Shown here: positions 1-64,000 of the stretch, in pieces | Position numbering within the stretch: position 1 is the stretch's first letter | How the letters are laid out: each line of letters begins with the position of its first letter | DNA from: Actinomycetes bacterium | GTDB lineage: Bacteria; Actinomycetota; Acidimicrobiia; Acidimicrobiales; Acidimicrobilacustridaceae | Direction: 5' to 3' | DNA: 64,000 nucleotides | Assembly: GCA_029782145.1 (NCBI GenBank) | Contig: JAKOVH010000013.1 | Coordinates: 1-64,000, forward strand | Program-made: the position numbers and the translations under genes | The notes under the pieces: generated by a model | Seen by the model: only the letters and a program-made list of their open reading frames with translations | Told to the model about the DNA's origin: nothing | Databases searched by the model: none

Positions 1-308
1 CTAAATGCCTCGTCCAACACCGAGAACCCCGACCGCAGCCGTTTCGCCACCCGCACCCGGGCCGTGGCCACCGGCTGGGGCAGGGCCGCTTCCCGGGCCA
101 GCCACGTGCGCGTCGACAGGCCGTGGTCACGGTCGCACACCCCCCGGGCGTCGGCCTCGGCCAGCAGATGGGCCTCGGCCGCGTCCACCAGCCGGCGCAC
201 CAGCTCCAACGACACGATCCCGTCGAGGACCGAGCCGTCATCGGCCAACGCCGGGTCGAGCCCGGCGGCTTTGCGGCACGTCTCCACCAACCCATCCCAA
301 TCGAACAT
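1..308 (-). CDS. DUF222/HNH-type protein, N-terminal part
   Basis: Open reading frame on the reverse strand from ATG at 308 running off the window edge, so only about 102 residues are visible. It begins MFDWDGLVETCRKAAG and continues with a helical, Ala/Leu-rich stretch (AEAHLLAEADARGVC, then HGLSTRTWLAREAALP). This resembles the N-terminal DUF222 region of the many 13E12-type HNH endonuclease-like proteins of actinomycetes. The HNH part, if present, lies outside the window. A TAGCAT box at 316-321 ends 7 nt before the ATG, which suits leaderless translation. It diverges from dnaE. Function unknown; such copies are often repeated in a genome. Confidence 0.6.
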   Translation of the reverse strand, partial: MFDWDGLVETCRKAAGLDPALADDGSVLDGIVSLELVRRLVDAAEAHLLAEADARGVCDRDHGLSTRTWLAREAALPQPVATARVRVAKRLRSGFSVLDEAF

Positions 309-315
309 CAGTACG

Positions 316-321
316 ATGCTA
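316..321 (-). promoter_or_regulatory. -10 box of leaderless DUF222 gene
   Basis: Read on the reverse strand the hexamer is TAGCAT, followed by 7 nt and the ATG at 308. The spacing places transcription start at or beside the start codon. No -35 element was recognised. Confidence 0.4.
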
Positions 322-461
322 CCCGACCGCTGTGACAGGTTCACCCGCTTTCCCACCGTTGCACCCGATGTCACACGTGCTCGTCACCTCGCGCCCCCCG
401 AGCCGTGTGCCATCCGATGGGACTGCTAGAGTCGCATCACCCAAATCACACGGGTGTCATT

Positions 462-492
462 TCATCCACAGCGTGGGGATAACCGCTGTGGA
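462..492. promoter_or_regulatory. Inverted repeat with DnaA-box-like 9-mers upstream of dnaE
   Basis: A 9-bp perfect inverted repeat (TCCACAGCG at 465-473, CGCTGTGGA at 484-492) has a 10-nt centre. Two 9-mers inside differ by one base from the DnaA box TTATCCACA: TCATCCACA at 462-470, and TTATCCCCA on the reverse strand at 474-482. The element lies 40-70 nt before the dnaE start. Control of dnaE by DnaA is inference only. Nothing else distinct was seen between 322 and 461. Confidence 0.35.
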
Positions 493-531
493 CGGGCTGT
501 GCAGGGTCGAGCAGGAAGGAGGGGTGCCACG

Positions 532-3500
532 GTGGCTGATTCGTTCGTCCACCTCCACCAGCACACCGAGTTCTCCATGCTCGACGGGGCGGCGCGGGTG
601 GACGACGTGGTCGCCAAGGCGTCGGCCGACGGCCAGCCGGCGATGGGGATCACCGATCACGGCAACATGTACGGGATCCTCGACTTCTACCAGGCGTGCC
701 GCCGGGCCGAGGTGAAGCCGATCATCGGCTGCGAGCTGTACCAGGCCTTCGAGCACCGCACCGAGCGGCCCCAGCGCCGGGGCCGGCTCGACGACTCGGG
801 CGGTGAGGTCGAGGGCGGCCGCAAGCAGTACTACCACCTGACCGCCCTGGCCGAGACGGCGACGGGCTACCGCAACCTCATCCAGCTGGCCAGCCGGGCC
901 TACCTCGAGGGCTACTACATGAAGCCCAAGGTCGACTGGGAGCTGCTCGAGGCCCACCACGAGGGCATCATCGCCACCACCGGGTGCCTCGGCGGGCAGG
1001 TCCTGCAGGCGCTCATGCAGGGCGACGAGCGCGGCGCCCTCGAGAAGGCCGCTCGCCTCCAGGACATCTTCGGCAAGGACAACCTCTTCGTCGAGATCCA
1101 GGACCACGGCATCCCCGAGCAGCGCACCACCAACCCGCAGCTGTTCGAGATCGCCCGCAAGATCGGCGCGCCGCTGCTCGCCACCAACGACAGCCACTAC
1201 ACCCACCAGCACGACGCCGTCTCCCACGACGCGCTGCTGTGCGTGCAGACGGGCTCGCTGATGAGCGACCCCGACCGCTTCAAGTTCCACGGCGACCAGC
1301 ACTACCTGAAGACCGCCGCCGAGATGCGCTCGCTGTTCTCCGAGGTGCCCGAGGCGTGCGACAACACCCTCTGGATCGCCGAGCGCTGCGACGTCGAGAT
1401 CGAGTTCGGCAAGCCGCAGCTGCCCAACTTCCCGCTGCCCGAGGGCTTCACCGACGACGCCGACTACCTGCGCCACCTCACCTTCGAGGGCGCCCGTCAG
1501 CGCTGGGGCGACCCGCTGCCCGACCACATCGTCGAGCGGCTCGCCTTCGAGCTCAAGGTCATCGGCGACATGGGCTTCAGCTCCTACTTCCTCATCGTCT
1601 GGGACCTCATCAAGCACGCCCGCGACGCCGGCATCCGCGTCGGCCCCGGCCGTGGCTCGGCGGCGGGGTGCGCGGTGGCCTACACGCTGCGCATCACCGA
1701 CCTCGACCCCATCGAGTACGACCTGCTGTTCGAGCGGTTCCTCAACCCCAGCCGCATCTCGATGCCCGACATCGACATGGACTTCGACTCCCGCTACCGC
1801 GATGAGATGATCCGCTACGCGGCCGAGCGGTACGGCCGCGACCACGTCGCCCAGATCGTCACCTTCTCCACCATCAAGGCCCGGGCCGCGGTGCGCGACG
1901 CCGCCCGGGTGCTCGGCTACCCCTACGCGGTGGGCGACAAGGTGGCCAAGGCCATGCCGCCGCTGGTGATGGGCCGTGACACGCCGCTGTACGCCTGCTT
2001 CGACGAGCATCCCAAGTTCACCGACGGCTACAAGATGGCCGCCGACCTGCGCGAGATGTACGCCACCGACCCCGACGCCCGCCAGGTCATCGACGTGGCT
2101 CGCGGCCTCGAGGGCCTGCGCCGGCAGGACGGCATCCACGCCGCCGCGGTGGTGATCACCAAGGAACCGCTCACCGAGTACCTGCCAATCCAGCGCAAGC
2201 CCGAGGCCGGCCTCGACCCCGAGCTGGCCCCCGTCGTCACCCAGTACGAGATGCACGGTGTCGAGGAGCTGGGCCTGCTGAAGATGGACTTCCTCGGCCT
2301 GCGCAACCTCGACGTCATCACCGACACCGTCGAGATGATCCGCCACAGCCACGGCGTCGAGCTCGACGTCGACAACCTGCCCCTCGACGACCAGCTCACC
2401 TACGAGCTGCTGCAGCGGGGCGACTCGATCGGCGTGTTCCAGCTCGAGGGCGGCCCCATGCGGGCGCTGATGCGTTCGCTCGCGCCCACCGAGTTCGAGG
2501 ACGTCGCCGCCCTCGTGGCGCTGTATCGGCCGGGGCCGATGGCGGCCAACATGCACAACGACTACGCCGACCGCAAGAACGGCCGGAAGGCGATTGAGTA
2601 CCTCCACGACGACGCCAAGGAGGTGCTGGGCGACACCTACGGGCTCATGGTGTACCAGGAGTCCATGATGCGGATCGCCCAACGGTTTGCCGGCTATGAT
2701 CTTGCTGAGGCGGACAACCTTCGCAAGGCCTGCCTCCCCGCTGGGTCCCGCATGCTCACCCGGGGACGTGGCTATGTCCCGATCGAGAAGGTGATGGGGC
2801 TATGCGACCGACGGGTCCAGACCATCGACACCACCTCGGCCACCAGTCGCTTCGCCGAGGTGGCCGATGTGTGGTCGGTCGGACGCAAGCAGGTCTTCCG
2901 CCTGACGACGAGCTCGGGTTACACGATCGAGGCCACCGACAACCACCCGTTCCTGGTCGAGGACACCTGGACCGAGCTGCGGCAGGTCCGCATCGGCGAC
3001 CTCGTGGCCGTGGCGGCAGCCACCCGCACGAACGGGGGCAGCAAGCTCTCCGATGCCCAGATCGACCTCTCGGCGCTCTTGATCTCGGAGGGCTACATCC
3101 CGGATCTCGGGCCGGGGGAGCATCGCAACGCCCACTTCACGAACACCGATCCGGAGCTGCTCGATGCGTTCCGGTCCGCCTACGAACGGCACTTCGGCGT
3201 CCCCCACGTCCGTGAGTCCCAGAACGGCGGCGTCGCCCAGCTGCGACTGCTCCGCGCCGAGGTGGCCGAGCTGCAGCCTGTGCTCGGGCGGCTGGGTCTC
3301 TCCGCCGACAAGACGATCCCCGAGTGCGTCCTGAACGCCCCGCTCCGGAAGGTCGAGCGCTTCCTCGGCCTCTACTTCTGCGCCGACGGCTGGGCCGACG
3401 CGTCAGGGGTGCACTACGGCTCGAAGAGCCTCGACGTGGCGCGCGGGCTCAAGCGGCTCTTGCTGCGTTGCGGCCTCGTGTCGAACATCTGCCACCGTGA

Positions 3501-5295
3501 CATCGACGGGCATGGTCGCCACTACACGGTGTCCGTCGCCGACAAGGGGAACGCGAAGGACTTCGCTCGCATCATCGAGCCGCACCTGACCACCATGAAG
3601 GCGGCGAAGGTCGGCCGATGGTTGCTCGGGTGGGGCGATCGGCGCAGCGCTACGAACATCGGGATCCCGTCGTCGTTCCTCGCCGCCGAGCTCGAGCGAC
3701 GGAGTCAGGTCACCGGCCGCTCGAAGCGTGCGCTCGGCGTCGACACCGGCGGCTACACGGCAAGCCGGATCCTCCACCGGCAGACCCTCGACGGCCTGCT
3801 CTACTCCGAGCGCCTCGAGGATCTCCGCACCGGCGACCTGGTGTGGGACACCGTGGTCTCGATCGAGGCCGTGGGGGAGCGCGAGTGCTTCGACTTCCGG
3901 ATGACCGACGAGGATCGCCCGTACGCGCTGGTCGAGGACGTGCTGGTCCACAACTGCGGGAAGAAGAACCGGGAGCTGATCGCCAAGGAGCGGGTGAAGT
4001 TCGCCGAGGGGTGCGAGAAGACGGGCTACGGCGCCGAGCTCGGCCACAAGTGGTTCGACATCATCGAACCGTTCGCCGACTACGCGTTCAACAAGAGCCA
4101 CGCCTACGGCTACGGCTACATCGCCTACCAGACCGCCTACCTCAAGGCGCACTACCCCGTCGAGTACCTCGCCGCCCTGCTCACCAGCGTCAAGACCAAC
4201 CTCGACAAGGCCGCGGTCTACCTCAACGAGTGCCGCCAGATGGGCATCGACGTGCTCGTCCCGGACGTCAACGTGTCCGCCTCCGACTTCGTCGGTGTCG
4301 ACCGGCCCGACGGCACCCGGGCCATCGCCTTCGGGCTGTCGGCCGTGCGCAACGTGGGTGAGGGCCTGGTGTCGCTGATCCTCGCCGAGCGGGAGGCCAA
4401 CGGCCCGTTCCTCGACTTCTACGACTTCTGCGACCGGGTCGACACCAGCGTGCTCAACAAGCGCACGATCGAGTCGCTCGTCAAGGCCGGCGGCTTCGAC
4501 TCGCTCGGCTACAGCCGCAAGGGCCTGCTCGGCTACTACGACAAGATCATCGACGAGACCGTCGCCCGCCGCCGCAAGGAGGCCGAGGGCCAGTTCGACC
4601 TCTTCTCGATGGCCGACAGCGGCGGCACCGACGACGTCGCGGCGGGCACCCGCTTCGTCATCCCCACCGAGGACTTCGACAAGCGCCAGAAGCTCGCCTT
4701 CGAAAAGGAGATGCTCGGCCTCTACGTGTCCGACCACCCGCTCATGGGCGCCGAGGCGTCGCTGCGGCGGCGCACCGAGTGCACCATCGCCGAGCTGGAG
4801 GGCGTCGAGGAGTCCGCCGTGCGCACCGTGGGCGGCCTGGTCACGTCGCTGCAGCGCAAGTGGACCAAGAAGGGCGACCTCATGGCCGTGTTCGTGCTGG
4901 AGGACCTCCAGGCGTCGGTCGAGGTCATGGTCTTCCCGAAGACGATGCAGCTCTACGGCCACCTCCTCGAGGACGACGCCGTCGTGGTGGTCAAGGGCCG
5001 GGTCGACACGCGCGACGACCAGCCCAAGCTGATGGCCACCGACCTCGAGCGGTTCGAGCCGATCACCGATGGCGCCCCTCCGCTGCACGTGAACCTCACC
5101 CCCGCCGCGCTGAGCGACACGCTGCTCGCCCAGCTCAAGCACCTCCTCGGCGAGCACCCCGGCGAGTCGCAGGTGTTCCTCCACGTGGGCGAGCGCCAGG
5201 TGCTGCGGCTCCCGGACGACTTCAACGTCGAGGCCACGACCGGGCTCATGGCCGAGCTGCGGGTCCTGCTCGGCCCCTCCGCCGTCGCCGCCTAG
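532..5295 (+). CDS. dnaE: DNA polymerase III subunit alpha with intein
   Basis: Replicative DNA polymerase III catalytic subunit, 1587 residues including a 408-residue intein; the spliced product is about 1179 residues, usual for bacterial DnaE1. In order: a PHP domain (HLHQHTEFSMLDGA near residue 8), the C-family polymerase core with the catalytic motif PDIDMDFD near residue 411, a helix-hairpin-helix region, and a C-terminal OB fold (GGLVTSLQRKWTKKGDL). GTG at 532 is chosen because AGGAAGGAGG at 512-521 sits 10 nt upstream and the protein then starts VADSFVHLHQH. An in-frame ATG at 454 adds 26 residues lacking family character. The inserted intein must splice out for a working polymerase. 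It is transcribed alone, away from the DUF222 gene. Confidence 0.96.
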   Translation: MADSFVHLHQHTEFSMLDGAARVDDVVAKASADGQPAMGITDHGNMYGILDFYQACRRAEVKPIIGCELYQAFEHRTERPQRRGRLDDSGGEVEGGRKQYYHLTALAETATGYRNLIQLASRAYLEGYYMKPKVDWELLEAHHEGIIATTGCLGGQVLQALMQGDERGALEKAARLQDIFGKDNLFVEIQDHGIPEQRTTNPQLFEIARKIGAPLLATNDSHYTHQHDAVSHDALLCVQTGSLMSDPDRFKFHGDQHYLKTAAEMRSLFSEVPEACDNTLWIAERCDVEIEFGKPQLPNFPLPEGFTDDADYLRHLTFEGARQRWGDPLPDHIVERLAFELKVIGDMGFSSYFLIVWDLIKHARDAGIRVGPGRGSAAGCAVAYTLRITDLDPIEYDLLFERFLNPSRISMPDIDMDFDSRYRDEMIRYAAERYGRDHVAQIVTFSTIKARAAVRDAARVLGYPYAVGDKVAKAMPPLVMGRDTPLYACFDEHPKFTDGYKMAADLREMYATDPDARQVIDVARGLEGLRRQDGIHAAAVVITKEPLTEYLPIQRKPEAGLDPELAPVVTQYEMHGVEELGLLKMDFLGLRNLDVITDTVEMIRHSHGVELDVDNLPLDDQLTYELLQRGDSIGVFQLEGGPMRALMRSLAPTEFEDVAALVALYRPGPMAANMHNDYADRKNGRKAIEYLHDDAKEVLGDTYGLMVYQESMMRIAQRFAGYDLAEADNLRKACLPAGSRMLTRGRGYVPIEKVMGLCDRRVQTIDTTSATSRFAEVADVWSVGRKQVFRLTTSSGYTIEATDNHPFLVEDTWTELRQVRIGDLVAVAAATRTNGGSKLSDAQIDLSALLISEGYIPDLGPGEHRNAHFTNTDPELLDAFRSAYERHFGVPHVRESQNGGVAQLRLLRAEVAELQPVLGRLGLSADKTIPECVLNAPLRKVERFLGLYFCADGWADASGVHYGSKSLDVARGLKRLLLRCGLVSNICHRDIDGHGRHYTVSVADKGNAKDFARIIEPHLTTMKAAKVGRWLLGWGDRRSATNIGIPSSFLAAELERRSQVTGRSKRALGVDTGGYTASRILHRQTLDGLLYSERLEDLRTGDLVWDTVVSIEAVGERECFDFRMTDEDRPYALVEDVLVHNCGKKNRELIAKERVKFAEGCEKTGYGAELGHKWFDIIEPFADYAFNKSHAYGYGYIAYQTAYLKAHYPVEYLAALLTSVKTNLDKAAVYLNECRQMGIDVLVPDVNVSASDFVGVDRPDGTRAIAFGLSAVRNVGEGLVSLILAEREANGPFLDFYDFCDRVDTSVLNKRTIESLVKAGGFDSLGYSRKGLLGYYDKIIDETVARRRKEAEGQFDLFSMADSGGTDDVAAGTRFVIPTEDFDKRQKLAFEKEMLGLYVSDHPLMGAEASLRRRTECTIAELEGVEESAVRTVGGLVTSLQRKWTKKGDLMAVFVLEDLQASVEVMVFPKTMQLYGHLLEDDAVVVVKGRVDTRDDQPKLMATDLERFEPITDGAPPLHVNLTPAALSDTLLAQLKHLLGEHPGESQVFLHVGERQVLRLPDDFNVEATTGLMAELRVLLGPSAVAA
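2731..3954 (+). other. In-frame intein with LAGLIDADG homing endonuclease (dnaE)
   Basis: The 408-residue insertion follows the polymerase sequence ADNLRKA and precedes CGKKNRELIAKE, which match continuous sequence in uninterrupted DnaE proteins. It starts with Cys (CLPAGSRMLTRG, block A), has a block-B TDNHPF with the conserved Thr and His, and ends in block F/G with VEDVLVHN before a +1 Cys, the full set for class 1 protein splicing. Between these lie two LAGLIDADG-type motifs, LSALLISEGYI and FLGLYFCADGWA, with acidic residues Glu and Asp at the active positions. The endonuclease therefore looks intact. The N-extein is 733 residues, so the insertion is in the polymerase core. Confidence 0.95.
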
Positions 5296-5310
5296 GACCG
5301 ACCCTCTCCG

Positions 5311-5357
5311 AAGCTGGTTCCGAACGTTGCGGAACCCGCAACGTTCGGAACCAGCTT
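5311..5357. repeat. 47-bp perfect palindrome between convergent genes
   Basis: Two 22-nt arms (5311-5332 and 5336-5357) are perfectly complementary around the 3-nt loop AAC. The left arm starts AAGCTGGTTCCG and contains AACGTT. A smaller inverted repeat, GGTTCCG/CGGAACC, is nested in it. It lies 15 nt after the dnaE stop and 45 nt from the stop of the convergent TPR gene. There is no T-run, so it may be a bidirectional hairpin terminator, a REP-like element or a protein site. Confidence 0.7.
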
Positions 5358-5401
5358 GGCGGTCGTGGGGCGTGGGCGGTCGTGGGGCGACGCGGTGGCG
5401 C

Positions 5402-5917
5402 TCAGGCCTGGTCGAGGGCGTCGAGGCTCGCCTCGACCCGGCCCCGGATCTCCGCATCGAGGTCGGGCTGGTCCAGCACGCGCCGGTACTCGCGGCGGGC
5501 CTGGGCCGTGCGGCCGGTCGAGGCGTAGGCCCAGCCGAGGACGTGGCGCAGCTTCGCCTCGCCGGCGTCGGGCGTGTCGGTGCCGGATCGGGCCCGGCGC
5601 AGCGCGGACTGCAGGAGCAGGCCGCGCTCGAGGTGGGCGATGGCGTCGGTCGGCCGGCCGGTCTCCACCAGGGCGTGGCCCAGAGCCAGCTCGACCGCGG
5701 GGCGCCACGCGTGGTCGCCGTCGTCGCTGGGCCGGGCGAGCACGGGCCCGGCACCGTCGACGACCGCCGCCCACCGTCCCCGGCGGTAGGCGTCGAGCAC
5801 GGCGCTGGCGTCCTTGGGGGCGCCCGGGATGGTGCGCCGCCGGGCCGTTCGGCGCAGCAGCAGGGCCCACCCGACACCGAGGGCGACGGCGACCGCGACG
5901 GTCGCGAGGATGTCCAC
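5402..5917 (-). CDS. TPR-containing membrane-anchored protein
   Basis: 171 residues. An N-terminal membrane segment (ILATVAVAVALGVGWALLL) is followed by a basic stretch RRTARRRT and then tetratricopeptide-like helices (AVLDAYRRGRWAAVVDGAGP, PAVELALGHALVETGRPTDA, LRHVLGWAYASTGRTAQARR). This suggests a membrane-tethered scaffold with its TPR domain in the cytoplasm. Start is GTG at 5917; a TAGCGT box (5926-5931, reverse strand) ends 8 nt upstream, consistent with a leaderless message. The gene converges on dnaE and diverges from the gene at 6011. No specific partner can be named. Confidence 0.75.
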   Translation of the reverse strand: MDILATVAVAVALGVGWALLLRRTARRRTIPGAPKDASAVLDAYRRGRWAAVVDGAGPVLARPSDDGDHAWRPAVELALGHALVETGRPTDAIAHLERGLLLQSALRRARSGTDTPDAGEAKLRHVLGWAYASTGRTAQARREYRRVLDQPDLDAEIRGRVEASLDALDQA

Positions 5918-6010
5918 GGGCGGTGACGCTACCGGCCCGAGTTGCGCCGGAGCGCCGCAACGGCTGGACTATCGGTTCGCATTTGTCCTCATCAGGGGCT
6001 GTACACGCAC

Positions 6011-6676
6011 ATGGCAATCGAGGTCACCACCAAGGACTGCACCCAGCTGAGCGACGCGGAGCTGGCCGAGATGGCCGACATCTGCGCCGAGGGGCCGAGT
6101 CGGTTCGAGGCCGGCCTCCTGTCCAAGCAAGCCGAGGCCTGGGTCCTCGTGTCGTTGGCTCGCGAGTCGGGTCTGAAGGGCTTCTCGTTCTGCACCCTCG
6201 AGCGCATCGGGGGCACGCCGAGCGTGCTCATCGGCTTGGCGTCGGTGAAGCGCACCGCCAAGCGCAGCTCGGTGCTGCGGGCGCTCATGCTGGACCAGTT
6301 CCGTCGGGCCGTGCTCGCCTTCCCCGACGAAGACGTGCTGGTCGGCACCCGGTTCGCCGGTCCGAGCGGCTACGAGGCGTTCAAGACCCTCGGGGACATC
6401 GTCCCCCGCCCGGAGCACAAGGCCACCGGTGAGGAACGGGCCTGGGGTCGACGGCTCGCCAAGCGGTTCGGCATCGACAACGGCAACTACGACGACAAGA
6501 CGTTCGTGGCCACCGGCGACGGCACCTTCCCGCTGGTGCTCGACCACGAGTCGCTCGAGCCCGACAAGATCGACCCCGCCGTCGTCGAGCTGTTCGCCGG
6601 TGTCGACGCCCCCCGGGGCGACTCGCTCATCGCCTTCGGCTGGGCGATGGCCGAGGACCTGGCCAAGCTGCGCTGA
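6011..6676 (+). CDS. Conserved hypothetical protein, possible GNAT-like fold
   Basis: 221 residues starting MAIEVTTKDCTQLSDAELAE. I do not recognise a named family. The layout SVLIGLASVKRTAKR, LRALMLDQFRRAVLAFPDED, VLVGTRFAGPSGYEAFKTL resembles a strand-helix-strand acyltransferase core, so a divergent GNAT fold is possible, but no clear acetyl-CoA loop is visible. A longer frame opens at 5942, but those 23 residues look like untranslated leader; an AGGGG 12 nt before ATG 6011 is a weak ribosome site. It is followed after 42 nt by the nitroreductase, probably in one transcript. Soluble, with no signal peptide. Confidence 0.7.
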   Translation: MAIEVTTKDCTQLSDAELAEMADICAEGPSRFEAGLLSKQAEAWVLVSLARESGLKGFSFCTLERIGGTPSVLIGLASVKRTAKRSSVLRALMLDQFRRAVLAFPDEDVLVGTRFAGPSGYEAFKTLGDIVPRPEHKATGEERAWGRRLAKRFGIDNGNYDDKTFVATGDGTFPLVLDHESLEPDKIDPAVVELFAGVDAPRGDSLIAFGWAMAEDLAKLR

Positions 6677-6718
6677 CGCCGGGCCGGGTGTCCACCCGGC
6701 CAGCGTCGTCCCGCCTCC

Positions 6719-7321
6719 ATGGAGCTCGCCGACGTCGTCCGCTCCCGCCGGATGGTGCGGGCCTTCGAGCCGCGCCCGGTGCCGCCCGACGTCCTCGATC
6801 GGGTGCTCGACCTCGCCCGCCGGGTGCCGGCGGCCGGCAACACCCAGGGGCTCGACCTCGTGGTGCTCGAGGGCCCGGCCGAGACGGCCCGCTACTGGGA
6901 CGCCACCTTGCCGCCGCCACGCCGAGCCCGTTTCCCGTGGCCCCGCCTCCTCGACGCCCCCGTGCTCGTCGTCCCCGTCGGCCATCCCGGCGCCTACGTC
7001 GAGCGCTACGCCGAACCGGACAAGGCGGCCACCGGGCTGGGGGAGAGCCCGGACGCCTGGCCCGTGCCCTACTGGTACGTCGACACCGCCTTCGCGGCCA
7101 TGGTGGCGCTGCTGGCCGCGGCCGACGAGGGCCTCGGCGCGCTGTTCTTCGGGCAGTTCGAGCACGAGGCGGCCGTGAAGGCGGCGTTGGGCATCCCGGC
7201 CGAGCGCCGCCCGGTCGGCACCATCGCCCTCGGCTACGCCGCCGAGCAGCAACGGCCGAGTGTCAGCGGCCAGCGGCCCCGACGGCCCTTCGACGACGTC
7301 GTCCACCGCGGCGGGTGGTGA
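6719..7321 (+). CDS. Nitroreductase family FMN oxidoreductase
   Basis: 200 residues. The N-terminal MELADVVRSRRMVRAFEPRP holds the family's Arg-rich FMN phosphate-binding segment. VPAAGNTQGLDLVVLEG and the later helix DTAFAAMVALLAAADEGLGA, then LGIPAERRPVGTIALGYA, match the fold order of small nitroreductases, and the tail RRPFDDVVHRGGW is typical. It would reduce an unknown substrate with a flavin or deazaflavin cofactor in the cytoplasm. It follows the hypothetical gene on the same strand and ends 52 nt before the convergent glycosyltransferase stop. No strong ribosome site precedes the ATG. Confidence 0.85.
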   Translation: MELADVVRSRRMVRAFEPRPVPPDVLDRVLDLARRVPAAGNTQGLDLVVLEGPAETARYWDATLPPPRRARFPWPRLLDAPVLVVPVGHPGAYVERYAEPDKAATGLGESPDAWPVPYWYVDTAFAAMVALLAAADEGLGALFFGQFEHEAAVKAALGIPAERRPVGTIALGYAAEQQRPSVSGQRPRRPFDDVVHRGGW

Positions 7322-7373
7322 ACGCCCCGACCAGGGCGTGGTCGAGGCCAGGATCGAAGGCGACGGTCGGGGT

Positions 7374-9128
7374 TCAGGGCGCGGCGGGCGACCCCGGCAG
7401 CAGGTCGTGCTCGCGCAGCAGGTCGCTCAGCTGGCGGGCCCGGCGGTCGAACGTGTGGTGGGCCAGCACGAGCGCCCGCCCCTGCTCGGCCCGGTGGCGG
7501 GCCCGGCGCCGGTCGCCGAGCACCGAGCTCACCGCGTCGCGCAGCTGCTCGGGGCTGGTGAAGGTGTCGACGACGTCGCCGAGCAGCTCCTCCAGGCCGG
7601 GGACCGGGTCGGAGACGAGCGGTGTGGCGCACGCCAGCACGTCGTAGACGCGGTTGGCGACCATCCCCAGGTCGCGCATGTCGGGCCAGTGGTCGTTGAG
7701 CACCACGCCGGCCGAGGAGTAGACGACCGGCAACAGCCCGTTGGGGACGTTGCGCCGCACCACCATCGAGCGCTCGACCAGGTCGGTCCAGCCCTCGCCG
7801 TAGAGGGCCGGTCGCAAGCCGGCGGCCAGGGCGTGGGCGACCGCCGGCCGGAACACCCCCCGAGTGTTGGCCACCACGGTGATGTCGTGCTGGTGGGCGC
7901 GGCGGGGCGTGGTGGGGCGGAACCGGTGGTGGTCGGTGGCCTGGAGCAGGACGTCGACCGGCGTCGCCGTGCGTGGGCGCAGGCGCTCCGCGAGGCGGGC
8001 CGACGCGGCGAGCACCAGGTCGGCCTCGTCGAGCTCGGCGTCGCTCAGCGCGTCGGGGTGGCTGATGACCCACAGCACGTGCCCCTGGCCCGACGTCCGC
8101 CGCACGGGCGTCAGGCCCCGCACCACGAGCTGCACGTCGCTGGTGCGGCTCGCCACGGTGTCGGCCTGGTCGAGGGTCTGCACGCGAGCCTCCACCCCTG
8201 CCCGCTCGAGCGCCCGGCCCAGGGCCGCGGCGAGCTCCCAGTCGCCCCACCGCCGGGCGACCAGCCCGGGCGGCGCCGCCGTGGTCAGGGCCACGCGCGG
8301 CGCCGGCGCCGCCTCGAACGCCGTGCGGCGCAGCGCCGGACCGTGGAGGGCGACGACGTCGCGCCACGCCGTGCTGGTCGGCGCCACGGGCCGGCGCAGG
8401 GCCGGCACCGAGGCGACGGGGGAGTGGTCGACCACCACCACCTCGGGCACGGCTGCGATCACCCCGCCCTCCGCTCGCAGCCGCAGGGCGAGGTCGATGA
8501 GCGCCGCCGCCGGGCCGAGCCCGCGCCGCAGCCCTCCGGCGCGCTCGAAGGCGCCTCGCTCCACGACCAGGCAGCCGGTGGCGGCCACCACCGGGCGGGT
8601 GCCGCGACCCGTCACACCGGGAGCGGTGCCGGCGCCGATCGCCTCGAGGACGGGCTGGCCGCGGCGGTCCACGGCCACCGTCACGCCCACCTCCCGCACG
8701 AGCAGGTCGTGAGGGGTGGCGGACCGGGCGCCGCGCTCGGGGTGGACCGTCGCCGGGGTGGCCGCCACCACCACGCCCCCGACGGCCGAGGCGAGCCGCT
8801 GGAGCCGCCGCTCGTCGAGCGGCTCCACTGCGCTGGTCCGCAGGCACACCACCTCGGCCTCCGCCGGCACCTGCACCGGCCCGCCCACCACCAGCTGCAC
8901 GACCGGCCGGCGCGCCGGAGGTGCGGCGGGGAGCTGCGCGCGGGCACGGCCGAGCGCCGCTCTCCGGGGGCCGCGCCGGCTGCGGGCGGGCAGCGCAGCG
9001 GCGACGAGGCCCGCCCGGGCGGCGGCCGCACCGAGGCGGGAGCCAGCGGGTTCGCACCATCGGCGGACCAGGCGCAGCCGGTGGTCGAGGGCACCGAGCA
9101 CGGTCAGGGAGCGGCTCGGCCACGGCAC
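7374..9128 (-). CDS. Bimodular glycosyltransferase (GT2 remnant plus CgeB-like)
   Basis: 584 residues from GTG 9128. The N-terminal half carries GT2 late-domain features: ATGCLVVERGAFERAGGLRR, then IDLALRLRAEGG and a PEVVVVDHS strand; the usual GT2 start with a DxD motif is not obvious, so this half may be degenerate. The C-terminal half (from about residue 290) is a GT-B-like domain with HDITVVANTRGVFRP, YGEGWTDL, VYSSAGVVLNDHW and NRVYDVLACATPLVSD, like CgeB-type transferases. An upstream frame reaches 9275 but would overlap the divergent exporter gene. It borders the ABC exporter, so it probably builds the exported glycan. Acceptor and sugar unknown. Confidence 0.75.
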   Translation of the reverse strand: MPWPSRSLTVLGALDHRLRLVRRWCEPAGSRLGAAAARAGLVAAALPARSRRGPRRAALGRARAQLPAAPPARRPVVQLVVGGPVQVPAEAEVVCLRTSAVEPLDERRLQRLASAVGGVVVAATPATVHPERGARSATPHDLLVREVGVTVAVDRRGQPVLEAIGAGTAPGVTGRGTRPVVAATGCLVVERGAFERAGGLRRGLGPAAALIDLALRLRAEGGVIAAVPEVVVVDHSPVASVPALRRPVAPTSTAWRDVVALHGPALRRTAFEAAPAPRVALTTAAPPGLVARRWGDWELAAALGRALERAGVEARVQTLDQADTVASRTSDVQLVVRGLTPVRRTSGQGHVLWVISHPDALSDAELDEADLVLAASARLAERLRPRTATPVDVLLQATDHHRFRPTTPRRAHQHDITVVANTRGVFRPAVAHALAAGLRPALYGEGWTDLVERSMVVRRNVPNGLLPVVYSSAGVVLNDHWPDMRDLGMVANRVYDVLACATPLVSDPVPGLEELLGDVVDTFTSPEQLRDAVSSVLGDRRRARHRAEQGRALVLAHHTFDRRARQLSDLLREHDLLPGSPAAP

Positions 9129-9178
9129 CGCGCAAGTATGGCGTCGCGATCCAGGCGATGCGGCGGCAGCGGTTTCGC

Positions 9179-9184
9179 TACTGT
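9179..9184 (+). promoter_or_regulatory. Possible -10 box for the ABC exporter
   Basis: TACTGT lies about 60 nt before the permease ATG at 9247, in the divergent gap with the glycosyltransferase starting at 9128. A suitable -35 element was not identified. Confidence 0.25.
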
Positions 9185-9246
9185 TTGCGCTCGGCCGGTC
9201 CGCGGGGGAGCCGGCCACGATCCACCTCGAGGTCGCGGTGACGAAC

Positions 9247-10098
9247 ATGCCACCTACCACGACGAGGGTGCCCACCGTCTATCGGGGCACCGCCTCGCGC
9301 GTCCCGCCGCTGCGCCCGTACTTCCGTCGCCTCTTCGGGGCACGAGCCCTGATCGGCAACCTCGCCCGGACCAACCTCAAGGCCCGCCACTACGACACCG
9401 CGCTGGGCCAGCTGTGGCTGATCCTCGGCCCGCTCCTGCTCGCCGGTGTCTACCTGCTGCTGCGCCTGGTGCTGCGCCCCGCCGGCAGCGCCGAGGAGGC
9501 CAAGGCCATCGTCGCTCAGATGGTCATGGGCGTGTTCGTCTTCCAGTTCGTCTCGGGTGTGATCGTCGGCGGCGGCAGCAGCATCCTCAACAACAAGGGC
9601 CTGTTGCTGAACAGCTCGACCCCGCGGATGGTGTACCCGGCGGTGGGCACGGCCGAGCAGGCGTTCGATCTGGGCACCATGCTGGTGGTCCTCTTCGCCA
9701 TCCGTCTGGTGCTGCAGCAGCCGTTCACCGCGTGGCTGCTGGTGCTGCCCGTGGTGCTGGTGCTGCTGGCCGTCTTCTCCTTCGGGCTGGCGCTGATGGC
9801 GGCGACGGCCGCGGTGTACTTCCGCGACACCGTCAACCTGCTCACCTACGTCACCCGGGTGTGGCTGTTCGTGACGCCCGTGCTCTACACCGTCGACGAG
9901 ATCCCCGAGAACATGCGCAAGTTCATGGCGATCAACCCCCTCTACCCGTTCTTCGCCGTGCTCGACGCCATCTTCAACGGTGTCCGCCCGCAGCTGGGCT
10001 ACCTGGTGTGGTGTGCCGGCTGGGCAGCCGTCGCGCTGGTGCTCGGCCTGTGGTACTTCCTGGTGAAGGAGAGGGACTTTGCCCTGCGGATCTACTGA
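9247..10098 (+). CDS. ABC-2 type polysaccharide export permease
   Basis: 283-residue membrane protein with about six hydrophobic segments (LGQLWLILGPLLLAGVYLLL, VMGVFVFQFVSGVIVGGGSS, LLVLPVVLVLLAVFSFGLAL, VWLFVTPVLYTVDEIP). The motif NLARTNLKARHYDTALGQLW before the first segment is typical of Wzm/TagG permeases that export O-antigen or teichoic-acid-like polymers. ATG 9247 is used; GTG at 9238 in frame is possible. The ATPase gene overlaps its 3' end by 20 nt, so the two are coupled and form the transporter. No symbol is given because the exported polymer is unknown. Confidence 0.9.
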   Translation: MPPTTTRVPTVYRGTASRVPPLRPYFRRLFGARALIGNLARTNLKARHYDTALGQLWLILGPLLLAGVYLLLRLVLRPAGSAEEAKAIVAQMVMGVFVFQFVSGVIVGGGSSILNNKGLLLNSSTPRMVYPAVGTAEQAFDLGTMLVVLFAIRLVLQQPFTAWLLVLPVVLVLLAVFSFGLALMAATAAVYFRDTVNLLTYVTRVWLFVTPVLYTVDEIPENMRKFMAINPLYPFFAVLDAIFNGVRPQLGYLVWCAGWAAVALVLGLWYFLVKERDFALRIY

Positions 10099-10906
10099 GC
10101 CTCCGGCGACGAGCGAACCGGCGATCCGCGTCGAGGACCTGCAGATCACCTACCGGACCACCTCCGAGAGGAGCGTGGCGAACGGCCACCGACTGGCCCG
10201 GCTGCTGCGGTCGAAGCGCCAGCTCCAGGTCGTCGAGGCCCTCAGGGGCGTCTCGTTCGAGGTGCCCCGCGGCACGGTGCTCGGCATCGTGGGCCACAAC
10301 GGGTCGGGCAAGTCGACCCTGCTGCGGGTGCTGGCCGGGGTGCTGCACCCCACCGTCGGCTCGGTGGAGGTCTACGGACGCGTCACCCCGCTGCTGTCGC
10401 TCGGCGTCGGGTTCAACGCCATGCTCAGCGGCCGCGACAACATCATCCTGGGTGGGCTGTGTGCCGGCATGTCGGTCGAGGAGACCCGGGCCAAGTCCGA
10501 CGAGATCATCGAGTTCTCCGAGCTCGGTGACGCCATCGACCGGCCCATCCGCACCTACTCCAACGGCATGTACTCCCGCCTGGGCTTCTCGGTGGCCGCC
10601 CTGCTCGAGCCGGAGATCATCCTGATCGACGAGGTCCTGGCCGCCGGCGACGCCGGCTTCATGCTGAAGTGCGCGGCGAAGATCCAGGAGCTGGCCGCCG
10701 CCGACACCACCGTGATCCTCGTCTCCCACGTGCTCGGTGTGCTCCGGTCGCTCTCCGACACCGTCATGTGGATGAAGGACGGCAAGGTGCTCGACGTCGG
10801 CGACCCCTACGAGGTCGTGGGCGAGTTCATGGACGACGAAGGCCTCGACCGAGACGACCTCGACCGCCTCGACGACTGGGTGGCCGAGTGGGCGCGCAAG
10901 CTCTGA
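10079..10906 (+). CDS. ABC transporter ATPase for polysaccharide export
   Basis: 275 residues. Walker A is GHNGSGKST (72-80), the signature is the export-type TYSNGM (159-164) instead of LSGGQ, Walker B is IILIDE (180-185), and the switch His is in LVSHVLG. This pattern marks Wzt/TagH ATPases. There is no C-terminal carbohydrate-binding domain as in long Wzt proteins, so the chain-end recognition known for those is not expected. Start is TTG at 10079, supported by AAGGAGAGG at 10067-10075 inside the permease gene and by coupling with it. Its stop codon lies in a hairpin arm shared with the convergent gene. Confidence 0.92.
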   Translation: MPCGSTEPPATSEPAIRVEDLQITYRTTSERSVANGHRLARLLRSKRQLQVVEALRGVSFEVPRGTVLGIVGHNGSGKSTLLRVLAGVLHPTVGSVEVYGRVTPLLSLGVGFNAMLSGRDNIILGGLCAGMSVEETRAKSDEIIEFSELGDAIDRPIRTYSNGMYSRLGFSVAALLEPEIILIDEVLAAGDAGFMLKCAAKIQELAAADTTVILVSHVLGVLRSLSDTVMWMKDGKVLDVGDPYEVVGEFMDDEGLDRDDLDRLDDWVAEWARKL

Positions 10907-10931
10907 TCGCGGCGCCGCCGGCGTGCGATCA
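10904..10931. terminator. Hairpin shared by two convergent stop codons
   Basis: Arms TGATCGC (10904-10910) and GCGATCA (10925-10931) enclose a 14-nt GC-rich loop. The ATPase stop TGA is the first three bases of the left arm, and the FkbM gene's stop is the last three of the right arm. There is no T-run. It probably ends both transcripts. Confidence 0.5.
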
Positions 10932-11684
10932 GCCGGAGGACGGCGTCCGACCCCGCCGGGTCCAGCGCTCCCAGACCCACGGGTAGTCCCACACCTCGTC
11001 GTGGGTCTCGGCCAGCCGGCGACGGATCCGGCGCCGCCGTCCCGGCGCGCCGGGGTACCACTCGTGGAACTGCACGAGCAGGTCGTCGACCCGCTCGAGC
11101 CAGCCGGTGTCGGCGAGCCGGTCGAGCACGTCGTACTCGCCGCCCTCGATGTTCACCTTGAGCAGGTCGATCCGTTCGACGCCGAGCTCCGACAGGACGG
11201 CTGCGACGTCGCGGATCTCGATCTCGGCGGCGTCGTCGGAGCCGTGGGTGTCGACGACACGGGAACCCGGGCCCTCGAGCTCCAGCGAGGCGCGCTGGTC
11301 CCGGGCGCCGAGGCCGACGGGGACGATCCGCACCTTCGTGCCGTCGCCCAACCGCCGTCGCATCTCGGCGACGTACATCGGTCCCGGCTCGAAGGCGATC
11401 ACCGACGCGCCGTAGCGCTGCTCGATGGCCCCGGCCCACTCACCGATGAAGGCGCCGGCGTCGACCACGGTGCTCGTCTCGTCGAGGTCGGCGTCGAGCA
11501 GGACGCCGGGGTTCAGGGCCATGGCGGCCATGAACTCCTCCATCGACCGTCGGTAGCCGACGGCCTCCATCAGGCCGCGGGCCCGCGGGTCGGCGCCCGA
11601 CCACCGCCACCGGCGGTAGCGCACCACCGGCTGGCGCAGCGCCGTGGCGAGGCGCTGCCCCGACGGGAGCGGCGGACGGCTCAT
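10929..11684 (-). CDS. FkbM family methyltransferase
   Basis: 251 residues. The SAM site reads TVVDAGAFIGEWAGAIEQRY then ASVIAFEPGP, followed by the FkbM-type motif IDLLKVNIEGGEYDVLDRLA, and finally VQFHEWYPG. Enzymes of this family O-methylate sugars or polyketides; here a sugar of the surface glycan is the likely target. Its ATG overlaps the stop of the upstream PhyH gene (ATGA at 11681-11684), so the two are translationally coupled. A longer frame to 12092 is only a shadow of the PhyH gene. Confidence 0.88.
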   Translation of the reverse strand: MSRPPLPSGQRLATALRQPVVRYRRWRWSGADPRARGLMEAVGYRRSMEEFMAAMALNPGVLLDADLDETSTVVDAGAFIGEWAGAIEQRYGASVIAFEPGPMYVAEMRRRLGDGTKVRIVPVGLGARDQRASLELEGPGSRVVDTHGSDDAAEIEIRDVAAVLSELGVERIDLLKVNIEGGEYDVLDRLADTGWLERVDDLLVQFHEWYPGAPGRRRRIRRRLAETHDEVWDYPWVWERWTRRGRTPSSG

Positions 11685-12709
11685 CGGCTCAGCCGCCAGC
11701 GCCGGCGGGGCGCGTCCATGGCGGCGACCTTGGCCCGGCGGCGTTCCTCGCGTGCGGCCACGCGGCGCATGTAGGTCTGCAGCTTCTTCAGGTCGTCGGC
11801 GTCGTCGGCTTCCGACACCAGCTCGTACTCCTGGAACTCGGTGACCTCGTAGTCGAGGCCCCGCCAGTAGTACTGCAGCTCGGTCGAGGACCAACCGGCG
11901 TAGATCTCGTCCCACGTGAGGCGCTGGAAGTGCGGCTGGAGCACGATCGGGGTGAGCGGCTCGCCCTCGAGCTGGTAGCGGAAGTCGACCGACACACGCA
12001 TGTTGAGCTCGGTGCAGTTGTGCAGGGCAGCGTGCACGGTCATCGAGGGGAACAGCAGCACGTCGCCGGCGCGGTAGTCGGTGGTGACCCACCGCAGCTC
12101 CTCACGCATGTCGTCGGGGATGACGGCGCAGCGCATCCCGGCCGCCATGTGCCGGTCGAGCGGGAGCAGCCCGTGGCGGTGCGAGCCGCGCAGCACCGCC
12201 AGCCCGCCGAGGTCGGTGGGGATGTCGCCGACCGGAACCCACGCCGCCGTCAGCAGCGGTGTGCCCTGGTTGTTCGGGTAGTCCTGGTGGGGCGGCGTGG
12301 AGATCTCGTAGTGCCCGGGGAAGCCGAGGCGGGAGATCTTGAGCGGGTGCGGGAACGCCGAGGGCCCTCGGACCTGGCGCATGATGTCGAGCAGGTCCGG
12401 GTCGTGCGCCAGGGAGTGGAACGACTCCAGGCGCTGGACCGCGTCGTTGCCGACGAAGAACTCGGGCTCGCCCTCGCGTGCGGGCTTGGCCGTGACCACG
12501 GCGTCCATCAGGTCCGGGCCGCCACGGATCCACCCGACGGCAGCGAGGGCCTCGAGGATGTCCCGGCGCAGCCCGTCGACCTTCTCCGGGTCGAGCACGC
12601 CACGGAACAGCAGGTAGCTGTCGTCGTCGAGGCGCGCCCGGAGCGCATCGGGGTCGCCGAGCAGGTCGTTCGACGAGCGCATGGGCAGGAACGCCCAGTC
12701 GTTGTTCAT
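11681..12709 (-). CDS. PhyH family Fe(II)/2-oxoglutarate dioxygenase
   Basis: 342 residues. The iron ligands are visible as His141 and Asp143 in PPHQDYPNN and His226 in MTVHAALHN; Arg238 (NMRVSVDFRY) would bind 2-oxoglutarate. PhyH-type enzymes hydroxylate or further oxidise small molecules and are found in glycan and secondary-metabolite loci. It is followed by the coupled FkbM methyltransferase, so hydroxylation then O-methylation of the same residue is a reasonable reading (inference). The C-terminal tail is basic (REERRRAKVAAM). Cytoplasmic. Confidence 0.87.
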   Translation of the reverse strand: MNNDWAFLPMRSSNDLLGDPDALRARLDDDSYLLFRGVLDPEKVDGLRRDILEALAAVGWIRGGPDLMDAVVTAKPAREGEPEFFVGNDAVQRLESFHSLAHDPDLLDIMRQVRGPSAFPHPLKISRLGFPGHYEISTPPHQDYPNNQGTPLLTAAWVPVGDIPTDLGGLAVLRGSHRHGLLPLDRHMAAGMRCAVIPDDMREELRWVTTDYRAGDVLLFPSMTVHAALHNCTELNMRVSVDFRYQLEGEPLTPIVLQPHFQRLTWDEIYAGWSSTELQYYWRGLDYEVTEFQEYELVSEADDADDLKKLQTYMRRVAAREERRRAKVAAMDAPRRRWRLSR

Positions 12710-12778
12710 CGGCTGTCCCCCATTCCCCCCGGCCGCCGAGCCCTCGGTGGTGCCGAGGTCCGCACTGTAGACCGGTGA

Positions 12779-14815
12779 TCAGTTCGACGGTCTGGCCAAC
12801 GCATCGTCGAAGAGCCGCTCGATGTCGCCCACGTGACGCCGGGTGTAGGCGATGGTCAGGTGGCTCTTGTCGTTGAGCACGGCCACGTCGTCGACGACGA
12901 AGCGGCACCGCAGGTCGTTGCAGAGCTCTCCGTTCACGTCGAGCACCGGCACGTCGAGCTCGGCCACGGCCGCCGCCTCGCCGGTCCGCAGCTCGCCGCC
13001 CACGAGCGCCACCCCCGGGCGCAGGCTGCAGGCGTCGAGGTCGTGAGCGTCCTCGATGCAGGCGATGGGGTCGCGGTCGGGCGAGCCCGGGTTGTCGACC
13101 ACGCCGGCCACGGCGATGCCCTGCCCTCGGAGCTGCTCGACGAGCTGGGTGTAGGCGTTGGCCCAGAGTCGCCCCTTCGCGTTCTCCGTGGGTGTCCCGG
13201 GAGGGACGATCACCCCGGCGAGGTAGTTGCTGGTGTTCGAGATGACGACGAGGTCCGGGTGGATGTCGGCGACGGCCGCCGCTCCCTGCCGCTGGAACTC
13301 GGTGCACTCCTCGGCGGTGTTGAACGGCGAGAACACGAGGAGCGGGATCGACGGGCAGGCCGGCCGGTAGATCGTGACCAGCCGCATCCCCTTGGCCTTG
13401 GCCGCGTCGGAGAAGGCCAGGCGCCACTGCCCGGCGTGGGAGTCGCCGAACAGCACCACGGTGCGGTCGGCGTTGACGTCGCCGTCGATGCAGTAGCGCA
13501 GCCCGTCGGAGCTGGTGCCGTGGGCGGCGCAGGGCGCGTCCTGGGCCCGGCTGCTCTGGGCGGTCTTCAGCACCCGCAGCACCGGGTCGTCGGCGATGGT
13601 CCGGCGCCCCGCGGCTGCCACCCCCACGCTGGCCAGGAGCACCACGACGGTCAGCGCCGCCGCCCCGCCGTAGGTGAGGCGGCGGGAGGCGACGAAGGGA
13701 CGCCCGAAGCGGATCGGGTTCTCGACCAGGCGGTGGGCGGCGTAGGCGACGCCCAGCGACACGACCGCGCCCGCCACCCGCACCTTCGTGCTGTCGCGGT
13801 CGAGCAGCTCGACGGCGAGCAGGATCAGCGGCCAGTGCCACAGGTACCACGAGTACGAGAGGCGACCGAGCCACTGGGCGGGGGCGATGCTCAGCAGCCC
13901 GCTGAGCGGGTTGGAGGCCTCACCTCGGAGCCGCTCGCCGCCGGCCACCACCAGGAGCGTGCCGAGCACGGGCAGCAGGGCCCGGACACCGGGGTAGTGG
14001 TAGCCGCTCGACAGCATGAGGGCGGCGGCCACGATCATCGACAGGCCGGCGGCCACCATGGCGAGCTGCAGCCACGACCGGCGCAGGAGCGCGGGCACCC
14101 CGACCAGCGCCAGCAGGCCGGCCACCGCGAACTCCCAGGCCCGGCTCCACAGCCCGAAGAAGGCGAGCGACGAGTCGTTCCTCGTGAGCGCCACCGAGCT
14201 GGCGAACGACAGCGCCAGGATGGCCGACAGCGCGACGAGCAGCACCCGGCGGCCGGCTCGGGCCCGGCCGCGGGCGAGCAGCCCGGTGGCGAGGAACAGC
14301 AGCGGCCACAGCACGTAGAACTGCTCCTCGACCCCCAGCGACCACGTGTGGAGGAACAGGTTCGAGCTGAGGTCCGCCCCGAAGTACCCGGTGGGCTGCG
14401 AGGCGAAGTAGTAGTTCGAGACGTAGAGCGCCGCGGCTCTCGCCTGGGCCGCCGACGACTCCCAGTGCAGCGGGCCCTGCACCACCAGGGCGAGCCCCAG
14501 CACGACCACCAGCATCACGGCCAGGGCGGGCACCAGGCGACGGATCCGGCGACCCCAGAAGCCGACCAGGTCGACCCGCCGGCTGGCGTCGACCTCGCGC
14601 AGGAGGTTGCGGGTGATGAGGTAGCCGGAGATCACGAAGAACACGTCGACCCCGACGAACCCGCCGCCGAGGTGCGGCAGGCCGGCGTGGTAGGCCACGA
14701 CGAGCACCACCGCCACCGCCCGCAGCCCGTCGAGGTCGGCGCGGAACCACCGCTCGCCGGACGCCGGCTCTGCAGAGGCCGGCTCGACGGTGCGCGACAA
14801 CGTGGTGCCGGTCAC
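12779..14815 (-). CDS. Acyltransferase-3/SGNH fusion, glycan O-acyltransferase
   Basis: 678 residues. The N-terminal part is an acyltransferase-3 membrane domain with about ten segments; it begins FRADLDGLRAVAVVLVVAYH, with the conserved His43 in AYHAG, then FVGVDVFFVISGYLITRNLL and WSLGVEEQFYVLWPLL. The C-terminal extracytoplasmic SGNH domain has LFGDSHAGQWRL (Ser near 458) and ends with NDKSHLTIAYT, the Asp-x-x-His pair. This OafA-like arrangement moves an acyl group across the membrane and attaches it to a surface polysaccharide. Its start overlaps the stop of the upstream glycosyltransferase by 4 nt. Confidence 0.93.
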   Translation of the reverse strand: MTGTTLSRTVEPASAEPASGERWFRADLDGLRAVAVVLVVAYHAGLPHLGGGFVGVDVFFVISGYLITRNLLREVDASRRVDLVGFWGRRIRRLVPALAVMLVVVLGLALVVQGPLHWESSAAQARAAALYVSNYYFASQPTGYFGADLSSNLFLHTWSLGVEEQFYVLWPLLFLATGLLARGRARAGRRVLLVALSAILALSFASSVALTRNDSSLAFFGLWSRAWEFAVAGLLALVGVPALLRRSWLQLAMVAAGLSMIVAAALMLSSGYHYPGVRALLPVLGTLLVVAGGERLRGEASNPLSGLLSIAPAQWLGRLSYSWYLWHWPLILLAVELLDRDSTKVRVAGAVVSLGVAYAAHRLVENPIRFGRPFVASRRLTYGGAAALTVVVLLASVGVAAAGRRTIADDPVLRVLKTAQSSRAQDAPCAAHGTSSDGLRYCIDGDVNADRTVVLFGDSHAGQWRLAFSDAAKAKGMRLVTIYRPACPSIPLLVFSPFNTAEECTEFQRQGAAAVADIHPDLVVISNTSNYLAGVIVPPGTPTENAKGRLWANAYTQLVEQLRGQGIAVAGVVDNPGSPDRDPIACIEDAHDLDACSLRPGVALVGGELRTGEAAAVAELDVPVLDVNGELCNDLRCRFVVDDVAVLNDKSHLTIAYTRRHVGDIERLFDDALARPSN

Positions 14816-15855
14816 CGGCGGGTCACCCGCTCACCGGCTGCGAGGAACGCCGAGGGCTGGGCGCTGCACTGGAGGAGGATGTCCTCGAGGATCGCCGCCG
14901 ACCGGTCCCAGTCGAAGCTGAGGGCGACGTCGCGCCCCTTGGAGGCGATCGACTGGCAGAGCCCATCGTCGGTGGCGGCACGGATGATCGCCCCAGCCAT
15001 CGCCTCGATGTCCCGGGTGGGCGTGACCAACGCTGTGTCGCCGTCCCGTGCGTAGTCCTCCGACCCGCCGTTGTCGGTGGTGACGAGCGCGCAGCCGCAG
15101 GCCATCGACTCCACGGCCGCCAGGCCGAAGCCCTCGGCGATCGCCGGGCTGAGGAATATCCGAGACCCGTTGTAGACCTCGTGGACCAGCGCCTGTTGGG
15201 GGGGCGACGCCCGGTACTCCATCCAGCCCGGGAGCTGTCTGACGGTGCCCGTGGTGCTGAAGACCACCGCCTCCAAGTCCGGGACCTCGCGCTTGGCGAG
15301 CTCGAGCGCCGCGACCCCGACCTCCGCATCCTTCAGCGGGTGGCTGTTGTAGAGAAGGGCGACTCGGCGCGGGCGACCCTCGATGGGGTTCGAGAGCCCG
15401 TACTTCTCGTGGCGGATGCCGTAGGGGAGGTGGAACACGCGGTGCGCGGGGAGCCCCCTGCCGATCGCCAAGCGGCGCAGCCAGCTGGACGTGCAGAGCA
15501 GGGGCCCGGGTGGTGAGAGGATCGCGTCTTCGACCTCGGGCGGCAGGATCTGGAACGCCTGGAGGAAGGTGAGCGGCAGCCCTGTGCGGGGAACTCGTGC
15601 GTCGAAGCAGAGCGTGAACTGGGCGCGAGGCATCGGGATGCCCACGATGTCGTCGACGACGTGGTGCACGATCTCGGGCTCGATCGGACACCACCACGAC
15701 AGGTCGGCGACGGACTCGATCCGGCGGCCCAGGAACGGAAGGTGGAACAGGTGCACCTCATGGCCGCGGCGGGCCAGCCCGTTGGCGAACTCCACGATGC
15801 CGAGCACTCCGCCTGACGGCTGGTCGGTGCTGGGCACCAGGACGTTGACGTTCAC
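14812..15855 (-). CDS. GT4 family glycosyltransferase
   Basis: 347 residues from GTG 15855, with CGGAGCGG 6-13 nt upstream. An N-terminal Rossmann-like half opens VNVNVLVPSTDQPSGGVLGI; the donor-binding half has FLSPAIAEGFGLAAVESMAC with the E-x7-E style motif and CALVTTDNGGSEDYARDG. This is a GT-B retaining transferase. Upstream codons in frame to 16035 include ATG 15885 but belong to the divergent promoter region. The gene is first of a leftward run with the acyltransferase. Sugar specificity cannot be read. Confidence 0.88.
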   Translation of the reverse strand: MNVNVLVPSTDQPSGGVLGIVEFANGLARRGHEVHLFHLPFLGRRIESVADLSWWCPIEPEIVHHVVDDIVGIPMPRAQFTLCFDARVPRTGLPLTFLQAFQILPPEVEDAILSPPGPLLCTSSWLRRLAIGRGLPAHRVFHLPYGIRHEKYGLSNPIEGRPRRVALLYNSHPLKDAEVGVAALELAKREVPDLEAVVFSTTGTVRQLPGWMEYRASPPQQALVHEVYNGSRIFLSPAIAEGFGLAAVESMACGCALVTTDNGGSEDYARDGDTALVTPTRDIEAMAGAIIRAATDDGLCQSIASKGRDVALSFDWDRSAAILEDILLQCSAQPSAFLAAGERVTRR

Positions 15856-15938
15856 TGCCCCGCTCCGGAGTGACGCACGGCACATAACGGTAGGCGCGAA
15901 ACGCGCTGCGCGCTCGCCGGATGGGAGAGGGCCGCCGG

Positions 15939-15974
15939 TTGACCCGCACCGGCGCGCATGTGAGCATCGGTGCG
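15939..15974. promoter_or_regulatory. Inverted repeat in a possible promoter before the PhyH gene
   Basis: TTGACC at 15939-15944 is a -35-like element and GAGCAT at 15962-15967 is a weak -10. The arms CGCACCG (15945-15951) and CGGTGCG (15968-15974) flank 16 nt and overlap both elements. It may be an operator for the gene starting at 15998. Confidence 0.3.
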
Positions 15975-15997
15975 GTTCCACCGAGCCGGGGGGCGTG

Positions 15998-17005
15998 GTG
16001 TTTCGATCCAGCGTTCTGCGAACCGCCCGACGCATGGAGCGCTCGGGCCGCTACGACGAGGCCATCGCGCTGCTGTCGCGCTCGGCCCGATCGAAGCGCG
16101 ATCCGGAGGTGCTGGAGCTGCTGGCCACCTTGCGGCGCGAGGGCGCCGGCTCCCGTCCGCGTGGCCGCGGGCCGGCCGAGTGGCCACCCGCGGTCGACGA
16201 CTGCTTCCCGCCGGGCACCACGGTGCCGGAGGTGGCGGCCGGGCGGCTCGACGCCACCGTGCTGCGCTCGGCCATCGTGAACCACGGGTCGTTGCTCGTG
16301 CGGGGCCTGTTCGACCCCACCCGGGCCGCCGCCCTCGAGCGCATGAGCCGCACGGCCATCGCCGCCGCGCTGTCCGGCGAGCGCGACCGTGACGGCTGGT
16401 ACGCCCCGGTGCCGGCCGACCCCGACTCGGGTGTCTCGCAGCGGCGAGGCTGGGTCCGCCAGACCGGGTGCGTCTGGGTCGCCGACTCGCCGCGGGCCCT
16501 CGCCGAGGTGCTCGACGCCTTCGACGACGTGGGTCTGCCCGACACCCTCACCGGCTACTTCGGCGAGCGCCCGCTGTTCAGCCTCGAGAAGTCGGCGCTG
16601 CGGCGGGCCACGCCGGAGGCCACGCCGGAATGGCACCAGGACGGCGCCTTCATGGGCCCGGGGCTGCGGGCGCTGAACCTGTGGGTCGCCCTCACCGCGT
16701 GCGGCGGTGAGGCGCCGGTGCCGGGGCTCGACGTGGTGCCACGGGCCTTCCCCGAGTTCGTGGAGACGGGGACCCGCGGGGCCAAGCTCGACACGTTCGT
16801 CGGGCCGGAGCTGGTGGCCGAGCTGGCGGTCGACAGCCCCGTCGTGCGACCGGTCTTCGAGCCCGGCGACGCCATCTTCTTCGACGACCACACGCTCCAC
16901 GCCACCGGCACCAGCCCCGGAATGGCCGGCGACCGCATCGCCATCGAGTTCTGGTTCTTCGCCGGGGAGAACGTGCCGCAGCGCTACGTGCCGATGGTGT
17001 TCTGA
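15998..17005 (+). CDS. PhyH-like Fe(II)/2-oxoglutarate dioxygenase
   Basis: 335 residues. Iron ligands His213 and Asp215 sit in EWHQDGAFMG and His301 in HTLHATG; Arg313 (DRIAIEFWFF) fits the 2-oxoglutarate site. LNLWVALTACGGEAPVPGLD is the typical strand after HxD. The first 50 residues (MERSGRYDEAIALLSRSA) look like a single TPR-type helical hairpin added to the enzyme. The start is uncertain: GTG at 15995 or 15998 after a GGGGGG run, or ATG at 16034. It is followed after 53 nt by a GT2 gene on the same strand. Likely oxidises a sugar or lipid of the glycan. Confidence 0.82.
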   Translation: MFRSSVLRTARRMERSGRYDEAIALLSRSARSKRDPEVLELLATLRREGAGSRPRGRGPAEWPPAVDDCFPPGTTVPEVAAGRLDATVLRSAIVNHGSLLVRGLFDPTRAAALERMSRTAIAAALSGERDRDGWYAPVPADPDSGVSQRRGWVRQTGCVWVADSPRALAEVLDAFDDVGLPDTLTGYFGERPLFSLEKSALRRATPEATPEWHQDGAFMGPGLRALNLWVALTACGGEAPVPGLDVVPRAFPEFVETGTRGAKLDTFVGPELVAELAVDSPVVRPVFEPGDAIFFDDHTLHATGTSPGMAGDRIAIEFWFFAGENVPQRYVPMVF

Positions 17006-17058
17006 GTGGTCTCCACGGGGAGGCGCTGGCTCCCGGACCGCACCACCGGCGGGCGAGG

Positions 17059-18057
17059 GTGAGCCCCGAGCTGAGCGTCGTGGTGGTGGCCTACGACATG
17101 GCCCGGGAGCTGCCGCGCACCATCCGCTCGCTGTGCCCGCCCCACCAGCTCGGCATCGACCCCTCGGCCTACGAGGTGATCGTGGTCGACAACGGCTCGC
17201 CGATCCCTGTCGATCGTTCGATCGTGCCCGACGACGCCGGCGTCGAGGTCCGCATCGAGCGGCTCGACCCGGCCCCGCCCTCCCCGGCGGCGGCGGCCAA
17301 CCGCGGGATCGAGGTGGCGCGGGGCGATGCCGTCGGGCTCATCGTCGACGGCGCCCGCATGGCCTCTCCCGGGCTGTTGGCCACCGCCTCGCTCGGGCTG
17401 CGGCTCGTCGAGCGGCCGGTGGTCGCCACCTTGGGCTGGCACCTCGGCGCCGGCCGGCACGGCGACGCCGACAACGCCGGCCACGACGCTGCCGCCGAGG
17501 ACGCGCTGCTCGAGCAGATCGGCTGGCCGTCCGACGGCTACCGCCTGTTCGAGATCAGCACGCTCGGCAACACGTCGGCCCGGGGCTGGTTCGGCCCGAT
17601 GGGGATGAGCAGCGCCCTGTTCATGCCCAGGTCGCTGTGGCGCGAGGTGGGAGGCCTCGATGCCGCCTTCGCGCTGCCGGGGGGCGGGCTGGTGAACCAC
17701 GACCTGTACCGCCGGGCGGTGAGCGCCGAGGGCGCCCGGGTGGTGATGGTGCTCGGTGAGGGCACCTTCCACCAGACCCACGGCGGCGCGACCACCTCGG
17801 GGCGCTTCGGCTGGGAGGAGATGCAGGCCGACTACGAGCGGCTGCGCGGCGAGCGGTTCTCGCCCGTCGAGGTCGACCCGCTCTACGTCGGCACCATGCC
17901 GGCCGAGGCCCGCCCGCACCTGATGGCGTCGCTGGAGTGGCTCCGGGCTCGCCACGGTGAGCAGCCCGGAGCTCAGCGCAGGCGCTTGAGGTACCCCTCG
18001 GCGTTGAAGGTCAAGAAGTACTTTTGGACCTCCAGGTCCGGCATGAAGTCGGGGTAG
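17059..18057 (+). CDS. GT2 family glycosyltransferase
   Basis: 332 residues from GTG 17059. LSVVVVAYDMARELPRTIRS and YEVIVVDNGS form the nucleotide-sugar site, and LIVDGARMASPG takes the DxD position as D-G-A. It is a close relative of the GT2 domain in the convergent 1134-residue protein: both share the block PGGG-x4-DL and LGEG-x-FHQ-x-H. The last 28 codons overlap that protein's gene in antisense (85 nt). The tail (QRRRLRYPSALKVKKYF) is basic and probably unconserved read-through beyond an ancestral stop. Cytoplasmic. Confidence 0.87.
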   Translation: MSPELSVVVVAYDMARELPRTIRSLCPPHQLGIDPSAYEVIVVDNGSPIPVDRSIVPDDAGVEVRIERLDPAPPSPAAAANRGIEVARGDAVGLIVDGARMASPGLLATASLGLRLVERPVVATLGWHLGAGRHGDADNAGHDAAAEDALLEQIGWPSDGYRLFEISTLGNTSARGWFGPMGMSSALFMPRSLWREVGGLDAAFALPGGGLVNHDLYRRAVSAEGARVVMVLGEGTFHQTHGGATTSGRFGWEEMQADYERLRGERFSPVEVDPLYVGTMPAEARPHLMASLEWLRARHGEQPGAQRRRLRYPSALKVKKYFWTSRSGMKSG

Positions 18058-21000
18058 AGGGCGCCGATCCGCTTGAGGGCCTGGTTGGGCCCTGGCCCGT
18101 AGCCGGGCCACACCGGCGCCCCGTTCACGATGGACCCCTCGACGATGGCGTAGCTGCCGACGCTCACCAGTGGGGCGAAGGCGTCGAACTGCACGAGCAC
18201 CTCGTCCTGGTGGCGGGGCCCGCCGAGCAGGAGCATGGCCCGGCCCGATCCGACCTTGGCCTTGACCTCGTCCTGGACGGCCGCCTCGCAGGGGTCGCCG
18301 ACCACGTACTCGACGCGGGGGTGCTCAGGGGTGGGCGCGCCCTCGCCCTCGACCACGGCGACCACACGGCCGTGGCCGAGCAGCTCGCAGATCGAGGCCA
18401 CGAACGCGGTGCGGCCTCCGTCGGGGTCACCGGTGACCACCACCCACTCGGGGCGCACCGTGGAGATCAGCTCCTGGTAGGCGAGCAGGTCGGTGGGCGC
18501 CACCTCGACGGTGCGGCCCAGCCAGCTCGTGCCCTTCCACGCCAGGCTCTGCCAGAACGCCTCGGTGAAGGCGACCGACAGCTCCTGGGGCATCGGGACG
18601 GGATCGGCCGGGATGCCGTCGGGGCCGCCCACTGCGGGGTGCTCCCAGAACACCCGGGCCGTCTGGCGCCGGGCCCGGGTGCGGCGGGAGCTGTCGGTGA
18701 TGCTGCCGACGAAGTGCAGGTCCTTGCCCGGTCCGTCGAAGGCGCGGCCGCGCAGCGCCTGGTAGTGCTCGCGGTAGGACTCCAGCAGGTCGTGGCGGTG
18801 CTGGACCTCGGTGAGGTTCGTGGTGGTGCCCGAGTGGAGCTGGTGGAACGAGCCCTCGCCGAGGATGGTGACGACGGTGACGTCGGGGCTGGCGCCGAGC
18901 TTCTCGAACAGGTCGAGGTTGGCGAAGCCGCCGCCGGGCATGTCGAACGACTCGTCGAACCCGCCGACCTGCTCGATCAGCTCACGGGGGGCGAACAGGC
19001 AGTTGCTCTCCCACATGCCGTCGAACCAGTCCCGCTCGCCGATGAAGTGGCCGATGTCGAAGAGCCGGTAGCCGTCGACCGGCCACTCGATCCGCTCGAA
19101 CAGCCGATCCTCCATGGTGCGGTCGTAGCCGCCGTTCATCAGCTCGCCCTGCTGGCCGGGCCCGACGTACCACTGCTGGGTGGCGACCACCGCCGGGCCG
19201 TAGATCGACAGGCCGTGCATGGCGTGGCGCAGCACGCCCGGGGTGAGCACGTGGGCGCCGTCGATCATGAGCGCCAGGTGCTCGCCGGTGGACTCCGCGA
19301 TGCCCCGGTTGAGGGCGTCGACCGGGGACGACGGGGCGTCGTCGCCCATGTCGACGTAGCGGAACTCCGGGCCGAAGCCCTCGACGTACGCGGCGTCGAG
19401 CTTCTGGTCGGGAGACGACCCGTTCTCGACGACGACGACCTCGTAGTCGAGGTCGTCGATGCCCGTCTGGTAGGAGCGCGACAGCGAGCGCAGGGTGCGG
19501 GCCGCCTCGCGCTTCATGTTGTAGAAGACCACGACCACCGACAGCTGGCGCCGGTCGACCGGCACCTCGCCCTGGCCGTCGACGGGCTCCTCGACGGCGA
19601 GCAGCGAGTCGGGGATGTCGAGGGTGAGGTCGTGCAGCGCCGGGTCGTCGGCGGCGGGCTCGGGCGGCGTGTAGGTGGACTGGAAGCGGCCGACCTTGCG
19701 CCAGCGCACACCCCGGTCGTCGGGCCGCCGCATCAGGTCGTCGATGCCACGGGCCGACCGGAACTCGTCGACCTGGGCCTGGCACTCCGGATCCGCGTAG
19801 TCGTCGACCACGATGAAGCCGCCGACGGGCACCTTGTCGTAGAGCGCCTCGAGGATCTCCTTGGCGTGCCGGCCCGACCCGGTGCCGATCCGCAGCAGGG
19901 CGACCTTGTCGATCTTGGCTCGGGGCAGGGTGCGCCCGAAGGGCCCCTGGAGGAACCGGACCCGCTTGTCGAGCAGGTCGAAGCGGGAGAACGCCTGGCG
20001 CACGTCGTTCAGGCTCGGGAGCCACGCCCGCAGCCCGGCCCATCCGGCCGGGACCGGAGCGAGCATGCGGCTGCGGCGCACCTTCTGGAACACGGTGCGG
20101 GGTCGTCGCAGCTCGGCCTTGGCCGGCAGCACCTTGGTGGTGCTGGCGGTGAAGGTGTCGGCGACCCACACCTTCGGCGCGGTGACGCCGTGGACGTCGA
20201 GGTAGCCACGCATGAACACCGCGGCGCCGCCCCGGCCGGTGCCGCAGTCGACGAGGTCGCCCTCGACGAGCTCGGTGCGGATGGTGTCGAGGTCCTCGTG
20301 CAGCGCGTCGAGCCGGACCCGCCCCATGTCGGTGTAGGGCAGGAAGCCGGTGCCGGTCGGGCCCCCGTCGCGCTCGCCGCCGGACTCCCGGGGCGCGCGG
20401 ATCATGGCGGTGCGGTCCTTGAGGGTCCGCACCGGGTCCCTCAGGTTGCCGGGGTTGACCGTCCGTCCGGTCTCGAGGCAGAGCAGCAGGTAGTCGAGCC
20501 GCAGCTCGTTCTCGAAGTAGTGGTCGTCGAGCAGGGCCCCCTTGAGCAGCTTCAGGTAGCGCTCGGCGGCCTCGCGGAGCTGCTCGTCGCGCTGGTAGAA
20601 GACGTTGTGCTGGAACAGCACGTTCTGGATGCGGGTGCGCTCGGCCAGCTCCAGCAGCTCGTCTCTGGTCTCGGGCCCCTCGAGCTCGTCGAGGACCCGG
20701 GCCAGCTCGGGCTGGCGCTCGAGGCGCTCCTCCTCCACCACGATGGCCAGGCCGAAGTAGATGGGGAGCACCACGACGCGCAGGGGCTTCTCGTAGCCGG
20801 CGACGAAGTCGTCGACGCCGGTCATGACGCCGTTGCGCGGGCCGCCCTCCTTGAGGGCGTTGGCCATCGTCGGGTTGATGCCGCCCTTGCCGGGCACCAG
20901 CTCCTCGCGGCCGGGCACGATGCCCCGCCGGGCCCACGGCTGGCGGTGCTTGGGCGGGATCTGCTCCGGCGCGTAGTAGAGGTCGCGCCGCCCGTAGGGG

Positions 21001-21377
21001 AAGCACACGTCGTGCAGGATCAGCACCGGCAGCGGGGCCTGGTGGGCCCGCGAGACGGCGGCGATCTGCTGGAGCTCGTTGTAGACCGTGTACCAGTTGT
21101 GGTCGCCGTCGAGCAGCACGGCGTCCATCGGCGGCAGGGTCGTCAGCACGTTGAGGCTGAGGTCCCGGTGGAAGTAGTACTGGCCCTTGAACCGCCGTTC
21201 GTGCTCGCTCGGGTCGAACTGCGGCACCGGGTCGATGACGTGCAGCTCCACGTCGGCACCCAGCCGGTCGAGCATCAGCTGGGTGTTGTGCCCGGCCAGG
21301 GCACCGATCTCGGTGATCAGCTTGGCCTTGGCCGCCTCCAGCACGGGCGCGACCGCGACTTCCCAGAATGGAAACAC
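17973..21377 (-). CDS. Giant methyltransferase-TylF-GT2-CmcI multidomain protein
   Basis: 1134 residues, four parts. (1) Residues 20-215: class I methyltransferase-like (TEIGALAGHNTQLMLDRLG, MDAVLLDGDHNWYTVYNEL), then a helical segment. (2) About 325-570: TylF/MycF O-methyltransferase-like (GDLVDCGTGRGGAAVFMRGY, FIVVDDYADPECQAQV). Where the family has a metal-binding Asp (LRxDxD) this protein has LLRIGTGSG at 495-503, so catalysis is doubtful. (3) About 610-905: GT2 (LSVVVVFYNMKREAARTLRS, VVVVENGSS, LMIDGAHV). (4) About 925-1134: CmcI/rhamnosyl-O-methyltransferase-like (LLAYQELISTVRPEWVVVTG). Start is GTG 21375-21377 after a GGGGGG run, with a TACTCT box at 21412-21417. Probably adds and methylates a sugar; domain limits are approximate. 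Confidence 0.82.
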   Translation of the reverse strand: MFPFWEVAVAPVLEAAKAKLITEIGALAGHNTQLMLDRLGADVELHVIDPVPQFDPSEHERRFKGQYYFHRDLSLNVLTTLPPMDAVLLDGDHNWYTVYNELQQIAAVSRAHQAPLPVLILHDVCFPYGRRDLYYAPEQIPPKHRQPWARRGIVPGREELVPGKGGINPTMANALKEGGPRNGVMTGVDDFVAGYEKPLRVVVLPIYFGLAIVVEEERLERQPELARVLDELEGPETRDELLELAERTRIQNVLFQHNVFYQRDEQLREAAERYLKLLKGALLDDHYFENELRLDYLLLCLETGRTVNPGNLRDPVRTLKDRTAMIRAPRESGGERDGGPTGTGFLPYTDMGRVRLDALHEDLDTIRTELVEGDLVDCGTGRGGAAVFMRGYLDVHGVTAPKVWVADTFTASTTKVLPAKAELRRPRTVFQKVRRSRMLAPVPAGWAGLRAWLPSLNDVRQAFSRFDLLDKRVRFLQGPFGRTLPRAKIDKVALLRIGTGSGRHAKEILEALYDKVPVGGFIVVDDYADPECQAQVDEFRSARGIDDLMRRPDDRGVRWRKVGRFQSTYTPPEPAADDPALHDLTLDIPDSLLAVEEPVDGQGEVPVDRRQLSVVVVFYNMKREAARTLRSLSRSYQTGIDDLDYEVVVVENGSSPDQKLDAAYVEGFGPEFRYVDMGDDAPSSPVDALNRGIAESTGEHLALMIDGAHVLTPGVLRHAMHGLSIYGPAVVATQQWYVGPGQQGELMNGGYDRTMEDRLFERIEWPVDGYRLFDIGHFIGERDWFDGMWESNCLFAPRELIEQVGGFDESFDMPGGGFANLDLFEKLGASPDVTVVTILGEGSFHQLHSGTTTNLTEVQHRHDLLESYREHYQALRGRAFDGPGKDLHFVGSITDSSRRTRARRQTARVFWEHPAVGGPDGIPADPVPMPQELSVAFTEAFWQSLAWKGTSWLGRTVEVAPTDLLAYQELISTVRPEWVVVTGDPDGGRTAFVASICELLGHGRVVAVVEGEGAPTPEHPRVEYVVGDPCEAAVQDEVKAKVGSGRAMLLLGGPRHQDEVLVQFDAFAPLVSVGSYAIVEGSIVNGAPVWPGYGPGPNQALKRIGALYPDFMPDLEVQKYFLTFNAEGYLKRLR

Positions 21378-21411
21378 CCTGCCCCCCCGGCATCGGCTCC
21401 TGTGGCGGGGC

Positions 21412-21417
21412 AGAGTA
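21412..21417 (-). promoter_or_regulatory. -10 box before the giant protein gene
   Basis: TACTCT on the reverse strand, about 35 nt before the GTG. It lies in the 96-nt gap after the PhyH stop, so the giant gene may have its own transcript. Confidence 0.3.
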
Positions 21418-21473
21418 CCTCCGAGTCGCCTCGTCTGCTCTGCCTCGCGCGTGGAGGCCGGTGGAGCGCCGGC

Positions 21474-22256
21474 TCAGGTGGCGGGTGCAGGCAGCTGCTT
21501 GTAGTTGAGCGACAGCAGCCGCCGCCGGTTCCCGCCGTTGAAGCTGGCGTGCACCGTGCGGTAGTCCCAGACCACGACGTCGCCCGGGACGCTCTCGATC
21601 GGGTACGACGGCAGCTCGTCCGGCGCCATCCCGAAGTGCTCACGGATGGCCGCGGGGTCGTCGACGGCACCGCGCACGGTGTGGGCGTAGGCGTCGCGCC
21701 AGTGGTTGGTGCCCGGCATCATGCGGATCGTGCCGTTGGTGTCGTCGAGCGCGTCGAGGTAGAGCGACAGCTTCACGTGGTGCTCGTGGAGCGGCGACGC
21801 GTAGGTGTCCGGGTGCCACGAGGTGTCGCACGAGAAGAGGTTGCCGTCGGCGGGCAGCTCGACGAAGTGCTCACCGACGAGCGAGTGGACCACGCCGAGG
21901 ACGCGCGGGTCGGACCCCAGCCCGGCGAGCAGCGGCGACTTGCCGAGGATGTCGTGGACGATCTGGCGCCGCTCGTTGAAGTGGAGGTCCTCGTGGCTCT
22001 CGAAGGGCTGGTTGCGCGCGAAGGCCTCCTCGAAGCCCTGTGCGATGCGGTCGATGTCGTCGGCGAACAAGCCCGGCAGCGTCACGAACCCGAAGGTCTC
22101 GAAGAAGCGGATCTGCTGGGGCGTGAGCGTGCCGCTGCGCTCCTCCGGCGGAGGCAGCGGCGGATCGTCGGCCAGCGGTGCCGGGACGGGTGTCGCCGTG
22201 GTCGCCCCCCGGGCCCTCAGAGCCCGGATCGCCCGGCGCGGTGCGAGCGTTGCCAT
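21474..22256 (-). CDS. PhyH family Fe(II)/2-oxoglutarate dioxygenase
   Basis: 260 residues from ATG 22256, with AAGGAGG about 8 nt upstream. His148 and Asp150 (SWHPDTY) and His236 (RTVHASFNGG) are the iron ligands; an Arg in NRRRLLSLNY binds 2-oxoglutarate. GTIRMMPGTNHWRDAY is typical PhyH sequence. The N-terminal 40 residues are Ala/Pro-rich and disordered. It diverges from the radical SAM pair across a 98-nt promoter region, so it may act on the same substrate (inference). A frame extending to 22331 runs into that promoter and is not used. Confidence 0.88.
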   Translation of the reverse strand: MATLAPRRAIRALRARGATTATPVPAPLADDPPLPPPEERSGTLTPQQIRFFETFGFVTLPGLFADDIDRIAQGFEEAFARNQPFESHEDLHFNERRQIVHDILGKSPLLAGLGSDPRVLGVVHSLVGEHFVELPADGNLFSCDTSWHPDTYASPLHEHHVKLSLYLDALDDTNGTIRMMPGTNHWRDAYAHTVRGAVDDPAAIREHFGMAPDELPSYPIESVPGDVVVWDYRTVHASFNGGNRRRLLSLNYKQLPAPAT

Positions 22257-22295
22257 GCTTGTGCCTCCTTCAGGAAGCGAGAGAACCCCACCGGT

Positions 22296-22332
22296 CCTAG
22301 ACTCTAGGGCGCGGTGGTGCGCTCCCACCACC
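22296..22332. promoter_or_regulatory. Palindromes in the PhyH/radical SAM divergent promoter
   Basis: CCTAGA-C-TCTAGG (22296-22308) is a perfect 13-bp palindrome. Just beyond it GGTGGTG (22313-22319) and CACCACC (22326-22332) form a second inverted repeat with a 6-nt centre. They sit between the dioxygenase start at 22256 and the radical SAM start at 22355, so one regulator could control both directions. Confidence 0.35.
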
Positions 22333-22354
22333 GATCGGGGCTGGGGGGTTCCAC

Positions 22355-23407
22355 ATGTCGGTGAACGTCGATATCGAGGTCACCAACCGCTGCAACGCTG
22401 ACTGCTACTTCTGTCCGCGCGACCAGACGCCGCACGAGGGCCTGATGACCCAGGCGGTGTTCGACCAGACGCTCGCTCGGGCGTGCGAGTACCGAGACGA
22501 GCTCCGACGACGAGATCCCCACGGGGCCGACGTCAAGATCAGCCTCACCGGGCTCGGCGAGCCGCTGGTCAACCCCCGGCTCGCCGAGTGGGTCAGGGCG
22601 GTCAAGGACGCCGGGTTCACCTGCGTGGTGTCGTCGAACGGCGCCCTCCTCGACGAACGGCGCGGCGGGGCGCTGCTCGACGCCGGGCTCGACGAGATCT
22701 GGCTGAACGTCGGAGCGGTGGGGGAGGCCTACGAGGACATCTACAAGCTGCCGTGGCAGCGCACCCACGACAACGTCGTGCGCTTCTCGCAGGCGGCCGC
22801 GAGCACGTCGTGCGCGCTCAGCATCGTGCTCGTCAACTACCGACAGGACCCCGTCTACACGCGCACGCTCAAGGAGTTCTGGGCGGAGCGGGGCATCGAG
22901 GCCTTCGTCGAGTACGAGATCATGAACCGGGGCGGGTCGCTGTTCGTCGACCACATGCAGTTCGAGGCGCTGCCCCAGCACGCCGAGGCGCGCCGGCTCA
23001 TCAGCGAGCGCGGCCGGGCGTGGTGCGTCGTGCCGTTCATCTACGTGTTCGTCGGTTACGACGGCAACTACTACCTGTGCTGCTCGGACTGGCGGAAGGA
23101 AGCGTCGTTCGGCTCGGTGTTCGAGCGGGCCATCCTCGACGTCACGCGAGGCAAGCTGGAGCACGTGGCGTCGCGCGGCGTGGTGTGCCGCACGTGCAAC
23201 CTCGACCCGCTCAACACCCTCACCGACGAGATGCGCGCCGCCGACGCGCTGGGCAGCGTGGGTGCCGACCACGCCGCCCACGCCGATGAGATGGTGGCGT
23301 TCACCCGGTCGCTGGAGAAGGGCCTGGAGGAGCTGGTCCCGGGCGTCACGGTGGACCTCCCGGAGGAGCCCCGCCGGCGCCCCTCCCTTCCCCTGATCAA
23401 CGAGTGA
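22355..23407 (+). CDS. Radical SAM enzyme with SPASM-like domain, copy 1
   Basis: 350 residues. The radical SAM cluster motif is Cys13-x3-Cys17-x2-Cys20 (NRCNADCYFCPRDQ) near the N terminus, followed by the SAM-binding GLGEPLVNP. Additional cysteines (AWCVVPF, YLCCSDW, VCRTCNLDP) near residues 225-290 form a SPASM or twitch-type auxiliary Fe-S site. Such enzymes use a 5'-deoxyadenosyl radical on peptides, sugars or other small molecules; no precursor peptide gene is visible nearby. The surrounding glycosylation genes make a sugar-nucleotide or glycan substrate more likely (inference). It is followed after 14 nt by a close paralogue. Confidence 0.9.
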   Translation: MSVNVDIEVTNRCNADCYFCPRDQTPHEGLMTQAVFDQTLARACEYRDELRRRDPHGADVKISLTGLGEPLVNPRLAEWVRAVKDAGFTCVVSSNGALLDERRGGALLDAGLDEIWLNVGAVGEAYEDIYKLPWQRTHDNVVRFSQAAASTSCALSIVLVNYRQDPVYTRTLKEFWAERGIEAFVEYEIMNRGGSLFVDHMQFEALPQHAEARRLISERGRAWCVVPFIYVFVGYDGNYYLCCSDWRKEASFGSVFERAILDVTRGKLEHVASRGVVCRTCNLDPLNTLTDEMRAADALGSVGADHAAHADEMVAFTRSLEKGLEELVPGVTVDLPEEPRRRPSLPLINE

Positions 23408-23421
23408 CGTAGGGAGCAGCC

Positions 23422-24474
23422 GTGTTCGTCGTCGACTTCGAAGCCACCAACCGCTGCAACGCCGACTGCCACTTCTGCCCCAGGGACCAGACCCCGCACG
23501 AGGGCCTGATGACCCAGGAGATCTTCGAGCAGGCGCTGCTCAGAACGATCGAGCTGCGCGACCAGATGGCCCGCACCGGCCTGGAGGACCCGTCGGTCGA
23601 CGTGAGCATCTGCGGGCTGGGCGAGCCGTTGATCAACCCTCGCACCCCCTCGTGGATCGCCGCGGTGAAGGACGCAGGCTTCACGTGCAGCATGTCGTCG
23701 AACGGCGCCATCCTCGACGAGCGGCGGGGGCAGGCGGTGCTCGACGCCGGCCTCGACGTGGCGATGCTCAACGTCGGCGCCGTGGGCGACGAGTACGAGC
23801 AGGTGTACAAGCTGCCGTGGCAGCGCACCCACGACAACGTGGTGCGGTTCGTCGAGATGGCCGAGGGCCGTTGCGACGTCGGGCTCGTGCTCGTCGACTT
23901 CCGGCAGGACCCGGCGAAGGCGGCCGAGCTCGAGCGGTACTGGCGCGACCGCGGCATCTCGATCTTCTTCAAGTACGACATCATGAACCGGGGCGGGTCG
24001 CTCTTCGTCGACCACATGCAGTTCGAGGCCCTGCCCGAGCTGCAGGCGGCACGCGAGCTGCTCGGCCGCAACGGCGGGCGGGCCCTGTGCGCCGCGCCGT
24101 TCGTGTACGTGTTCCTCGGCTACGACGGCAAGTACTACCTGTGCTGCTCGGACTGGAAGAAGGAGGTGTCGTTCGGCTCGGTCTTCGACCGGTCGATCCT
24201 CGACGTCACCCGGGGCAAGCTCGAGCACGTGCTGTCGCGAGGCACGGTGTGCCGCACCTGCAACATCGACCCCCTGAACCAGCTCACCGACGAGATGCAG
24301 GCCGCCCGGCTCAACGGCGACACCGGCTTCGACGCCGCCGCGGCCGCCCGCCAGAAGGTCGACACCAGCACGTGGTTCGAGGGGGTCCTCGAGGACATGG
24401 TCCCCGGCGTCACCAAGGGCCTGCCCGGGTCGGGCCGCCGCCGGCGGAGGCTCCTGCCCGTCATCGGCGAGTGA
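23422..24474 (+). CDS. Radical SAM enzyme with SPASM-like domain, copy 2
   Basis: 350 residues from GTG 23422, with AGGGAG about 7 nt upstream. Cys12, Cys16 and Cys19 (NRCNADCHFCPRDQ) bind the SAM cluster. The auxiliary cysteines (ALCAAPF, YLCCSDW, VCRTCNIDP) match copy 1 exactly in order. Long identical blocks such as RTHDNVVRF and MNRGGSLFVDHMQFEAL show a tandem duplication. They differ around residues 55-65 and 140-150 and at the C terminus, so the copies may act on different positions or as a heterodimer. Its stop is 6 nt from the convergent sulfotransferase stop. Confidence 0.9.
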   Translation: MFVVDFEATNRCNADCHFCPRDQTPHEGLMTQEIFEQALLRTIELRDQMARTGLEDPSVDVSICGLGEPLINPRTPSWIAAVKDAGFTCSMSSNGAILDERRGQAVLDAGLDVAMLNVGAVGDEYEQVYKLPWQRTHDNVVRFVEMAEGRCDVGLVLVDFRQDPAKAAELERYWRDRGISIFFKYDIMNRGGSLFVDHMQFEALPELQAARELLGRNGGRALCAAPFVYVFLGYDGKYYLCCSDWKKEVSFGSVFDRSILDVTRGKLEHVLSRGTVCRTCNIDPLNQLTDEMQAARLNGDTGFDAAAAARQKVDTSTWFEGVLEDMVPGVTKGLPGSGRRRRRLLPVIGE

Positions 24475-24480
24475 GCCGCC

Positions 24481-25224
24481 TCAGCGGCGGGCTGCTCGCT
24501 GCGCGATGAGCCCCCGTGTGAAGTCGTAGAGCTCGACGTCGAGCGCGTTGTCGTGCTCGATGCGCCGTCGGAACGCGGGGTCGACGTCGACCGGTCGGGT
24601 GCGGTTCATGTGCCGCCGGTCGCCGAGGCGCCACCGGAAGCGCCGCTCGAGCTCGCGGCAGAACCGGTCGTAGTCCTCCTGCACACCGACGACGTCGACC
24701 GTCTCGAGCGCCGCCTTGGCCGCCTCGAGGCGCTCGGGCCCGAACTCGACCGGGGTCAGCGCCCCGGCGGACATCTCGCCGGGGGTGAGCGAGAACATCT
24801 TCACCATGTGGTTGTGCACGAGGCCCTCGAAGCGGAAGGGGTCGTCGTAGATCTCCTCGAGGGACTGCTCGCGTGCCTCCGGTGTCAGCTCCCGGTGGTG
24901 CCGGAGGTACGAGAGCGTGCGAGCCACCGGCTCCCGCAACAAGGTGAAGGTGCGGAAGTCGCCGCCGAGCACCTGGGCCGTGCAGAGCGGGAAGTGGCCG
25001 GTGACCACCCTGATCTCGTGCTGGCGGGCCTGCCAGCGCTGCTGGAGGTGCTCGACCGACAGCACGGACCTGCCGTCGATCTCCAGCGTGGGGTCGAGGT
25101 CGGAGTCGTCGGGGTAGACGGCCCGTTCGCCGAAGCGCTCGCGCAGCTGCGTGGTGAGCGACGTGCCCGCCGCCTTCTGCACGTGGACGAAGAAGAACCG
25201 GCCTGTGTCGCGGCGGCGCAGCAT
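24481..25224 (-). CDS. Sulfotransferase family protein
   Basis: 247 residues from ATG 25224. The N terminus FFFVHVQKAAGTSLTTQLRE is the 5'-phosphosulfate loop and TLLREPVARTLSYLRHH the 3'-phosphate-binding strand-helix of PAPS-dependent sulfotransferases of the Sulfotransfer_2-like group. This group modifies carbohydrates, so sulfation of the surface glycan is the likely role. It starts 14 nt after a small lipoprotein gene on the same strand. The much longer frame to 25584 is an overlap shadow of that gene. Confidence 0.85.
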   Translation of the reverse strand: MLRRRDTGRFFFVHVQKAAGTSLTTQLRERFGERAVYPDDSDLDPTLEIDGRSVLSVEHLQQRWQARQHEIRVVTGHFPLCTAQVLGGDFRTFTLLREPVARTLSYLRHHRELTPEAREQSLEEIYDDPFRFEGLVHNHMVKMFSLTPGEMSAGALTPVEFGPERLEAAKAALETVDVVGVQEDYDRFCRELERRFRWRLGDRRHMNRTRPVDVDPAFRRRIEHDNALDVELYDFTRGLIAQRAARR

Positions 25225-25238
25225 CGCGGACCGACCGG

Positions 25239-25568
25239 CTACTGCGACTTGCACATCCCGGAGGCGACGATCTCGTCGGCGGCCTTCTGGACGGGCCCGT
25301 CGCTGGCCAACCCCGACGTCCACAGCTGGACGTCGCCGAGCGTGAACTCGCCCTTGCGGGCCCGCTCGTTGATCTGCGTGGACAGGCAGGAGATGTTGAC
25401 CCCGTTCATGTCGACCGTGGTGCCGGTCGCGCCGTCGACCATGGACTGGAACTGCTGGTCGACGTTGCTGTCCTTGCTGCTGTCCTTGCTCTGGCCCGAG
25501 CCCGACGAGCAGCCCACCAACGCGATCCCCGCCACGAGCAGCCCTGCGAGCACACGAGAGCGCACCAT
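25239..25568 (-). CDS. Small lipoprotein of unknown function
   Basis: 109 residues from ATG 25568, preceded by GGGGAGGGG. The signal sequence MVRSRVLAGLLVAGIALVGC ends in a lipobox with Cys20 as the lipidated residue, then a Ser/Gly/Asp linker and a domain of about 75 residues with two cysteines (NISCLSTQINERARKG and SGMCKSQ) that may form a disulfide. No family is recognised. An in-frame ATG 21 nt upstream is possible. It probably sits on the outside of the cytoplasmic membrane and is cotranscribed with the sulfotransferase. Confidence 0.75.
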   Translation of the reverse strand: MVRSRVLAGLLVAGIALVGCSSGSGQSKDSSKDSNVDQQFQSMVDGATGTTVDMNGVNISCLSTQINERARKGEFTLGDVQLWTSGLASDGPVQKAADEIVASGMCKSQ

Positions 25569-25672
25569 GCCGTCCCCTCCCCACGACATCCGGATGACGG
25601 CGGGAGTGTAGGCGCTGGTCGTCGTGCCGTGCTGGGCGATGCGCCGGCCCAGCCGACGGTGGCGGGCTTTGT

Positions 25673-25678
25673 TAGCCT
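25673..25678 (+). promoter_or_regulatory. -10 box of leaderless glycosyltransferase gene
   Basis: TAGCCT followed by 6 nt (CGGGCG) and ATG at 25685. This favours 25685 over the in-frame ATG at 25706. Confidence 0.45.
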
Positions 25679-25684
25679 CGGGCG

Positions 25685-27640
25685 ATGGCGGCTCCGGGGG
25701 GAGGCATGCGGATCGGGGTGCTCGAGCCGCACCTGCGCCGCTACGGCGGCATCCGGCACATGCTGGAGCTCTCCAACCACCTCGTCGACCGGGGCCACCA
25801 GGTGACGGTCTACGTGCCGCGCAGCGAGTCGCGGACCTGCTCGTGGATGCCGTGCCGAGCCGCGGTGCGGCTCGTCGACGAGGGACGCGACGACGACCTC
25901 GATGTGCTCGTGTTCAACGACGAGCCGCAGTGGTTCCTGCTGGAGCGCTTCCCGCGCGCCCGGCGGCGGGTGTTCTACGCCCTCCACCACGGCGCCCAGT
26001 ACCGCAAGCGGTGCAGCTGGGAAGCCGTCCGTACCGACGTCGACCTGCAGCTCGCCAACAGCGGGTGGACCGCCGACATGATCGAGGCCGAGACCGGCCA
26101 CCGCCCCGTGGTGGTGCTGCCGGGGATCGACCAGGAGCTGTTCCGCCCCCACGGGGCGCCGGTCAGGTACCCGATCCTCTGCACCGGCGACGCCGAGCGC
26201 GAGTGGAAGGGCACCGAGACGGTCCTCGAGGCGGCCCGGCTGCTCGGCCTCGAGGCCGAGGGCTACGCCCACAAGGACCTCTCGCAACCGGCCCTGGCCC
26301 TGGAGTACTGCGCGGCGGAGACGTTCGCGGTGGGCAGCTGGTACGAGGGCTTCGGCCTGCCGGGCCTGGAGGCGCTGGCCTGCGGTGTGCCGCTGGTGAC
26401 CACCGACAACGGAGGGTGCCGGGAGTACGCGGTCGACGGAGAGACGGCCCTCGTCGTGCCGCCCCGGGACGCCGTGGCGATGGCCGACGCCCTTGGCCGG
26501 CTGCGCCAGGACCGTCGCCTGGCCGGCCGTCTCTCGGCCAACGGGCTGGAGCTGGTGCGCTCCGAGTTCGGCTGGGACCGGCGCACGGACCGCTTCGAGG
26601 AGGTGCTCGCCGGGCTGGTCGAGGGCCCCGGTGCGGCCCCGCCGCCCGGTCGGCCGGCCGTCCCGGTCCGTCCGACGGTCTCGGTGGTGGTGCTGGCCTG
26701 GAACAACCTGCCCTACACGCAGGCCTGCGTGGAGAGCATCCGCCGCCACACCGACCTCGAGTACGAGCTGATCATCGTCGACAACGGCTCCGACCCGGAG
26801 GCGGCGAGCTACGCCCGCCACGCGGCCGACGTCGCCGTGGCCAACCCGACCAACCTGGGCTTCGCCACCGGCATGAACCAGGGCCTGGCGGCGGCGTCGG
26901 GGGAGTACGTCGCCTTCTGCAACAACGACACCGAGCTGCCGCCTCACTGGGCGTCGCAGCTGGTGGAGACCGCACGCAAGCACACCGACGCCGGCATCGT
27001 GGTCCCGGCCCTCACCGCGTCGGGCAACCCCGACACGGTGCGCGCCGCCCCGGGCTCGGCAGTGGTCGCCCTGCGCCCGTTCTCGTCGCCCCCGGCGGCG
27101 GTGCTGTACCTGATGCCCACCGAGGTGGCCAGGGGGGTGCACGGCTGGAGCGAGGACTACGCCATCGCCAGCGGTGAGGACACCGACCTCGCCTTCAAGG
27201 TCTGGGTGAACGACCTCGACATCGTGTTCGACGAGCGGGTGCTGGTGGAGCACAAGGACAAGGCGACGGCCCGGCTGCTCGGTGACTGGCGATCGCTGTG
27301 GGACCGCAACCGAGCTCAGTTCGTGCGCACGTGGCAACGGCCCGACCTCGACGTGCCCAGGCTCGACCGGTGCGAACCGGCACGCCACGAGCGCAACCGG
27401 GCCATCGCCGCGGCCACGGCCGAGTGGATGGAACGGTGCTTCGCCGCCCAGGCCCGTTCGAACCGCGGTCGGCGCGCCGTCCGCCGCCTCCAGACCCGCC
27501 TGGAGGGGTTCCTGCGGCGCGGGTGGGGTCGGGTCGAGGGCGGTGCGCCGGCGCCGGTCGCCCGCGCCGCGGGGTGGTCGAGGCGTCACCTGCGCAGCTG
27601 GGCCCGCCCGGGCCGCGAGCAGGGCACCGGCCACCGCTGA
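25685..27640 (+). CDS. Fused GT4-GT2 glycosyltransferase
   Basis: 651 residues. Residues 8-315 form a GT4-like GT-B enzyme (MRIGVLEPHLRRYGGIRHML; WYEGFGLPGLEALACGVPLV; TDNGGCREYAVDGETA). Residues about 330-570 form a GT2 domain (VSVVVLAWNNLPYTQACVES, YELIIVDNGSDPEA, NLGFATGMNQGLAAASGEYV, AFCNNDTELP with the acidic metal-site region, and a GEDTDLAFKVW block). One polypeptide could thus add two successive sugars. The C terminus is Arg-rich. The start at ATG 25685 rests on the leaderless promoter box; ATG 25706 is the alternative. It diverges from the lipoprotein gene. Confidence 0.9.
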   Translation: MAAPGGGMRIGVLEPHLRRYGGIRHMLELSNHLVDRGHQVTVYVPRSESRTCSWMPCRAAVRLVDEGRDDDLDVLVFNDEPQWFLLERFPRARRRVFYALHHGAQYRKRCSWEAVRTDVDLQLANSGWTADMIEAETGHRPVVVLPGIDQELFRPHGAPVRYPILCTGDAEREWKGTETVLEAARLLGLEAEGYAHKDLSQPALALEYCAAETFAVGSWYEGFGLPGLEALACGVPLVTTDNGGCREYAVDGETALVVPPRDAVAMADALGRLRQDRRLAGRLSANGLELVRSEFGWDRRTDRFEEVLAGLVEGPGAAPPPGRPAVPVRPTVSVVVLAWNNLPYTQACVESIRRHTDLEYELIIVDNGSDPEAASYARHAADVAVANPTNLGFATGMNQGLAAASGEYVAFCNNDTELPPHWASQLVETARKHTDAGIVVPALTASGNPDTVRAAPGSAVVALRPFSSPPAAVLYLMPTEVARGVHGWSEDYAIASGEDTDLAFKVWVNDLDIVFDERVLVEHKDKATARLLGDWRSLWDRNRAQFVRTWQRPDLDVPRLDRCEPARHERNRAIAAATAEWMERCFAAQARSNRGRRAVRRLQTRLEGFLRRGWGRVEGGAPAPVARAAGWSRRHLRSWARPGREQGTGHR

Positions 27641-27652
27641 GCCTCGGACCCG

Positions 27653-28480
27653 TCAGCGGTTGCGGTCCCGGAGCTGGCGGCGCCGGCGCAGCTCGCCCCG
27701 GGCGTGGCGCACCGGGATGCGGATGCACGCACCGAGGCCGTACCAGACCCGGACCAGCGGCGGCTCGTGGCGCACGTGGGCCACCTGCAGGCGGTACAGG
27801 TCCTGGAGCTTGCGTCGCGGCCCCCGCTCGGCGGCGAAGGACTGGCGGCGGTGCGCCCGCAGCAGCACCAGAGGCACCGCCATCCGGGCCAGGGAGGCGT
27901 CGATGCGCCGAGCCCGCAGGTAGAGGTCGTAGTCGAAGTACCGCTGGCGGGTGGCGTCGTAGCCCTCGAGGCGATCGAACAGGGAGCGCCTCGCCATCAC
28001 GGAGGTGTGGACCAACACGTTGCGGGTCAGCAGCTCCCGGTCGACGCGCACGACGGTGGCAGGCGGGTCCGGCACCTCCCAGTCGGCGTGGTCGTGGCCG
28101 TTGAAGCTGTAGACGCAGTCGGTGGCCAGCAGGTCGACGGTGGGATGGTCCCGGAAGGCTCGCAGCTGGCGTTCGAAGCGCAGCGGGTGCGACTCGTCGT
28201 CGGAGTCCTGGATGGCGATCAGGTCCGCTCGCGCCGCCGCCAGGCCGATGTTGAGCGCCGCGCCCCGGCCGACCTTCCCGGGATGCAGGACGCGGACCCG
28301 AGGATCGGTGGCTGCCTCGGCCAGCACGTCGGCGAGCTCGCCACCGATGGTGCCGTCGACGACCACGACGACCTCGAAGTCGGGCATCGACTGGCGCAGC
28401 AGGCTCGACAGCGACGACCGCACGAGCACCGGATAGGCCGCGTGGGTGGTCATCAGCGCCGTCACCGCTGGTGCAGCCAC
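27653..28480 (-). CDS. GT2 family glycosyltransferase
   Basis: 275 residues from GTG 28480. VTALMTTHAAYPVLVRSSLS, FEVVVVVDGTIGG and DLIAIQDSDDESHPLRF show the nucleotide-binding strands and the DSDD metal-binding motif of inverting GT2 enzymes, and FDYDLYLRARR the late acceptor-side motif. The tail is very basic. It ends 12 nt from the convergent fused GT stop and lies 35 nt downstream of the BY-kinase gene on the same strand, so they are probably cotranscribed. Confidence 0.88.
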   Translation of the reverse strand: MAAPAVTALMTTHAAYPVLVRSSLSSLLRQSMPDFEVVVVVDGTIGGELADVLAEAATDPRVRVLHPGKVGRGAALNIGLAAARADLIAIQDSDDESHPLRFERQLRAFRDHPTVDLLATDCVYSFNGHDHADWEVPDPPATVVRVDRELLTRNVLVHTSVMARRSLFDRLEGYDATRQRYFDYDLYLRARRIDASLARMAVPLVLLRAHRRQSFAAERGPRRKLQDLYRLQVAHVRHEPPLVRVWYGLGACIRIPVRHARGELRRRRQLRDRNR

Positions 28481-28515
28481 CGTGTCGTCCCCGTGTGCCG
28501 TCGCTCGCGTGAGGC

Positions 28516-30159
28516 TCAGCCCACCAGGTCCTCGGTGCTCGAGCGGGGTGCCGGCGCCTGGGCCGCCGCGGGTGGTGCGCCGCCGTAGCCGCCGTAGCCG
28601 ATGCCGTAGTACTGGCCGAGCGCGGACTCGGTCACCCCGTCGAGGGCGATGCCGATGATCGGGGTGTCGACGTTGCGCAGGCGGCTCACCGTCTGGGTGA
28701 GGTGGGACTTCTTGGTCACCTCGGGCACCACCACGAGCAGGGCGCCGTCGCAGTGCTGGGCGAGCACGAGGGTGTCGCTGACCGGCAGGACGGGGGCGCT
28801 GTCGAGCAGGATGACATCGGCCCCTGCGCCCTCGAGGCGGGTGAGGACGTCGGCCATCGAGGGGCTGGCGAGCAACGCCGGCGGGTTCCCCGGCACCGGC
28901 CCGGCGGGCAGGATGGCCACTACCGTGCCCGGGGCGACCTCGACCTGCCGCATGGTCTCGGGCAGGGTGGAGCGGCCGAGCAGCACGCTCGTGAGCCCGT
29001 CGCCGGTGTCGTCGACGCCGTAGATCGCGCCCAGTGCCGGGCGGCGCAGGTCGGCTGAGACGACCGCCACGCGTGAGCCGGCCAGCGCCAGGGTGCGGGC
29101 CAGGTTGGCGACCAGCGTGGTCTTGCCCTCGCCGGGCACGGCGCTGGTGACGAGGATGCGCGTGCTCTTGCGTCCCATGGTGGAGAAGCGGACGTTGGCC
29201 GCCAGCGAGCGGTACGCCTCCTCGGCCGGGGAGCCCACGTCGACGAGGCGCCGGTCGATGTCGGGGAGGTGGCGCCTGCGCACCTTCTTGGCCCCCCAGA
29301 GCGGGATCGAACCGAGGATGGCCAGCCCGCCGGCGAGCCGCGAGATCTCGTCGGCGGTGTTGACCCGGTTGTTGAGCCAGTCGTAGAGCACCACCGCCGC
29401 GGTGGCGAGGAAGAGCCCGACGAGGGCCGCCACGACGGCGTTGCGCAACGGCTTGGGCTCGAAGGGGCTCGACGGCGTGGCCGCGGGAGCGACGATGCTG
29501 ATGGCCCCCGACTTCAGGTCGGCCTCGGTGTCGAGCTGGGTCGCCCGGGTGCGCAGGTCGGCCTGCTGGGAGATGAGCCGGGTCCGCTGCAGGCGGAGCG
29601 TCTCGAGGTCGTTGTCGCCCTGGGCGAGGGCCAGGCTGAAGTCGAGCGCCTGCACCTGCTTGGTGAGGTCGTCGGCCACGTTGCGCAGGTCGCTGGCCTG
29701 GTTGCGCCGGGTCTGGACGTTGAGGTCCTCCTGCTTGGTGACGTACACGGTGGCCACCGCGTTGGCGGCGTCACGGGCGACGTCGGGGTCCTCGGCGGTG
29801 GCCGTGATGGTGACGATGTCGGAGTTGATGTCGGTGCCGGCCGTGACGCTGCGCACCTTCGAGGCGGAGTCACCCAGCGTCTGCAGCGCCGGCTCCTGCA
29901 CCGCTCGCGACTCGATGAGGAAGCCGGCGTTGCCGACGTCGCGGTTCGGGTTCAGGTCGCCTGTGTTGCTGAACAGGCCGCCGGTCTGGTCGACGGCGTT
30001 GACCTCCGTCGTGGCCTTGTAGAGCTTGGGTTGCAGCGACGAGTAGACGAAGGCCCCGATGCCCGCGGCCAGGCCCACGGCGACGATGACCCACAGGCGC
30101 CGCTTGACCAGGAACAGGAATCGGGAGAGCTCGAGGTCGTCGGTGTGGTGCGTTTCCAT
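28516..30159 (-). CDS. Wzz-domain polysaccharide tyrosine autokinase (BY-kinase)
   Basis: 547 residues from ATG 30159 (AGGAAG about 8 nt upstream). A Wzz chain-length domain has membrane segments at 22-41 and 240-260 around an extracytoplasmic coiled region. The cytoplasmic BY-kinase follows: Walker A SAVPGEGKTT (339-348), Walker A' VVSADLRRP (366-374), Walker B VILLDSAP (449-456). It ends with a Tyr/Gly cluster (LGQYYGIGYGGYGG, tyrosines 517, 518, 522, 525), the autophosphorylation sites. The protein controls polymer length and export in Wzx/Wzy systems. The frame reaches back to 30306, but those codons belong to the 109-nt gap after the upstream GT4 gene. Confidence 0.93.
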   Translation of the reverse strand: METHHTDDLELSRFLFLVKRRLWVIVAVGLAAGIGAFVYSSLQPKLYKATTEVNAVDQTGGLFSNTGDLNPNRDVGNAGFLIESRAVQEPALQTLGDSASKVRSVTAGTDINSDIVTITATAEDPDVARDAANAVATVYVTKQEDLNVQTRRNQASDLRNVADDLTKQVQALDFSLALAQGDNDLETLRLQRTRLISQQADLRTRATQLDTEADLKSGAISIVAPAATPSSPFEPKPLRNAVVAALVGLFLATAAVVLYDWLNNRVNTADEISRLAGGLAILGSIPLWGAKKVRRRHLPDIDRRLVDVGSPAEEAYRSLAANVRFSTMGRKSTRILVTSAVPGEGKTTLVANLARTLALAGSRVAVVSADLRRPALGAIYGVDDTGDGLTSVLLGRSTLPETMRQVEVAPGTVVAILPAGPVPGNPPALLASPSMADVLTRLEGAGADVILLDSAPVLPVSDTLVLAQHCDGALLVVVPEVTKKSHLTQTVSRLRNVDTPIIGIALDGVTESALGQYYGIGYGGYGGAPPAAAQAPAPRSSTEDLVG

Positions 30160-30268
30160 GGCTTCGCTTCCTGCCCCCGGTCTGCGCTGTCGGTCCGAGA
30201 AGCCGTTCCGGTCACGGAGCGGCGGGCCAGCTGCCTGCATGTCGTCTCGTGGTCGCGGATGTGCAACC

Positions 30269-31504
30269 TTACTGTTCGACGCCTTGTGGCGAGTGGCGAA
30301 CGTCACGTGGTCCTGCCCGTTGCGTGGCCGGCCCCCCGTCGCGCCGCCGTTGCTCGATCAGATCGCGGTACTGCTCGACGAGCCACCGTGCCGCGACGTC
30401 GGCCCGGTACCGGGCGTCGAAGCGCTGCCGGGGACCGGCCGGGTCGGGTATCGGGCCGCGGGCGACGCGGCCGATGGCGTCGGCCAGGCTGTCGACGGTG
30501 GGCTCGCAGAGCCAGCCCACCGACGGGTCGACGAGCTCCGTCAGCGCGCCGTGGCCCGTGCCGAGCACGGGGCGTCCCCGGCTGAAGGCCTCGACCAGCA
30601 CCATCGGCATCGCCTCGTAGGCGACCGACGGGACGACGACGACCCGGGCGGCGTCCATGAGCCGGTGGACCTCGTCGGGCGCCACCGGTCCCAGGTAGGT
30701 CACGTCCGGCCGTCGACGGGCGGCGTCCTCGACGGAGGGCCGCTCCGGGCCGTCGCCGGCGATCGTCAAGGTCCAGCCCGCCGGCGCGGCGCGCTCCCAC
30801 GCCGCCAACAGCAACGGCACGCCCTTGATGTCCTCGAGACGTCCGGCGTAGAGCAGGCCCCGGCCCGGGGGCTGCACCGGACCAGGGTCGGGGATGCTGT
30901 TGGGCTGCACGACGACCCGTTCGGGATCGACCCCGACCGGGCCGGACAGGAACTCGGCGATCGGTCGGCTGACGGCCACGAAGCGGTCGATCGACCTCCA
31001 CGTGGCGCGGTGACGGGCGAGCGTGGCGGCCATGGTGACGCTCTGGAGGCGCGAGCCGCGGTAGCAGCCGTGGCGGATCGCCGGGATGGCGATGCGCCGG
31101 CCGGCGCACTCGTGGCACGGCGCGCCCTCGCGGGTGAACAGCCCGTTGGCGCAGACGTGGCGGTAGTTGTGCACGGTCTGCACCACGGGGACCCCCCGCT
31201 CACGGGCGGGCACGATGAAGCCCGGCGAGATGAGCGGGTAGAGGTTGTGGAAGTGGATGACGTCGGGCTGCCACCCGTCGACGATCCCGGTGATGCGGTG
31301 GGTGTCGGCGCGCGAGTGGAGAGGGCGGATGGCCAGCCCGGCTCTCTCCGTCCGGCCGAAGCCGTCGATCTCGTCGCTCTCGCGCAGGTAGCCGCGCACG
31401 TCGACGCCGGCCTCGCCCAGGGCGGCGATGTCGCGGTCGACGGCGCGGTTCTCGCCCGATGGCATGGCGCCCCGGTAGCGGTTGTGCACCACGAGGACAC
31501 GCAT
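30269..31504 (-). CDS. GT4 family glycosyltransferase
   Basis: 411 residues. The N terminus MRVLVVHNRYRGAMPSGENR is characteristic of GT4 capsule and EPS transferases, followed by DVIHFHNLYPLISPG and TVHNYRHVCANG. The donor half has GLLYAGRLEDIKGVPLLLAA, TIAGDGPE, and VVPSVAYEAMPMVLVEAFSR, with the E-x7-E motif. The segment GAPCHECAGRR and GCYRGSR has the cysteines common in this subgroup. Its ATG overlaps the flippase-polymerase stop (ATGA). A frame running to 32377 is a shadow. Confidence 0.9.
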   Translation of the reverse strand: MRVLVVHNRYRGAMPSGENRAVDRDIAALGEAGVDVRGYLRESDEIDGFGRTERAGLAIRPLHSRADTHRITGIVDGWQPDVIHFHNLYPLISPGFIVPARERGVPVVQTVHNYRHVCANGLFTREGAPCHECAGRRIAIPAIRHGCYRGSRLQSVTMAATLARHRATWRSIDRFVAVSRPIAEFLSGPVGVDPERVVVQPNSIPDPGPVQPPGRGLLYAGRLEDIKGVPLLLAAWERAAPAGWTLTIAGDGPERPSVEDAARRRPDVTYLGPVAPDEVHRLMDAARVVVVPSVAYEAMPMVLVEAFSRGRPVLGTGHGALTELVDPSVGWLCEPTVDSLADAIGRVARGPIPDPAGPRQRFDARYRADVAARWLVEQYRDLIEQRRRDGGPATQRAGPRDVRHSPQGVEQ

Positions 31505-34344
31505 CAGCCGCGCCTGACGGGCGGGCGGGAGGGGCTGGTCGTCCACTCGACGGACGCCGGTGACGACCACGGAACCGCCGGGGTCGGGTCCGGCGGCGGG
31601 TGGACGGCGTCGATCCCGGCGTAGAGGAAGATCAACGTGACGATGCTGGCGAACTCGATGGTGGAGTGGGTGAGGGAGTTCACCCCGAGGGCGACGAGGA
31701 ACAGCAGCGGGAGCAGGTACCGGTGCCGGCTCCCGCAGCGCACGGCCGCCACCATCGACGAGACGAAGGCGGCGAGCAGCATGGCACCACCGAGGATGCC
31801 GGCACCGACGAGCGCCTCGAGCCAGGTGCCGTGCAGGTTCGGTGTGTCCTCGTTCGACTTGATGGAGGCGAACACCTCGTAGCGCGAGCCGGAGCTCAGC
31901 CCGAGCCCGTTGAGGGGCGAGCGCCCGAGGGCCCTCAAGCCGTCGTCCCACCACTCGGTGCGGCTGCTCAAGGTGGACACCTCGGCGGTCTTCTGGCCTC
32001 GGCTCCACAGCTGGTCGGCGACCCCCACGGTGGCGACCGTCAGGGTCAGGCCCATGATCACCATGGCGACGACGACCGCGGTGTTGCGGCGAGCGAACAG
32101 CAGCCGCACGAGGATCACCGCGGCGATGGCCATGAGCCCGGTGCGGTGCTGCGCGGCGGCGGCGAAGCCGACGCCGGCGATCACCGGCAGCCAGTGGATG
32201 CGCCGGCGCCCGAGGCCGTAGGCCACGCAGACCGAGCCGAGCAGGCCGATGACGTTGGCCGACAGGTGCGGGTACACGCCCTTGAGGCGGTCCGCCTGGT
32301 AGGCCTCCTGCCAAGCGTTCTCGGTGTCGAGGAAGAGCCCCACGATGGTGGTGCCGAGCAGCACGTACACGAACCACATGACGTTCCTGATCGGCACGCT
32401 CACCTGACGCCCGAACGCCATGTAGGTCACGTAGGCGACGAGCACGAACACGGTCAGCTCACCGAAGCGGAAGACGGCCAGGCCCGGATGGGTGGCCATC
32501 AGGACGGCGATGCCAGCCGCGAACACATAGCCGGCGAAGAGAATGAACGACCGCGGCGGGAGCGGCAACCGGCGCCCACGGCTGAGCACGAGCGAGGCGC
32601 ACGCGAGCATGCCGGCCACGCCCAGCATGAGGACGCGGAACTGCCCGGCGTTGTCGAGCGGGTTGTCCGCGATGTCGGTGGCGCTCCTGACCCGGAGCAC
32701 CAGGGTGCTGAAGAGGGCCGCGTACATCGCGGCCAGGGCGTAGGCCTGGGGCAGGTCGTTCGCACCGAGGTGCCGCAGCGCTCGTCCGACGAAGGGTGCC
32801 ACGAGCACACCGGCGCCGGCGACGAGGAACAGCACGGGGTCGAGCCCGCTGGCGATGGCGACGGCGGTGACGAGGACGAGCACGACCAGCCCGACCACGA
32901 ACGGGGCGGTGATGCGCCGTGGTACGGGCGCCGGGCGTCGCAGCGGCGGGAGCCCCCCGCTGCCGTTGGTGCGCTGACCCATGGTCCACCTCCGTAGGTC
33001 GCCCGCGTGCGGCTCCTGCTCCGAGGGCCGGTGCACCTCCGCGCCCTGGGCCGGCGCGTGGAGCGCGGCCGGGCGGCGCCCTCGAGCGTTCCCGGCCCGG
33101 GTGACGAGTCGGTACGCCACCCACTGCGCGAGCGCGATGATGCCCGCCCCGAAGCCGAGCCCGAGGGCGGCGCCTGAGGCACCGGCCTGGGCGGCGCCGA
33201 TGCAGCCGAAGGCGAAGGTCACCAGGCTCCCGACCACGCTGGCGATGAGGCTGGCGCGAGCGGCCTGGAGGGCTCGGAGGCTGACGAGCGCACCGACGGC
33301 GATGGCCGAGGCGACGTAGAACAGGCTGCTCTGGGGCAGGATCGCCGAGGCCTGGCTCCAGGACTGGCCGAGGAGGGCCTCCCCGAGCGAGTCGGGCATG
33401 GCGATGACCGCCACACACCACGCGCACACGGCGAGGGTCAGGGCGGCGTTGGCGATCACGATCGTGGAGAGGAAGCGTTCGGGCCTGGTGCGCAGCAGCC
33501 GGACCGCCTCGGGGATGCCGACCATCGTCATGGCGGTGATCAACACGTTGAGCGGGCTGAAGAGGACCTGGGCCGACCGGAAGGTGCCCACGGCGTCGAG
33601 GCCGGCGACGGAGGAGAGCACGAGCAGCACGCCCTGGGTCGCGAGCAGCGCGGTCATGATCTCGCCGAAGAACGGCCAGGAGAGGTCCTTGAGGCCGACC
33701 AGCCATCGCCACGAACCGCGCAACGCCATCGGGAGGCGCTCCACGGCCATGGCGACCACCACGCTGAGGCCTCCGGAGGCACCCCAGACCAGGATCAGCC
33801 ACCCGACCTGCGTGCTGCCGGCGACGAGGAGCCCACCCACCAGGACGAGCTGGGTGACCGCCCACGCCGAGTCGATGGCGATGGCGGCGAGCGGCCTGCC
33901 CTGCGCGAAGTACACCGACCGCATGGCCTCTTGCATGGTGAGGCCGGGGAGGGTGACGGCGAGGGCGAGCAGCGACGTGCGCAGGTCGCCTCCGACGGCG
34001 TAGCCGCCGATGGCGACGGCGATGCCCCCCACGAGACCGAGCTCGAAGGCGCCGGCCAGCGCGTGCCGGTAGGCCCCACGGTGGTCGTCGATGCTCTGCG
34101 GGTCGGTCAGGTGACGGGTGTGGCGGACCAGCAGGGGTTGGGCGATCACGGCCTGGGTCGCGCCGCGGAACAAGGTGTAGATGGCGAAGGCGAGGGCGAA
34201 GGCGCCGTAGGCGTCGGTGGCCACCGATCGCACGATGAGGATGTTGAGGGCGAAGTTCGAGCCGCTGGAGACGACCTGGTCGCCGATGCCCAGCATCGTG
34301 CGGCGGCCAGCGTCCTTCTGCCCGTGCAGCCTGGTTCGCCTCAC
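31504..34344 (-). CDS. Flippase-polymerase fusion (Wzx-like plus Wzy-like)
   Basis: 946 residues from GTG 34344 in one uninterrupted frame. Residues 15-410 are a polysaccharide flippase with about twelve segments (GDQVVSSGSNFALNILIVRS; SLLALAVTLPGLTMQEAMRS). Residues 470-930 are an O-antigen ligase/polymerase (ILFAGYVFAAGIAVLM; YPHLSANVIGLLGSVCVAYG; SPLNGLGLSSGSRYEVF, the usual extracytoplasmic loop; HGTWLEALVGAGILGGAMLL). They normally are separate proteins. A charged linker (about 410-454) joins them, and Met455 (ATG 32982) has its own GGAGGTGG ribosome site, so a separate 492-residue polymerase may also be made. The gene overlaps both neighbours by 3-4 nt. The flippase would export lipid-linked units that the polymerase joins. 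Confidence 0.85.
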   Translation of the reverse strand: MRRTRLHGQKDAGRRTMLGIGDQVVSSGSNFALNILIVRSVATDAYGAFALAFAIYTLFRGATQAVIAQPLLVRHTRHLTDPQSIDDHRGAYRHALAGAFELGLVGGIAVAIGGYAVGGDLRTSLLALAVTLPGLTMQEAMRSVYFAQGRPLAAIAIDSAWAVTQLVLVGGLLVAGSTQVGWLILVWGASGGLSVVVAMAVERLPMALRGSWRWLVGLKDLSWPFFGEIMTALLATQGVLLVLSSVAGLDAVGTFRSAQVLFSPLNVLITAMTMVGIPEAVRLLRTRPERFLSTIVIANAALTLAVCAWCVAVIAMPDSLGEALLGQSWSQASAILPQSSLFYVASAIAVGALVSLRALQAARASLIASVVGSLVTFAFGCIGAAQAGASGAALGLGFGAGIIALAQWVAYRLVTRAGNARGRRPAALHAPAQGAEVHRPSEQEPHAGDLRRWTMGQRTNGSGGLPPLRRPAPVPRRITAPFVVGLVVLVLVTAVAIASGLDPVLFLVAGAGVLVAPFVGRALRHLGANDLPQAYALAAMYAALFSTLVLRVRSATDIADNPLDNAGQFRVLMLGVAGMLACASLVLSRGRRLPLPPRSFILFAGYVFAAGIAVLMATHPGLAVFRFGELTVFVLVAYVTYMAFGRQVSVPIRNVMWFVYVLLGTTIVGLFLDTENAWQEAYQADRLKGVYPHLSANVIGLLGSVCVAYGLGRRRIHWLPVIAGVGFAAAAQHRTGLMAIAAVILVRLLFARRNTAVVVAMVIMGLTLTVATVGVADQLWSRGQKTAEVSTLSSRTEWWDDGLRALGRSPLNGLGLSSGSRYEVFASIKSNEDTPNLHGTWLEALVGAGILGGAMLLAAFVSSMVAAVRCGSRHRYLLPLLFLVALGVNSLTHSTIEFASIVTLIFLYAGIDAVHPPPDPTPAVPWSSPASVEWTTSPSRPPVRRG
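32980..32993 (-). promoter_or_regulatory. Internal ribosome binding site in flippase-polymerase ORF
   Basis: GGAGGTGG at 32986-32993 stands 3 nt (GGAGG, 6 nt) before ATG 32980-32982 and in frame with the upstream flippase. This is a better ribosome site than most start sites in the window, and it marks the boundary of the polymerase module. Confidence 0.6.
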
Positions 34345-35156
34345 GTCGGCCACACAGGGATCGCCGTCGGCGGCGTCCGGACGATGGCCGCGACGAACAG
34401 CGGGTTGTTGCGCAGGTAGCGCCGCCAGAGCCGGCGCGGCTCCTTGCCCAGCCGGTACAGCCACTCGAGGCCGAGGCGCTGGACGCTCGCGGGGGCCTGG
34501 TCGAGGAGCCCGGCGTGGAAGTCGAACGCCGCCCCGACGCCCACCAGGACGGGCGCGTCGAGCAGGGGACGCAGGTCGGCCATCCACCGCTCCTGCTTGG
34601 GCGTGCTCAGGCCGACCCACACCACGTCGGGCCCCGACCGGTTGATCTCCCGGGCCACGGACCGCTTCTCGTCGTCGTCGAGCGGCCGGAACGGCGGGGT
34701 GTGGGTGCCCACCACGTCGAGGCCCGGGAACCGCTCGCCGAGTCGGTCCCGCAGCAGGGGAGCCACACCGTCGCCGCCGCCGTAGAAGTAGTGGCGCCAA
34801 CCGTGAGAGCTCGAGCGCTCGCACGCCGCGAGCATGAGGTCGGGGCCGTACACCCGCTCGGCCCAGTCGTAGCCGACGTAACGGCTCGACCACACCATCG
34901 GCATCCCGTCAGGGCACACCAGGGCCGCGTCGTTGTGGGCCTTCAGCACCTCCGGTGAGCGCTGCGCCTCCATCACGCCGTGCACGCCCGTGATCGTCAC
35001 GTACCCCTTGTCCCGCTGGTCGATCCGCCGGCCGATCTCGTCGAGGGCGAGGTCGATGGTGAGGGCGTTGACCGCGACACCGAGGACGTTGGTGCGGGGG
35101 AGCGGGTGGCCGGGCTCAGGCGGCGGAAGCTGCGGACGACGCGCCGACTTGCTCAT
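34341..35156 (-). CDS. WecG/TagA/CpsF family glycosyltransferase
   Basis: 271 residues. The signature TITGVHGVMEAQRSPEV (54-70) and CPDGMPMVWSSR (81-92, with Asp83) are the substrate motifs of this family, which transfers an N-acetylmannosamine-type or related sugar to a lipid-linked sugar as the second step of glycan assembly. PDVVWVGLSTPKQERWM is also characteristic. The first 40 nt overlap the 3' end of the epimerase gene. The stop TGA overlaps the GTG of the flippase-polymerase. Acts at the inner membrane face. Confidence 0.92.
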   Translation of the reverse strand: MSKSARRPQLPPPEPGHPLPRTNVLGVAVNALTIDLALDEIGRRIDQRDKGYVTITGVHGVMEAQRSPEVLKAHNDAALVCPDGMPMVWSSRYVGYDWAERVYGPDLMLAACERSSSHGWRHYFYGGGDGVAPLLRDRLGERFPGLDVVGTHTPPFRPLDDDEKRSVAREINRSGPDVVWVGLSTPKQERWMADLRPLLDAPVLVGVGAAFDFHAGLLDQAPASVQRLGLEWLYRLGKEPRRLWRRYLRNNPLFVAAIVRTPPTAIPVWPT

Positions 35157-36108
35157 CGACCCAACGGTAGGTGACGTCGAGCCCCTCGCGGAGGGGCGTC
35201 GAGGGCTCCCAACCCAGCCGGTCCAGGATCATGGTGTTGTCGCTGTTGCGGCCTCGCACCCCCTGCGGTGCGCTGAGGTCGTGGGAGCGCTGGAGCTGCA
35301 CGCCGGCGATCTCCTCGACGAGGTCGACGAGCTGGTTGATGGTCACGAGCTCCGAGCTGCCGAGGTTGATGGGCTCGAGGATGTCGCTCTCGGTGATGTC
35401 CCAGATGCCCTTCACGCAGTCGTCGATGTACATGAAGCTGCGGGTCTGCTCCCCGTCGCCCCAGATCTCGATGGTGTGGTCGCCGCTGCGGGCCGCTTCG
35501 CTGACCTTGCGGCAGATGGCGGCCGGGGCCTTCTCTCGGCCGCCCCTCCACGTGCCGTGGGGGCCGTAGACGTTGTGGAAGCGGGCGATCCTGGTCTCGA
35601 GGCCGAAGTCCTCACGGAAGTGCCGGCACATCCGCTCGCTGAACAGCTTCTCCCAGCCGTAGCCGTCCTCGGGCATGGCCGGGTAGGCGTCGGCCTCGCG
35701 GAGCGCGGTCACGTCCGGTGAGGTCTGGTGCTCGGCGGCGTAGACGCACGCCGACGACGCGAAGAAGTACCGGTCGGCGCGGTGGTGCAGAGCGGCCTCG
35801 AGCAGATGGGTGTTGATGAGCACCGACAGCATGCACAGGGCCCGGTTGTTCTCGATGAACCCCATGCCCCCCATGTCGGCGGCCAGGTTGTAGACCACGT
35901 CGACCCCGTCGACGGCCGCGAAGCAGGCGTCGCGCAGCCGCAGGTCGAGGACCTGGTTGTCGGCGTCGTCGAAGCGCTGGTACCAGTCCTGCTCGGGCTT
36001 GACGTCGACCGCTCGCACGGTGAAGCCGCGGCCGAGGAGGTCACCGACGAGGTGTCCGCCGATGAAGCCGCCGCCTCCTGCGACGAGGGCAACCCTTTTC
36101 CGGTTCAT
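35116..36108 (-). CDS. NAD-dependent epimerase, GDP-mannose 3,5-epimerase-like
   Basis: 330 residues, extended SDR fold. GGGGFIGGH (11-19) binds NAD; the catalytic triad region is SSACVYAAE (118-126) and Tyr150-x3-Lys154 (GYGWEK). NLAADMGGMGFIENN is diagnostic for the GDP-mannose 3,5-epimerase group, as is the RFHNVYGPHGTWRGGREKAP block. It would make GDP-L-galactose or GDP-L-gulose from GDP-mannose, or a related sugar, for the glycan. AAGGAG lies 6 nt before the ATG. Cotranscribed with the sugar-phosphate transferase upstream and WecG downstream. Confidence 0.87.
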   Translation of the reverse strand: MNRKRVALVAGGGGFIGGHLVGDLLGRGFTVRAVDVKPEQDWYQRFDDADNQVLDLRLRDACFAAVDGVDVVYNLAADMGGMGFIENNRALCMLSVLINTHLLEAALHHRADRYFFASSACVYAAEHQTSPDVTALREADAYPAMPEDGYGWEKLFSERMCRHFREDFGLETRIARFHNVYGPHGTWRGGREKAPAAICRKVSEAARSGDHTIEIWGDGEQTRSFMYIDDCVKGIWDITESDILEPINLGSSELVTINQLVDLVEEIAGVQLQRSHDLSAPQGVRGRNSDNTMILDRLGWEPSTPLREGLDVTYRWVDEQVGASSAASAA

Positions 36109-36166
36109 CGAGCTCCTTGTCGTGGAGCGAGGTGGTCAGCGACCGCCTCGACGGTGTGATGGGCGC

Positions 36167-36958
36167 TCACTCGAGGCCGTCCCGGAGGGTGGCGACCAGC
36201 GCGTTCGCATCGACGGCGGGGGCGGGCTGGGGCTGCGTGGTGTCGCGCAGGTCGAGCTCGAGCTGGGCACCGTCGCGCAGGTCGAGCACGAAGGCGCCGG
36301 TGCCGGCGACGGCGGGCTCGGCGCCGGCCGCTGCGGTCTGGGCAGAGGTGCGCCGGCGGGCGAGCGCCCAGCGGGGCACGTCGTCGAGGGTCACGGCGCC
36401 GACCCAGGGCAGCAGCTGGACGAGCGTGCGCCACAGGATCCACATGTCGAGGCGGATGCAGGAGTGCTCGACGTAGTAGAGGTCGTACTCGGGCGCTTCC
36501 CCGATGAGCTGGTCGGCAGCGACGCTGACCTGCCAGAGCCCCGTGCAGCCCGGCCGGATGCGCTGGCGCTGGGTCACGAACCACGGCTCGAACGTCGCCG
36601 CCACCGACTCCATCTCGGGCCGGGGGCCGACGAGGCTCATCCGCCCGGCGACCACGAGCAGCAGCTGGGGCAGCTCGTCGAGGTGCGTGCACCGCAGGAA
36701 GCGCCCGAAGCGCGTGAGCGGCACGGAGTTGAGCTGGTACTTGTTGGCGTACTTCGGCGTGGAGGTGGGCAGCGACCTGATCTTGGCGAACCGGAACGGT
36801 CGGCCCTCGAGCCCGAGGCGAGTCTGCGTGAAGATCGGCCAGGCCCGTAGCGACAGCGCAGACCCCAGCGCGAGCACGAGGGCCACCGGCAGGGTCACGA
36901 TCAGAAGGAAGCCTCCGAGGATGACGTCGAGGACAACTCTTCGCCGCCTAAGGTTCAC
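36167..36958 (-). CDS. Initiating undecaprenyl-phosphate sugar phosphotransferase
   Basis: 263 residues from GTG 36958. A membrane-anchoring segment (VVLDVILGGFLLIVTLPVAL) is followed by the bacterial sugar-transferase domain: FTQTRLGLEGRPFRFAKIRS, LRCTHLDELPQLLLVVAGRM, SLVGPRPEM, RPGCTGLWQVS. The conserved Asp-Glu (LDELPQ) is the catalytic pair of PglC/WbaP-like enzymes that load sugar-1-phosphate on the lipid carrier, the first step of Wzx/Wzy assembly. The GTG follows GGAGGTGGGG closely; TTG at 37003 is the longer option. The C-terminal 65 residues are an Ala-rich extension. It is the first gene of the leftward EPS operon. Confidence 0.92.
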   Translation of the reverse strand: MNLRRRRVVLDVILGGFLLIVTLPVALVLALGSALSLRAWPIFTQTRLGLEGRPFRFAKIRSLPTSTPKYANKYQLNSVPLTRFGRFLRCTHLDELPQLLLVVAGRMSLVGPRPEMESVAATFEPWFVTQRQRIRPGCTGLWQVSVAADQLIGEAPEYDLYYVEHSCIRLDMWILWRTLVQLLPWVGAVTLDDVPRWALARRRTSAQTAAAGAEPAVAGTGAFVLDLRDGAQLELDLRDTTQPQPAPAVDANALVATLRDGLE

Positions 36959-37030
36959 GTTCCCCACCTCCACCAGGTTTCCGCCGCGTCGAATGACGGG
37001 CAACCGCGCCGCTGCGGCCGCGCACGGGCA

Positions 37031-37056
37031 GACGTTTCGCGCTCATGCCAAACGTC
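37031..37056. promoter_or_regulatory. Inverted repeat in the EPS operon leader
   Basis: GACGTTT (37031-37037) and AAACGTC (37050-37056) with a 12-nt centre lie in the roughly 160-nt untranslated leader before the sugar-phosphate transferase. This could be an RNA hairpin or a protein site. Confidence 0.35.
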
Positions 37057-37125
37057 CGTGGTGATGACGACTCGCTCTACTCCCCCCCAAAGCTGTCGGA
37101 TCGAGCGAGTCGAAGTAACAGGGAG

Positions 37126-37154
37126 GTCTAGTGGCATCCCGGCGGGGATGTCAA
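37126..37154 (-). promoter_or_regulatory. Candidate EPS operon promoter with palindromic spacer
   Basis: On the reverse strand TTGACA (37149-37154) is a perfect -35, followed by a 17-nt spacer and CTAGAC. The spacer is mostly an imperfect palindrome (GGCATCCC at 37133-37140, GGGATGTC at 37145-37152), a natural place for a repressor. The rest of 36959-37261 holds a hairpin (TTCGCC/GGCGAA, 37192-37211) without a T-run and no gene. Confidence 0.4.
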
Positions 37155-37261
37155 TGAAGAACGGGTCGATCTGCTAGCTTCCCCGCCGTTTTTCGCCCGA
37201 GCCCCGGCGAATCTTGCGCTGCGCGGTGGGAATCACACTCTACGTGACGGCTCGACCACGC

Positions 37262-38101
37262 TCAGGCTGGCTCCCAGGCTGCGAGGTCACGGCCCGTGAG
37301 GTCACCGAGCAGCTCGACGTCGGCTCGGAACAGCTCGAACAGCTCGCGGCGGTCGGCGGCGGAGAGCCGCGGCCCGCCCCGGCCGCGCCACCGGCTCCGC
37401 CGGCGCGTGTTGCTGAAGAGCACCGCGTCGAGGCTCGGCGGCACGAAGCCGGGGTCGGCGCCGACGTGCTCGGCGACCGACCGGTAGACGTGCTTCGGGT
37501 CGGAGGTGACGTCGTCGTGGAGCACCACGAGGAGCTGGCTGCCGAAGCGGTCGACGTAGGGCTCGAGGCTGGCGCCGTACCACCCACCGGTGACGAGGGT
37601 CTGGGGGCCGCCCCAGCCGGGGACGAACTCCTCGGGCGGGCCGGCATCGAGGACGCCCGACGCGGCGACCTCGCGCACCATGGTGAGGAAGTCGGCCTCG
37701 GGATCGATGGTGCCCCACCGCTGGTGGTGGACGAAGGCGGACAGCGCCCGGTCGACCGGGTTGCGCAGCACGGCCACGAGCCTGACGTCGGGCACGAGCG
37801 AGTGGATCCGCCCGGCGATGTCGGCCGGCCGGTGGTGCCAGATCATGTAGCCGGGGGTGCCCTCTCCGACCACGGGTTGCCCGGCCCACCCCTCGAACTG
37901 CTGGCGGTACCAGGCCGGGCCGTCGTCGCGCACCCGCTCGGGGTCGTGGAAGTACTCGACCTCCCTCGGGGCGACGTAGACGTCGGGATGCTCGGACAGG
38001 TTCACCTTCAGCCAGCGGGTCGCGCTCTTCTGGGCGCCGATCACCAGGAACGTGGGAAGCGGGTTCTCGGTCATCGTGCGGGCGGGGGCCTCGGGCGTCA
38101 T
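37262..38101 (-). CDS. Sulfotransferase domain protein
   Basis: 279 residues. FLVIGAQKSATRWLKVNLSE is the PAPS 5'-phosphosulfate loop, PREVEYFHD the following motif, and VRLVAVLRNPVDRALSAFVH the 3'-phosphate site; these mark the heparan/carbohydrate-type Sulfotransfer_1 family. GEGTPGYMIW is a conserved strand. Its ATG overlaps the stop of the upstream GT2-GT4 protein (ATGA), so synthesis is coupled. It differs in family from the sulfotransferase at 24481, so two kinds of sulfate groups could be added. Confidence 0.92.
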   Translation of the reverse strand: MTPEAPARTMTENPLPTFLVIGAQKSATRWLKVNLSEHPDVYVAPREVEYFHDPERVRDDGPAWYRQQFEGWAGQPVVGEGTPGYMIWHHRPADIAGRIHSLVPDVRLVAVLRNPVDRALSAFVHHQRWGTIDPEADFLTMVREVAASGVLDAGPPEEFVPGWGGPQTLVTGGWYGASLEPYVDRFGSQLLVVLHDDVTSDPKHVYRSVAEHVGADPGFVPPSLDAVLFSNTRRRSRWRGRGGPRLSAADRRELFELFRADVELLGDLTGRDLAAWEPA

Positions 38102-40452
38102 CGGCTGGCCCGACGCCGGCGAACCGACTCGACCGCGGCGACGACGAGCTCCCGACCGGTGGCCGCTGTCTCGAGCCCGGTCTCCATGCCCCGGTAGGCC
38201 CGCGGGGCGGCTCGCTCCACGAGCAGGCGGGCGCGGGTCGCGAGGCGGACCCCGCGCGGTGGCGGGCGTTCGCCGAGCTGGGCGTGGAGCTGCCAGTTCA
38301 CCGCCGACAGGGCACGGAGGTGGCGCTGCATGCGCTCGTGGTCGGTCATGGCGGCCGTCTCCTCGCAGGGATGTCGTTCGTGGGGCGCGGGTGTTGGCGT
38401 GTCGAGTCGGTAGAGCGACAGGTAGCGCCCCGCCACGTCGTGGATGGTGGTGGTGGCGAGCTGTCGAGCCCGGCGGGTGGCGCGCACGACCTCCGGCCGG
38501 CAGCGGTCGAGGTCCTCGAGCAGCTGGCGGACCGCCCCCAGATCGCTCGGGTCGATCGTCCAGCCGACTCCGTGGTCACGGATCCGGTGGCCGAGGGCCC
38601 CGTAGCGCGCTCCGATGATCGGGAGGCCGGCCACCATCGCCTCGGACATCACGTAGCTGTAGGTCTCCGCGTAGGGGCCCGGCAGCAGCACGACGTGGAT
38701 TCCCGCCTCGTGGAGCAGCCGGGGCAGCTCGGCGTTGTCGAAGGGCCCGTGGGCGTGCACGGCCGGTGCGACGACCTCGAACGCCGGCCCGAAGTGGTGG
38801 AGCTCGATGTCGGTGCCGGCGAGATCGGCAGCGAGCTGGTTGACGGTGCTCAGCCCCTTGCGGTGCCAGGCCCGGCCCACGAAGGCGAAGCGGAGCGGTC
38901 CGTCGAGGGCGTCCTCGGCATCCCGGGGGCCGAACGCCTCGGCCCCCACGAGCGAGCCGTGACCGATGATCGCGACCCGGTCCTCGGGCAGGTCGTACGC
39001 CCGACGGACGTGGTCGGCGGCGGTCACGTCGGGGGCCACGAACCGGTCGACGGCGCCGAGGTGCGCCTCCACCGTGCGGCGGTGCGCGACGAGGTGCTCG
39101 ATCGAGGTGCCCACCCCCGTCCGCGGGAGGCACCGGGCGCACACGGCCAGGTCGTCGGGCACTCCGCAGTGCCTGCGGTCCTGGTAGAGCAGCGAGTGGT
39201 TCGGGCAGGCCAGGTAGTAGTCGTGCAGGGTGCACACGACCGGTCCCGGGAACCGCTCGCCGATCCGCAGCGGTGCGAGCGAGTGCCCGATCAGGTTGTG
39301 GAGGTGGAGGGCGTCGAAGTGGTGCAGGTCGAGCGCCATCGCCAGCGCCCCGCCGGCGACCTCGTCGTCGACCTGGGTGACGCGAGCGGGGCCGCCAGGC
39401 AGCAGGTGCTCGTGGGTTGCTCGGCGACCGTCACGGGTCATGGTGGACGACCGCAGCAGGAAGCCCGACTGGACCGGGAACAGCACCGAGGCGTCGACCC
39501 GGTCGAACAGGGCGTCGATGAGCGCGTCGACGTGGCGTTCGGTGCCGCCGGGAGGGTTCGACGGCCGGTGCAGGACGTGCAGGACGTGAGGCCGCTCCGG
39601 CCGCCGGTCGTCGAGGCCCTGGTTCAACGCCTCGAAGCAGACGGCGAGGGGCTCGTGGCGGCGCTCGCGACGGTTGGAGGGCTCGAAGAACGGATACCGC
39701 TCCCGGAGCAGGGCGGCGGCCCGGGCCATCCCGGTGATCCGGTCCGGGCCGAACGAGCCGCCCTCGGCGTGGAACACGAACGCCCGGTCGTCGACGAGGT
39801 GGACGTACCCCAGCCGTGTCGCCCGCAGGCAGAAGTCCACCTCCTCCCCGTAGCCCCGACCGAAGGTGGCCTCGTCGAAGGGCCCGCACCGGTCGATCGC
39901 GTCGCGCCGGATCAGCATGCAGAACCCCACGCCGGTGATGACCGCCGGGCGCACGCCGAGGCCGTTGCGGGCGACGAACGCCGCGCAGTCGTCGATGCGG
40001 GGATCGGTGCCGTCGAGGCCGAAGCGCTCGATGACGGACCGCGGGACGGTGCAGATCGAGCCGGCGTTGGTGAGCGGGGTGACGGTGGCGACGTCAGGCG
40101 TCGACGTCGCCGTGGCGCAGAGCCGATCGAGCCACCCCTCGGTCACGACCGTGTCGGCGTTGAGCAACACGACATCGCCGGTCGTCGTGGCCATGCCCCG
40201 GTTCACCGAGCCGACGAAGCCGCGGTTGGTCGTGTGGCGCTCGGCGCGCACGGGCACGGGGTGCACCGCGGCGCCGAAGCGCTCGACGAGCTCGCGCACG
40301 GAAGGGTCGGGGGAGCAGTCGTCGATCAGCAGCAGCTCGTGCGGCGTGCGCGTGGACGCCGCATGGCGCACCAGGCTCTCGAGGCACCGCTGCGTCGCGT
40401 CGGGGTCGCCGTAGATCGGGACGATCACCGTGACAGGCGTGGGCGCGGTCAC
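38098..40452 (-). CDS. Fused GT2-GT4 glycosyltransferase
   Basis: 784 residues from GTG 40452. Residues 1-275 are GT2 (VTVIVPIYGDPDATQRCLES, LLLIDDCSPDPSV, NRGFVGSVNRGMATTTGDVV, LLNADTVV with the acidic site, RGYGEEVDFCLRATRLG). Residues about 300-690 are GT4 (HVLHVLHRPSNPPGGTERHV; CTLHDYYLACPNHSLLY; RFAFVGRAWHRKGLSTVNQL; YAETYSYVMSEAMVAGLPII). The module order is the reverse of the fusion at 25685. Start and stop each overlap a neighbour by 4 nt, making a tightly coupled set with the unknown protein and the sulfotransferase. Confidence 0.9.
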   Translation of the reverse strand: MTAPTPVTVIVPIYGDPDATQRCLESLVRHAASTRTPHELLLIDDCSPDPSVRELVERFGAAVHPVPVRAERHTTNRGFVGSVNRGMATTTGDVVLLNADTVVTEGWLDRLCATATSTPDVATVTPLTNAGSICTVPRSVIERFGLDGTDPRIDDCAAFVARNGLGVRPAVITGVGFCMLIRRDAIDRCGPFDEATFGRGYGEEVDFCLRATRLGYVHLVDDRAFVFHAEGGSFGPDRITGMARAAALLRERYPFFEPSNRRERRHEPLAVCFEALNQGLDDRRPERPHVLHVLHRPSNPPGGTERHVDALIDALFDRVDASVLFPVQSGFLLRSSTMTRDGRRATHEHLLPGGPARVTQVDDEVAGGALAMALDLHHFDALHLHNLIGHSLAPLRIGERFPGPVVCTLHDYYLACPNHSLLYQDRRHCGVPDDLAVCARCLPRTGVGTSIEHLVAHRRTVEAHLGAVDRFVAPDVTAADHVRRAYDLPEDRVAIIGHGSLVGAEAFGPRDAEDALDGPLRFAFVGRAWHRKGLSTVNQLAADLAGTDIELHHFGPAFEVVAPAVHAHGPFDNAELPRLLHEAGIHVVLLPGPYAETYSYVMSEAMVAGLPIIGARYGALGHRIRDHGVGWTIDPSDLGAVRQLLEDLDRCRPEVVRATRRARQLATTTIHDVAGRYLSLYRLDTPTPAPHERHPCEETAAMTDHERMQRHLRALSAVNWQLHAQLGERPPPRGVRLATRARLLVERAAPRAYRGMETGLETAATGRELVVAAVESVRRRRASR

Positions 40453-41354
40453 GCAGGCTCCACGTCGAGGGGCCTGAGGGGTCGGGGGCCGGAGCTGAGC
40501 CGGTTCACGAGCTGGGCGAACGCCTCGAGGGCGACGTCGGGGCCGACCCGTGCCCTCACGGGAGCCGTGGTCGCTCCCCGCCGCCAGCTCAGCACCTCGA
40601 AGCCGGCGACGTCGTCGTCGAGCTCGATCCGGATCGGTGGCGGGCCGCCGAGCGCGCTCCACTCGTCGAGCGACCGGCGGCCGGCGTCGTCGAGGGGGAC
40701 CACGATGTCGGGGTCGAGCGCCGCGCTGCTGGCGTGCACCGGTGCGCAGGGGCGGGTCATGTGGCTACCGGGCGGGAGGGCCGGTAGCGCCATCCGGGCC
40801 TCCACGTCGACGGCGAGGGCGGCGTCGACCAGGGCGTGCACACGTTCGTCGACGGGGCCGGCGGCACCCTGCACGAACAGCACGACCGGCCGCACGGGGA
40901 ACGGCGAGCGGGCGGCGGGCCCGGCCGGGAGGATCTCGGCGGGCGTCGCCCGGGGGTCGTGGCAGTGCGTCCCGCGATCGACGAGCACCGGCCCGGGGCG
41001 GTCGGTCCTCAGCCGGTCCTGGTCGTCGTCCCGGACCAGCACGGCGGCGCCCGCCGGGGCCCGGGCGACCCGCTCGACGGCGGTCAGGGGGAGCAGCGCC
41101 AGGCGCTCGGCGTGGGTGCGGTAGCTGGCCCCGGGCGGCAGCGGACCGGTGGGCGCCGCCACGCCCACCACGTCGGGCGGTGCCGTCGAGAGCTGCCGGG
41201 CCAGCCGGTCGATCATGATCCAGTCGATGACCGACCCGGCCGGCACCCGCAGCCCGGGCACGTCGGCGCCGACGGCGGTCGAGCCGCCGGGAAGGTCGTC
41301 GGCTGGACCCACCGACGGGCGGCGAGGAGGTGGTCGTCGCCCGGCTCCTGCCAT
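40449..41354 (-). CDS. Unrecognised protein at the head of a glycosyltransferase operon
   Basis: 301 residues from ATG 41354, preceded by GGGGAG 7 nt away; GTG 41390 is a longer option. No family is recognised. It starts with an Arg/Pro-rich tail, has an alternating strand-helix pattern (PDVVGVAAPTGPLPPG, AAVLVRDDDQ, PVVLFVQGAAGPVDERVHAL, PDIVVPLDDAGRRSLDEW), and a C-terminal ARVGPDVALEAFAQLVNRLS. An eroded GT-like Rossmann fold is conceivable but cannot be shown. No signal peptide or membrane segment. It is coupled by a 4-nt overlap to the GT2-GT4 gene, so it probably serves the same glycan. Nothing distinct was seen in 41355-41548. Confidence 0.6.
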   Translation of the reverse strand: MAGAGRRPPPRRPSVGPADDLPGGSTAVGADVPGLRVPAGSVIDWIMIDRLARQLSTAPPDVVGVAAPTGPLPPGASYRTHAERLALLPLTAVERVARAPAGAAVLVRDDDQDRLRTDRPGPVLVDRGTHCHDPRATPAEILPAGPAARSPFPVRPVVLFVQGAAGPVDERVHALVDAALAVDVEARMALPALPPGSHMTRPCAPVHASSAALDPDIVVPLDDAGRRSLDEWSALGGPPPIRIELDDDVAGFEVLSWRRGATTAPVRARVGPDVALEAFAQLVNRLSSGPRPLRPLDVEPA

Positions 41355-41548
41355 CCTCGGCTCCCCGTCCCCCTCGGCCCCTACCGGCACGTCGTCGCCC
41401 GACCGCTCACGGCGGGACCACGGCCCCTCCTCCGCAGTGCCGGCCGATCGTAACGCCGGGGTCGTTCGCTGACCACAGGTCCGCCGCGCCGCTCACCGCT
41501 GTGCCATCGGGCGAGCGACCCGGTCGTCGGGCGTGACGATCGGGTCGG

Positions 41549-43555
41549 TCAGCCGAGCTGGGCGCGCAGGGTCTCGACGTCGGTGGCGGGCATGGCGCAC
41601 ACGTAGCCTCGGCACACGTAGGCGCGCCCATCGGCCCCCGACTCGTCGCGGCCCTCCCACAGCGGGGAGCCGGTGGGCTCGCCCCACGCCAGCACCGCCC
41701 GAGGCAGCCCGTGGCGCCGCACCTCGGCCAGCAGGTCCGGCCGTTCTCCGGTGACGACCACCTCGGTGGTTCCGAGCACGAGCAGCTCGACGGCCAACAG
41801 CAGGTGGCCGAACGCCATCGGCACGCGAGCCGCGGGCTCGGCGAGGAGGCGCACGATGGCCTCGGCCCGTTCCCGCAGCGCCTCGTCGCCGGTGAGCGCA
41901 CCGAGGCGGAGGAGTCCCACGGCCGCCAGGCTGTTGCCCGAGGGGACGGCGTTGTCCATGAGCTCCTTGGGTCGGGTCACCAGCGCCTCGGCGTCGGAGC
42001 CGGTGGTGAACACGCCGCCCGCCTGGTCGTCCCAGAACAGATCGATGAGGGCACGGGCCGTGGCGGCCGCCTCCTCGAGCCAGCGGGCCTCGCCGGTGAG
42101 CTCGGCCATGCGCACGAAGGCCTCCACCAGTGCCCCGTGGTCGGCGGCGTAGGCGCGGATCTTGGCCTCGCCGGCGTCGGGCCCGGCTTCGACGGGGCCC
42201 TGCCAGGTGCGCAGCCAGCGCCCGTCGGCCCGTCGCAGCTGCGAGCACAGGAACTCGGCGTTGGCGACGGCCGCGTCCTTCCACGCGGGGTCGCCGGTGG
42301 CGGCCGCCGCCTCGGCGAGGGTGGCCAGCATCAGGGCGTTCCATTCGGTGAGGACCTTGTCGTCGAGGCCGGGCCGCACCCGCTGCGCTCGTGCGTCGAG
42401 CAGCTCCCGGCGGGCTCGTTCGACCGGCTCGGGTCGGAGGAGGTCGCCTCGCACGGGGCGCTCGAGGATGTTGGTGCCCTCCCAGTTGCCGGCGGCGGTC
42501 ACGCCGTACCAGCCGATGGCCGCGTCGGCGTCCGGGCCGGCCACCTCGCGCACCTCCTCGAGGGACCACACGTAGAACTTCCCCTCGACGCCCTCGGAGT
42601 CGGCGTCCTCGGCGGAGAAGAAGCCCCCGAGCGGGTGGCGCAGGTCGCGCAGCACGTAGCCGATGGTCTCGTCGAGGACCTGGCGGTAGCGGGCCTCGCC
42701 GGTGAGCTGCCAGGCGTGCAGGTACACCCGGGCCAGCAGGGCCTGGTCGTAGAGCATCTTCTCGAAGTGGGGGACCAGCCAGCGCCCGTCGGTGGAGTAG
42801 CGGGCGAACCCTCCGCCGAGGTGGTCGTAGATGCCGCCGCTGGCCATGGCGTCGAGTGAGAGGAGGGCGACCTGCAGGGCGGCCGGGTCGCCGGTGCGCC
42901 GGTGGTGGCGCAGCAGCAGGTCGATCGACATGGTCTGGGGGAACTTGGGTGCACGCCCGAAGCCTCCGTCGCGCGTGTCGGCCTGGGCGACGAGCGCGTT
43001 GGCGGCGGCGGTGAGGACCTCGGCCCCCGGTGGCTCGGCCGACGGGGTGAGCTGCTCACCGGTGGCGATGGCCTCGGTCACCTGCGCCGCCTGCTCCTCG
43101 AGGTCGGCGCGGCGGGTGCGCCACAGCTCGTCGATCCGCTGGCACAGCTCGGCGAACCCGAGGTGCCCGCCCCGAGTGGCCTTGGGGAAGTACGTCCCCG
43201 CGAAGAACGGCCGGCCGTCGGGCAGGCAGAACACGGTCATCGGCCAGCCGCCGGAGCCGGTCATCGCCTGCACCGCGTCCATGTAGACGGCGTCGACGTC
43301 GGGCCGCTCCTCGCGGTCCACCTTGATGCTCACGAACAGGTCGTTCACCAGGGCGCCGATGTCGGGGTCCTCGAACGACTCGTGGGCCATCACATGGCAC
43401 CAGTGGCACGACGAGTAGCCCACCGACACCAGCACCGGCACGTCGCGGCGGCGGGCCTCGGCCCACGCCTCCTCGCCCCACGGGTACCAGTCGACGGGGT
43501 TGTCGGCGTGCTGGCGCAGGTACGGGCTGGTCTCGGCAGCGAGGCGGTTGGCCAT
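41549..43555 (-). CDS. DUF255 thioredoxin-fold protein (YyaL/SSP411-like)
   Basis: 668 residues. The N-terminal thioredoxin-like domain begins [20 protein letters not shown] and carries the family motif [20 protein letters not shown] with a Cys-x-x-Cys pair, then [15 protein letters not shown] and [13 protein letters not shown]. The rest is an alpha/alpha-barrel of glycoside-hydrolase or epimerase type ([37 protein letters not shown]). Its biochemical activity is not established. ATG 43555 has a TAGCGT box 8 nt away, so it looks leaderless. It diverges from the dioxygenase gene. Confidence 0.92.
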
Positions 43556-43563
43556 GGCCAGGC

Positions 43564-43569
43564 ACGCTA
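43564..43569 (-). promoter_or_regulatory. -10 box of the DUF255 gene
   Basis: TAGCGT on the reverse strand, 8 nt before the ATG at 43555, in the 183-nt gap shared with the divergent dioxygenase gene. Confidence 0.4.
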
Positions 43570-43583
43570 CCGACGCACCCCCC

Positions 43584-43634
43584 GTTCTGGTGGAGGGTCG
43601 CCCCCGGGTTCCGGGGGCGGACCGCCACCAGAAC
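43584..43634. repeat. Nested inverted repeat between divergent genes
   Basis: Outer arms GTTCTGGTGG (43584-43593) and CCACCAGAAC (43625-43634) are perfect. Between them GCCCCCGG (43600-43607) and CCGGGGGC (43611-43618) form an inner hairpin with a GTT loop. The right outer arm runs into the first 23-bp direct repeat. Confidence 0.7.
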
Positions 43635-43720
43635 GAGAGGGGGTGGCCTCGGAGAACGAGAGGGGATGGCCTCGCAGAACGAGAGGGGGTGGCCTCGCAG
43701 AACGGGAGGGGGTGGCCTCG
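43629..43720 (+). repeat. Four tandem 23-bp repeats upstream of the dioxygenase gene
   Basis: Units start at 43629, 43652, 43675 and 43698. The consensus is CAGAACGAGAGGGGG followed by TGGCCTCG, each differing from it by at most two bases. The array ends 18 nt before the ATG at 43739 and abuts a CATGAT box (43727-43732). A partial inverted copy (CAGAACGGGGGGTG, reverse strand near 43576-43589) precedes the DUF255 gene. Direct repeats at this place suggest an operator array. Confidence 0.8.
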
Positions 43721-43738
43721 GTCGGACATGATGGGGCC

Positions 43739-44560
43739 ATGCCGTCCGCCTCGACCCTCGCCGTCACCCCGACCGGTGGGCACCTCGGTGCGACCGTGCG
43801 GGGAGTCGACCTCCGACGCCCGCTCGCCGCACACGAGCTCGATCAGCTGCGGCGCCTGCTCGACGAGCACCTCGTGCTGTTCCTCCCCGAGCAGTTCCTC
43901 GACGACGACCAGCACCTGGCCTTCGCCCTGCAGTTCGGCGAGCCCTACGTACACCCCATCGCCCGGGCCGGCGGGCGCACCGAGGCCGGGTGCGAGCACA
44001 TCGTCGACGACGTCGAGCACCCGCCCTTCCAGGACCGTTGGCACACCGACGTGAGCTGGGACGTGGCCCCGCCCAGCCACGGCACGCTCCGGGCCATCGA
44101 CCTGCCGGCGAAGGGCGGCGACACCATCTGGTCGAGCATGTACGCCGCGTACGACGCCCTGTCGCCGGTGATGCAGCGAGTCGTCGAGCCGCTCGAGGCG
44201 TTGCACACCATGGGCGCGTCGCGGGCGTTCCTCTCCAAGGCGGGTCCGGAGGCCGTCGCTCGGGCCGCCGAGGCGTTCCCCGGCGCCGTGCACCCGGTGG
44301 TGGGCACCCACCCGTCGACCGGGCGCCGGTACCTGAACGTGAACCGCGAGTTCACCGCGTCGATCGTGGGCATGACCGACGAGGAGAGCGCGGTGCTGCT
44401 CGACTTCCTGACCCTGCACGCCACCAGCCCGAACTTCCAGGTGCGGCACACGTGGACCGTCGGCGAGGTCGCCATCTGGGACGAGCGCGCCACCCAGCAC
44501 TTCGCCGTCGCCGACTACCTGCCCGCACGACGCGAGATGGGCCGCGTGGCCGTCGTCTGA
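43739..44560 (+). CDS. TauD/TfdA family Fe(II)/2-oxoglutarate dioxygenase
   Basis: 273 residues. The N terminus [20 protein letters not shown] is typical of the family. Iron ligands are His102 and Asp104 (RWHTDVSW) and His254 (TQHFAVADY); Arg265 or 269 ([10 protein letters not shown]) binds 2-oxoglutarate. [16 protein letters not shown] is a conserved block. Family members oxidise taurine, alkyl sulfates, aryloxyalkanoates and similar acids; the substrate here is unknown. The start at ATG 43739 lies 6 nt after CATGAT, again suiting a leaderless message. It is followed after 39 nt by the aldo/keto reductase. Confidence 0.92.
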
Positions 44561-44599
44561 CGAGCGCTCGCCTCATCCCGCCGACATCGAGGAGACGAC

Positions 44600-45442
44600 A
44601 TGACCGCAGCCGCGTCCGCCGTGCCGAGGATCCCGCTCAACGACGGCACGTCCATCCCGCAGCTGGGCTTCGGCGTGTTCAAGGTGCCCGCCGAGGAGAC
44701 GGCTCGCATCGTGGGCGACGCCCTGCGCACCGGCTACCGGGCGATCGACACGGCCTGGGGCTACTTCAACGAGGAAGGTGTCGGGCAGGCGATCCGCGAC
44801 TCGGGGCTCGACCGCGACGAGATCTACGTCACCACCAAGGTGTGGAACTCCTACCAGGGCAGGGAGAAGACGCTCGAGTCGTTCGAGACGAGCATGGCCA
44901 ACCTCGGCCTCGACCGCCTCGACCTGCTGCTCATCCACTGGCCGGCGCCGGCGAACGACCTCTACGTCGAGACCTGGCGGACGTTCGTGGAGCTGCGCGA
45001 GAGCGGCCGGGTCACCTCCATCGGCGTGTCGAACTTCGAGCCCGAGCACCTGGGCCGCATCATCGAGGCCACCGGTGTGATCCCGGTGCTGAACCAGGTG
45101 GAGCTGCACCCGTACCTCCAGCAGCCGCAGCTGCGCGACTTCCACGAGCTGCACGGGATCGCCACCGAGGCGTGGGGACCGATCGCCCGGGGCAAGGTGG
45201 CCGACGACTCCGTGCTGCAGGAGATCGGCGCCGCCCACGGTAAGAGCGCGGTGCAGGTGGCCCTGCGCTGGGAGCTGCAACTGGGGATCGTCACCATCCC
45301 GAAGTCCGACCACGCCGACCGCATCGCCGCCAACTTCGACGTGTTCGACGTCGAGCTCACCCCCGACGAGATGGCCCGGATCGCCGCGCTCGACATGGGG
45401 GAGCAGGGGCGCACCGGCCCCGATCCCCGCACCTTCAGCTGA
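44600..45442 (+). CDS. Aldo/keto reductase
   Basis: 280 residues. The catalytic tetrad can be placed: Asp and Tyr in AIDTAWGYFNEEGV, Lys in YVTTKVWN, His in LLLIHWPAP. NADPH-binding segments are GVSNFEPEHL, VLNQVELHPYL and the C-terminal IVTIPKSDHADRIAAN. It resembles 2,5-diketo-gluconate reductase-type enzymes, with a broad carbonyl substrate range. GAGGAG lies 6-11 nt before the ATG. The gene ends 7 nt from the convergent hydratase stop. Confidence 0.93.
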   Translation: MTAAASAVPRIPLNDGTSIPQLGFGVFKVPAEETARIVGDALRTGYRAIDTAWGYFNEEGVGQAIRDSGLDRDEIYVTTKVWNSYQGREKTLESFETSMANLGLDRLDLLLIHWPAPANDLYVETWRTFVELRESGRVTSIGVSNFEPEHLGRIIEATGVIPVLNQVELHPYLQQPQLRDFHELHGIATEAWGPIARGKVADDSVLQEIGAAHGKSAVQVALRWELQLGIVTIPKSDHADRIAANFDVFDVELTPDEMARIAALDMGEQGRTGPDPRTFS

Positions 45443-45449
45443 GTGCTAG

Positions 45450-46262
45450 CTAGCGGCCCTCGAAGCGGGGCGGGCGCTTCTCGGCGAACGCCCGCATGCC
45501 CTCCTTGGCGTCCTCGGAGCGCATCACCGGCACCACGTGGGAGATCTCGATGGGCTGGGCCTCGGCTTCGGGCAGCCAGCCGGTCTCGACCACCGACGCC
45601 TTGGCGGCAGCGACGGCGAGCGGTCCGTTGGCGCAGATCACCTCGGCGATCTCCCGGGCCTTCGCCAACGACTGCCCCGAGGGCACGAGGTGGCTCACCA
45701 GCCCCCACTGCAGGGCCTCCTCGGCGGTGAGGACGCGGCCGGTCAGCAGCATGTCCATGGCCACCGCGTAGGGGATCTGCCGCTTGAGCCGCATGGTGGA
45801 GCCAGCGCCCGCGATCAGGCCCCGCTTGACCTCCGGCACCCCGAAGGTGGCGTGCTCCTCGGCGATGCGGATGTCGGTCTGCTGGAGCATCTCGCAGCCG
45901 CCGCCCATGCACTGCCCGTTGACCGCAGCGATGATCGGGGTGCGGCACCAGTAGGTGAGGAGCAGCCCCCGGCCGGTGATGCCGGGGTCGTCCTTCAGGC
46001 GCTCCTGGATGCGGCGGGCCTCCTCGGTGACCTCGCCCGACATCCAGCCGTCGGAGAGGTCACCGCCTGAGCAGTAGGCCTCGGCGCCGGCGCCGGTCAG
46101 GATGATGCACCGGATGGAGTCGTCCTCGTCGGCCATCTGCCACGCGTCGGCGAAGCGGACGAGCATGTCGGGCACGAGCGCGTTGCGGCGCTCGGGCCGG
46201 TTCATGGTGAGCGTCAGGACGGGGCCGTCCCGTTCGACCAGCAGCGTGGGCCCGTCGGCCAT
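45450..46262 (-). CDS. Enoyl-CoA hydratase/isomerase family protein
   Basis: 270 residues from ATG 46262 after GGGGAG. TLTMNRPERRNALVPDML, the oxyanion-hole motif AYCSGGDLSDG, and AAVNGQCMGGGCEMLQQTDI with ATFGVPEVKRGLI hold the CoA-binding and catalytic Glu positions of the crotonase fold. It lies beside menE but its motifs are those of an ordinary crotonase rather than the naphthoate synthase MenB, so I do not assign it to menaquinone synthesis. The frame continues upstream to 46322 without support. Cytoplasmic. Confidence 0.9.
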   Translation of the reverse strand: MADGPTLLVERDGPVLTLTMNRPERRNALVPDMLVRFADAWQMADEDDSIRCIILTGAGAEAYCSGGDLSDGWMSGEVTEEARRIQERLKDDPGITGRGLLLTYWCRTPIIAAVNGQCMGGGCEMLQQTDIRIAEEHATFGVPEVKRGLIAGAGSTMRLKRQIPYAVAMDMLLTGRVLTAEEALQWGLVSHLVPSGQSLAKAREIAEVICANGPLAVAAAKASVVETGWLPEAEAQPIEISHVVPVMRSEDAKEGMRAFAEKRPPRFEGR

Positions 46263-46329
46263 GGTCTCCCCTCTCGGTGGTGGCGCCGGCATGGCGTCGG
46301 GGCACCTTGCCACGTCCGCCACCGGCCGA

Positions 46330-47445
46330 TCAGCCCGAGCCGAGCGCTCGTCGCTGCACCTTGCCGAGCAGCGTGCGGGGCAGCGCTTCGACCAGCTCGA
46401 TCTTGCGCGGCGCCCAGTACGCCGGGAGCTTCTCCTTCACCGCCTCCCGGAGCCGCTCGAGGGTGGGCGGGTCGGCCCGGTCGGCAGGGACGGCGACGGC
46501 CGTGACGATCTGGCCCCACTCCGGGTCGGGGCGGCCGACGACGGCCACCTCGGCCACCGAGGGCAGCTCGTGGAGGATCTTCTCGACCGGGGCCGGCCAC
46601 ACGTTCTCGCCTCCCGTGATGATCAGGTCGCTGCGGCGCCCGTGCACGGCGAGGGCACCGTCGGGGCCGATGGCGCCGGCGTCGTCGGTGCGCAGCCACC
46701 CGTCGGGGGTGCGGGGGTCGGTGCCGTCGCGGTAGCAGCGCAGGAGCATGTCGCCGCGGACCTGGATCTCCCCGTCGACGACGCGCACCTCGACGCCGGG
46801 GAGCGGGCGACCGTCGAAGACCACGGCGCTGCCGGTCTCGGTCAGGCCGTAGCTGATCCGGCAGTTCGGAGGGACGACGGCTGGGGGAGCGGAGCCGCCG
46901 ACGATGATGCGCCGGAAGGCGGAGGGGTCGAAGCGGGCCAGCGCCGTGGGCACCAGCGTGGTGAGGGTGGCGCCGCGCCGGGCGGCGTCGAGCACGGCGT
47001 CGGCGTCGAAGCCGTCGTGCACCTCGAGGGGCATGGCGTAGGTGAGGGCGCGCACGACCACGGCCAGCCCGGCGATGTGGGACAGCGGCAGGCAGCACAG
47101 CCAGCGATCGGCCGCCGGCTCGACGCCGAGGCCGGTGGAGGTGGCCACCGCGGAGGCCCGCAGCGACTCGTGGGTGTGCACGACGCCCTTGGGCACGCCG
47201 GTGCTGCCGCTGGTCGGCACCACGAGGGCGTCGCCCTCCTCGACCGGTCGGCCGCTGGGCACGATGGACTCCTCGCCATCGTCGCCGATCCAGCGGGTGG
47301 GGGCGAGGGCCGCCACCGTCGTCTCGATGGCGGGAGGCGGGAGCCGGGGATCGACGGGCAGCGCGGCGTCGCCACGGTCCCACACCCGCAGGAGGGCGTC
47401 GACGAGAGGTTGCCCGGACCGGCACACCGCCACCAGCTCACGCAT
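46330..47445 (-). CDS. menE: o-Succinylbenzoate-CoA ligase
   Basis: 371 residues from ATG 47445. The AMP-binding loop VVPTSGSTGVPKGVVHTHES, YGLTETGSAVVFDG, GWLRTDDAGAIG and the C-terminal PRTLLGKVQRRALGSG are adenylate-forming enzyme motifs. The short length (about 370) and the location among men genes fit actinobacterial MenE, which activates o-succinylbenzoate to its CoA ester. A TAGCCT box (47453-47458) ends 7 nt before the ATG, so it is probably leaderless. It diverges from menA across 63 nt. Confidence 0.88.
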   Translation of the reverse strand: MRELVAVCRSGQPLVDALLRVWDRGDAALPVDPRLPPPAIETTVAALAPTRWIGDDGEESIVPSGRPVEEGDALVVPTSGSTGVPKGVVHTHESLRASAVATSTGLGVEPAADRWLCCLPLSHIAGLAVVVRALTYAMPLEVHDGFDADAVLDAARRGATLTTLVPTALARFDPSAFRRIIVGGSAPPAVVPPNCRISYGLTETGSAVVFDGRPLPGVEVRVVDGEIQVRGDMLLRCYRDGTDPRTPDGWLRTDDAGAIGPDGALAVHGRRSDLIITGGENVWPAPVEKILHELPSVAEVAVVGRPDPEWGQIVTAVAVPADRADPPTLERLREAVKEKLPAYWAPRKIELVEALPRTLLGKVQRRALGSG

Positions 47446-47452
47446 CGGCCAG

Positions 47453-47458
47453 AGGCTA
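47453..47458 (-). promoter_or_regulatory. -10 box of leaderless menE
   Basis: TAGCCT on the reverse strand, then 7 nt, then ATG 47445. Confidence 0.45.
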
Positions 47459-47508
47459 GATCCGGACGATTCGGCCGGTCGCACGCCGAGGCGGCAAGCT
47501 GGCCGGCC

Positions 47509-48399
47509 ATGAACGCCTGGATCGCCGGGGCCCGGCCGCGCACCCTGCCCGCCGCGGTGGTGCCCGTGCTCGTCGGGACGGCGGCGGCGGCCGGGATGGA
47601 CGGTGACACGAGCGCGCTCAAGGGCGTGATCGTGTGGCGGTTCGTGGCCGCAATGGTCGTGTCGCTCGCCTTGCAGGTGGGGGTGAACTACGCCAACGAC
47701 TACTCCGACGGCGTGCGCGGCACCGACGACGAGCGGGTCGGACCGCTGCGCCTGGTCGCCTCGGGCACCAAGCCGGCCGCCGCGGTCAAGGCCGCGGCGT
47801 TCGCCGCCTTCGGCGTGGCGGCGGTGGCCGGGCTGGCCCTGGCGGCGACCACCACCTGGTGGCTCGTGGTGGTGGGTCTCGCCGCCATCGCCGCCGCGTG
47901 GTTCTACACGGGCGGCCCGAGGCCCTACGGCTACGCCGGGTTCGGCGAGCTGTTCGTGTTCGCCTTCTTCGGGGTGGTGGCCACCACGGGTTCGGCCTTC
48001 GTGCAGATCGAGCGGGTCACGCCGTTGACGTTGGCGGTCTCGGTGCCGGTCGGCATGCTCGCCGTGGCCCTGCTGGTGGTGAACAACCTGCGCGACATCC
48101 CCGGCGACACCGCGGCCGGCAAGCGCACGCTCGCCGTGCGCCTGGGCGACCGGCGCACGCGCGTGCTCTACACGGCGCTGATGTTCCTGCCGTTCGTGAT
48201 CACGCCGTTCGTCGCCGGCCTGAGCGGCCGCCCGCTGGCCGCCGCCAGCCTCTTCGTGCTCGTGTTCGTCAACAAGCCGGTGCTCGACGTGCTCCAGGGC
48301 GCCAAGGGCCCGGCGTTGATCCCGGTCCTCGGCGCCACCGGCCGGGTGCAGCTGCTCTACGGCGTCGCCTTCGCCGCCGGCCTCTTCGTCGGCGGCTGA
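47509..48399 (+). CDS. menA: 1,4-Dihydroxy-2-naphthoate polyprenyltransferase
   Basis: 296-residue membrane protein with about eight segments. The first prenyl-diphosphate-binding Asp motif is NYANDYSDGVRGTDDERVG and the second is VNNLRDIPGDTAAGKRTLAV, both diagnostic of MenA in the UbiA superfamily. It transfers the prenyl chain to dihydroxynaphthoate to give demethylmenaquinone, at the membrane. The N terminus MNAWIAGARPRTLPAAVVPV is typical. Divergent from menE and convergent with menH. Confidence 0.95.
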   Translation: MNAWIAGARPRTLPAAVVPVLVGTAAAAGMDGDTSALKGVIVWRFVAAMVVSLALQVGVNYANDYSDGVRGTDDERVGPLRLVASGTKPAAAVKAAAFAAFGVAAVAGLALAATTTWWLVVVGLAAIAAAWFYTGGPRPYGYAGFGELFVFAFFGVVATTGSAFVQIERVTPLTLAVSVPVGMLAVALLVVNNLRDIPGDTAAGKRTLAVRLGDRRTRVLYTALMFLPFVITPFVAGLSGRPLAAASLFVLVFVNKPVLDVLQGAKGPALIPVLGATGRVQLLYGVAFAAGLFVGG

Positions 48400-48438
48400 G
48401 GTCGTCCCCCGGCTGGCTCGCTCGGCGCGGTGGCGCGC

Positions 48439-49221
48439 TCAGGCGGCGGGGTGGCTGCGGAGCCACCGGCGGACGATGGAGGCCGTGTCGAGGGGGCTCT
48501 CGAGGTGGGCGCAGTGGCCGGCCCGGGGCACCAGGGCCACGGTGGCGTTGGGGCCGATGGCGCGGGCCAGGCGAGCGGCGAGCGCCGAGAACTTGGCGTC
48601 GTCGACCCCGGCCATCACCAGCACGGGCACGTCGATGGCGCCCAACCGGTGCCACAGCGGCTCCTGCGTGCCCGTGCCGGCGAGGCGCAGGCTCGACGCC
48701 AGGCCCGCGGCGGTGTTGGCCAGCCGCTCGGCCCGGGAGGCGGTGGCGGACGTGAGGCCGGCGAAGAGCGGCTGGCCCAGCCACTCGTCGACGAACGCCT
48801 CCACCCCGACGTGCTCGAGGTGCTCGGCCAGCGCCTCGTCGGCGCGGCGGCGCGCCGCACGCTCCTCGGGGTCGTCGAGGCCGGCCGTGGCACCGACGAG
48901 GACGAGCCGCCGCACCAGCTCCGGTCGGTCGAGGGCGAGGTGCAGAGCGAGCCGGCCGCCCATCGAGTAGCCGACGTAGGTGGCCGCGCCTCCCGCGTCG
49001 CCCACCAGAGTGGCGCCGGTCGGGAGGTCGGCCCGCACGCCCGACGAGCCTCCGTGGCCCGGCGCGTCGACCAGCACCAGCTCGTGGTCGCGCGCGAGGT
49101 CGTCGGCGAAGGCACCCCAGCAGCGGGCGGTCTGGGTGAAGCCGTGCACCAGCACCAGCCGGTCGGCGCCCGGGGGCCCGACGAGCTCGGTGTGGAGCGG
49201 TCCGGGCGGCGGCGACGTCAC
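48439..49221 (-). CDS. menH: SHCHC synthase-like alpha/beta hydrolase
   Basis: 260 residues from GTG 49221. LVLVHGFTQTARCWGAFADD is the oxyanion-hole His-Gly motif, DAPGHGGSS precedes the nucleophile elbow GYSMGGRLALH, and PRAGHCAHLESP carries the catalytic His. MenH removes pyruvate from SEPHCHC in the menaquinone pathway. Placement between menA and menD, close to menF, supports the assignment. An upstream extension of the frame to 49809 overlaps menD and is rejected. Confidence 0.85.
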   Translation of the reverse strand: MTSPPPGPLHTELVGPPGADRLVLVHGFTQTARCWGAFADDLARDHELVLVDAPGHGGSSGVRADLPTGATLVGDAGGAATYVGYSMGGRLALHLALDRPELVRRLVLVGATAGLDDPEERAARRRADEALAEHLEHVGVEAFVDEWLGQPLFAGLTSATASRAERLANTAAGLASSLRLAGTGTQEPLWHRLGAIDVPVLVMAGVDDAKFSALAARLARAIGPNATVALVPRAGHCAHLESPLDTASIVRRWLRSHPAA

Positions 49222-49257
49222 GGGCCGCAGCGTAGGGCCACCACCGGGCGCCACCCG

Positions 49258-49263
49258 TAGGCT
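49258..49263 (+). promoter_or_regulatory. -10 box of leaderless menD
   Basis: TAGGCT, then GCGGGC, then GTG at 49270. The same box with a similar spacer precedes menG. Confidence 0.5.
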
Positions 49264-49269
49264 GCGGGC

Positions 49270-51057
49270 GTGCCCGACCCGACCTCCGACCGTCCCGACC
49301 TCGCCGTCGCCGGGCAGGGCGACCTCAACGCCACGTTCTGCGCCACCCTGGTCGACGAATGGGCCCGGGCCGGCCTCACCGACGCGGTCGTCAGCCCCGG
49401 GTCGCGCTCCACGCCGATGGCGCTCGCCCTCGCCGCCGACCATCGGCTCCGGGTGCACGTCCACCACGACGAGCGCTCCGCGGCCTTCGTCGCGCTGGGC
49501 CTCGGGCGGGCGACGGGACGGCCGGCGGTCGTGCTCACCACCAGCGGCACCGCGGCGGCCGAGCTGCACCCGGCCGTGGTGGAGGCCGATCTCGACCGGG
49601 TGCCGCTGCTCGCCGTCACCGCCGACCGTCCGCCCGAGCTGCGCGACGTCGGCGCGCCGCAGACCATCGACCAGACCCACCTGTTCGGGCGGGCGGTGCG
49701 CTGGTTCGCCGACCCCGGGCCGCCCGACGTGGTGGCCGTGGGCGCGTGGCGCAGCCTCGCCTCCCGGTGCGCGCTCGAGGCGTCCGGGTCGCCGGCGGGG
49801 CCCGTGCACCTCAACGTGCCGTTCCGCGAGCCCCTCGTCGGTTCACCGCTGCCGCTTCCCCACGGCCGCCCCGGCGGCGGCCCCTGGCACGAGGTGGTGG
49901 CCACCAGCGGAGTGCTCACCCCTCCCGATCGCCACGCCGTGGCCGACCGGCTGCGGGGCCGGTCCGGCGTGATCGTCGCCGGTGCCGGCGTCGAGGACCC
50001 CGAGGCCGTCCTGCTGCTGGCCGACGTGCTGGGTTGGCCCGTCCTGGCCGACCCGCGCAGCGGCTGCCGGCTGGCCCATCGGCGGGTGGTGGCCCACGCC
50101 GACGCCCTGCTGCGGGTCGACGGCCCCCATCTCCTGGCCGACGCGGTGCTGCGCCTCGGGGCCCCGCCCGCCTCGAAGGTGCTGAACCAGTGGGCGGCGT
50201 CGCTCGACGCCGTGCACGTGCTCGTCGACCGAGACGGGGCCTGGCTCGACCCCGACCGCACCGCGTCGCTGGTGGTGGCCGCCGACCCCGGGCTGCTGTG
50301 CCGGCACCTCGCCGCCGAGCTCGAGCACGAGGCGGCCGGGCCCGCGCCGGCCGGGATGGTCGCCGCGCCCGACGCGTGGGCGAGGCACTGGCGCGTGGCC
50401 GACGACGCCGCCGAGCGGGCCATCGCCGAGGCGCTCGCAGGGCGGGAAGCCCCCACCGAGCCCGGCGTCGCTCGGGCCGTCGCCGGTGCCCTGCCCGAGG
50501 GAGGGGCGCTCGTCGTGTCGTCGTCGATGCCGGTGCGTGACGTCGAATGGTTCGCCGGCTCACTGTCTGGGGTGAGGGTGCACGGCAACCGCGGCGCCAA
50601 TGGCATCGACGGCGTGGTGTCGACCGCGGTCGGCGTCGCCCTGGCCGGTGGCCCCACCGCCCTGCTGATCGGTGACGTGGCCCTGCTCCACGACACCAAC
50701 GGCCTGCTGGGCCTCGCCGACCGCGGCGTCGACCTGTGCATCGTGGTGGTGCACAACGACGGGGGCGGCATCTTCTCGTTCCTCCCTCAGGCCGAAGCGC
50801 TGCCGCAGGACCGGTTCGAGCAGCTCTTCGGCACCCCTCACGGCGTCGACCTCACGGCCCTCGCCGTGGCCCACGGCCTGCCGGTGATGGAGGCCATGGA
50901 CGACGAGTCGGCGGAGGTGGCGGTGCGGGCGGCGGTGGCCGCGGGCGGGGTGCACCTGGTGGTCGCCCGCACCGACCGCCGTCGCAACGTGGCCCTGCAC
51001 GAGGAGCTCCAGGCGGCCGCGGCCGCGGCCGTGCGTGCCTCGCTGCTCAGCCGCTGA
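49270..51057 (+). CDS. menD: SEPHCHC synthase (ThDP-dependent)
   Basis: 595 residues. DAVVSPGSRSTPMALALAAD and HVHHDERSAAFVALGLGRAT (holding the cofactor-activating Glu) form the pyrimidine domain. SSMPVRDVEWFAG, GNRGANGIDGVVSTAVGVAL and GDVALLHDTNGLLGLADRG form the diphosphate/Mg domain. It condenses isochorismate with 2-oxoglutarate. GTG 49270 is supported by the TAGGCT box just before it. Its last 11 nt overlap the convergent flavin-binding gene. Confidence 0.95.
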   Translation: MPDPTSDRPDLAVAGQGDLNATFCATLVDEWARAGLTDAVVSPGSRSTPMALALAADHRLRVHVHHDERSAAFVALGLGRATGRPAVVLTTSGTAAAELHPAVVEADLDRVPLLAVTADRPPELRDVGAPQTIDQTHLFGRAVRWFADPGPPDVVAVGAWRSLASRCALEASGSPAGPVHLNVPFREPLVGSPLPLPHGRPGGGPWHEVVATSGVLTPPDRHAVADRLRGRSGVIVAGAGVEDPEAVLLLADVLGWPVLADPRSGCRLAHRRVVAHADALLRVDGPHLLADAVLRLGAPPASKVLNQWAASLDAVHVLVDRDGAWLDPDRTASLVVAADPGLLCRHLAAELEHEAAGPAPAGMVAAPDAWARHWRVADDAAERAIAEALAGREAPTEPGVARAVAGALPEGGALVVSSSMPVRDVEWFAGSLSGVRVHGNRGANGIDGVVSTAVGVALAGGPTALLIGDVALLHDTNGLLGLADRGVDLCIVVVHNDGGGIFSFLPQAEALPQDRFEQLFGTPHGVDLTALAVAHGLPVMEAMDDESAEVAVRAAVAAGGVHLVVARTDRRRNVALHEELQAAAAAAVRASLLSR

Positions 51058-51703
51058 GCGTCCCGAGGCGTGCCGGCGGGGCCCCGTGCCCGTCACCGTC
51101 GGGCACCGGTGCCCCGAACGCAGTGGTCAGCGGCACGTGGCCGGCCCACACCGGCCAGGTGAGGTCGGCCTCGTCGTCGATCGGGCCACCGGTGCGGACC
51201 TTCACCGCGCCCTCGGCGATCGGCAGGCGCAGCACCGAGGTGGCGTCGAGCTCGGCGTCGGTGGGCGGCCGGGCCTCGGCCGAACGACCGGGTGCCAGGT
51301 GGTCGACGAGGGCCGCGGAGGCAGCCCGCTTCTCGTCGACGTCGACCACCGTCTGCATCGTGCCGAACAGCACCACCGACCGGTAGTTCATCGAGTGGTG
51401 GAACGCCGAGCGGGCGAGCACGAGGCCGTCGAGGATCGTGACCGTCACGCACGCCGGGGCGCCGGCTGCCAGGGCCCGCAGCAGGTGGTTCGCCGGCGAA
51501 CCGTGCACGTAGAGCCGGTCGCCGACACGGGCGTGGGCCATCGGCAGCACGACCGGACCCCGGTCGGTCACCGTGGCCACGTGGGCGACCAGCGCCTCGT
51601 CGAGGATCGATTCGGCGAGCGCCCGGTCGACGCTGCCCCGCTCCCGCTTGCGCCGCACGCGCGAGCGGTCGGTGGCGAGCAACGGGGCGAACGGGCTGTC
51701 CAT
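51047..51703 (-). CDS. Pyridoxamine 5'-phosphate oxidase-like flavin-binding protein
   Basis: 218 residues. ESILDEALVAHVATVTDRGP, VLPMAHARVGDRLYVHGSPA and HHSMNYRSVVLFGTMQTVVD show the split-barrel flavin-binding fold. It resembles the predicted flavin-nucleotide-binding subgroup often seen in actinomycetes rather than true PdxH. It sits between menD and menF but has no known step in the pathway. Its stop codon overlaps the end of menD in antisense. Confidence 0.85.
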   Translation of the reverse strand: MDSPFAPLLATDRSRVRRKRERGSVDRALAESILDEALVAHVATVTDRGPVVLPMAHARVGDRLYVHGSPANHLLRALAAGAPACVTVTILDGLVLARSAFHHSMNYRSVVLFGTMQTVVDVDEKRAASAALVDHLAPGRSAEARPPTDAELDATSVLRLPIAEGAVKVRTGGPIDDEADLTWPVWAGHVPLTTAFGAPVPDGDGHGAPPARLGTLSG

Positions 51704-51781
51704 GGCTCCAGACCACCAGCTGGGCCAGCCGCCGGTCGAGCGAGTTCCGCCGCGCCGCCGCTGGCGGGCCCCGAGCCGGGG

Positions 51782-53107
51782 CTACGGGCGGATCATCGCG
51801 CCGAGCACCGCCTGCATCTTGGCCCGCGTCTCGGCCAGCTCCGAAGCGGGGTCGGAGTCGGCGACCACGCCGACGCCGGCGAAGACCCGAGCGGTGGTGC
51901 CGGACAGCTCGGCCGAGCGGATGCCGACGGCCCAGGTGCCGTTGCCCGCTGCGTCGACCCAGCCGACGGGGCCGGCGTAGCGGCCGCGGTCGAGCTGCTC
52001 GAGCTCGGCGATCAGCCTCAGCGCCGCCTCCCGTGGGGCGCCGCCGACGGCCGGGGTGGGGTGCAGGGCGGTGACCAGCTCGAGCACGGACGCGGGCGGG
52101 CTCGACAGCCGGCCCTCGAGGCGGGTGGCCAGGTGCTGCACGTTGGCCATGGCGACGATGGACGGCTCGGCTTCCTCGTCGAGGTACGAGCACCACGGCA
52201 GCAGGGTGTCGTGGACCATGTCGATGGTGTGGCGGTGCTCGTCGCGGGTGTTCGTCGAGGCGAGCAGGGCGGCGGCCAGCCGGGCGTCGGTGCTGGGGTC
52301 GCCCGAGCGGGGCGCGGTGCCGGCCATCGGATGGGCCCGCACCCGGTCGCCGGCGCGGGCCACCAGCAGCTCGGGCGTCGCTCCGACGAACCCGTCGACG
52401 CTGAACAGGTGGCTGGCCGGGTAGGCCCGGCGGAGCTGTCCCAGCACCGCGCTCGCTCGCAGCGGCTGGTCGGTCACCACCTGCACGGCCCGGGCCAGCA
52501 CGACCTTCCGGGCCTTCCCGGCGCGGATGGCGCGGGTGGCCTCGGCGACGGCGTCGCACCACTCGGTGGGCGATCGCTCGGCGCTCACCTCGTACGCCGT
52601 GGGCCCCTCGTCGGCCGGCGCCAGCCCGGCGTCGCGAGCGAACCCGACCTGACCGGCGAGGCCCCTGGCGACGACCGCCTCGATCTCGGGCCAGCCGGGC
52701 TCCATGCCCGCGGGCGCCACGGTGGTGACCCACCGGGTGCCGTCGTCGGCCCTTCCGACGACCACGGCGGGGACCACCAGCTCGGCTGGGGCCGACGGGT
52801 CGAACGGCAGAGCGCCGAGGGCGACCGGCCCGCAGCCCGGCAGCCCCACCGCGTCGTCGGAAGGGATGGCGGCGAGAGCCGTGGCCACTGCTGCGGCATC
52901 GGTGCCGCCACCGGTGCGGGGGACGGCGACGCGCGCCGCCACTCCGACCCCGGCGAGCCCGCTGCGCTCGTGCACGAACACCACGCCGTCGTCGCCGGCG
53001 ACGGCGACCAGGTCGGGGTCGCTGTCGAGCGGCCGGGTGCGCGCCACCAGCCCGGCGGTCGGTGCGGTGCCGACGACGCCGGCGGCCGCGGCCGCCTCGG
53101 TGCTCAC
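51782..53107 (-). CDS. menF: Isochorismate synthase
   Basis: 441 residues from GTG 53107. Chorismate-binding motifs: IRAGKARKVVLARAVQVVTD, LFSVDGFVGATPELLVAR, AHPMAGTAPRSGD, TRDEHRHTIDMV, VQHLATRLEG, LHPTPAVGGAPREAAL, and YAGPVGWVDAAGNG near the C terminus with the Mg-binding acid further on (ASELAETRAKMQ). It makes isochorismate, the first committed intermediate. The start overlaps the menG stop (GTGA), so menG-menF are cotranscribed. Confidence 0.9.
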   Translation of the reverse strand: MSTEAAAAAGVVGTAPTAGLVARTRPLDSDPDLVAVAGDDGVVFVHERSGLAGVGVAARVAVPRTGGGTDAAAVATALAAIPSDDAVGLPGCGPVALGALPFDPSAPAELVVPAVVVGRADDGTRWVTTVAPAGMEPGWPEIEAVVARGLAGQVGFARDAGLAPADEGPTAYEVSAERSPTEWCDAVAEATRAIRAGKARKVVLARAVQVVTDQPLRASAVLGQLRRAYPASHLFSVDGFVGATPELLVARAGDRVRAHPMAGTAPRSGDPSTDARLAAALLASTNTRDEHRHTIDMVHDTLLPWCSYLDEEAEPSIVAMANVQHLATRLEGRLSSPPASVLELVTALHPTPAVGGAPREAALRLIAELEQLDRGRYAGPVGWVDAAGNGTWAVGIRSAELSGTTARVFAGVGVVADSDPASELAETRAKMQAVLGAMIRP

Positions 53108-53814
53108 CAGCCGGGCTTCCGCCGAGTGGCGGTGACGAGCTGGGCGATCCCGCTGGAGAGGAGGCGCCGGTCCACGGCGGCGAAGCCGGCGGACTCCAGG
53201 TCGGCGAGCATCACGTCGGGCGGCGGGAGGTAGGCCACCGACTTGGGCAGGTACCGGTAGGCGCCGGGGTCGGAGAGCAGGCCACCGACCCGGGGCACGA
53301 CCTTGCCGAAGTAGATCGAGTGGCCCCAGCGCAGCACCGGGTTGGGCGGCTCGGCCACCTCGAGCAGGGCGATGCGCCCGCCGGGGCGGACGGCCCGGGC
53401 CAGCTCGGCGAAGAAGGCGCCGAGCTCGACCAGGTTGCGCAGGGCGAACCCGCAGGTGACGCCGTCGAGCGAGGCGTCGGGCACCGGCAGGCGCAGCGCG
53501 TCGGCCTGGGCCAGCGGCGCCGCGGTGCGGGCGTTGGCCAACATCCCGAACGACAGGTCGAAGCCCACCGGGCGCAGGCCCTGGTCGGCCAGCTCCCGGC
53601 AGAAGTCGCCCGTGCCGCAGGCCAGGTCGGCCACCAGCGAGCCGGGCCCGAGCCGCAGCTCCCGCACGGTGCGGCGGCGCCAGCCGACGTCCATGCGGAA
53701 GGTCATCACCCGGTTGACCAGGTCGTAGCGGGGCGCGATGGCGTCGAACATCGACCGCACGGCGCGGACCTTCTCGTCGCCCTCGGGCAGCTGCTCGGTG
53801 TCGATGTCGACCAC
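53104..53814 (-). CDS. menG: Demethylmenaquinone methyltransferase
   Basis: 236 residues from GTG 53814. FDAIAPRYDLVNRVMTFRMD and WRRRTVREL are UbiE/MenG family motifs; the SAM site is VADLACGTGDFCRELADQGL, then GVTCGFALRNLVELGAFFAE and EVAEPPNPVLRWGHSIYFGK. It methylates demethylmenaquinone in the last step of menaquinone synthesis. TAGGCT (53821-53826, reverse strand) stands 6 nt before the start codon, the same arrangement as menD. Confidence 0.93.
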   Translation of the reverse strand: MVDIDTEQLPEGDEKVRAVRSMFDAIAPRYDLVNRVMTFRMDVGWRRRTVRELRLGPGSLVADLACGTGDFCRELADQGLRPVGFDLSFGMLANARTAAPLAQADALRLPVPDASLDGVTCGFALRNLVELGAFFAELARAVRPGGRIALLEVAEPPNPVLRWGHSIYFGKVVPRVGGLLSDPGAYRYLPKSVAYLPPPDVMLADLESAGFAAVDRRLLSSGIAQLVTATRRKPGW

Positions 53815-53820
53815 ACGGGC

Positions 53821-53826
53821 AGCCTA
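53821..53826 (-). promoter_or_regulatory. -10 box of leaderless menG-menF operon
   Basis: TAGGCT on the reverse strand, then GCCCGT and GTG 53814. Confidence 0.5.
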
Positions 53827-53940
53827 CGGTCGTACGTCGGCCGCCAGGGAGTCGAGCCGAGCGGAGCGGTGCTCACGTCGGCTCTGCCGGCTCGGAGCTG
53901 GTCGCGTCGACGACCGCATCCGGGCCACCGAGGAGGCGGG

Positions 53941-55239
53941 TCAGACGTCGGCGGAGAGGTCGACCGGCCGGGCGGGGAACAGCACGTCGAGCACCGGAGC
54001 GTGGTCGCCGAGGAGGGTGTCGTCGGTGCGCGCCGCCAGGCCCGACGCCCCCCAACGGCCCAGCACCAGGGCGGGGAACCAGTCCGGAGCGACGCCGACC
54101 CCGCCGTTGTCGAACGGGTCGGGGTCGGGGGGCGCCGCCTCGACGACCGTCAGGCGGCCGCCGTCCCAGGCCAGGCGCACCCCGCGCTCGTAGAGGGACA
54201 GCAGCAGCTCGCCCCGGTCCTCGACCAGCCCCGAGGTGGCGAGGCGGCGGCTGAGCACGGGTTCGAGGGCCCGCAGCAGCGCCACCTCGTCGGGGACCCG
54301 CACGTAGTAGCCCGACGGCTCGGGGCGTGGTCGCCCGGCGCCGTGGACCGCACGGCTCCACGGCGTGCCCGGCAGGTCCGAGGCGAGCAGCTCGACGGGC
54401 CGGCCGAGCGAGCCGGCGAGCTCCGCCCCGATGCGCACCGCTGCAGCCATCAGCTGGTTCGCCACCTCGACGTCGGCGGCCTCTCCCGGCAGCAGGAACA
54501 GCTGGCCCTCCTCGCCCCACGCCAACGTCCGCATCCACCCGACCGGCTGGCCCCCCGCCTCGGCCACCGACAACGACTCCCAGGAGATCCCGTGGCGGGG
54601 CCGGGTCCGCAGCAGCCACGTCTCGAGGCCCTCGCGGTGGCGCACGACGGTCAGGCCGTCGCGCCGGCGGCCGGGCTCCCGCTCGAGGAGCCAGGCGAGG
54701 TCGTCGCGCCCGGCGGGGCGCACGACGACCCGATCGCCCGCCACGGGGGGCACGGACGAGGGGGCGACGCTGAACGTCGGGGGCACGTCGAAGCCGTAGC
54801 CGTAGCCGAGCTTGCGGTAGAAGTACGGGATCCCACCGATGACCTGCAGCAGCTCGCCGTCGGCGGCAGCCTGCTCGTGGTGGGCGTCGAACAGCGCCCG
54901 GACCAGGCCCCGTCCGCGGTAGCGCTCGTCGGTGGCCACGTTCTCGATCTGGCTGCCGCGCAGGGCCACGCCGTCGAGGCACCACTCGTGCGGGATGCGG
55001 GCGCACGCGGCGGCGACGGCACCGCCGCCGGGCCGCTCCGCGCCGGGCCCGGCAGCCACCACCAGCCAGTCGACCGGGAGCGGCCCGTCGAGCAGCGCCC
55101 GCACCGCCACCTCGTCCTGGGCGCCGAACACGGCCACGTTCAGCGCGGCGATGGCATCGACGTCCTCGGCGCCCGCCCGCCGCAGGACGAGCCCGTCGGC
55201 GAGCTGGCGGACCACCGCGGGACGGACCTCGTCGGGCAC
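53941..55239 (-). CDS. Eis-like GNAT acetyltransferase
   Basis: 432 residues from GTG 55239. The first GNAT domain has IENVATDERYRGRGLVRALF, the acetyl-CoA loop, and GGIPYFYRKLGYGYGFDVPP, a motif of the Eis group. A second, atypical GNAT domain and a C-terminal SCP2-like fold (GELLLSLYERGVRLAWDGGR, PDWFPALVLGRWG) complete the three-part Eis layout. Eis enzymes acetylate amines, including aminoglycosides in mycobacteria; the natural substrate here is unknown. A TACCGT box lies 8 nt before the GTG. It diverges from the protease gene. Confidence 0.85.
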   Translation of the reverse strand: MPDEVRPAVVRQLADGLVLRRAGAEDVDAIAALNVAVFGAQDEVAVRALLDGPLPVDWLVVAAGPGAERPGGGAVAAACARIPHEWCLDGVALRGSQIENVATDERYRGRGLVRALFDAHHEQAAADGELLQVIGGIPYFYRKLGYGYGFDVPPTFSVAPSSVPPVAGDRVVVRPAGRDDLAWLLEREPGRRRDGLTVVRHREGLETWLLRTRPRHGISWESLSVAEAGGQPVGWMRTLAWGEEGQLFLLPGEAADVEVANQLMAAAVRIGAELAGSLGRPVELLASDLPGTPWSRAVHGAGRPRPEPSGYYVRVPDEVALLRALEPVLSRRLATSGLVEDRGELLLSLYERGVRLAWDGGRLTVVEAAPPDPDPFDNGGVGVAPDWFPALVLGRWGASGLAARTDDTLLGDHAPVLDVLFPARPVDLSADV

Positions 55240-55247
55240 GGCCGCGA

Positions 55248-55271
55248 ACGGTAGCGGCCGCCTCCTACCCT
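55248..55271. promoter_or_regulatory. Paired -10 boxes of two divergent leaderless genes
   Basis: On the reverse strand TACCGT (55248-55253) ends 8 nt before GTG 55239; on the forward strand TACCCT (55266-55271) ends 6 nt before ATG 55278. Only 38 nt separate the two coding regions. Confidence 0.4.
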
Positions 55272-55277
55272 GGTCAG

Positions 55278-56405
55278 ATGGCGCAGGGCCCACAGCTGCG
55301 GGTGGCCGGGATCCCCGTGAGGGTCGAACCGACGTTCCTGGTCGTGCTCGTCCTGCTCGGCCTGCCCCAGCCGTGGTTCCACGTGCTCACCTGGGTCGCG
55401 ATCGCCACCGCGTCGGTGCTCCTGCACGAGCTCGGCCACGCCGTGGCGTTCCGGGCCTACGGGATCCGTCCGAGCATCGTGCTGCACGGCTTCGGCGGGC
55501 TCACCAGCGGCTCGGGTGAGCTCACGCCCGCCCGCCGCATCGTGGTCAGCCTGGCGGGCCCGCTCTCCGCGCTGGTGCTGTTCGGCCTGCCCGCCGTGGC
55601 GTTGCAGGCCTCGGGTGCGGTGTCGCCGGGCGATGCCTCGGTCGTGCTGCGCCAGGTGGTCTGGATCAACGTGGGTTGGTCGGTGCTGAACCTGCTGCCG
55701 GTGCTACCCCTCGACGGCGGCCAGGTGTTCCTCGACGTGTGCGACATCGTCACCAAGGGCCGAGGGCGGCGGGCGGCCGAGCTCGTCTCGGTCGTCGTGG
55801 CCGTCGTGCTGGCGCTGTGGGCGATCAGCGCGGGCGTGCTGTTCGGGGCGGTGATGGCGGGCGGCTTCGCCGCGCTGAACCTCGCCCAGCTGCGCAAGGT
55901 CCGCCAGGACGAGCTCGCCGACCGCCTCGACACCGCCCACCGGGCGCTGCTCGGCCATCGTCCGGCCGAGGCGCGGGCCGAGGTGGACGACGTGCTGCGG
56001 CGGCGTCCGGCCGACACGGTGCTCGGCTGGGCGGCGGAGCTGCGGGGCTGGTCCGTGCTGATGGCGGGCGACGTGGCGGGCGCCGAGGAGGCCGTGCGCC
56101 AGGCCGCCCCGCTCCACCAGCCGTCGGCCGCGCTGCGGGCCGCCGTGGCGCTGGCGTCGGGCCGCTACGACGAGGGCGTGGCCGTGATGGCGTGGGCGTT
56201 CGCCCACGACCGCACCGGGCCGCCGAAGAGCCTGGGCGCGGTGGCGGTCGGGGGCACGGGCACCGCCGGGCCGGTCGCCCGGGAGCTGCTGCTCATGGGC
56301 GACGAGGGCCGGGCCGGGGCGGTGCTGCTGCGTGACCTGCTCGCCTACGCGGGCTACCAGGGTGCCGCCGCCGAGGTCGAGGCCGTGCTCGCCCCCTCGG
56401 CCTGA
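55278..56405 (+). CDS. Site-2 protease (M50) family membrane protease
   Basis: 375 residues. The zinc site is HELGH (His50, Glu51, His54) in a membrane segment, with Asp146 in LPVLPLDGGQVF supplying the third ligand. About five hydrophobic segments are seen, then from about residue 215 a soluble C-terminal domain of TPR-like helices (AHRALLGHRPAEARAEVDDV, LRGWSVLMAGDVAGAEEAVR). Such proteases cut transmembrane regulators; the target is unknown. Probably leaderless, diverging from the Eis-like gene. Confidence 0.9.
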   Translation: MAQGPQLRVAGIPVRVEPTFLVVLVLLGLPQPWFHVLTWVAIATASVLLHELGHAVAFRAYGIRPSIVLHGFGGLTSGSGELTPARRIVVSLAGPLSALVLFGLPAVALQASGAVSPGDASVVLRQVVWINVGWSVLNLLPVLPLDGGQVFLDVCDIVTKGRGRRAAELVSVVVAVVLALWAISAGVLFGAVMAGGFAALNLAQLRKVRQDELADRLDTAHRALLGHRPAEARAEVDDVLRRRPADTVLGWAAELRGWSVLMAGDVAGAEEAVRQAAPLHQPSAALRAAVALASGRYDEGVAVMAWAFAHDRTGPPKSLGAVAVGGTGTAGPVARELLLMGDEGRAGAVLLRDLLAYAGYQGAAAEVEAVLAPSA

Positions 56406-56423
56406 CGACCTCGCCGGGCCGGC

Positions 56424-58088
56424 TCAGTCCTCGTTCTGGCTGGCCGCGCCGGCGGTGGTGGAGGTGGTCGATCCCGGGATCGGCACGGGGATGCCGAGCT
56501 GGGCCAGGTTCGAGGTGCTGGGGTGGGCGGCGCCGGCCGGGCCGGCGGCGAACGCTCGCAGGATGTTCTCGGTGACCCGGGCCAGCTTGCAGCGCTGGTC
56601 GGTGGCCGGCGCCGGCGGGCAGTCGATGTCGAGCTGGGGCGACCACCCGAACGTGCCCGCCGAGAACACCCCGGCACCGCTCGGCGCCGAGTACCAGGTG
56701 GAGTCGGCATAGGACCGCTTGCCCTTGCACACGACAGGGGAGTGGGCGAGGACCTGGATGTTGGTCGGTGTCGGGGCTCCGGCGGTGACCCGGTCGTACT
56801 CGTTGCCCACCATGTCGGGCACCTTCTCGCCGTCGACGAACCCGGACCCCTCGAAGATCCAGGCCGATGCGTCGGCCACGACCCAGTCGGCCTTCACCGG
56901 GTTGCACTCGTAGAAGTTGCCGATGAGCGAGCTCTCGGGGTCGGCGGCCGGCGGCTCGCGGAAGCTCGTGGTGACCCGTGCCGGGTCCTTGCCGTTGAGC
57001 GGGTCGCGCTTGGCGTCGCGGTAGTTGACCTCGAGGCGGGCCTCCCCGAGCGACGACGGTTCGAGGCGGATCCGGCGGTAGACGTTGTTGGCACCGAAGA
57101 ACCCGAGGTTCACCCCGGCGTCGCGCGCCCGCTCGAGGTTCCGGCGCATCTCGACGGTGTAGTACTCGTCGTGCCCGGGGATGACCACGGCACGGTGGTT
57201 GAGCGCCAGCTCGCCTCGCTGGTGCAGGTCGACGTCGGTCCAGTACGAGGTGTCGATGCCGAGGCGCTCGACGAGGTAGATGAACTCGTACTCGCGCCCG
57301 AGGAACTCGCCGCTGCCGTTGCCGGTGTAGGGCCGGTCGAAGCTCACGACGTCGGCCCGCCCGCCGGTGCCCTGGTAGAGGCTCGCCCCGCCCCAGCCGT
57401 TGTAGGCCTGCCAGGTGGTGACCGCGCTCTGCAGGAGCAGCGGCGAGCGGCTGCCGTCGTCGCGGACCACCATCGGCACGAAGGTGGCGCCGCCGTCGGA
57501 GCTCTCCAGCCGCAGCAGGTACTGCCCGGGCGGCCAGGCGGCGTCGGTGGTGACCGTCAGCGACGGCTGCCAGGGCGCCGACCACGTCTTCGTGCGCTTG
57601 TCGAGCACGGCCCGCGGCTGGTCGACGCCCGGCAGGAGCGTGCTGCGCCACACGAGGCGACCGCCCGTGCCGCCGTACCAGCCGATGCGGTAGGCCGACA
57701 CCTGCCACGACGGCGCCCGGGTCGACACCCGCAGGGTGAACGTGCCGCCGAAGTCGACGCTGGTGGTGTCGGCGTAGCCCTGGATGCGGCCCCACATGGA
57801 GCGGTCGTCGGGGATCGTCCAGTCCTTGGTGCCGGGCTTGGCGTTCTCGGCGGCGACCCACCCGGCGCCGCGGTAGGCCGCGATGGGGTCGGTGACGCGG
57901 GAGGGATCGGCCGACCCCGCTCCGTCGGAGCTGTCGTCGGCGGGCACCACCTCGGCGGCGGTGCGGGCGGTGGGGCTCTCGCCCTGGCTGCGGCCGGCGA
58001 CCAGGAACGCTGCGGCGACGACCGCCATGGCCACGGCGGCGGCCGCCAGGGCGAACCACGCCCGTCGTCGATCTCCTGCGGCCGTCAC
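56424..58088 (-). CDS. Secreted N,N-dimethylformamidase large-subunit-like protein
   Basis: 554 residues. The N-terminal signal or anchor is AWFALAAAAVAMAVVAAAFLVAG. Next is an immunoglobulin-like domain (FTLRVSTRAPSWQVSAYRIG, PGQYLLRLESSDGG), then the dimethylformamidase beta-subunit C-terminal-like domain: WQAYNGWGGASLYQ, YEFIYLVERLGIDTSYWTDV, ALNHRAVVIPGHDEYYTVEM, NLGFFGANNVYRRIRLE. The tail is Ser/Thr-rich. The enzymatic activity of these secreted homologues is not known, so the name describes fold only. A TAGCCT box lies 9 nt before GTG 58088. Confidence 0.82.
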   Translation of the reverse strand: MTAAGDRRRAWFALAAAAVAMAVVAAAFLVAGRSQGESPTARTAAEVVPADDSSDGAGSADPSRVTDPIAAYRGAGWVAAENAKPGTKDWTIPDDRSMWGRIQGYADTTSVDFGGTFTLRVSTRAPSWQVSAYRIGWYGGTGGRLVWRSTLLPGVDQPRAVLDKRTKTWSAPWQPSLTVTTDAAWPPGQYLLRLESSDGGATFVPMVVRDDGSRSPLLLQSAVTTWQAYNGWGGASLYQGTGGRADVVSFDRPYTGNGSGEFLGREYEFIYLVERLGIDTSYWTDVDLHQRGELALNHRAVVIPGHDEYYTVEMRRNLERARDAGVNLGFFGANNVYRRIRLEPSSLGEARLEVNYRDAKRDPLNGKDPARVTTSFREPPAADPESSLIGNFYECNPVKADWVVADASAWIFEGSGFVDGEKVPDMVGNEYDRVTAGAPTPTNIQVLAHSPVVCKGKRSYADSTWYSAPSGAGVFSAGTFGWSPQLDIDCPPAPATDQRCKLARVTENILRAFAAGPAGAAHPSTSNLAQLGIPVPIPGSTTSTTAGAASQNED

Positions 58089-58141
58089 CGGGTCGGGAGG
58101 CTATTCGCTGGCCGTGCGTGCCCGGTGTCAGGGCCGGCGGA

Positions 58142-59821
58142 TCAGGTCCCGGCCCCGCCCGCGGCCTGCTCGGCGGCGGACTCGGCGGCGGACTCCGCGG
58201 TGGCGCGGGCCCAGCGGTAGTCCGCCTTGCCGGCGGGGGAGCGGACCACCCGGTCGACGAAGAGGATCGCCTTGGGCAGCTTGAACCGGGCGATGTGGCG
58301 CTCGCACTCGGCGAGCAGCTCGTCGGGCCCGGCGGTGAAGCCGTCACGGAGCTGCACCACCGCCACCACCTCCTGCCCCCAACGCGGCGACGGGCGGCCG
58401 GTCACCACGACGTCGTAGACCGCGGGGTGGTGGGCGAGGGCGGCCTCGACCTCCTCGGCGAAGATCTTCTCCCCGCCGGAGTTGATGGTGACCGAGTCGC
58501 GGCCGTGCAGCTCCAGCAGCCCGTCGGCGGTGACCCGGGCCCGGTCACCGGGCACGGAGTAGCGCACGCCGTCGACGGTGGGGAACGTGCGGGCCGTCTT
58601 GGCCTCGTCGCCCAGGTAGCCGAGCGGCACCCGCCCCGTCTGGGCCAGCCAGCCGAGCTCCTCGCTGCCCGGCTCGAGCAGGCGGCTGAGGTCCTCCGAC
58701 ACGATGGCCATGCCGGTGCCCGGCGTGAAGGTGCCGGTGGAGACGGGGGCGCCGGCGCCGGTGATCTGCGAGGCCTGGGTGCCGGTCTCCGACGCACCGA
58801 GGCCGTCCATGATCGCCATGCCCGGGATGCGATCGAGCAGGCCGGCCTTCACGGGCGCCGAGAGCGCGGCGCCGCCGCTGATGAGCAGCACCAGCGACGA
58901 CAGGTCGTAGCGGTGGCGGTCGAGCGCGTCGAGGAGGGGACGACCGAAGGCGTCACCGACGATGAGGACGATGCCCACCTTCTCGTGCTCGACGGTGGCC
59001 CACACCGCCGCCGGGTCGAAGGTGGTCGTGTCGTCGGGGAGCACCACGGTGTTGCCCTGGCCCAGGGCGTTGAGGGCCAGCCAGTGCGCGGCGCCGTGCA
59101 TGAACGGCGCCGCCGGCAGCACGCGGGTGCCGCCGTGGCGGGCGTTCTCGACGATGGTGGCGAGGTCGGGCCACTCCTCGCCGGTGGCGAGCTGCCGGCC
59201 GCCGAGGGCGGCGGGGTAGATGTCGCCCTGGCGCCACAGGACGCCCTTGGGCATGCCGGTGGTGCCGCCGGTGTAGAGGATGTAGAGGTCGTCGGGCGAC
59301 GGCGGCTCGGCGGGCGGGGCGGCGTGCACCCCGGCCAGGGCGTCGTCGTACCAGCGGGCGTCGGGCAGCAGGGACTGGCCGGACCGGTCGGGCACCTGCA
59401 GCAGCACCTGGAGGTCGGGGAGCTCGGCACGGACCTGCTCGAGCACCGGGGCGAACGTCGAGTGGTAGACGATGGCCCGGGCCCGCGAGTCGGTGAGCAG
59501 GTAGCGGAGCTCCTCGGCGACGTAGCGGTAGTTGACGTTGAACGGCGCGACCCGGGCGGCGTAGGCGCCGAGCATGCCCTCGAGGTACTCCGGCCCGTTG
59601 TGGAGGTAGAGCGCCAGGTGGTCCTGCCCCGACTCCCAGCCCTGCAGCTCGGACCGCTCGCGGTGGCATCCGAGGCCGGCGGCACCGAGCACGGCGGCCA
59701 GCCGGTCGCAGCGCTCCTGCAGCCGGGCGAAGTTGAGCCTGGCGGAGCCCTGGACGATCGCGTCGCGGTCGGGGACGGCCTCGGCCACGGCCCGCACGAC
59801 CTGGGACAGGTTGAACTCCAT
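58142..59821 (-). CDS. AMP-dependent acyl-CoA synthetase
   Basis: 559 residues from ATG 59821, preceded by GGGGGGAG. LYILYTGGTTGMPKGVLWRQ is the AMP-binding loop; MDGLGASETGTQAS, SVPGDRARVTADG and RSPAGKADYRWARA follow in the expected order, with the catalytic Lys in the last. It belongs to the fatty-acid/steroid-acid CoA ligase group common in actinomycetes. The residues after 540 are Ala/Glu repeats (AESAAESAAEQAAGG). A frame reaching 60856 is spurious. Substrate cannot be told from the sequence. Confidence 0.9.
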   Translation of the reverse strand: MEFNLSQVVRAVAEAVPDRDAIVQGSARLNFARLQERCDRLAAVLGAAGLGCHRERSELQGWESGQDHLALYLHNGPEYLEGMLGAYAARVAPFNVNYRYVAEELRYLLTDSRARAIVYHSTFAPVLEQVRAELPDLQVLLQVPDRSGQSLLPDARWYDDALAGVHAAPPAEPPSPDDLYILYTGGTTGMPKGVLWRQGDIYPAALGGRQLATGEEWPDLATIVENARHGGTRVLPAAPFMHGAAHWLALNALGQGNTVVLPDDTTTFDPAAVWATVEHEKVGIVLIVGDAFGRPLLDALDRHRYDLSSLVLLISGGAALSAPVKAGLLDRIPGMAIMDGLGASETGTQASQITGAGAPVSTGTFTPGTGMAIVSEDLSRLLEPGSEELGWLAQTGRVPLGYLGDEAKTARTFPTVDGVRYSVPGDRARVTADGLLELHGRDSVTINSGGEKIFAEEVEAALAHHPAVYDVVVTGRPSPRWGQEVVAVVQLRDGFTAGPDELLAECERHIARFKLPKAILFVDRVVRSPAGKADYRWARATAESAAESAAEQAAGGAGT

Positions 59822-59901
59822 CGCGCTCCCCCCGGTGCCGGCCCCGCGGCCGGTCGCCGGGCGGGATCGTACCGGCGGTGCCGGGCCGGGTCGGACCGCG
59901 G

Positions 59902-60267
59902 CTAGCGGAACCAGATGCGCTGGTAGTCGCGGCTCTGCGGGTGCAGGAGGAGCGCGAACAGCGCGGCGGGGAAGATCAGGTTGATGAGGAACCCGATGCT
60001 GAGAATGGCCCCGACACCGTCGGCCACGATGGCGAGGGCGAACGGAAGCAGGCCGAGGGTGGCCACGCCGACGCCCAGCCAGTAGCCCCACTTCTTCTCG
60101 TTGGCGATGCCGAAGCCCGCTGCGGCCCGCCCGACGGTGAGCACCAGGCCGATCAGGCTGAAGACCGCACCGAACAGCACACCGAAGACAGCGCTGATGT
60201 AGAGCAGGAACACGGCGATCTGCAGGGTCTGGGGCTGGGTCGGGTTGGTCCAGCGGCGCGTCTCCAT
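59902..60267 (-). CDS. Small integral membrane protein
   Basis: 121 residues from ATG 60267. Three or four hydrophobic segments (IAVFLLYISAVFGVLFGAVF, SLIGLVLTVGRAAAGFGIA, YWLGVGVATLGLLPFALAIV, AILSIGFLINLIFPAALFAL) with short polar loops, and a C terminus LHPQSRDYQRIWFR. No family with a known role is recognised. It lies upstream of the acyl-CoA synthetase gene on the same strand, 80 nt away, and its start abuts the divergent nucleotidyltransferase gene. Confidence 0.8.
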   Translation of the reverse strand: METRRWTNPTQPQTLQIAVFLLYISAVFGVLFGAVFSLIGLVLTVGRAAAGFGIANEKKWGYWLGVGVATLGLLPFALAIVADGVGAILSIGFLINLIFPAALFALLLHPQSRDYQRIWFR

Positions 60268-60283
60268 GCGACACAGTGTGGCA

Positions 60284-61162
60284 GTGACCCAGGGCGGAGG
60301 AAACGCGGAGCGGCGGTCGGTCGTCGCAGTGGTGCTCGCGGCGGGCGCCGGCACCCGCCTCGCGCCCCTCACCGACGTGCGCCCCAAGGCGCTGTGCCCC
60401 GTCGGCGGGCGGGCCCTGCTCGACCTGGCGGTGGAGCGCGTCGCGCCGGCGGCCGAGGCGGTGGCGGTGAACCTCCACCACGGCTCGCAGCTCGTGCGGG
60501 CCCACGTGGCGCAGCGCGCCGGGCCGCCGATCCACCTGTCCGAGGAGCAGCCCGAGGCGCTCGGCACGGCCGGGGCGATCGGCGCGCTGCGGGACTGGAT
60601 CGACGGGCGTGACGTGCTCGTGGTCAACGCCGACACGTGGGCCCCGGGCGACCTGCGGCCCTTCGTCGCGGCGTGGGACCGCCGCCACCCCGCCGTGCTC
60701 GTCCACGGCACCGACCAGTTCGGGCCGCAGGCGGGCGTCGTGGCGAGCCTCCTGCCGTGGGCCGACGCGGCGCGCCTCCTCCCGGAGCCCACCGGCCTCT
60801 ACGAGGCGGTGTGGCGTCCCCGCCACGAGCGGGGCCACCTGGCGGTCGTCCGCCACGAGGGGCCCTTCGTCGACTGCGGCACGCCGCTCGACTACCTCGA
60901 GGCCAACCTGGCCGCAGCGGGGCTCGCCGGTGGTCGCATCGTCGACCCCACGGCGATGGTGCCCGACGGCGCCGTGCGCGGGCGGTGCGTCGTCGGCGCG
61001 GGTGCCGTCGTGGAGGGCCGGGTGCAGGACAGCGTGCTGTGGCCCGGCGTGATGGTCGGGCCCGGCGAGGAGCTGGTTCGGTGCGTGCGGGCCAGCGCGG
61101 CGCTCACGGTCGGCCCGCTCGAGCCGCTCGAGCCGGTCGGCGAGACGGAGCGGTCAGGGTGA
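60284..61162 (+). CDS. Sugar-phosphate nucleotidyltransferase-like protein
   Basis: About 292 residues. VVAVVLAAGAGTRLAPLTDV and RPKALCPVGGRALLDLAVER form the nucleotide-binding loop and Lys motif of the NTP-transferase family (RmlA/GlmU/ManC type). DVLVVNADTWAPG holds the Asp of the metal site, and PFVDCGTPLDYLEANLAA the late substrate motif. A short left-handed-helix-like tail (VVGAGAVVEGRVQDSVLWPG) follows. The start is uncertain: GTG 60284 is used here, ATG 60266 is the longer option. The last 59 nt overlap rlmN in antisense. Confidence 0.85.
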   Translation: MTQGGGNAERRSVVAVVLAAGAGTRLAPLTDVRPKALCPVGGRALLDLAVERVAPAAEAVAVNLHHGSQLVRAHVAQRAGPPIHLSEEQPEALGTAGAIGALRDWIDGRDVLVVNADTWAPGDLRPFVAAWDRRHPAVLVHGTDQFGPQAGVVASLLPWADAARLLPEPTGLYEAVWRPRHERGHLAVVRHEGPFVDCGTPLDYLEANLAAAGLAGGRIVDPTAMVPDGAVRGRCVVGAGAVVEGRVQDSVLWPGVMVGPGEELVRCVRASAALTVGPLEPLEPVGETERSG

Positions 61163-62183
61163 CCTGGTGCTCGGCCCGGAGCTGGCCGCAGGCGGCGTCG
61201 ATCTCGGTGCCGCGGTTGGCCCGCACGGTGGCGTTGACCCCGAGCGAGCGGAGCCGGTCACGGAAGGCCTCCACCCGCTCGGGCGGCGAGCCGGCGGTGG
61301 GCCAGCCCGGGGTGGCGTTGAGGGGGATGAGGTTGACGTGGGCCCGGAGCCGGCGGGCCGCGGCGGCCAGCTCCTCGGCGTCGGTGCGCCGGTCGTTCAC
61401 CCCGTCGATCAGGGCCCACTCGAACGAGAGCCGGCGGTTCTTGGACCTGAGGTGGTCCTCGCAGGCCGCGTAGAGCTCCGAGAGCGGGTAGCGGCGGTTG
61501 ATGGGCACCAGCTCGTCGCGCAGGACGTCGTTGGCGGCGTGTAGCGACACCGCCAGGTTGACCGGGAGGTCCTCGGCAGCCATGCGCCGGATGCCGGGCA
61601 CGATGCCGACCGTCGACACGGTGAGGTGCCGGGCCGACAGGCCGAGGTCGGCGTGGATGCGCCGGATCGCCGCCCACACCCGGTCGTAGTTGGCGAGCGG
61701 CTCACCCATCCCCATGAACACGACGTTCGACAGGCGCCGAGGCGTGGGCCCCTCGCCGGCTCGGCGGCTGGCCCGGACGACCTGCTCGACGATCTCACCC
61801 ACCGAGAGGTTGCGCTCGAAGCCCGCCTGCCCGGTGGCGCAGAAGCCGCACGCCATGGCGCACCCGGCCTGGGTGCTGACGCACGCGGTCGAGCGGTCGG
61901 GGTAGTGCATGAGCACGGTCTCGATCGACGCGCCGTCGGCGAGGGCCCACAGCCACTTGACCGTGTCGCCGTCGTCGCTCACCGACTCGGCGACGGGGGA
62001 CAGCGCGCAGGGCATCACCTCTGTGAGCCGGGCCCGCAGCGCCTTCGGGAGGGTGGTCATCTCGCCCGGTTCCAGGTGGTGGGCGTAGAGGGCGGTCCAG
62101 ACCTGCTCGACGCGGTAGCGCGGCTCGCCCTCGAGCAGCCCGGCGAGGTCGTCGCGCGAGAGGTCGAAGCGGGAGGCGGGCAC
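61104..62183 (-). CDS. rlmN: 23S rRNA (adenine2503-C2)/tRNA methyltransferase RlmN
   Basis: 359 residues from GTG 62183. The radical SAM motif is Cys108-x3-Cys112-x2-Cys115 (AGCAMACGFCATGQAG). SNVVFMGMGEPLANYDRVW, HLTVSTVGIVPGIRRMA and NLAVSLHAAND are family hallmarks, and RGTEIDAACGQL carries the conserved C-terminal Cys needed for methyl transfer. It methylates A2503 of 23S rRNA and A37 of some tRNAs. It starts 4 nt after the stop of the mycothiol-synthase-like gene and probably shares its transcript. Confidence 0.96.
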   Translation of the reverse strand: MPASRFDLSRDDLAGLLEGEPRYRVEQVWTALYAHHLEPGEMTTLPKALRARLTEVMPCALSPVAESVSDDGDTVKWLWALADGASIETVLMHYPDRSTACVSTQAGCAMACGFCATGQAGFERNLSVGEIVEQVVRASRRAGEGPTPRRLSNVVFMGMGEPLANYDRVWAAIRRIHADLGLSARHLTVSTVGIVPGIRRMAAEDLPVNLAVSLHAANDVLRDELVPINRRYPLSELYAACEDHLRSKNRRLSFEWALIDGVNDRRTDAEELAAAARRLRAHVNLIPLNATPGWPTAGSPPERVEAFRDRLRSLGVNATVRANRGTEIDAACGQLRAEHQVTLTAPSRRPARAARAGRP

Positions 62184-62187
62184 CGCG

Positions 62188-62811
62188 TCAGGCTACGGGC
62201 GGTGGGGTGCCCTCCGGCGCCCACCACCGGTGGGCGCTGTGCTCGGTGAAGCCGAGCCGCTCGTAGAGGTGGCGCGCCCTGGTGTTGGAGCCCTCGACGT
62301 GGAGCATCCCGACCTCGAGGCCCCGAGCGGCGAGGTGGGCGAGCCCGGCGAGGGTGAGGGCTCGGCCGAGCCCCTGCCCCTCCACGTCGGGGTCGGTCGC
62401 GATCACGTAGATCTCGCCCATCGCCGGGTCCTCGTCGGTGGCGGGGTGCACCTTCGTCCAGCAGAACCCGACGAGCCGGCCGTCGCGCTCGTGCAGGAGG
62501 AACCCGTCCGCGTCGAACCACGGCTCGGCCTCGTGGCGGCGGAGGTCGTCGACGGTCCAGCCGGACTGGTCGGGGTGCCAGTGGAAGGCCCGGTTGTTGA
62601 CGTCGAGGAACGCCTGGTCGTCCACCCCCGACCGGAACGGGCGTAGCGCCAGCGGCGGTGGAGGGTCGGCCGGCAGGGCCCGACGCAGCTGCAGCACCTC
62701 GCGCACCAGCACCAGGCCGGCGTGGCGGGCGAGCCGCTCGTCGTCGGACGACGCCGGCTCGGCCTCGAGCATCACCAGCCGACCGTCGGGGCCGCGGGTC
62801 TCCTTGCGCAC
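62188..62811 (-). CDS. Mycothiol synthase-like GNAT acetyltransferase, short form
   Basis: 207 residues from GTG 62811. The active GNAT domain matches MshD: FLDVNNRAFHWHPDQSGWT, GFLLHERDGRLVGFCWTKVH, MGEIYVIATDPDVEGQGLGR, RHLYERLGFTEH. MshD normally has two GNAT domains over about 300 residues; here the N-terminal one is absent except for its last helix and strand (ERLARHAGLVLVREVLQLRR). A TAGCGT box (62820-62825) 8 nt before the GTG supports this short start, and nth begins only 85 nt away, so the missing domain is not hidden upstream. Possibly acetylates cysteinyl-glucosaminyl-inositol; the substrate is uncertain. Confidence 0.8.
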   Translation of the reverse strand: MRKETRGPDGRLVMLEAEPASSDDERLARHAGLVLVREVLQLRRALPADPPPPLALRPFRSGVDDQAFLDVNNRAFHWHPDQSGWTVDDLRRHEAEPWFDADGFLLHERDGRLVGFCWTKVHPATDEDPAMGEIYVIATDPDVEGQGLGRALTLAGLAHLAARGLEVGMLHVEGSNTRARHLYERLGFTEHSAHRWWAPEGTPPPVA

Positions 62812-62819
62812 GGCCGCCG

Positions 62820-62886
62820 ACGCTACCGGCGCCGTCGGAGCGGCTCCGGCGCGCCCACCGGGGCCTCACCTGGCGGCCGGTAGTGT
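62820..62886. promoter_or_regulatory. Divergent -10 boxes, short MshD-like gene and nth
   Basis: TAGCGT (62820-62825, reverse) is 8 nt from GTG 62811. TAGTGT (62881-62886, forward) is 9 nt from the nth ATG 62896. Confidence 0.35.
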
Positions 62887-62895
62887 CGGCGGCCG

Positions 62896-63537
62896 ATGGC
62901 GCGACCGAGGACACCCAAGGGCAGGGCTCGCGAGACCCTCGCCCGGCTCTCCCGTGAGTACCCCGACGCCCGCTGCGAGCTCGACCACCGCAACCCCTAC
63001 GAGCTGCTCGCCGCCACCATCCTCTCCGCCCAGTGCACCGACGCCCGGGTGAACATGGTGACCCCCACCCTGTTCGCCAGGTACCCCGAGCCGGAGGACC
63101 TGGCGGACGCCGACCCCGCCGAGGTGGAGGACATCGTGCGCAGCACCGGGTTCTACAAGAACAAGACCCGCTCGCTGATCGGGATGGCCCGGGCCCTCGT
63201 GGAGCGCTACGACGGCGAGGTCCCGTCGGCGATGAAGGACCTCGTCACGGTTCCCGGGGTCGGGCGCAAGACGGCGAACGTGGTGCGCAGCGTGGCGATG
63301 GGCTTGCCCGGGCTCCCGGTCGACACGCACGTCGGGCGCCTGTCCCTGCGCCTCGGGCTCACCACCGAGACCGACCCGGTGAAGGTGGAGCACGAGCTCA
63401 ACGCCATGGTGCCCGCCGCCCAGCGGGGCATCTTCTCGCTGCTGTTGATCCTGCACGGCCGGCGGGTCTGCGTTGCCCGCACGCCCCGCTGCGAGGTGTG
63501 CGTGCTCAACGACTTCTGTCCGGCCTCACGGGTCTGA
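62896..63537 (+). CDS. nth: Endonuclease III
   Basis: 213 residues. The helix-hairpin-helix VPGVGRKTANVVRSVA holds catalytic Lys125, and PVDTHVGRLSLRLG holds Asp143. Four cysteines at 192, 199, 202 and 208 give the C-x6-C-x2-C-x5-C iron-sulfur loop. This bifunctional glycosylase/AP lyase removes oxidised pyrimidines in base-excision repair. Complete and of usual length. The gene ends 187 nt before the predicted small RNA, and 63538-63683 shows no other gene. Confidence 0.96.
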   Translation: MARPRTPKGRARETLARLSREYPDARCELDHRNPYELLAATILSAQCTDARVNMVTPTLFARYPEPEDLADADPAEVEDIVRSTGFYKNKTRSLIGMARALVERYDGEVPSAMKDLVTVPGVGRKTANVVRSVAMGLPGLPVDTHVGRLSLRLGLTTETDPVKVEHELNAMVPAAQRGIFSLLLILHGRRVCVARTPRCEVCVLNDFCPASRV

Positions 63538-63712
63538 CCGCAGCGAGCCGGTGGCGGGATCTGCGCCCCCGGTCTGTCGGGGTCAGCCTGCCGTGCGGCT
63601 CGGGGGTCGGCGCCGGCGGTCAGGGGCGCAACCTGGGCATTTGACGACGCGGGGGATGGCCCCGTCCGAGGCTTTTGGCCGGAGTGACATTCCCTTCGCG
63701 TGCGTCGCGCGC

Positions 63713-63718
63713 TATGTT
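63713..63718 (+). promoter_or_regulatory. -10 box of the predicted small RNA
   Basis: TATGTT, about 6 nt before a strong stem that begins at 63724. A TGACAT at 63685 is too far to be a standard -35. Confidence 0.35.
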
Positions 63719-63723
63719 GTCAA

Positions 63724-63822
63724 GTACCAGGTTCCCGCCACCTGGTACGGCGACATCAACTGGGATCCGCCGCCCAGCGTCGCCCAGCCGGCGCCCCCAT
63801 CGAGGGGCGCCGGCGTCTTTTT
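63724..63822 (+). ncRNA. Predicted ~100-nt small RNA downstream of nth
   Basis: A perfect 9-bp stem (GTACCAGGT at 63724-63732, ACCTGGTAC at 63740-63748) with loop TCCCGCC starts right after the TATGTT box. About 38 nt of single-stranded C-rich sequence follow, then a strong intrinsic terminator. No reading frame with a ribosome site fits. The two-hairpin, about 100-nt, C-rich layout is like the actinobacterial 6C small RNA family, but I cannot confirm that identity. Confidence 0.55.
63787..63822 (+). terminator. Strong intrinsic terminator
   Basis: An 11-bp perfect stem (GCCGGCGCCCC at 63787-63797, GGGGCGCCGGC at 63804-63814), loop CATCGA, then GTCTTTTT. It is the only classical rho-independent terminator I found in the window. 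Confidence 0.85.
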
Positions 63823-63871
63823 GCCCGGCGCCCGTCCCGGTGCCGCCTGGGGCCTGTGCGAGGCTGGCGCG

Positions 63872-64000
63872 GTGGAGAACCGTCGAGCAGTGCTGTCCAG
63901 CGCGTCCACCAGCCTCGAGGAGCTCGTGGGCCGGGTGGTCGACGTGGCGGACGACCTGCGGCGAGCCGGCGACGAAGGCCTGGCCCACGACCTGTACGAG
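63872..64000 (+). CDS. Unidentified protein, N-terminal part
   Basis: Open frame from GTG 63872 to the window edge, 43 residues visible: VENRRAVLSSASTSLEEL, then VGRVVDVADDLRRAGDEG and LAHDLYE. It is helical and acidic, with no recognisable domain. GAGGCT with a GGCGCG spacer precedes the GTG, close to the TAGGCT arrangement of menD, so it may be leaderless. It starts 50 nt after the small-RNA terminator. Confidence 0.5.
   Translation, partial: MENRRAVLSSASTSLEELVGRVVDVADDLRRAGDEGLAHDLYE

Follow-up and report, generated by a model that had tools for sequence, protein, structure and literature searches.

Two adjacent radical SAM genes in an actinomycete contig raise the question of whether their products act on a peptide, on a small molecule or on a sugar of the glycan whose genes surround them. 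The evidence was drawn from the window (the whole stretch of 64,000 nucleotides that was analysed) and from related loci, numbered L012 and so on, whose genes were called with a simple in-house caller in genomes that were mostly metagenome-assembled.

The tandem genes and their locus

The two genes, rSAM-A and rSAM-B, are encoded on the same strand with a gap of 14 bp between them. rSAM-B has a GTG start and an AGGGAG-like ribosome site just 5' of it. Both proteins match Pfam Radical_SAM (44 bits for rSAM-A and 49 bits for rSAM-B; cut-off 29.5) and Pfam SPASM (28 and 29 bits; cut-off 21.5). The features of the region are listed by coordinates in the window and strand.

10929..11684, minus strand: FkbM-family methyltransferase, homologous to the FkbM genes of the Halieaceae module described below
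11681..12709, minus strand: third PhyH-type dioxygenase; closest solved relatives PtlH, SnoK and SnoN
16034..17005, plus strand: second PhyH-type dioxygenase (PhyH-b family), also in Acidimicrobiia islands
17059..18057, plus strand: glycosyltransferase family 2 (domain match)
17973..21377, minus strand: giant 1134-aa protein with Methyltransf_24, TylF, GT2 and CmcI-like methyltransferase domains (domain matches)
21474..22256, minus strand: PhyH-1, Fe(II)/2-oxoglutarate dioxygenase (PhyH PF05721, 60 bits; cut-off 22)
22257..22354, no strand: divergent intergenic region of 98 bp between PhyH-1 and rSAM-A, probable shared promoter region
22355..23407, plus strand: rSAM-A, Twitch-domain radical SAM enzyme, 350 aa (open reading frame, domain matches)
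23422..24474, plus strand: rSAM-B, tandem paralogue of rSAM-A, 350 aa (open reading frame, domain matches)
24481..25224, minus strand: sulfotransferase (Sulfotransfer_2), convergent, 6 bp after rSAM-B
25706..27640, plus strand: GT4-GT2 fusion glycosyltransferase (domain match)
27653..28480, minus strand: glycosyltransferase family 2 (domain match)
28516..30306, minus strand: Wzz/Wzc-type chain-length regulator and tyrosine autokinase (TIGR01007 over cut-off)

rSAM-A and rSAM-B are 64% identical over 329 aa. A third copy, 65% identical to rSAM-A, is encoded elsewhere in the source genome. In a tree of 50 family members all three formed one clade with 99% support, and the tandem is therefore a lineage-specific duplication; the gene pair of Halieaceae is a separate duplication in the same tree. 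An earlier note on this DNA had described two tandem genes that were duplicated and have diverged, and both reading frames and their identity agree with that description. The third paralogue (G000:C22:455301-456305; locus L046:10251-11378) lies outside any glycan locus, as do several other family members. It is flanked by a TPR/cyclase-domain gene and by a RES/Xre-like gene pair, the latter recognised by reading the sequence.

The pair was also said to sit among glycosyltransferases, which the surrounding genes bear out. In addition to the glycosyltransferases and the Wzc-like kinase listed above, the locus encodes a Wzy protein, a WcaJ-type sugar transferase, WecG/TagA, an acyltransferase and Wzm/Wzt-like genes, and on this gene content it was classed as a surface-polysaccharide locus. 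With its three oxygenase families, four methyltransferase domains, sulfotransferases and two radical SAM enzymes, the locus would be expected to make an exceptionally modified glycan.

Three further observations concern the window. A second sulfotransferase of a different Pfam family (37262-38101, minus strand) belongs to the locus as well, which makes sulfation of the glycan probable. A 949-aa protein (31504-34353, minus strand) has a C-terminal Wzy_C domain and an N-terminal part that resembles a Wzx-type flippase, and may possibly be a flippase-polymerase fusion. PtlH, a relative of the third PhyH-type dioxygenase, is 1-deoxypentalenic acid hydroxylase.

Architecture of the radical SAM proteins

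rSAM-A carries the cluster motif C13-x3-C17-x2-C20, and the CxxxCxxC motif was present in 47 of the 47 family members whose N-terminus was covered. Its auxiliary cysteines are 224, 242, 278 and 281, with an extra C243; the four ligands were invariant in 50/50 members. The other three SPASM cysteines are absent, and C243 is the sole conserved cysteine of the auxiliary domain besides the ligands. A SPASM domain is defined by seven cysteines and two auxiliary clusters, in the arrangement CX9-15GX4C-gap-CX2CX5CX3C-gap-C (PMC6231123), and a Twitch domain is a truncated SPASM domain with one auxiliary cluster (PMC9012708). Since four, not seven, auxiliary cysteines are conserved, the C-terminal domain is a Twitch domain and not a full SPASM domain. 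The label 'SPASM-like' given earlier needs one correction: with four auxiliary cysteines and one predicted cluster the strict term is Twitch. By sequence, rSAM-A and rSAM-B belong to the radical SAM superfamily and carry a Twitch domain with its predicted cluster.

C243 directly follows the ligand C242 and was kept in 47/50 family members. The exceptions were the third copy of the source genome (Ala) and two long-branch members, L080 (Asn) and L084 (Ser), none of them beside PhyH-1. Both long-branch genes (L080:6622-7914 and L084:6737-8035) adjoin another radical SAM-like gene in which a Cys cluster motif is visible, and not a PhyH gene.

The AlphaFold model of rSAM-A had a mean pLDDT of 90. 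Its N-terminus is bare, with the first cluster cysteine at residue 13 and no RRE-like domain. The family also has a conserved short RRLIPV-like tail at the C-terminus, placed after a variable linker (for example window 23375-23404) and modelled with pLDDT under 50; it may serve in docking or as a lid on the active site.

The top Foldseek entries were BlsE (E 9.5e-10), BtrN and DesII. BlsE acts on a sugar nucleoside, BtrN on a cyclitol and DesII on a nucleotide sugar. VIA-align gave Z scores of 19.7 for BlsE (255 residues), 19.0 for ChlB, 18.8 for anSME, 18.2 for BtrN (216 residues) and 18.1 for SkfB, and ChlB, anSME, viperin and CteB all lay within about 1 Z of BlsE. With peptide enzymes nearly tied with BlsE, the substrate is not decided by fold alone. 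A Twitch-only profile searched against the PDB returned nothing beyond chance matches. The best NCBIfam match was TIGR04317 at 63 and 47 bits (cut-off 380), and no named NCBIfam family was assigned.

Of the characterised enzymes, BtrN (2-deoxy-scyllo-inosamine dehydrogenase, a Twitch radical SAM enzyme) has the same four auxiliary cysteines in the spacing C-x17-C ... C-x2-C, and the family profile aligns with it over both domains, radical SAM and Twitch, so that the four cysteines of each coincide. Identity is about 20%, however, and BtrN has Phe where the family has C243. All ligands of the BtrN auxiliary cluster are cysteines (PMC9012708). BlsE (cytosylglucuronate decarboxylase) is the best structural match but is only 22% identical, and the NCBIfam BlsE model scored 25.8 bits against a cut-off of 400. 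HygY, NeoN and AviX12, radical SAM sugar epimerases of aminoglycosides and orthosomycins, were set beside the family by their descriptions only; NeoN among them has a catalytic Cys249. These epimerases belong to antibiotic clusters, whereas the context here is a surface-polysaccharide locus or the Halieaceae module. In the avilamycin cluster, for instance, the radical AdoMet epimerase AviX12 is accompanied by the Fe/2OG oxygenases AviO1-3, by six genes for methyltransferases, and by glycosyltransferases and ABC exporters (PMC8234114). anSME and the SPASM RiPP maturases share the overall fold of radical SAM and auxiliary domains, but they have seven cysteines and two auxiliary clusters, or an RRE, whereas rSAM-A and rSAM-B have four cysteines and no RRE.

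The partner dioxygenase and the gene company of the family

PhyH-1 has an invariant iron triad (H148-x-D150, H236) and an invariant 2OG-binding R246. It was said earlier to share a promoter region with the radical SAM genes. The divergent arrangement, 98 bp apart, fits this part of the claim, but no consensus promoter was found in the gap, and the scan for promoters and terminators was empty.

The PhyH-1 subfamily is a dedicated partner of the radical SAM family, and the linkage is near-obligate. Searched across whole genomes, the PhyH-1 profile gave 30 matches in 24 genomes, and 29 of the 30 lay 0-5.5 kb from a family radical SAM gene, so the co-occurrence that the earlier note proposed to examine was found; related genomes are among those counted, and the profiles, which derive from the linked genes, are thereby sharpened for the rSAM-linked subfamily. 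Among 140 Halieaceae genomes, 15 had both genes, 4 the radical SAM gene only, 2 the PhyH gene only and 119 neither (Fisher P 9e-15, kinship ignored). In the sample from the window's class (395 genomes), each gene was found once, in the same genome. Protein distances of the two families covaried over 17 loci (r 0.84, P 0.0001), and more weakly within the seven Acidimicrobiia (r 0.42, P 0.047).

By profile, the best solved relatives of PhyH-1 were SnoK (E 1e-12), EctD, EvdO2, EvdO1 and EvdMO1 (25% identity). Its model (pLDDT 86) was nearest to SnoN (Z 22.5) and SnoK, followed by H11, EvdO1, HygX, EvdMO1 and GriE in a tie. Several of these belong to the Fe/2OG enzymes that act on sugars (SnoN/SnoK, EvdO1, EvdO2, EvdMO1, HygX and AviO1); identity to PhyH-1 is only 17-25%, however, and the non-sugar enzymes proline hydroxylase H11 and GriE are structurally almost as close. 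PhyH-1 is thus kin to the AviO/EvdO/HygX family by profile and fold, but no closer to it than to SnoN, SnoK or proline hydroxylase.

The radical SAM family is undescribed, rare and of patchy occurrence in Acidimicrobiia, Halieaceae and Binatia. When 84,980 species genomes were scanned with short exact peptide patterns, which gives an incomplete picture, 25 close relatives (43-53% identity) came up in these three groups, with Halioglobus and Haliea representing Halieaceae. By profile search, 19/140 Halieaceae genomes had the family, as did 1/395 genomes sampled from the window's class, this one being the window's own. Tandem or near-tandem pairs were also present in L017, L018 and L026. Viral contigs and plasmids held distant relatives only (21-28% identity). 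In one Acidimicrobiia and one Binatia locus (L026:3504-6083 and L031:1488-6867), large radical SAM proteins of 859-884 aa were seen near the Twitch enzyme; one of them gave a weak B12-binding match.

Recurrent neighbours of the family were sulfotransferases, FkbM/TylF/CmcI methyltransferases and hexapeptide-repeat transferases, with glycosyltransferases in some loci. Homologues of the sulfotransferase at 24481-25224 occurred in 16 of the 41 compared loci (window counted). The Acidimicrobiia islands have in common the giant protein, PhyH-b, the third PhyH, a hexapeptide-repeat protein and sulfotransferases. Co-occurrence with the giant protein, likewise proposed for examination, was seen in four further Acidimicrobiia loci, in one of which the contig ends within the gene and only a fragment is present. 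In four genomes with the distant Halieaceae subfamily, the GT2 domain of the giant is a free gene 2.4 kb from the radical SAM gene; fused in one case and separate in the other, it suggests one pathway.

The main Halieaceae module comprises PhyH, one or two FkbM genes, often a sulfatase, a radical SAM gene, a SnoaL_4-like gene and often a second radical SAM gene, together with a sulfotransferase and often an aldolase/short-chain dehydrogenase. Within about 10 kb of it, neither a glycosyltransferase nor a sugar-nucleotide gene was found. The SnoaL_4-like protein of 150 aa (L012:9434-9886 and homologues) lies directly 3' of the first radical SAM gene in 12/12 main-module loci, and between both radical SAM genes wherever such a locus has the pair. 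In the distant Halieaceae subfamily, a small Sel1-repeat-like protein overlaps or adjoins PhyH-1 beside the radical SAM gene (L086:9278-9541, L089:7685-7942 and homologues).

Probable substrate and proposed chemistry

The near-constant company of PhyH-1 and of enzymes that add sulphate and methyl groups argues for what is probably an unusual change to a sugar of a cell-surface glycan, not to a peptide. We hold with moderate confidence that rSAM-A and rSAM-B, with PhyH-1, modify a sugar residue of the exopolysaccharide made by this locus, or of its lipid- or nucleotide-linked precursor. The radical chemistry on a sugar or glycan suggested in the earlier note is in this way supported; we infer the sugar substrate, the radical reaction and the order of steps from gene company and fold.

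An unlikely, though the strongest, rival is that the radical SAM and PhyH enzymes tailor a small molecule or lipid as part of secondary metabolism, with the polysaccharide genes of the window as chance neighbours. Antibiotic pathways commonly include SnoaL-like proteins and PhyH enzymes, both genes are found in the Halieaceae module, and that module is the one lacking glycosyltransferase and sugar-nucleotide genes over about 10 kb. Against this, at least seven Acidimicrobiia loci (window counted) have polysaccharide genes or the giant methyltransferase/glycosyltransferase protein beside the radical SAM gene, and in a different phylum a free-standing gene for the giant's GT2 domain again lies next to the radical SAM gene.

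Modification of a peptide or protein, by a RiPP maturase whose peptide substrate has its gene at another site or in overlap with a different gene, is improbable. The Pfam SPASM match, the action of Twitch enzymes such as SkfB on peptides and Z scores almost tied with ChlB, CteB and SuiB would fit such a maturase. However, rSAM-A and rSAM-B have no RRE domain and begin their first cluster at residue 13, and the gaps around the pair (98, 14 and 6 bp) leave no room for a peptide gene. Among 284 small open reading frames within 3 kb of radical SAM homologues, none recurred beyond near-identical genomes, apart from Sel1-repeat-like proteins, read from sequence, that are limited to the distant Halieaceae subfamily. 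No NCBIfam peptide-maturase model exceeded its cut-off. The earlier note had reported no precursor peptide nearby and had named placement in a peptide-modifying subfamily as a refutation; neither a conserved short peptide gene nor such a placement was found, the best NCBIfam score being 63 bits against 380. Two individual candidates for a substrate were set aside: a 104-aa lipoprotein-like gene (25239-25553, minus strand), with no Pfam match and no homologue in the other loci, and the 150-aa protein between the Halieaceae radical SAM pair, which is SnoaL_4-like instead.

Maturation of a metallocofactor was considered because the top NCBIfam match, TIGR04317, models a tungsten-oxidoreductase maturase; it is very unlikely, as the match lies far under the cut-off and is limited to the shared radical SAM core (residues 6-147), and none of the annotated neighbours was recognised as a tungsten oxidoreductase gene. 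Sulfatase maturation, the anSME-like conversion of Cys to formylglycine, is the least likely of all and was rejected: although in many Halieaceae loci the radical SAM gene has a sulfatase neighbour with a CTPSR or CRPSR motif, no sulfatase adjoins it in the window or the Acidimicrobiia loci, one Binatia locus has a partial sulfatase match 6 kb away, an FGE-type match was present in 10/10 genomes tested (source genome included), and the seven-Cys, two-cluster auxiliary domain of anSME is absent.

If a glycan sugar is the substrate, the CxxxCxxC cluster would cleave SAM, and the 5'-deoxyadenosyl radical would abstract hydrogen from one of the carbons of the sugar. C243, beside the auxiliary cluster, could then donate a hydrogen to the carbon radical to give the epimer, as in NeoN and HygY; alternatively, an electron could pass to the fully ligated auxiliary cluster to give a ketone, as in BtrN. 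PhyH-1 would hydroxylate, epimerise or cyclise the same residue before or after this step, and the methyltransferases and sulfotransferases would finish it.

Retention of C243 in most of the family, the Phe of BtrN at this position and the precedent of epimerases with a Cys donor favour an epimerase for members of the module, with a dehydrogenase next. Epimerisation is therefore a tentative first choice, and a BtrN-like dehydrogenase a somewhat less likely second. That C243 is the hydrogen donor is a guess from its position and conservation; precedents for such a donor are NeoN Cys249 and EpeE Cys223. For such enzymes, as the literature cautions, function is not predicted by sequence networks (PMC6231123).

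A bolder and doubtful reading is orthosomycin-like chemistry on a surface polysaccharide. PhyH enzymes would form orthoester or methylenedioxy-type bridges between or within sugars, and the paired radical SAM enzymes would epimerise ring carbons of the assembled methylated, sulfated glycan. If true, this would be a new class of surface-glycan modification, shared horizontally among Acidimicrobiia, Halieaceae and Binatia.

In antibiotic pathways, radical SAM enzymes are known to work on sugars together with Fe/2OG enzymes, and the proposed action of rSAM-A, rSAM-B and PhyH-1 would resemble that of such sugar-tailoring pairs. To our knowledge there is no example of such a pairing on bacterial glycans, and BtrN is not known to have a PhyH partner in the butirosin pathway. 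In the open-access papers searched, no radical SAM enzyme acting on a bacterial polysaccharide and no report of such a gene set was found. A mobile radical SAM-PhyH pair in a surface-polysaccharide locus would, if confirmed, extend this chemistry to bacterial glycans, and its role there would imply sugars beyond the reach of nucleotide-sugar epimerases.

The third paralogue has lost T10 as well as C243, each replaced by Ala, which suggests a changed chemistry for this copy. HygY is reported to show dehydrogenase activity on mutation of a single Cys. The C243-less third copy and the two paralogues that bear C243 offer a ready comparison for this epimerase/dehydrogenase switch.
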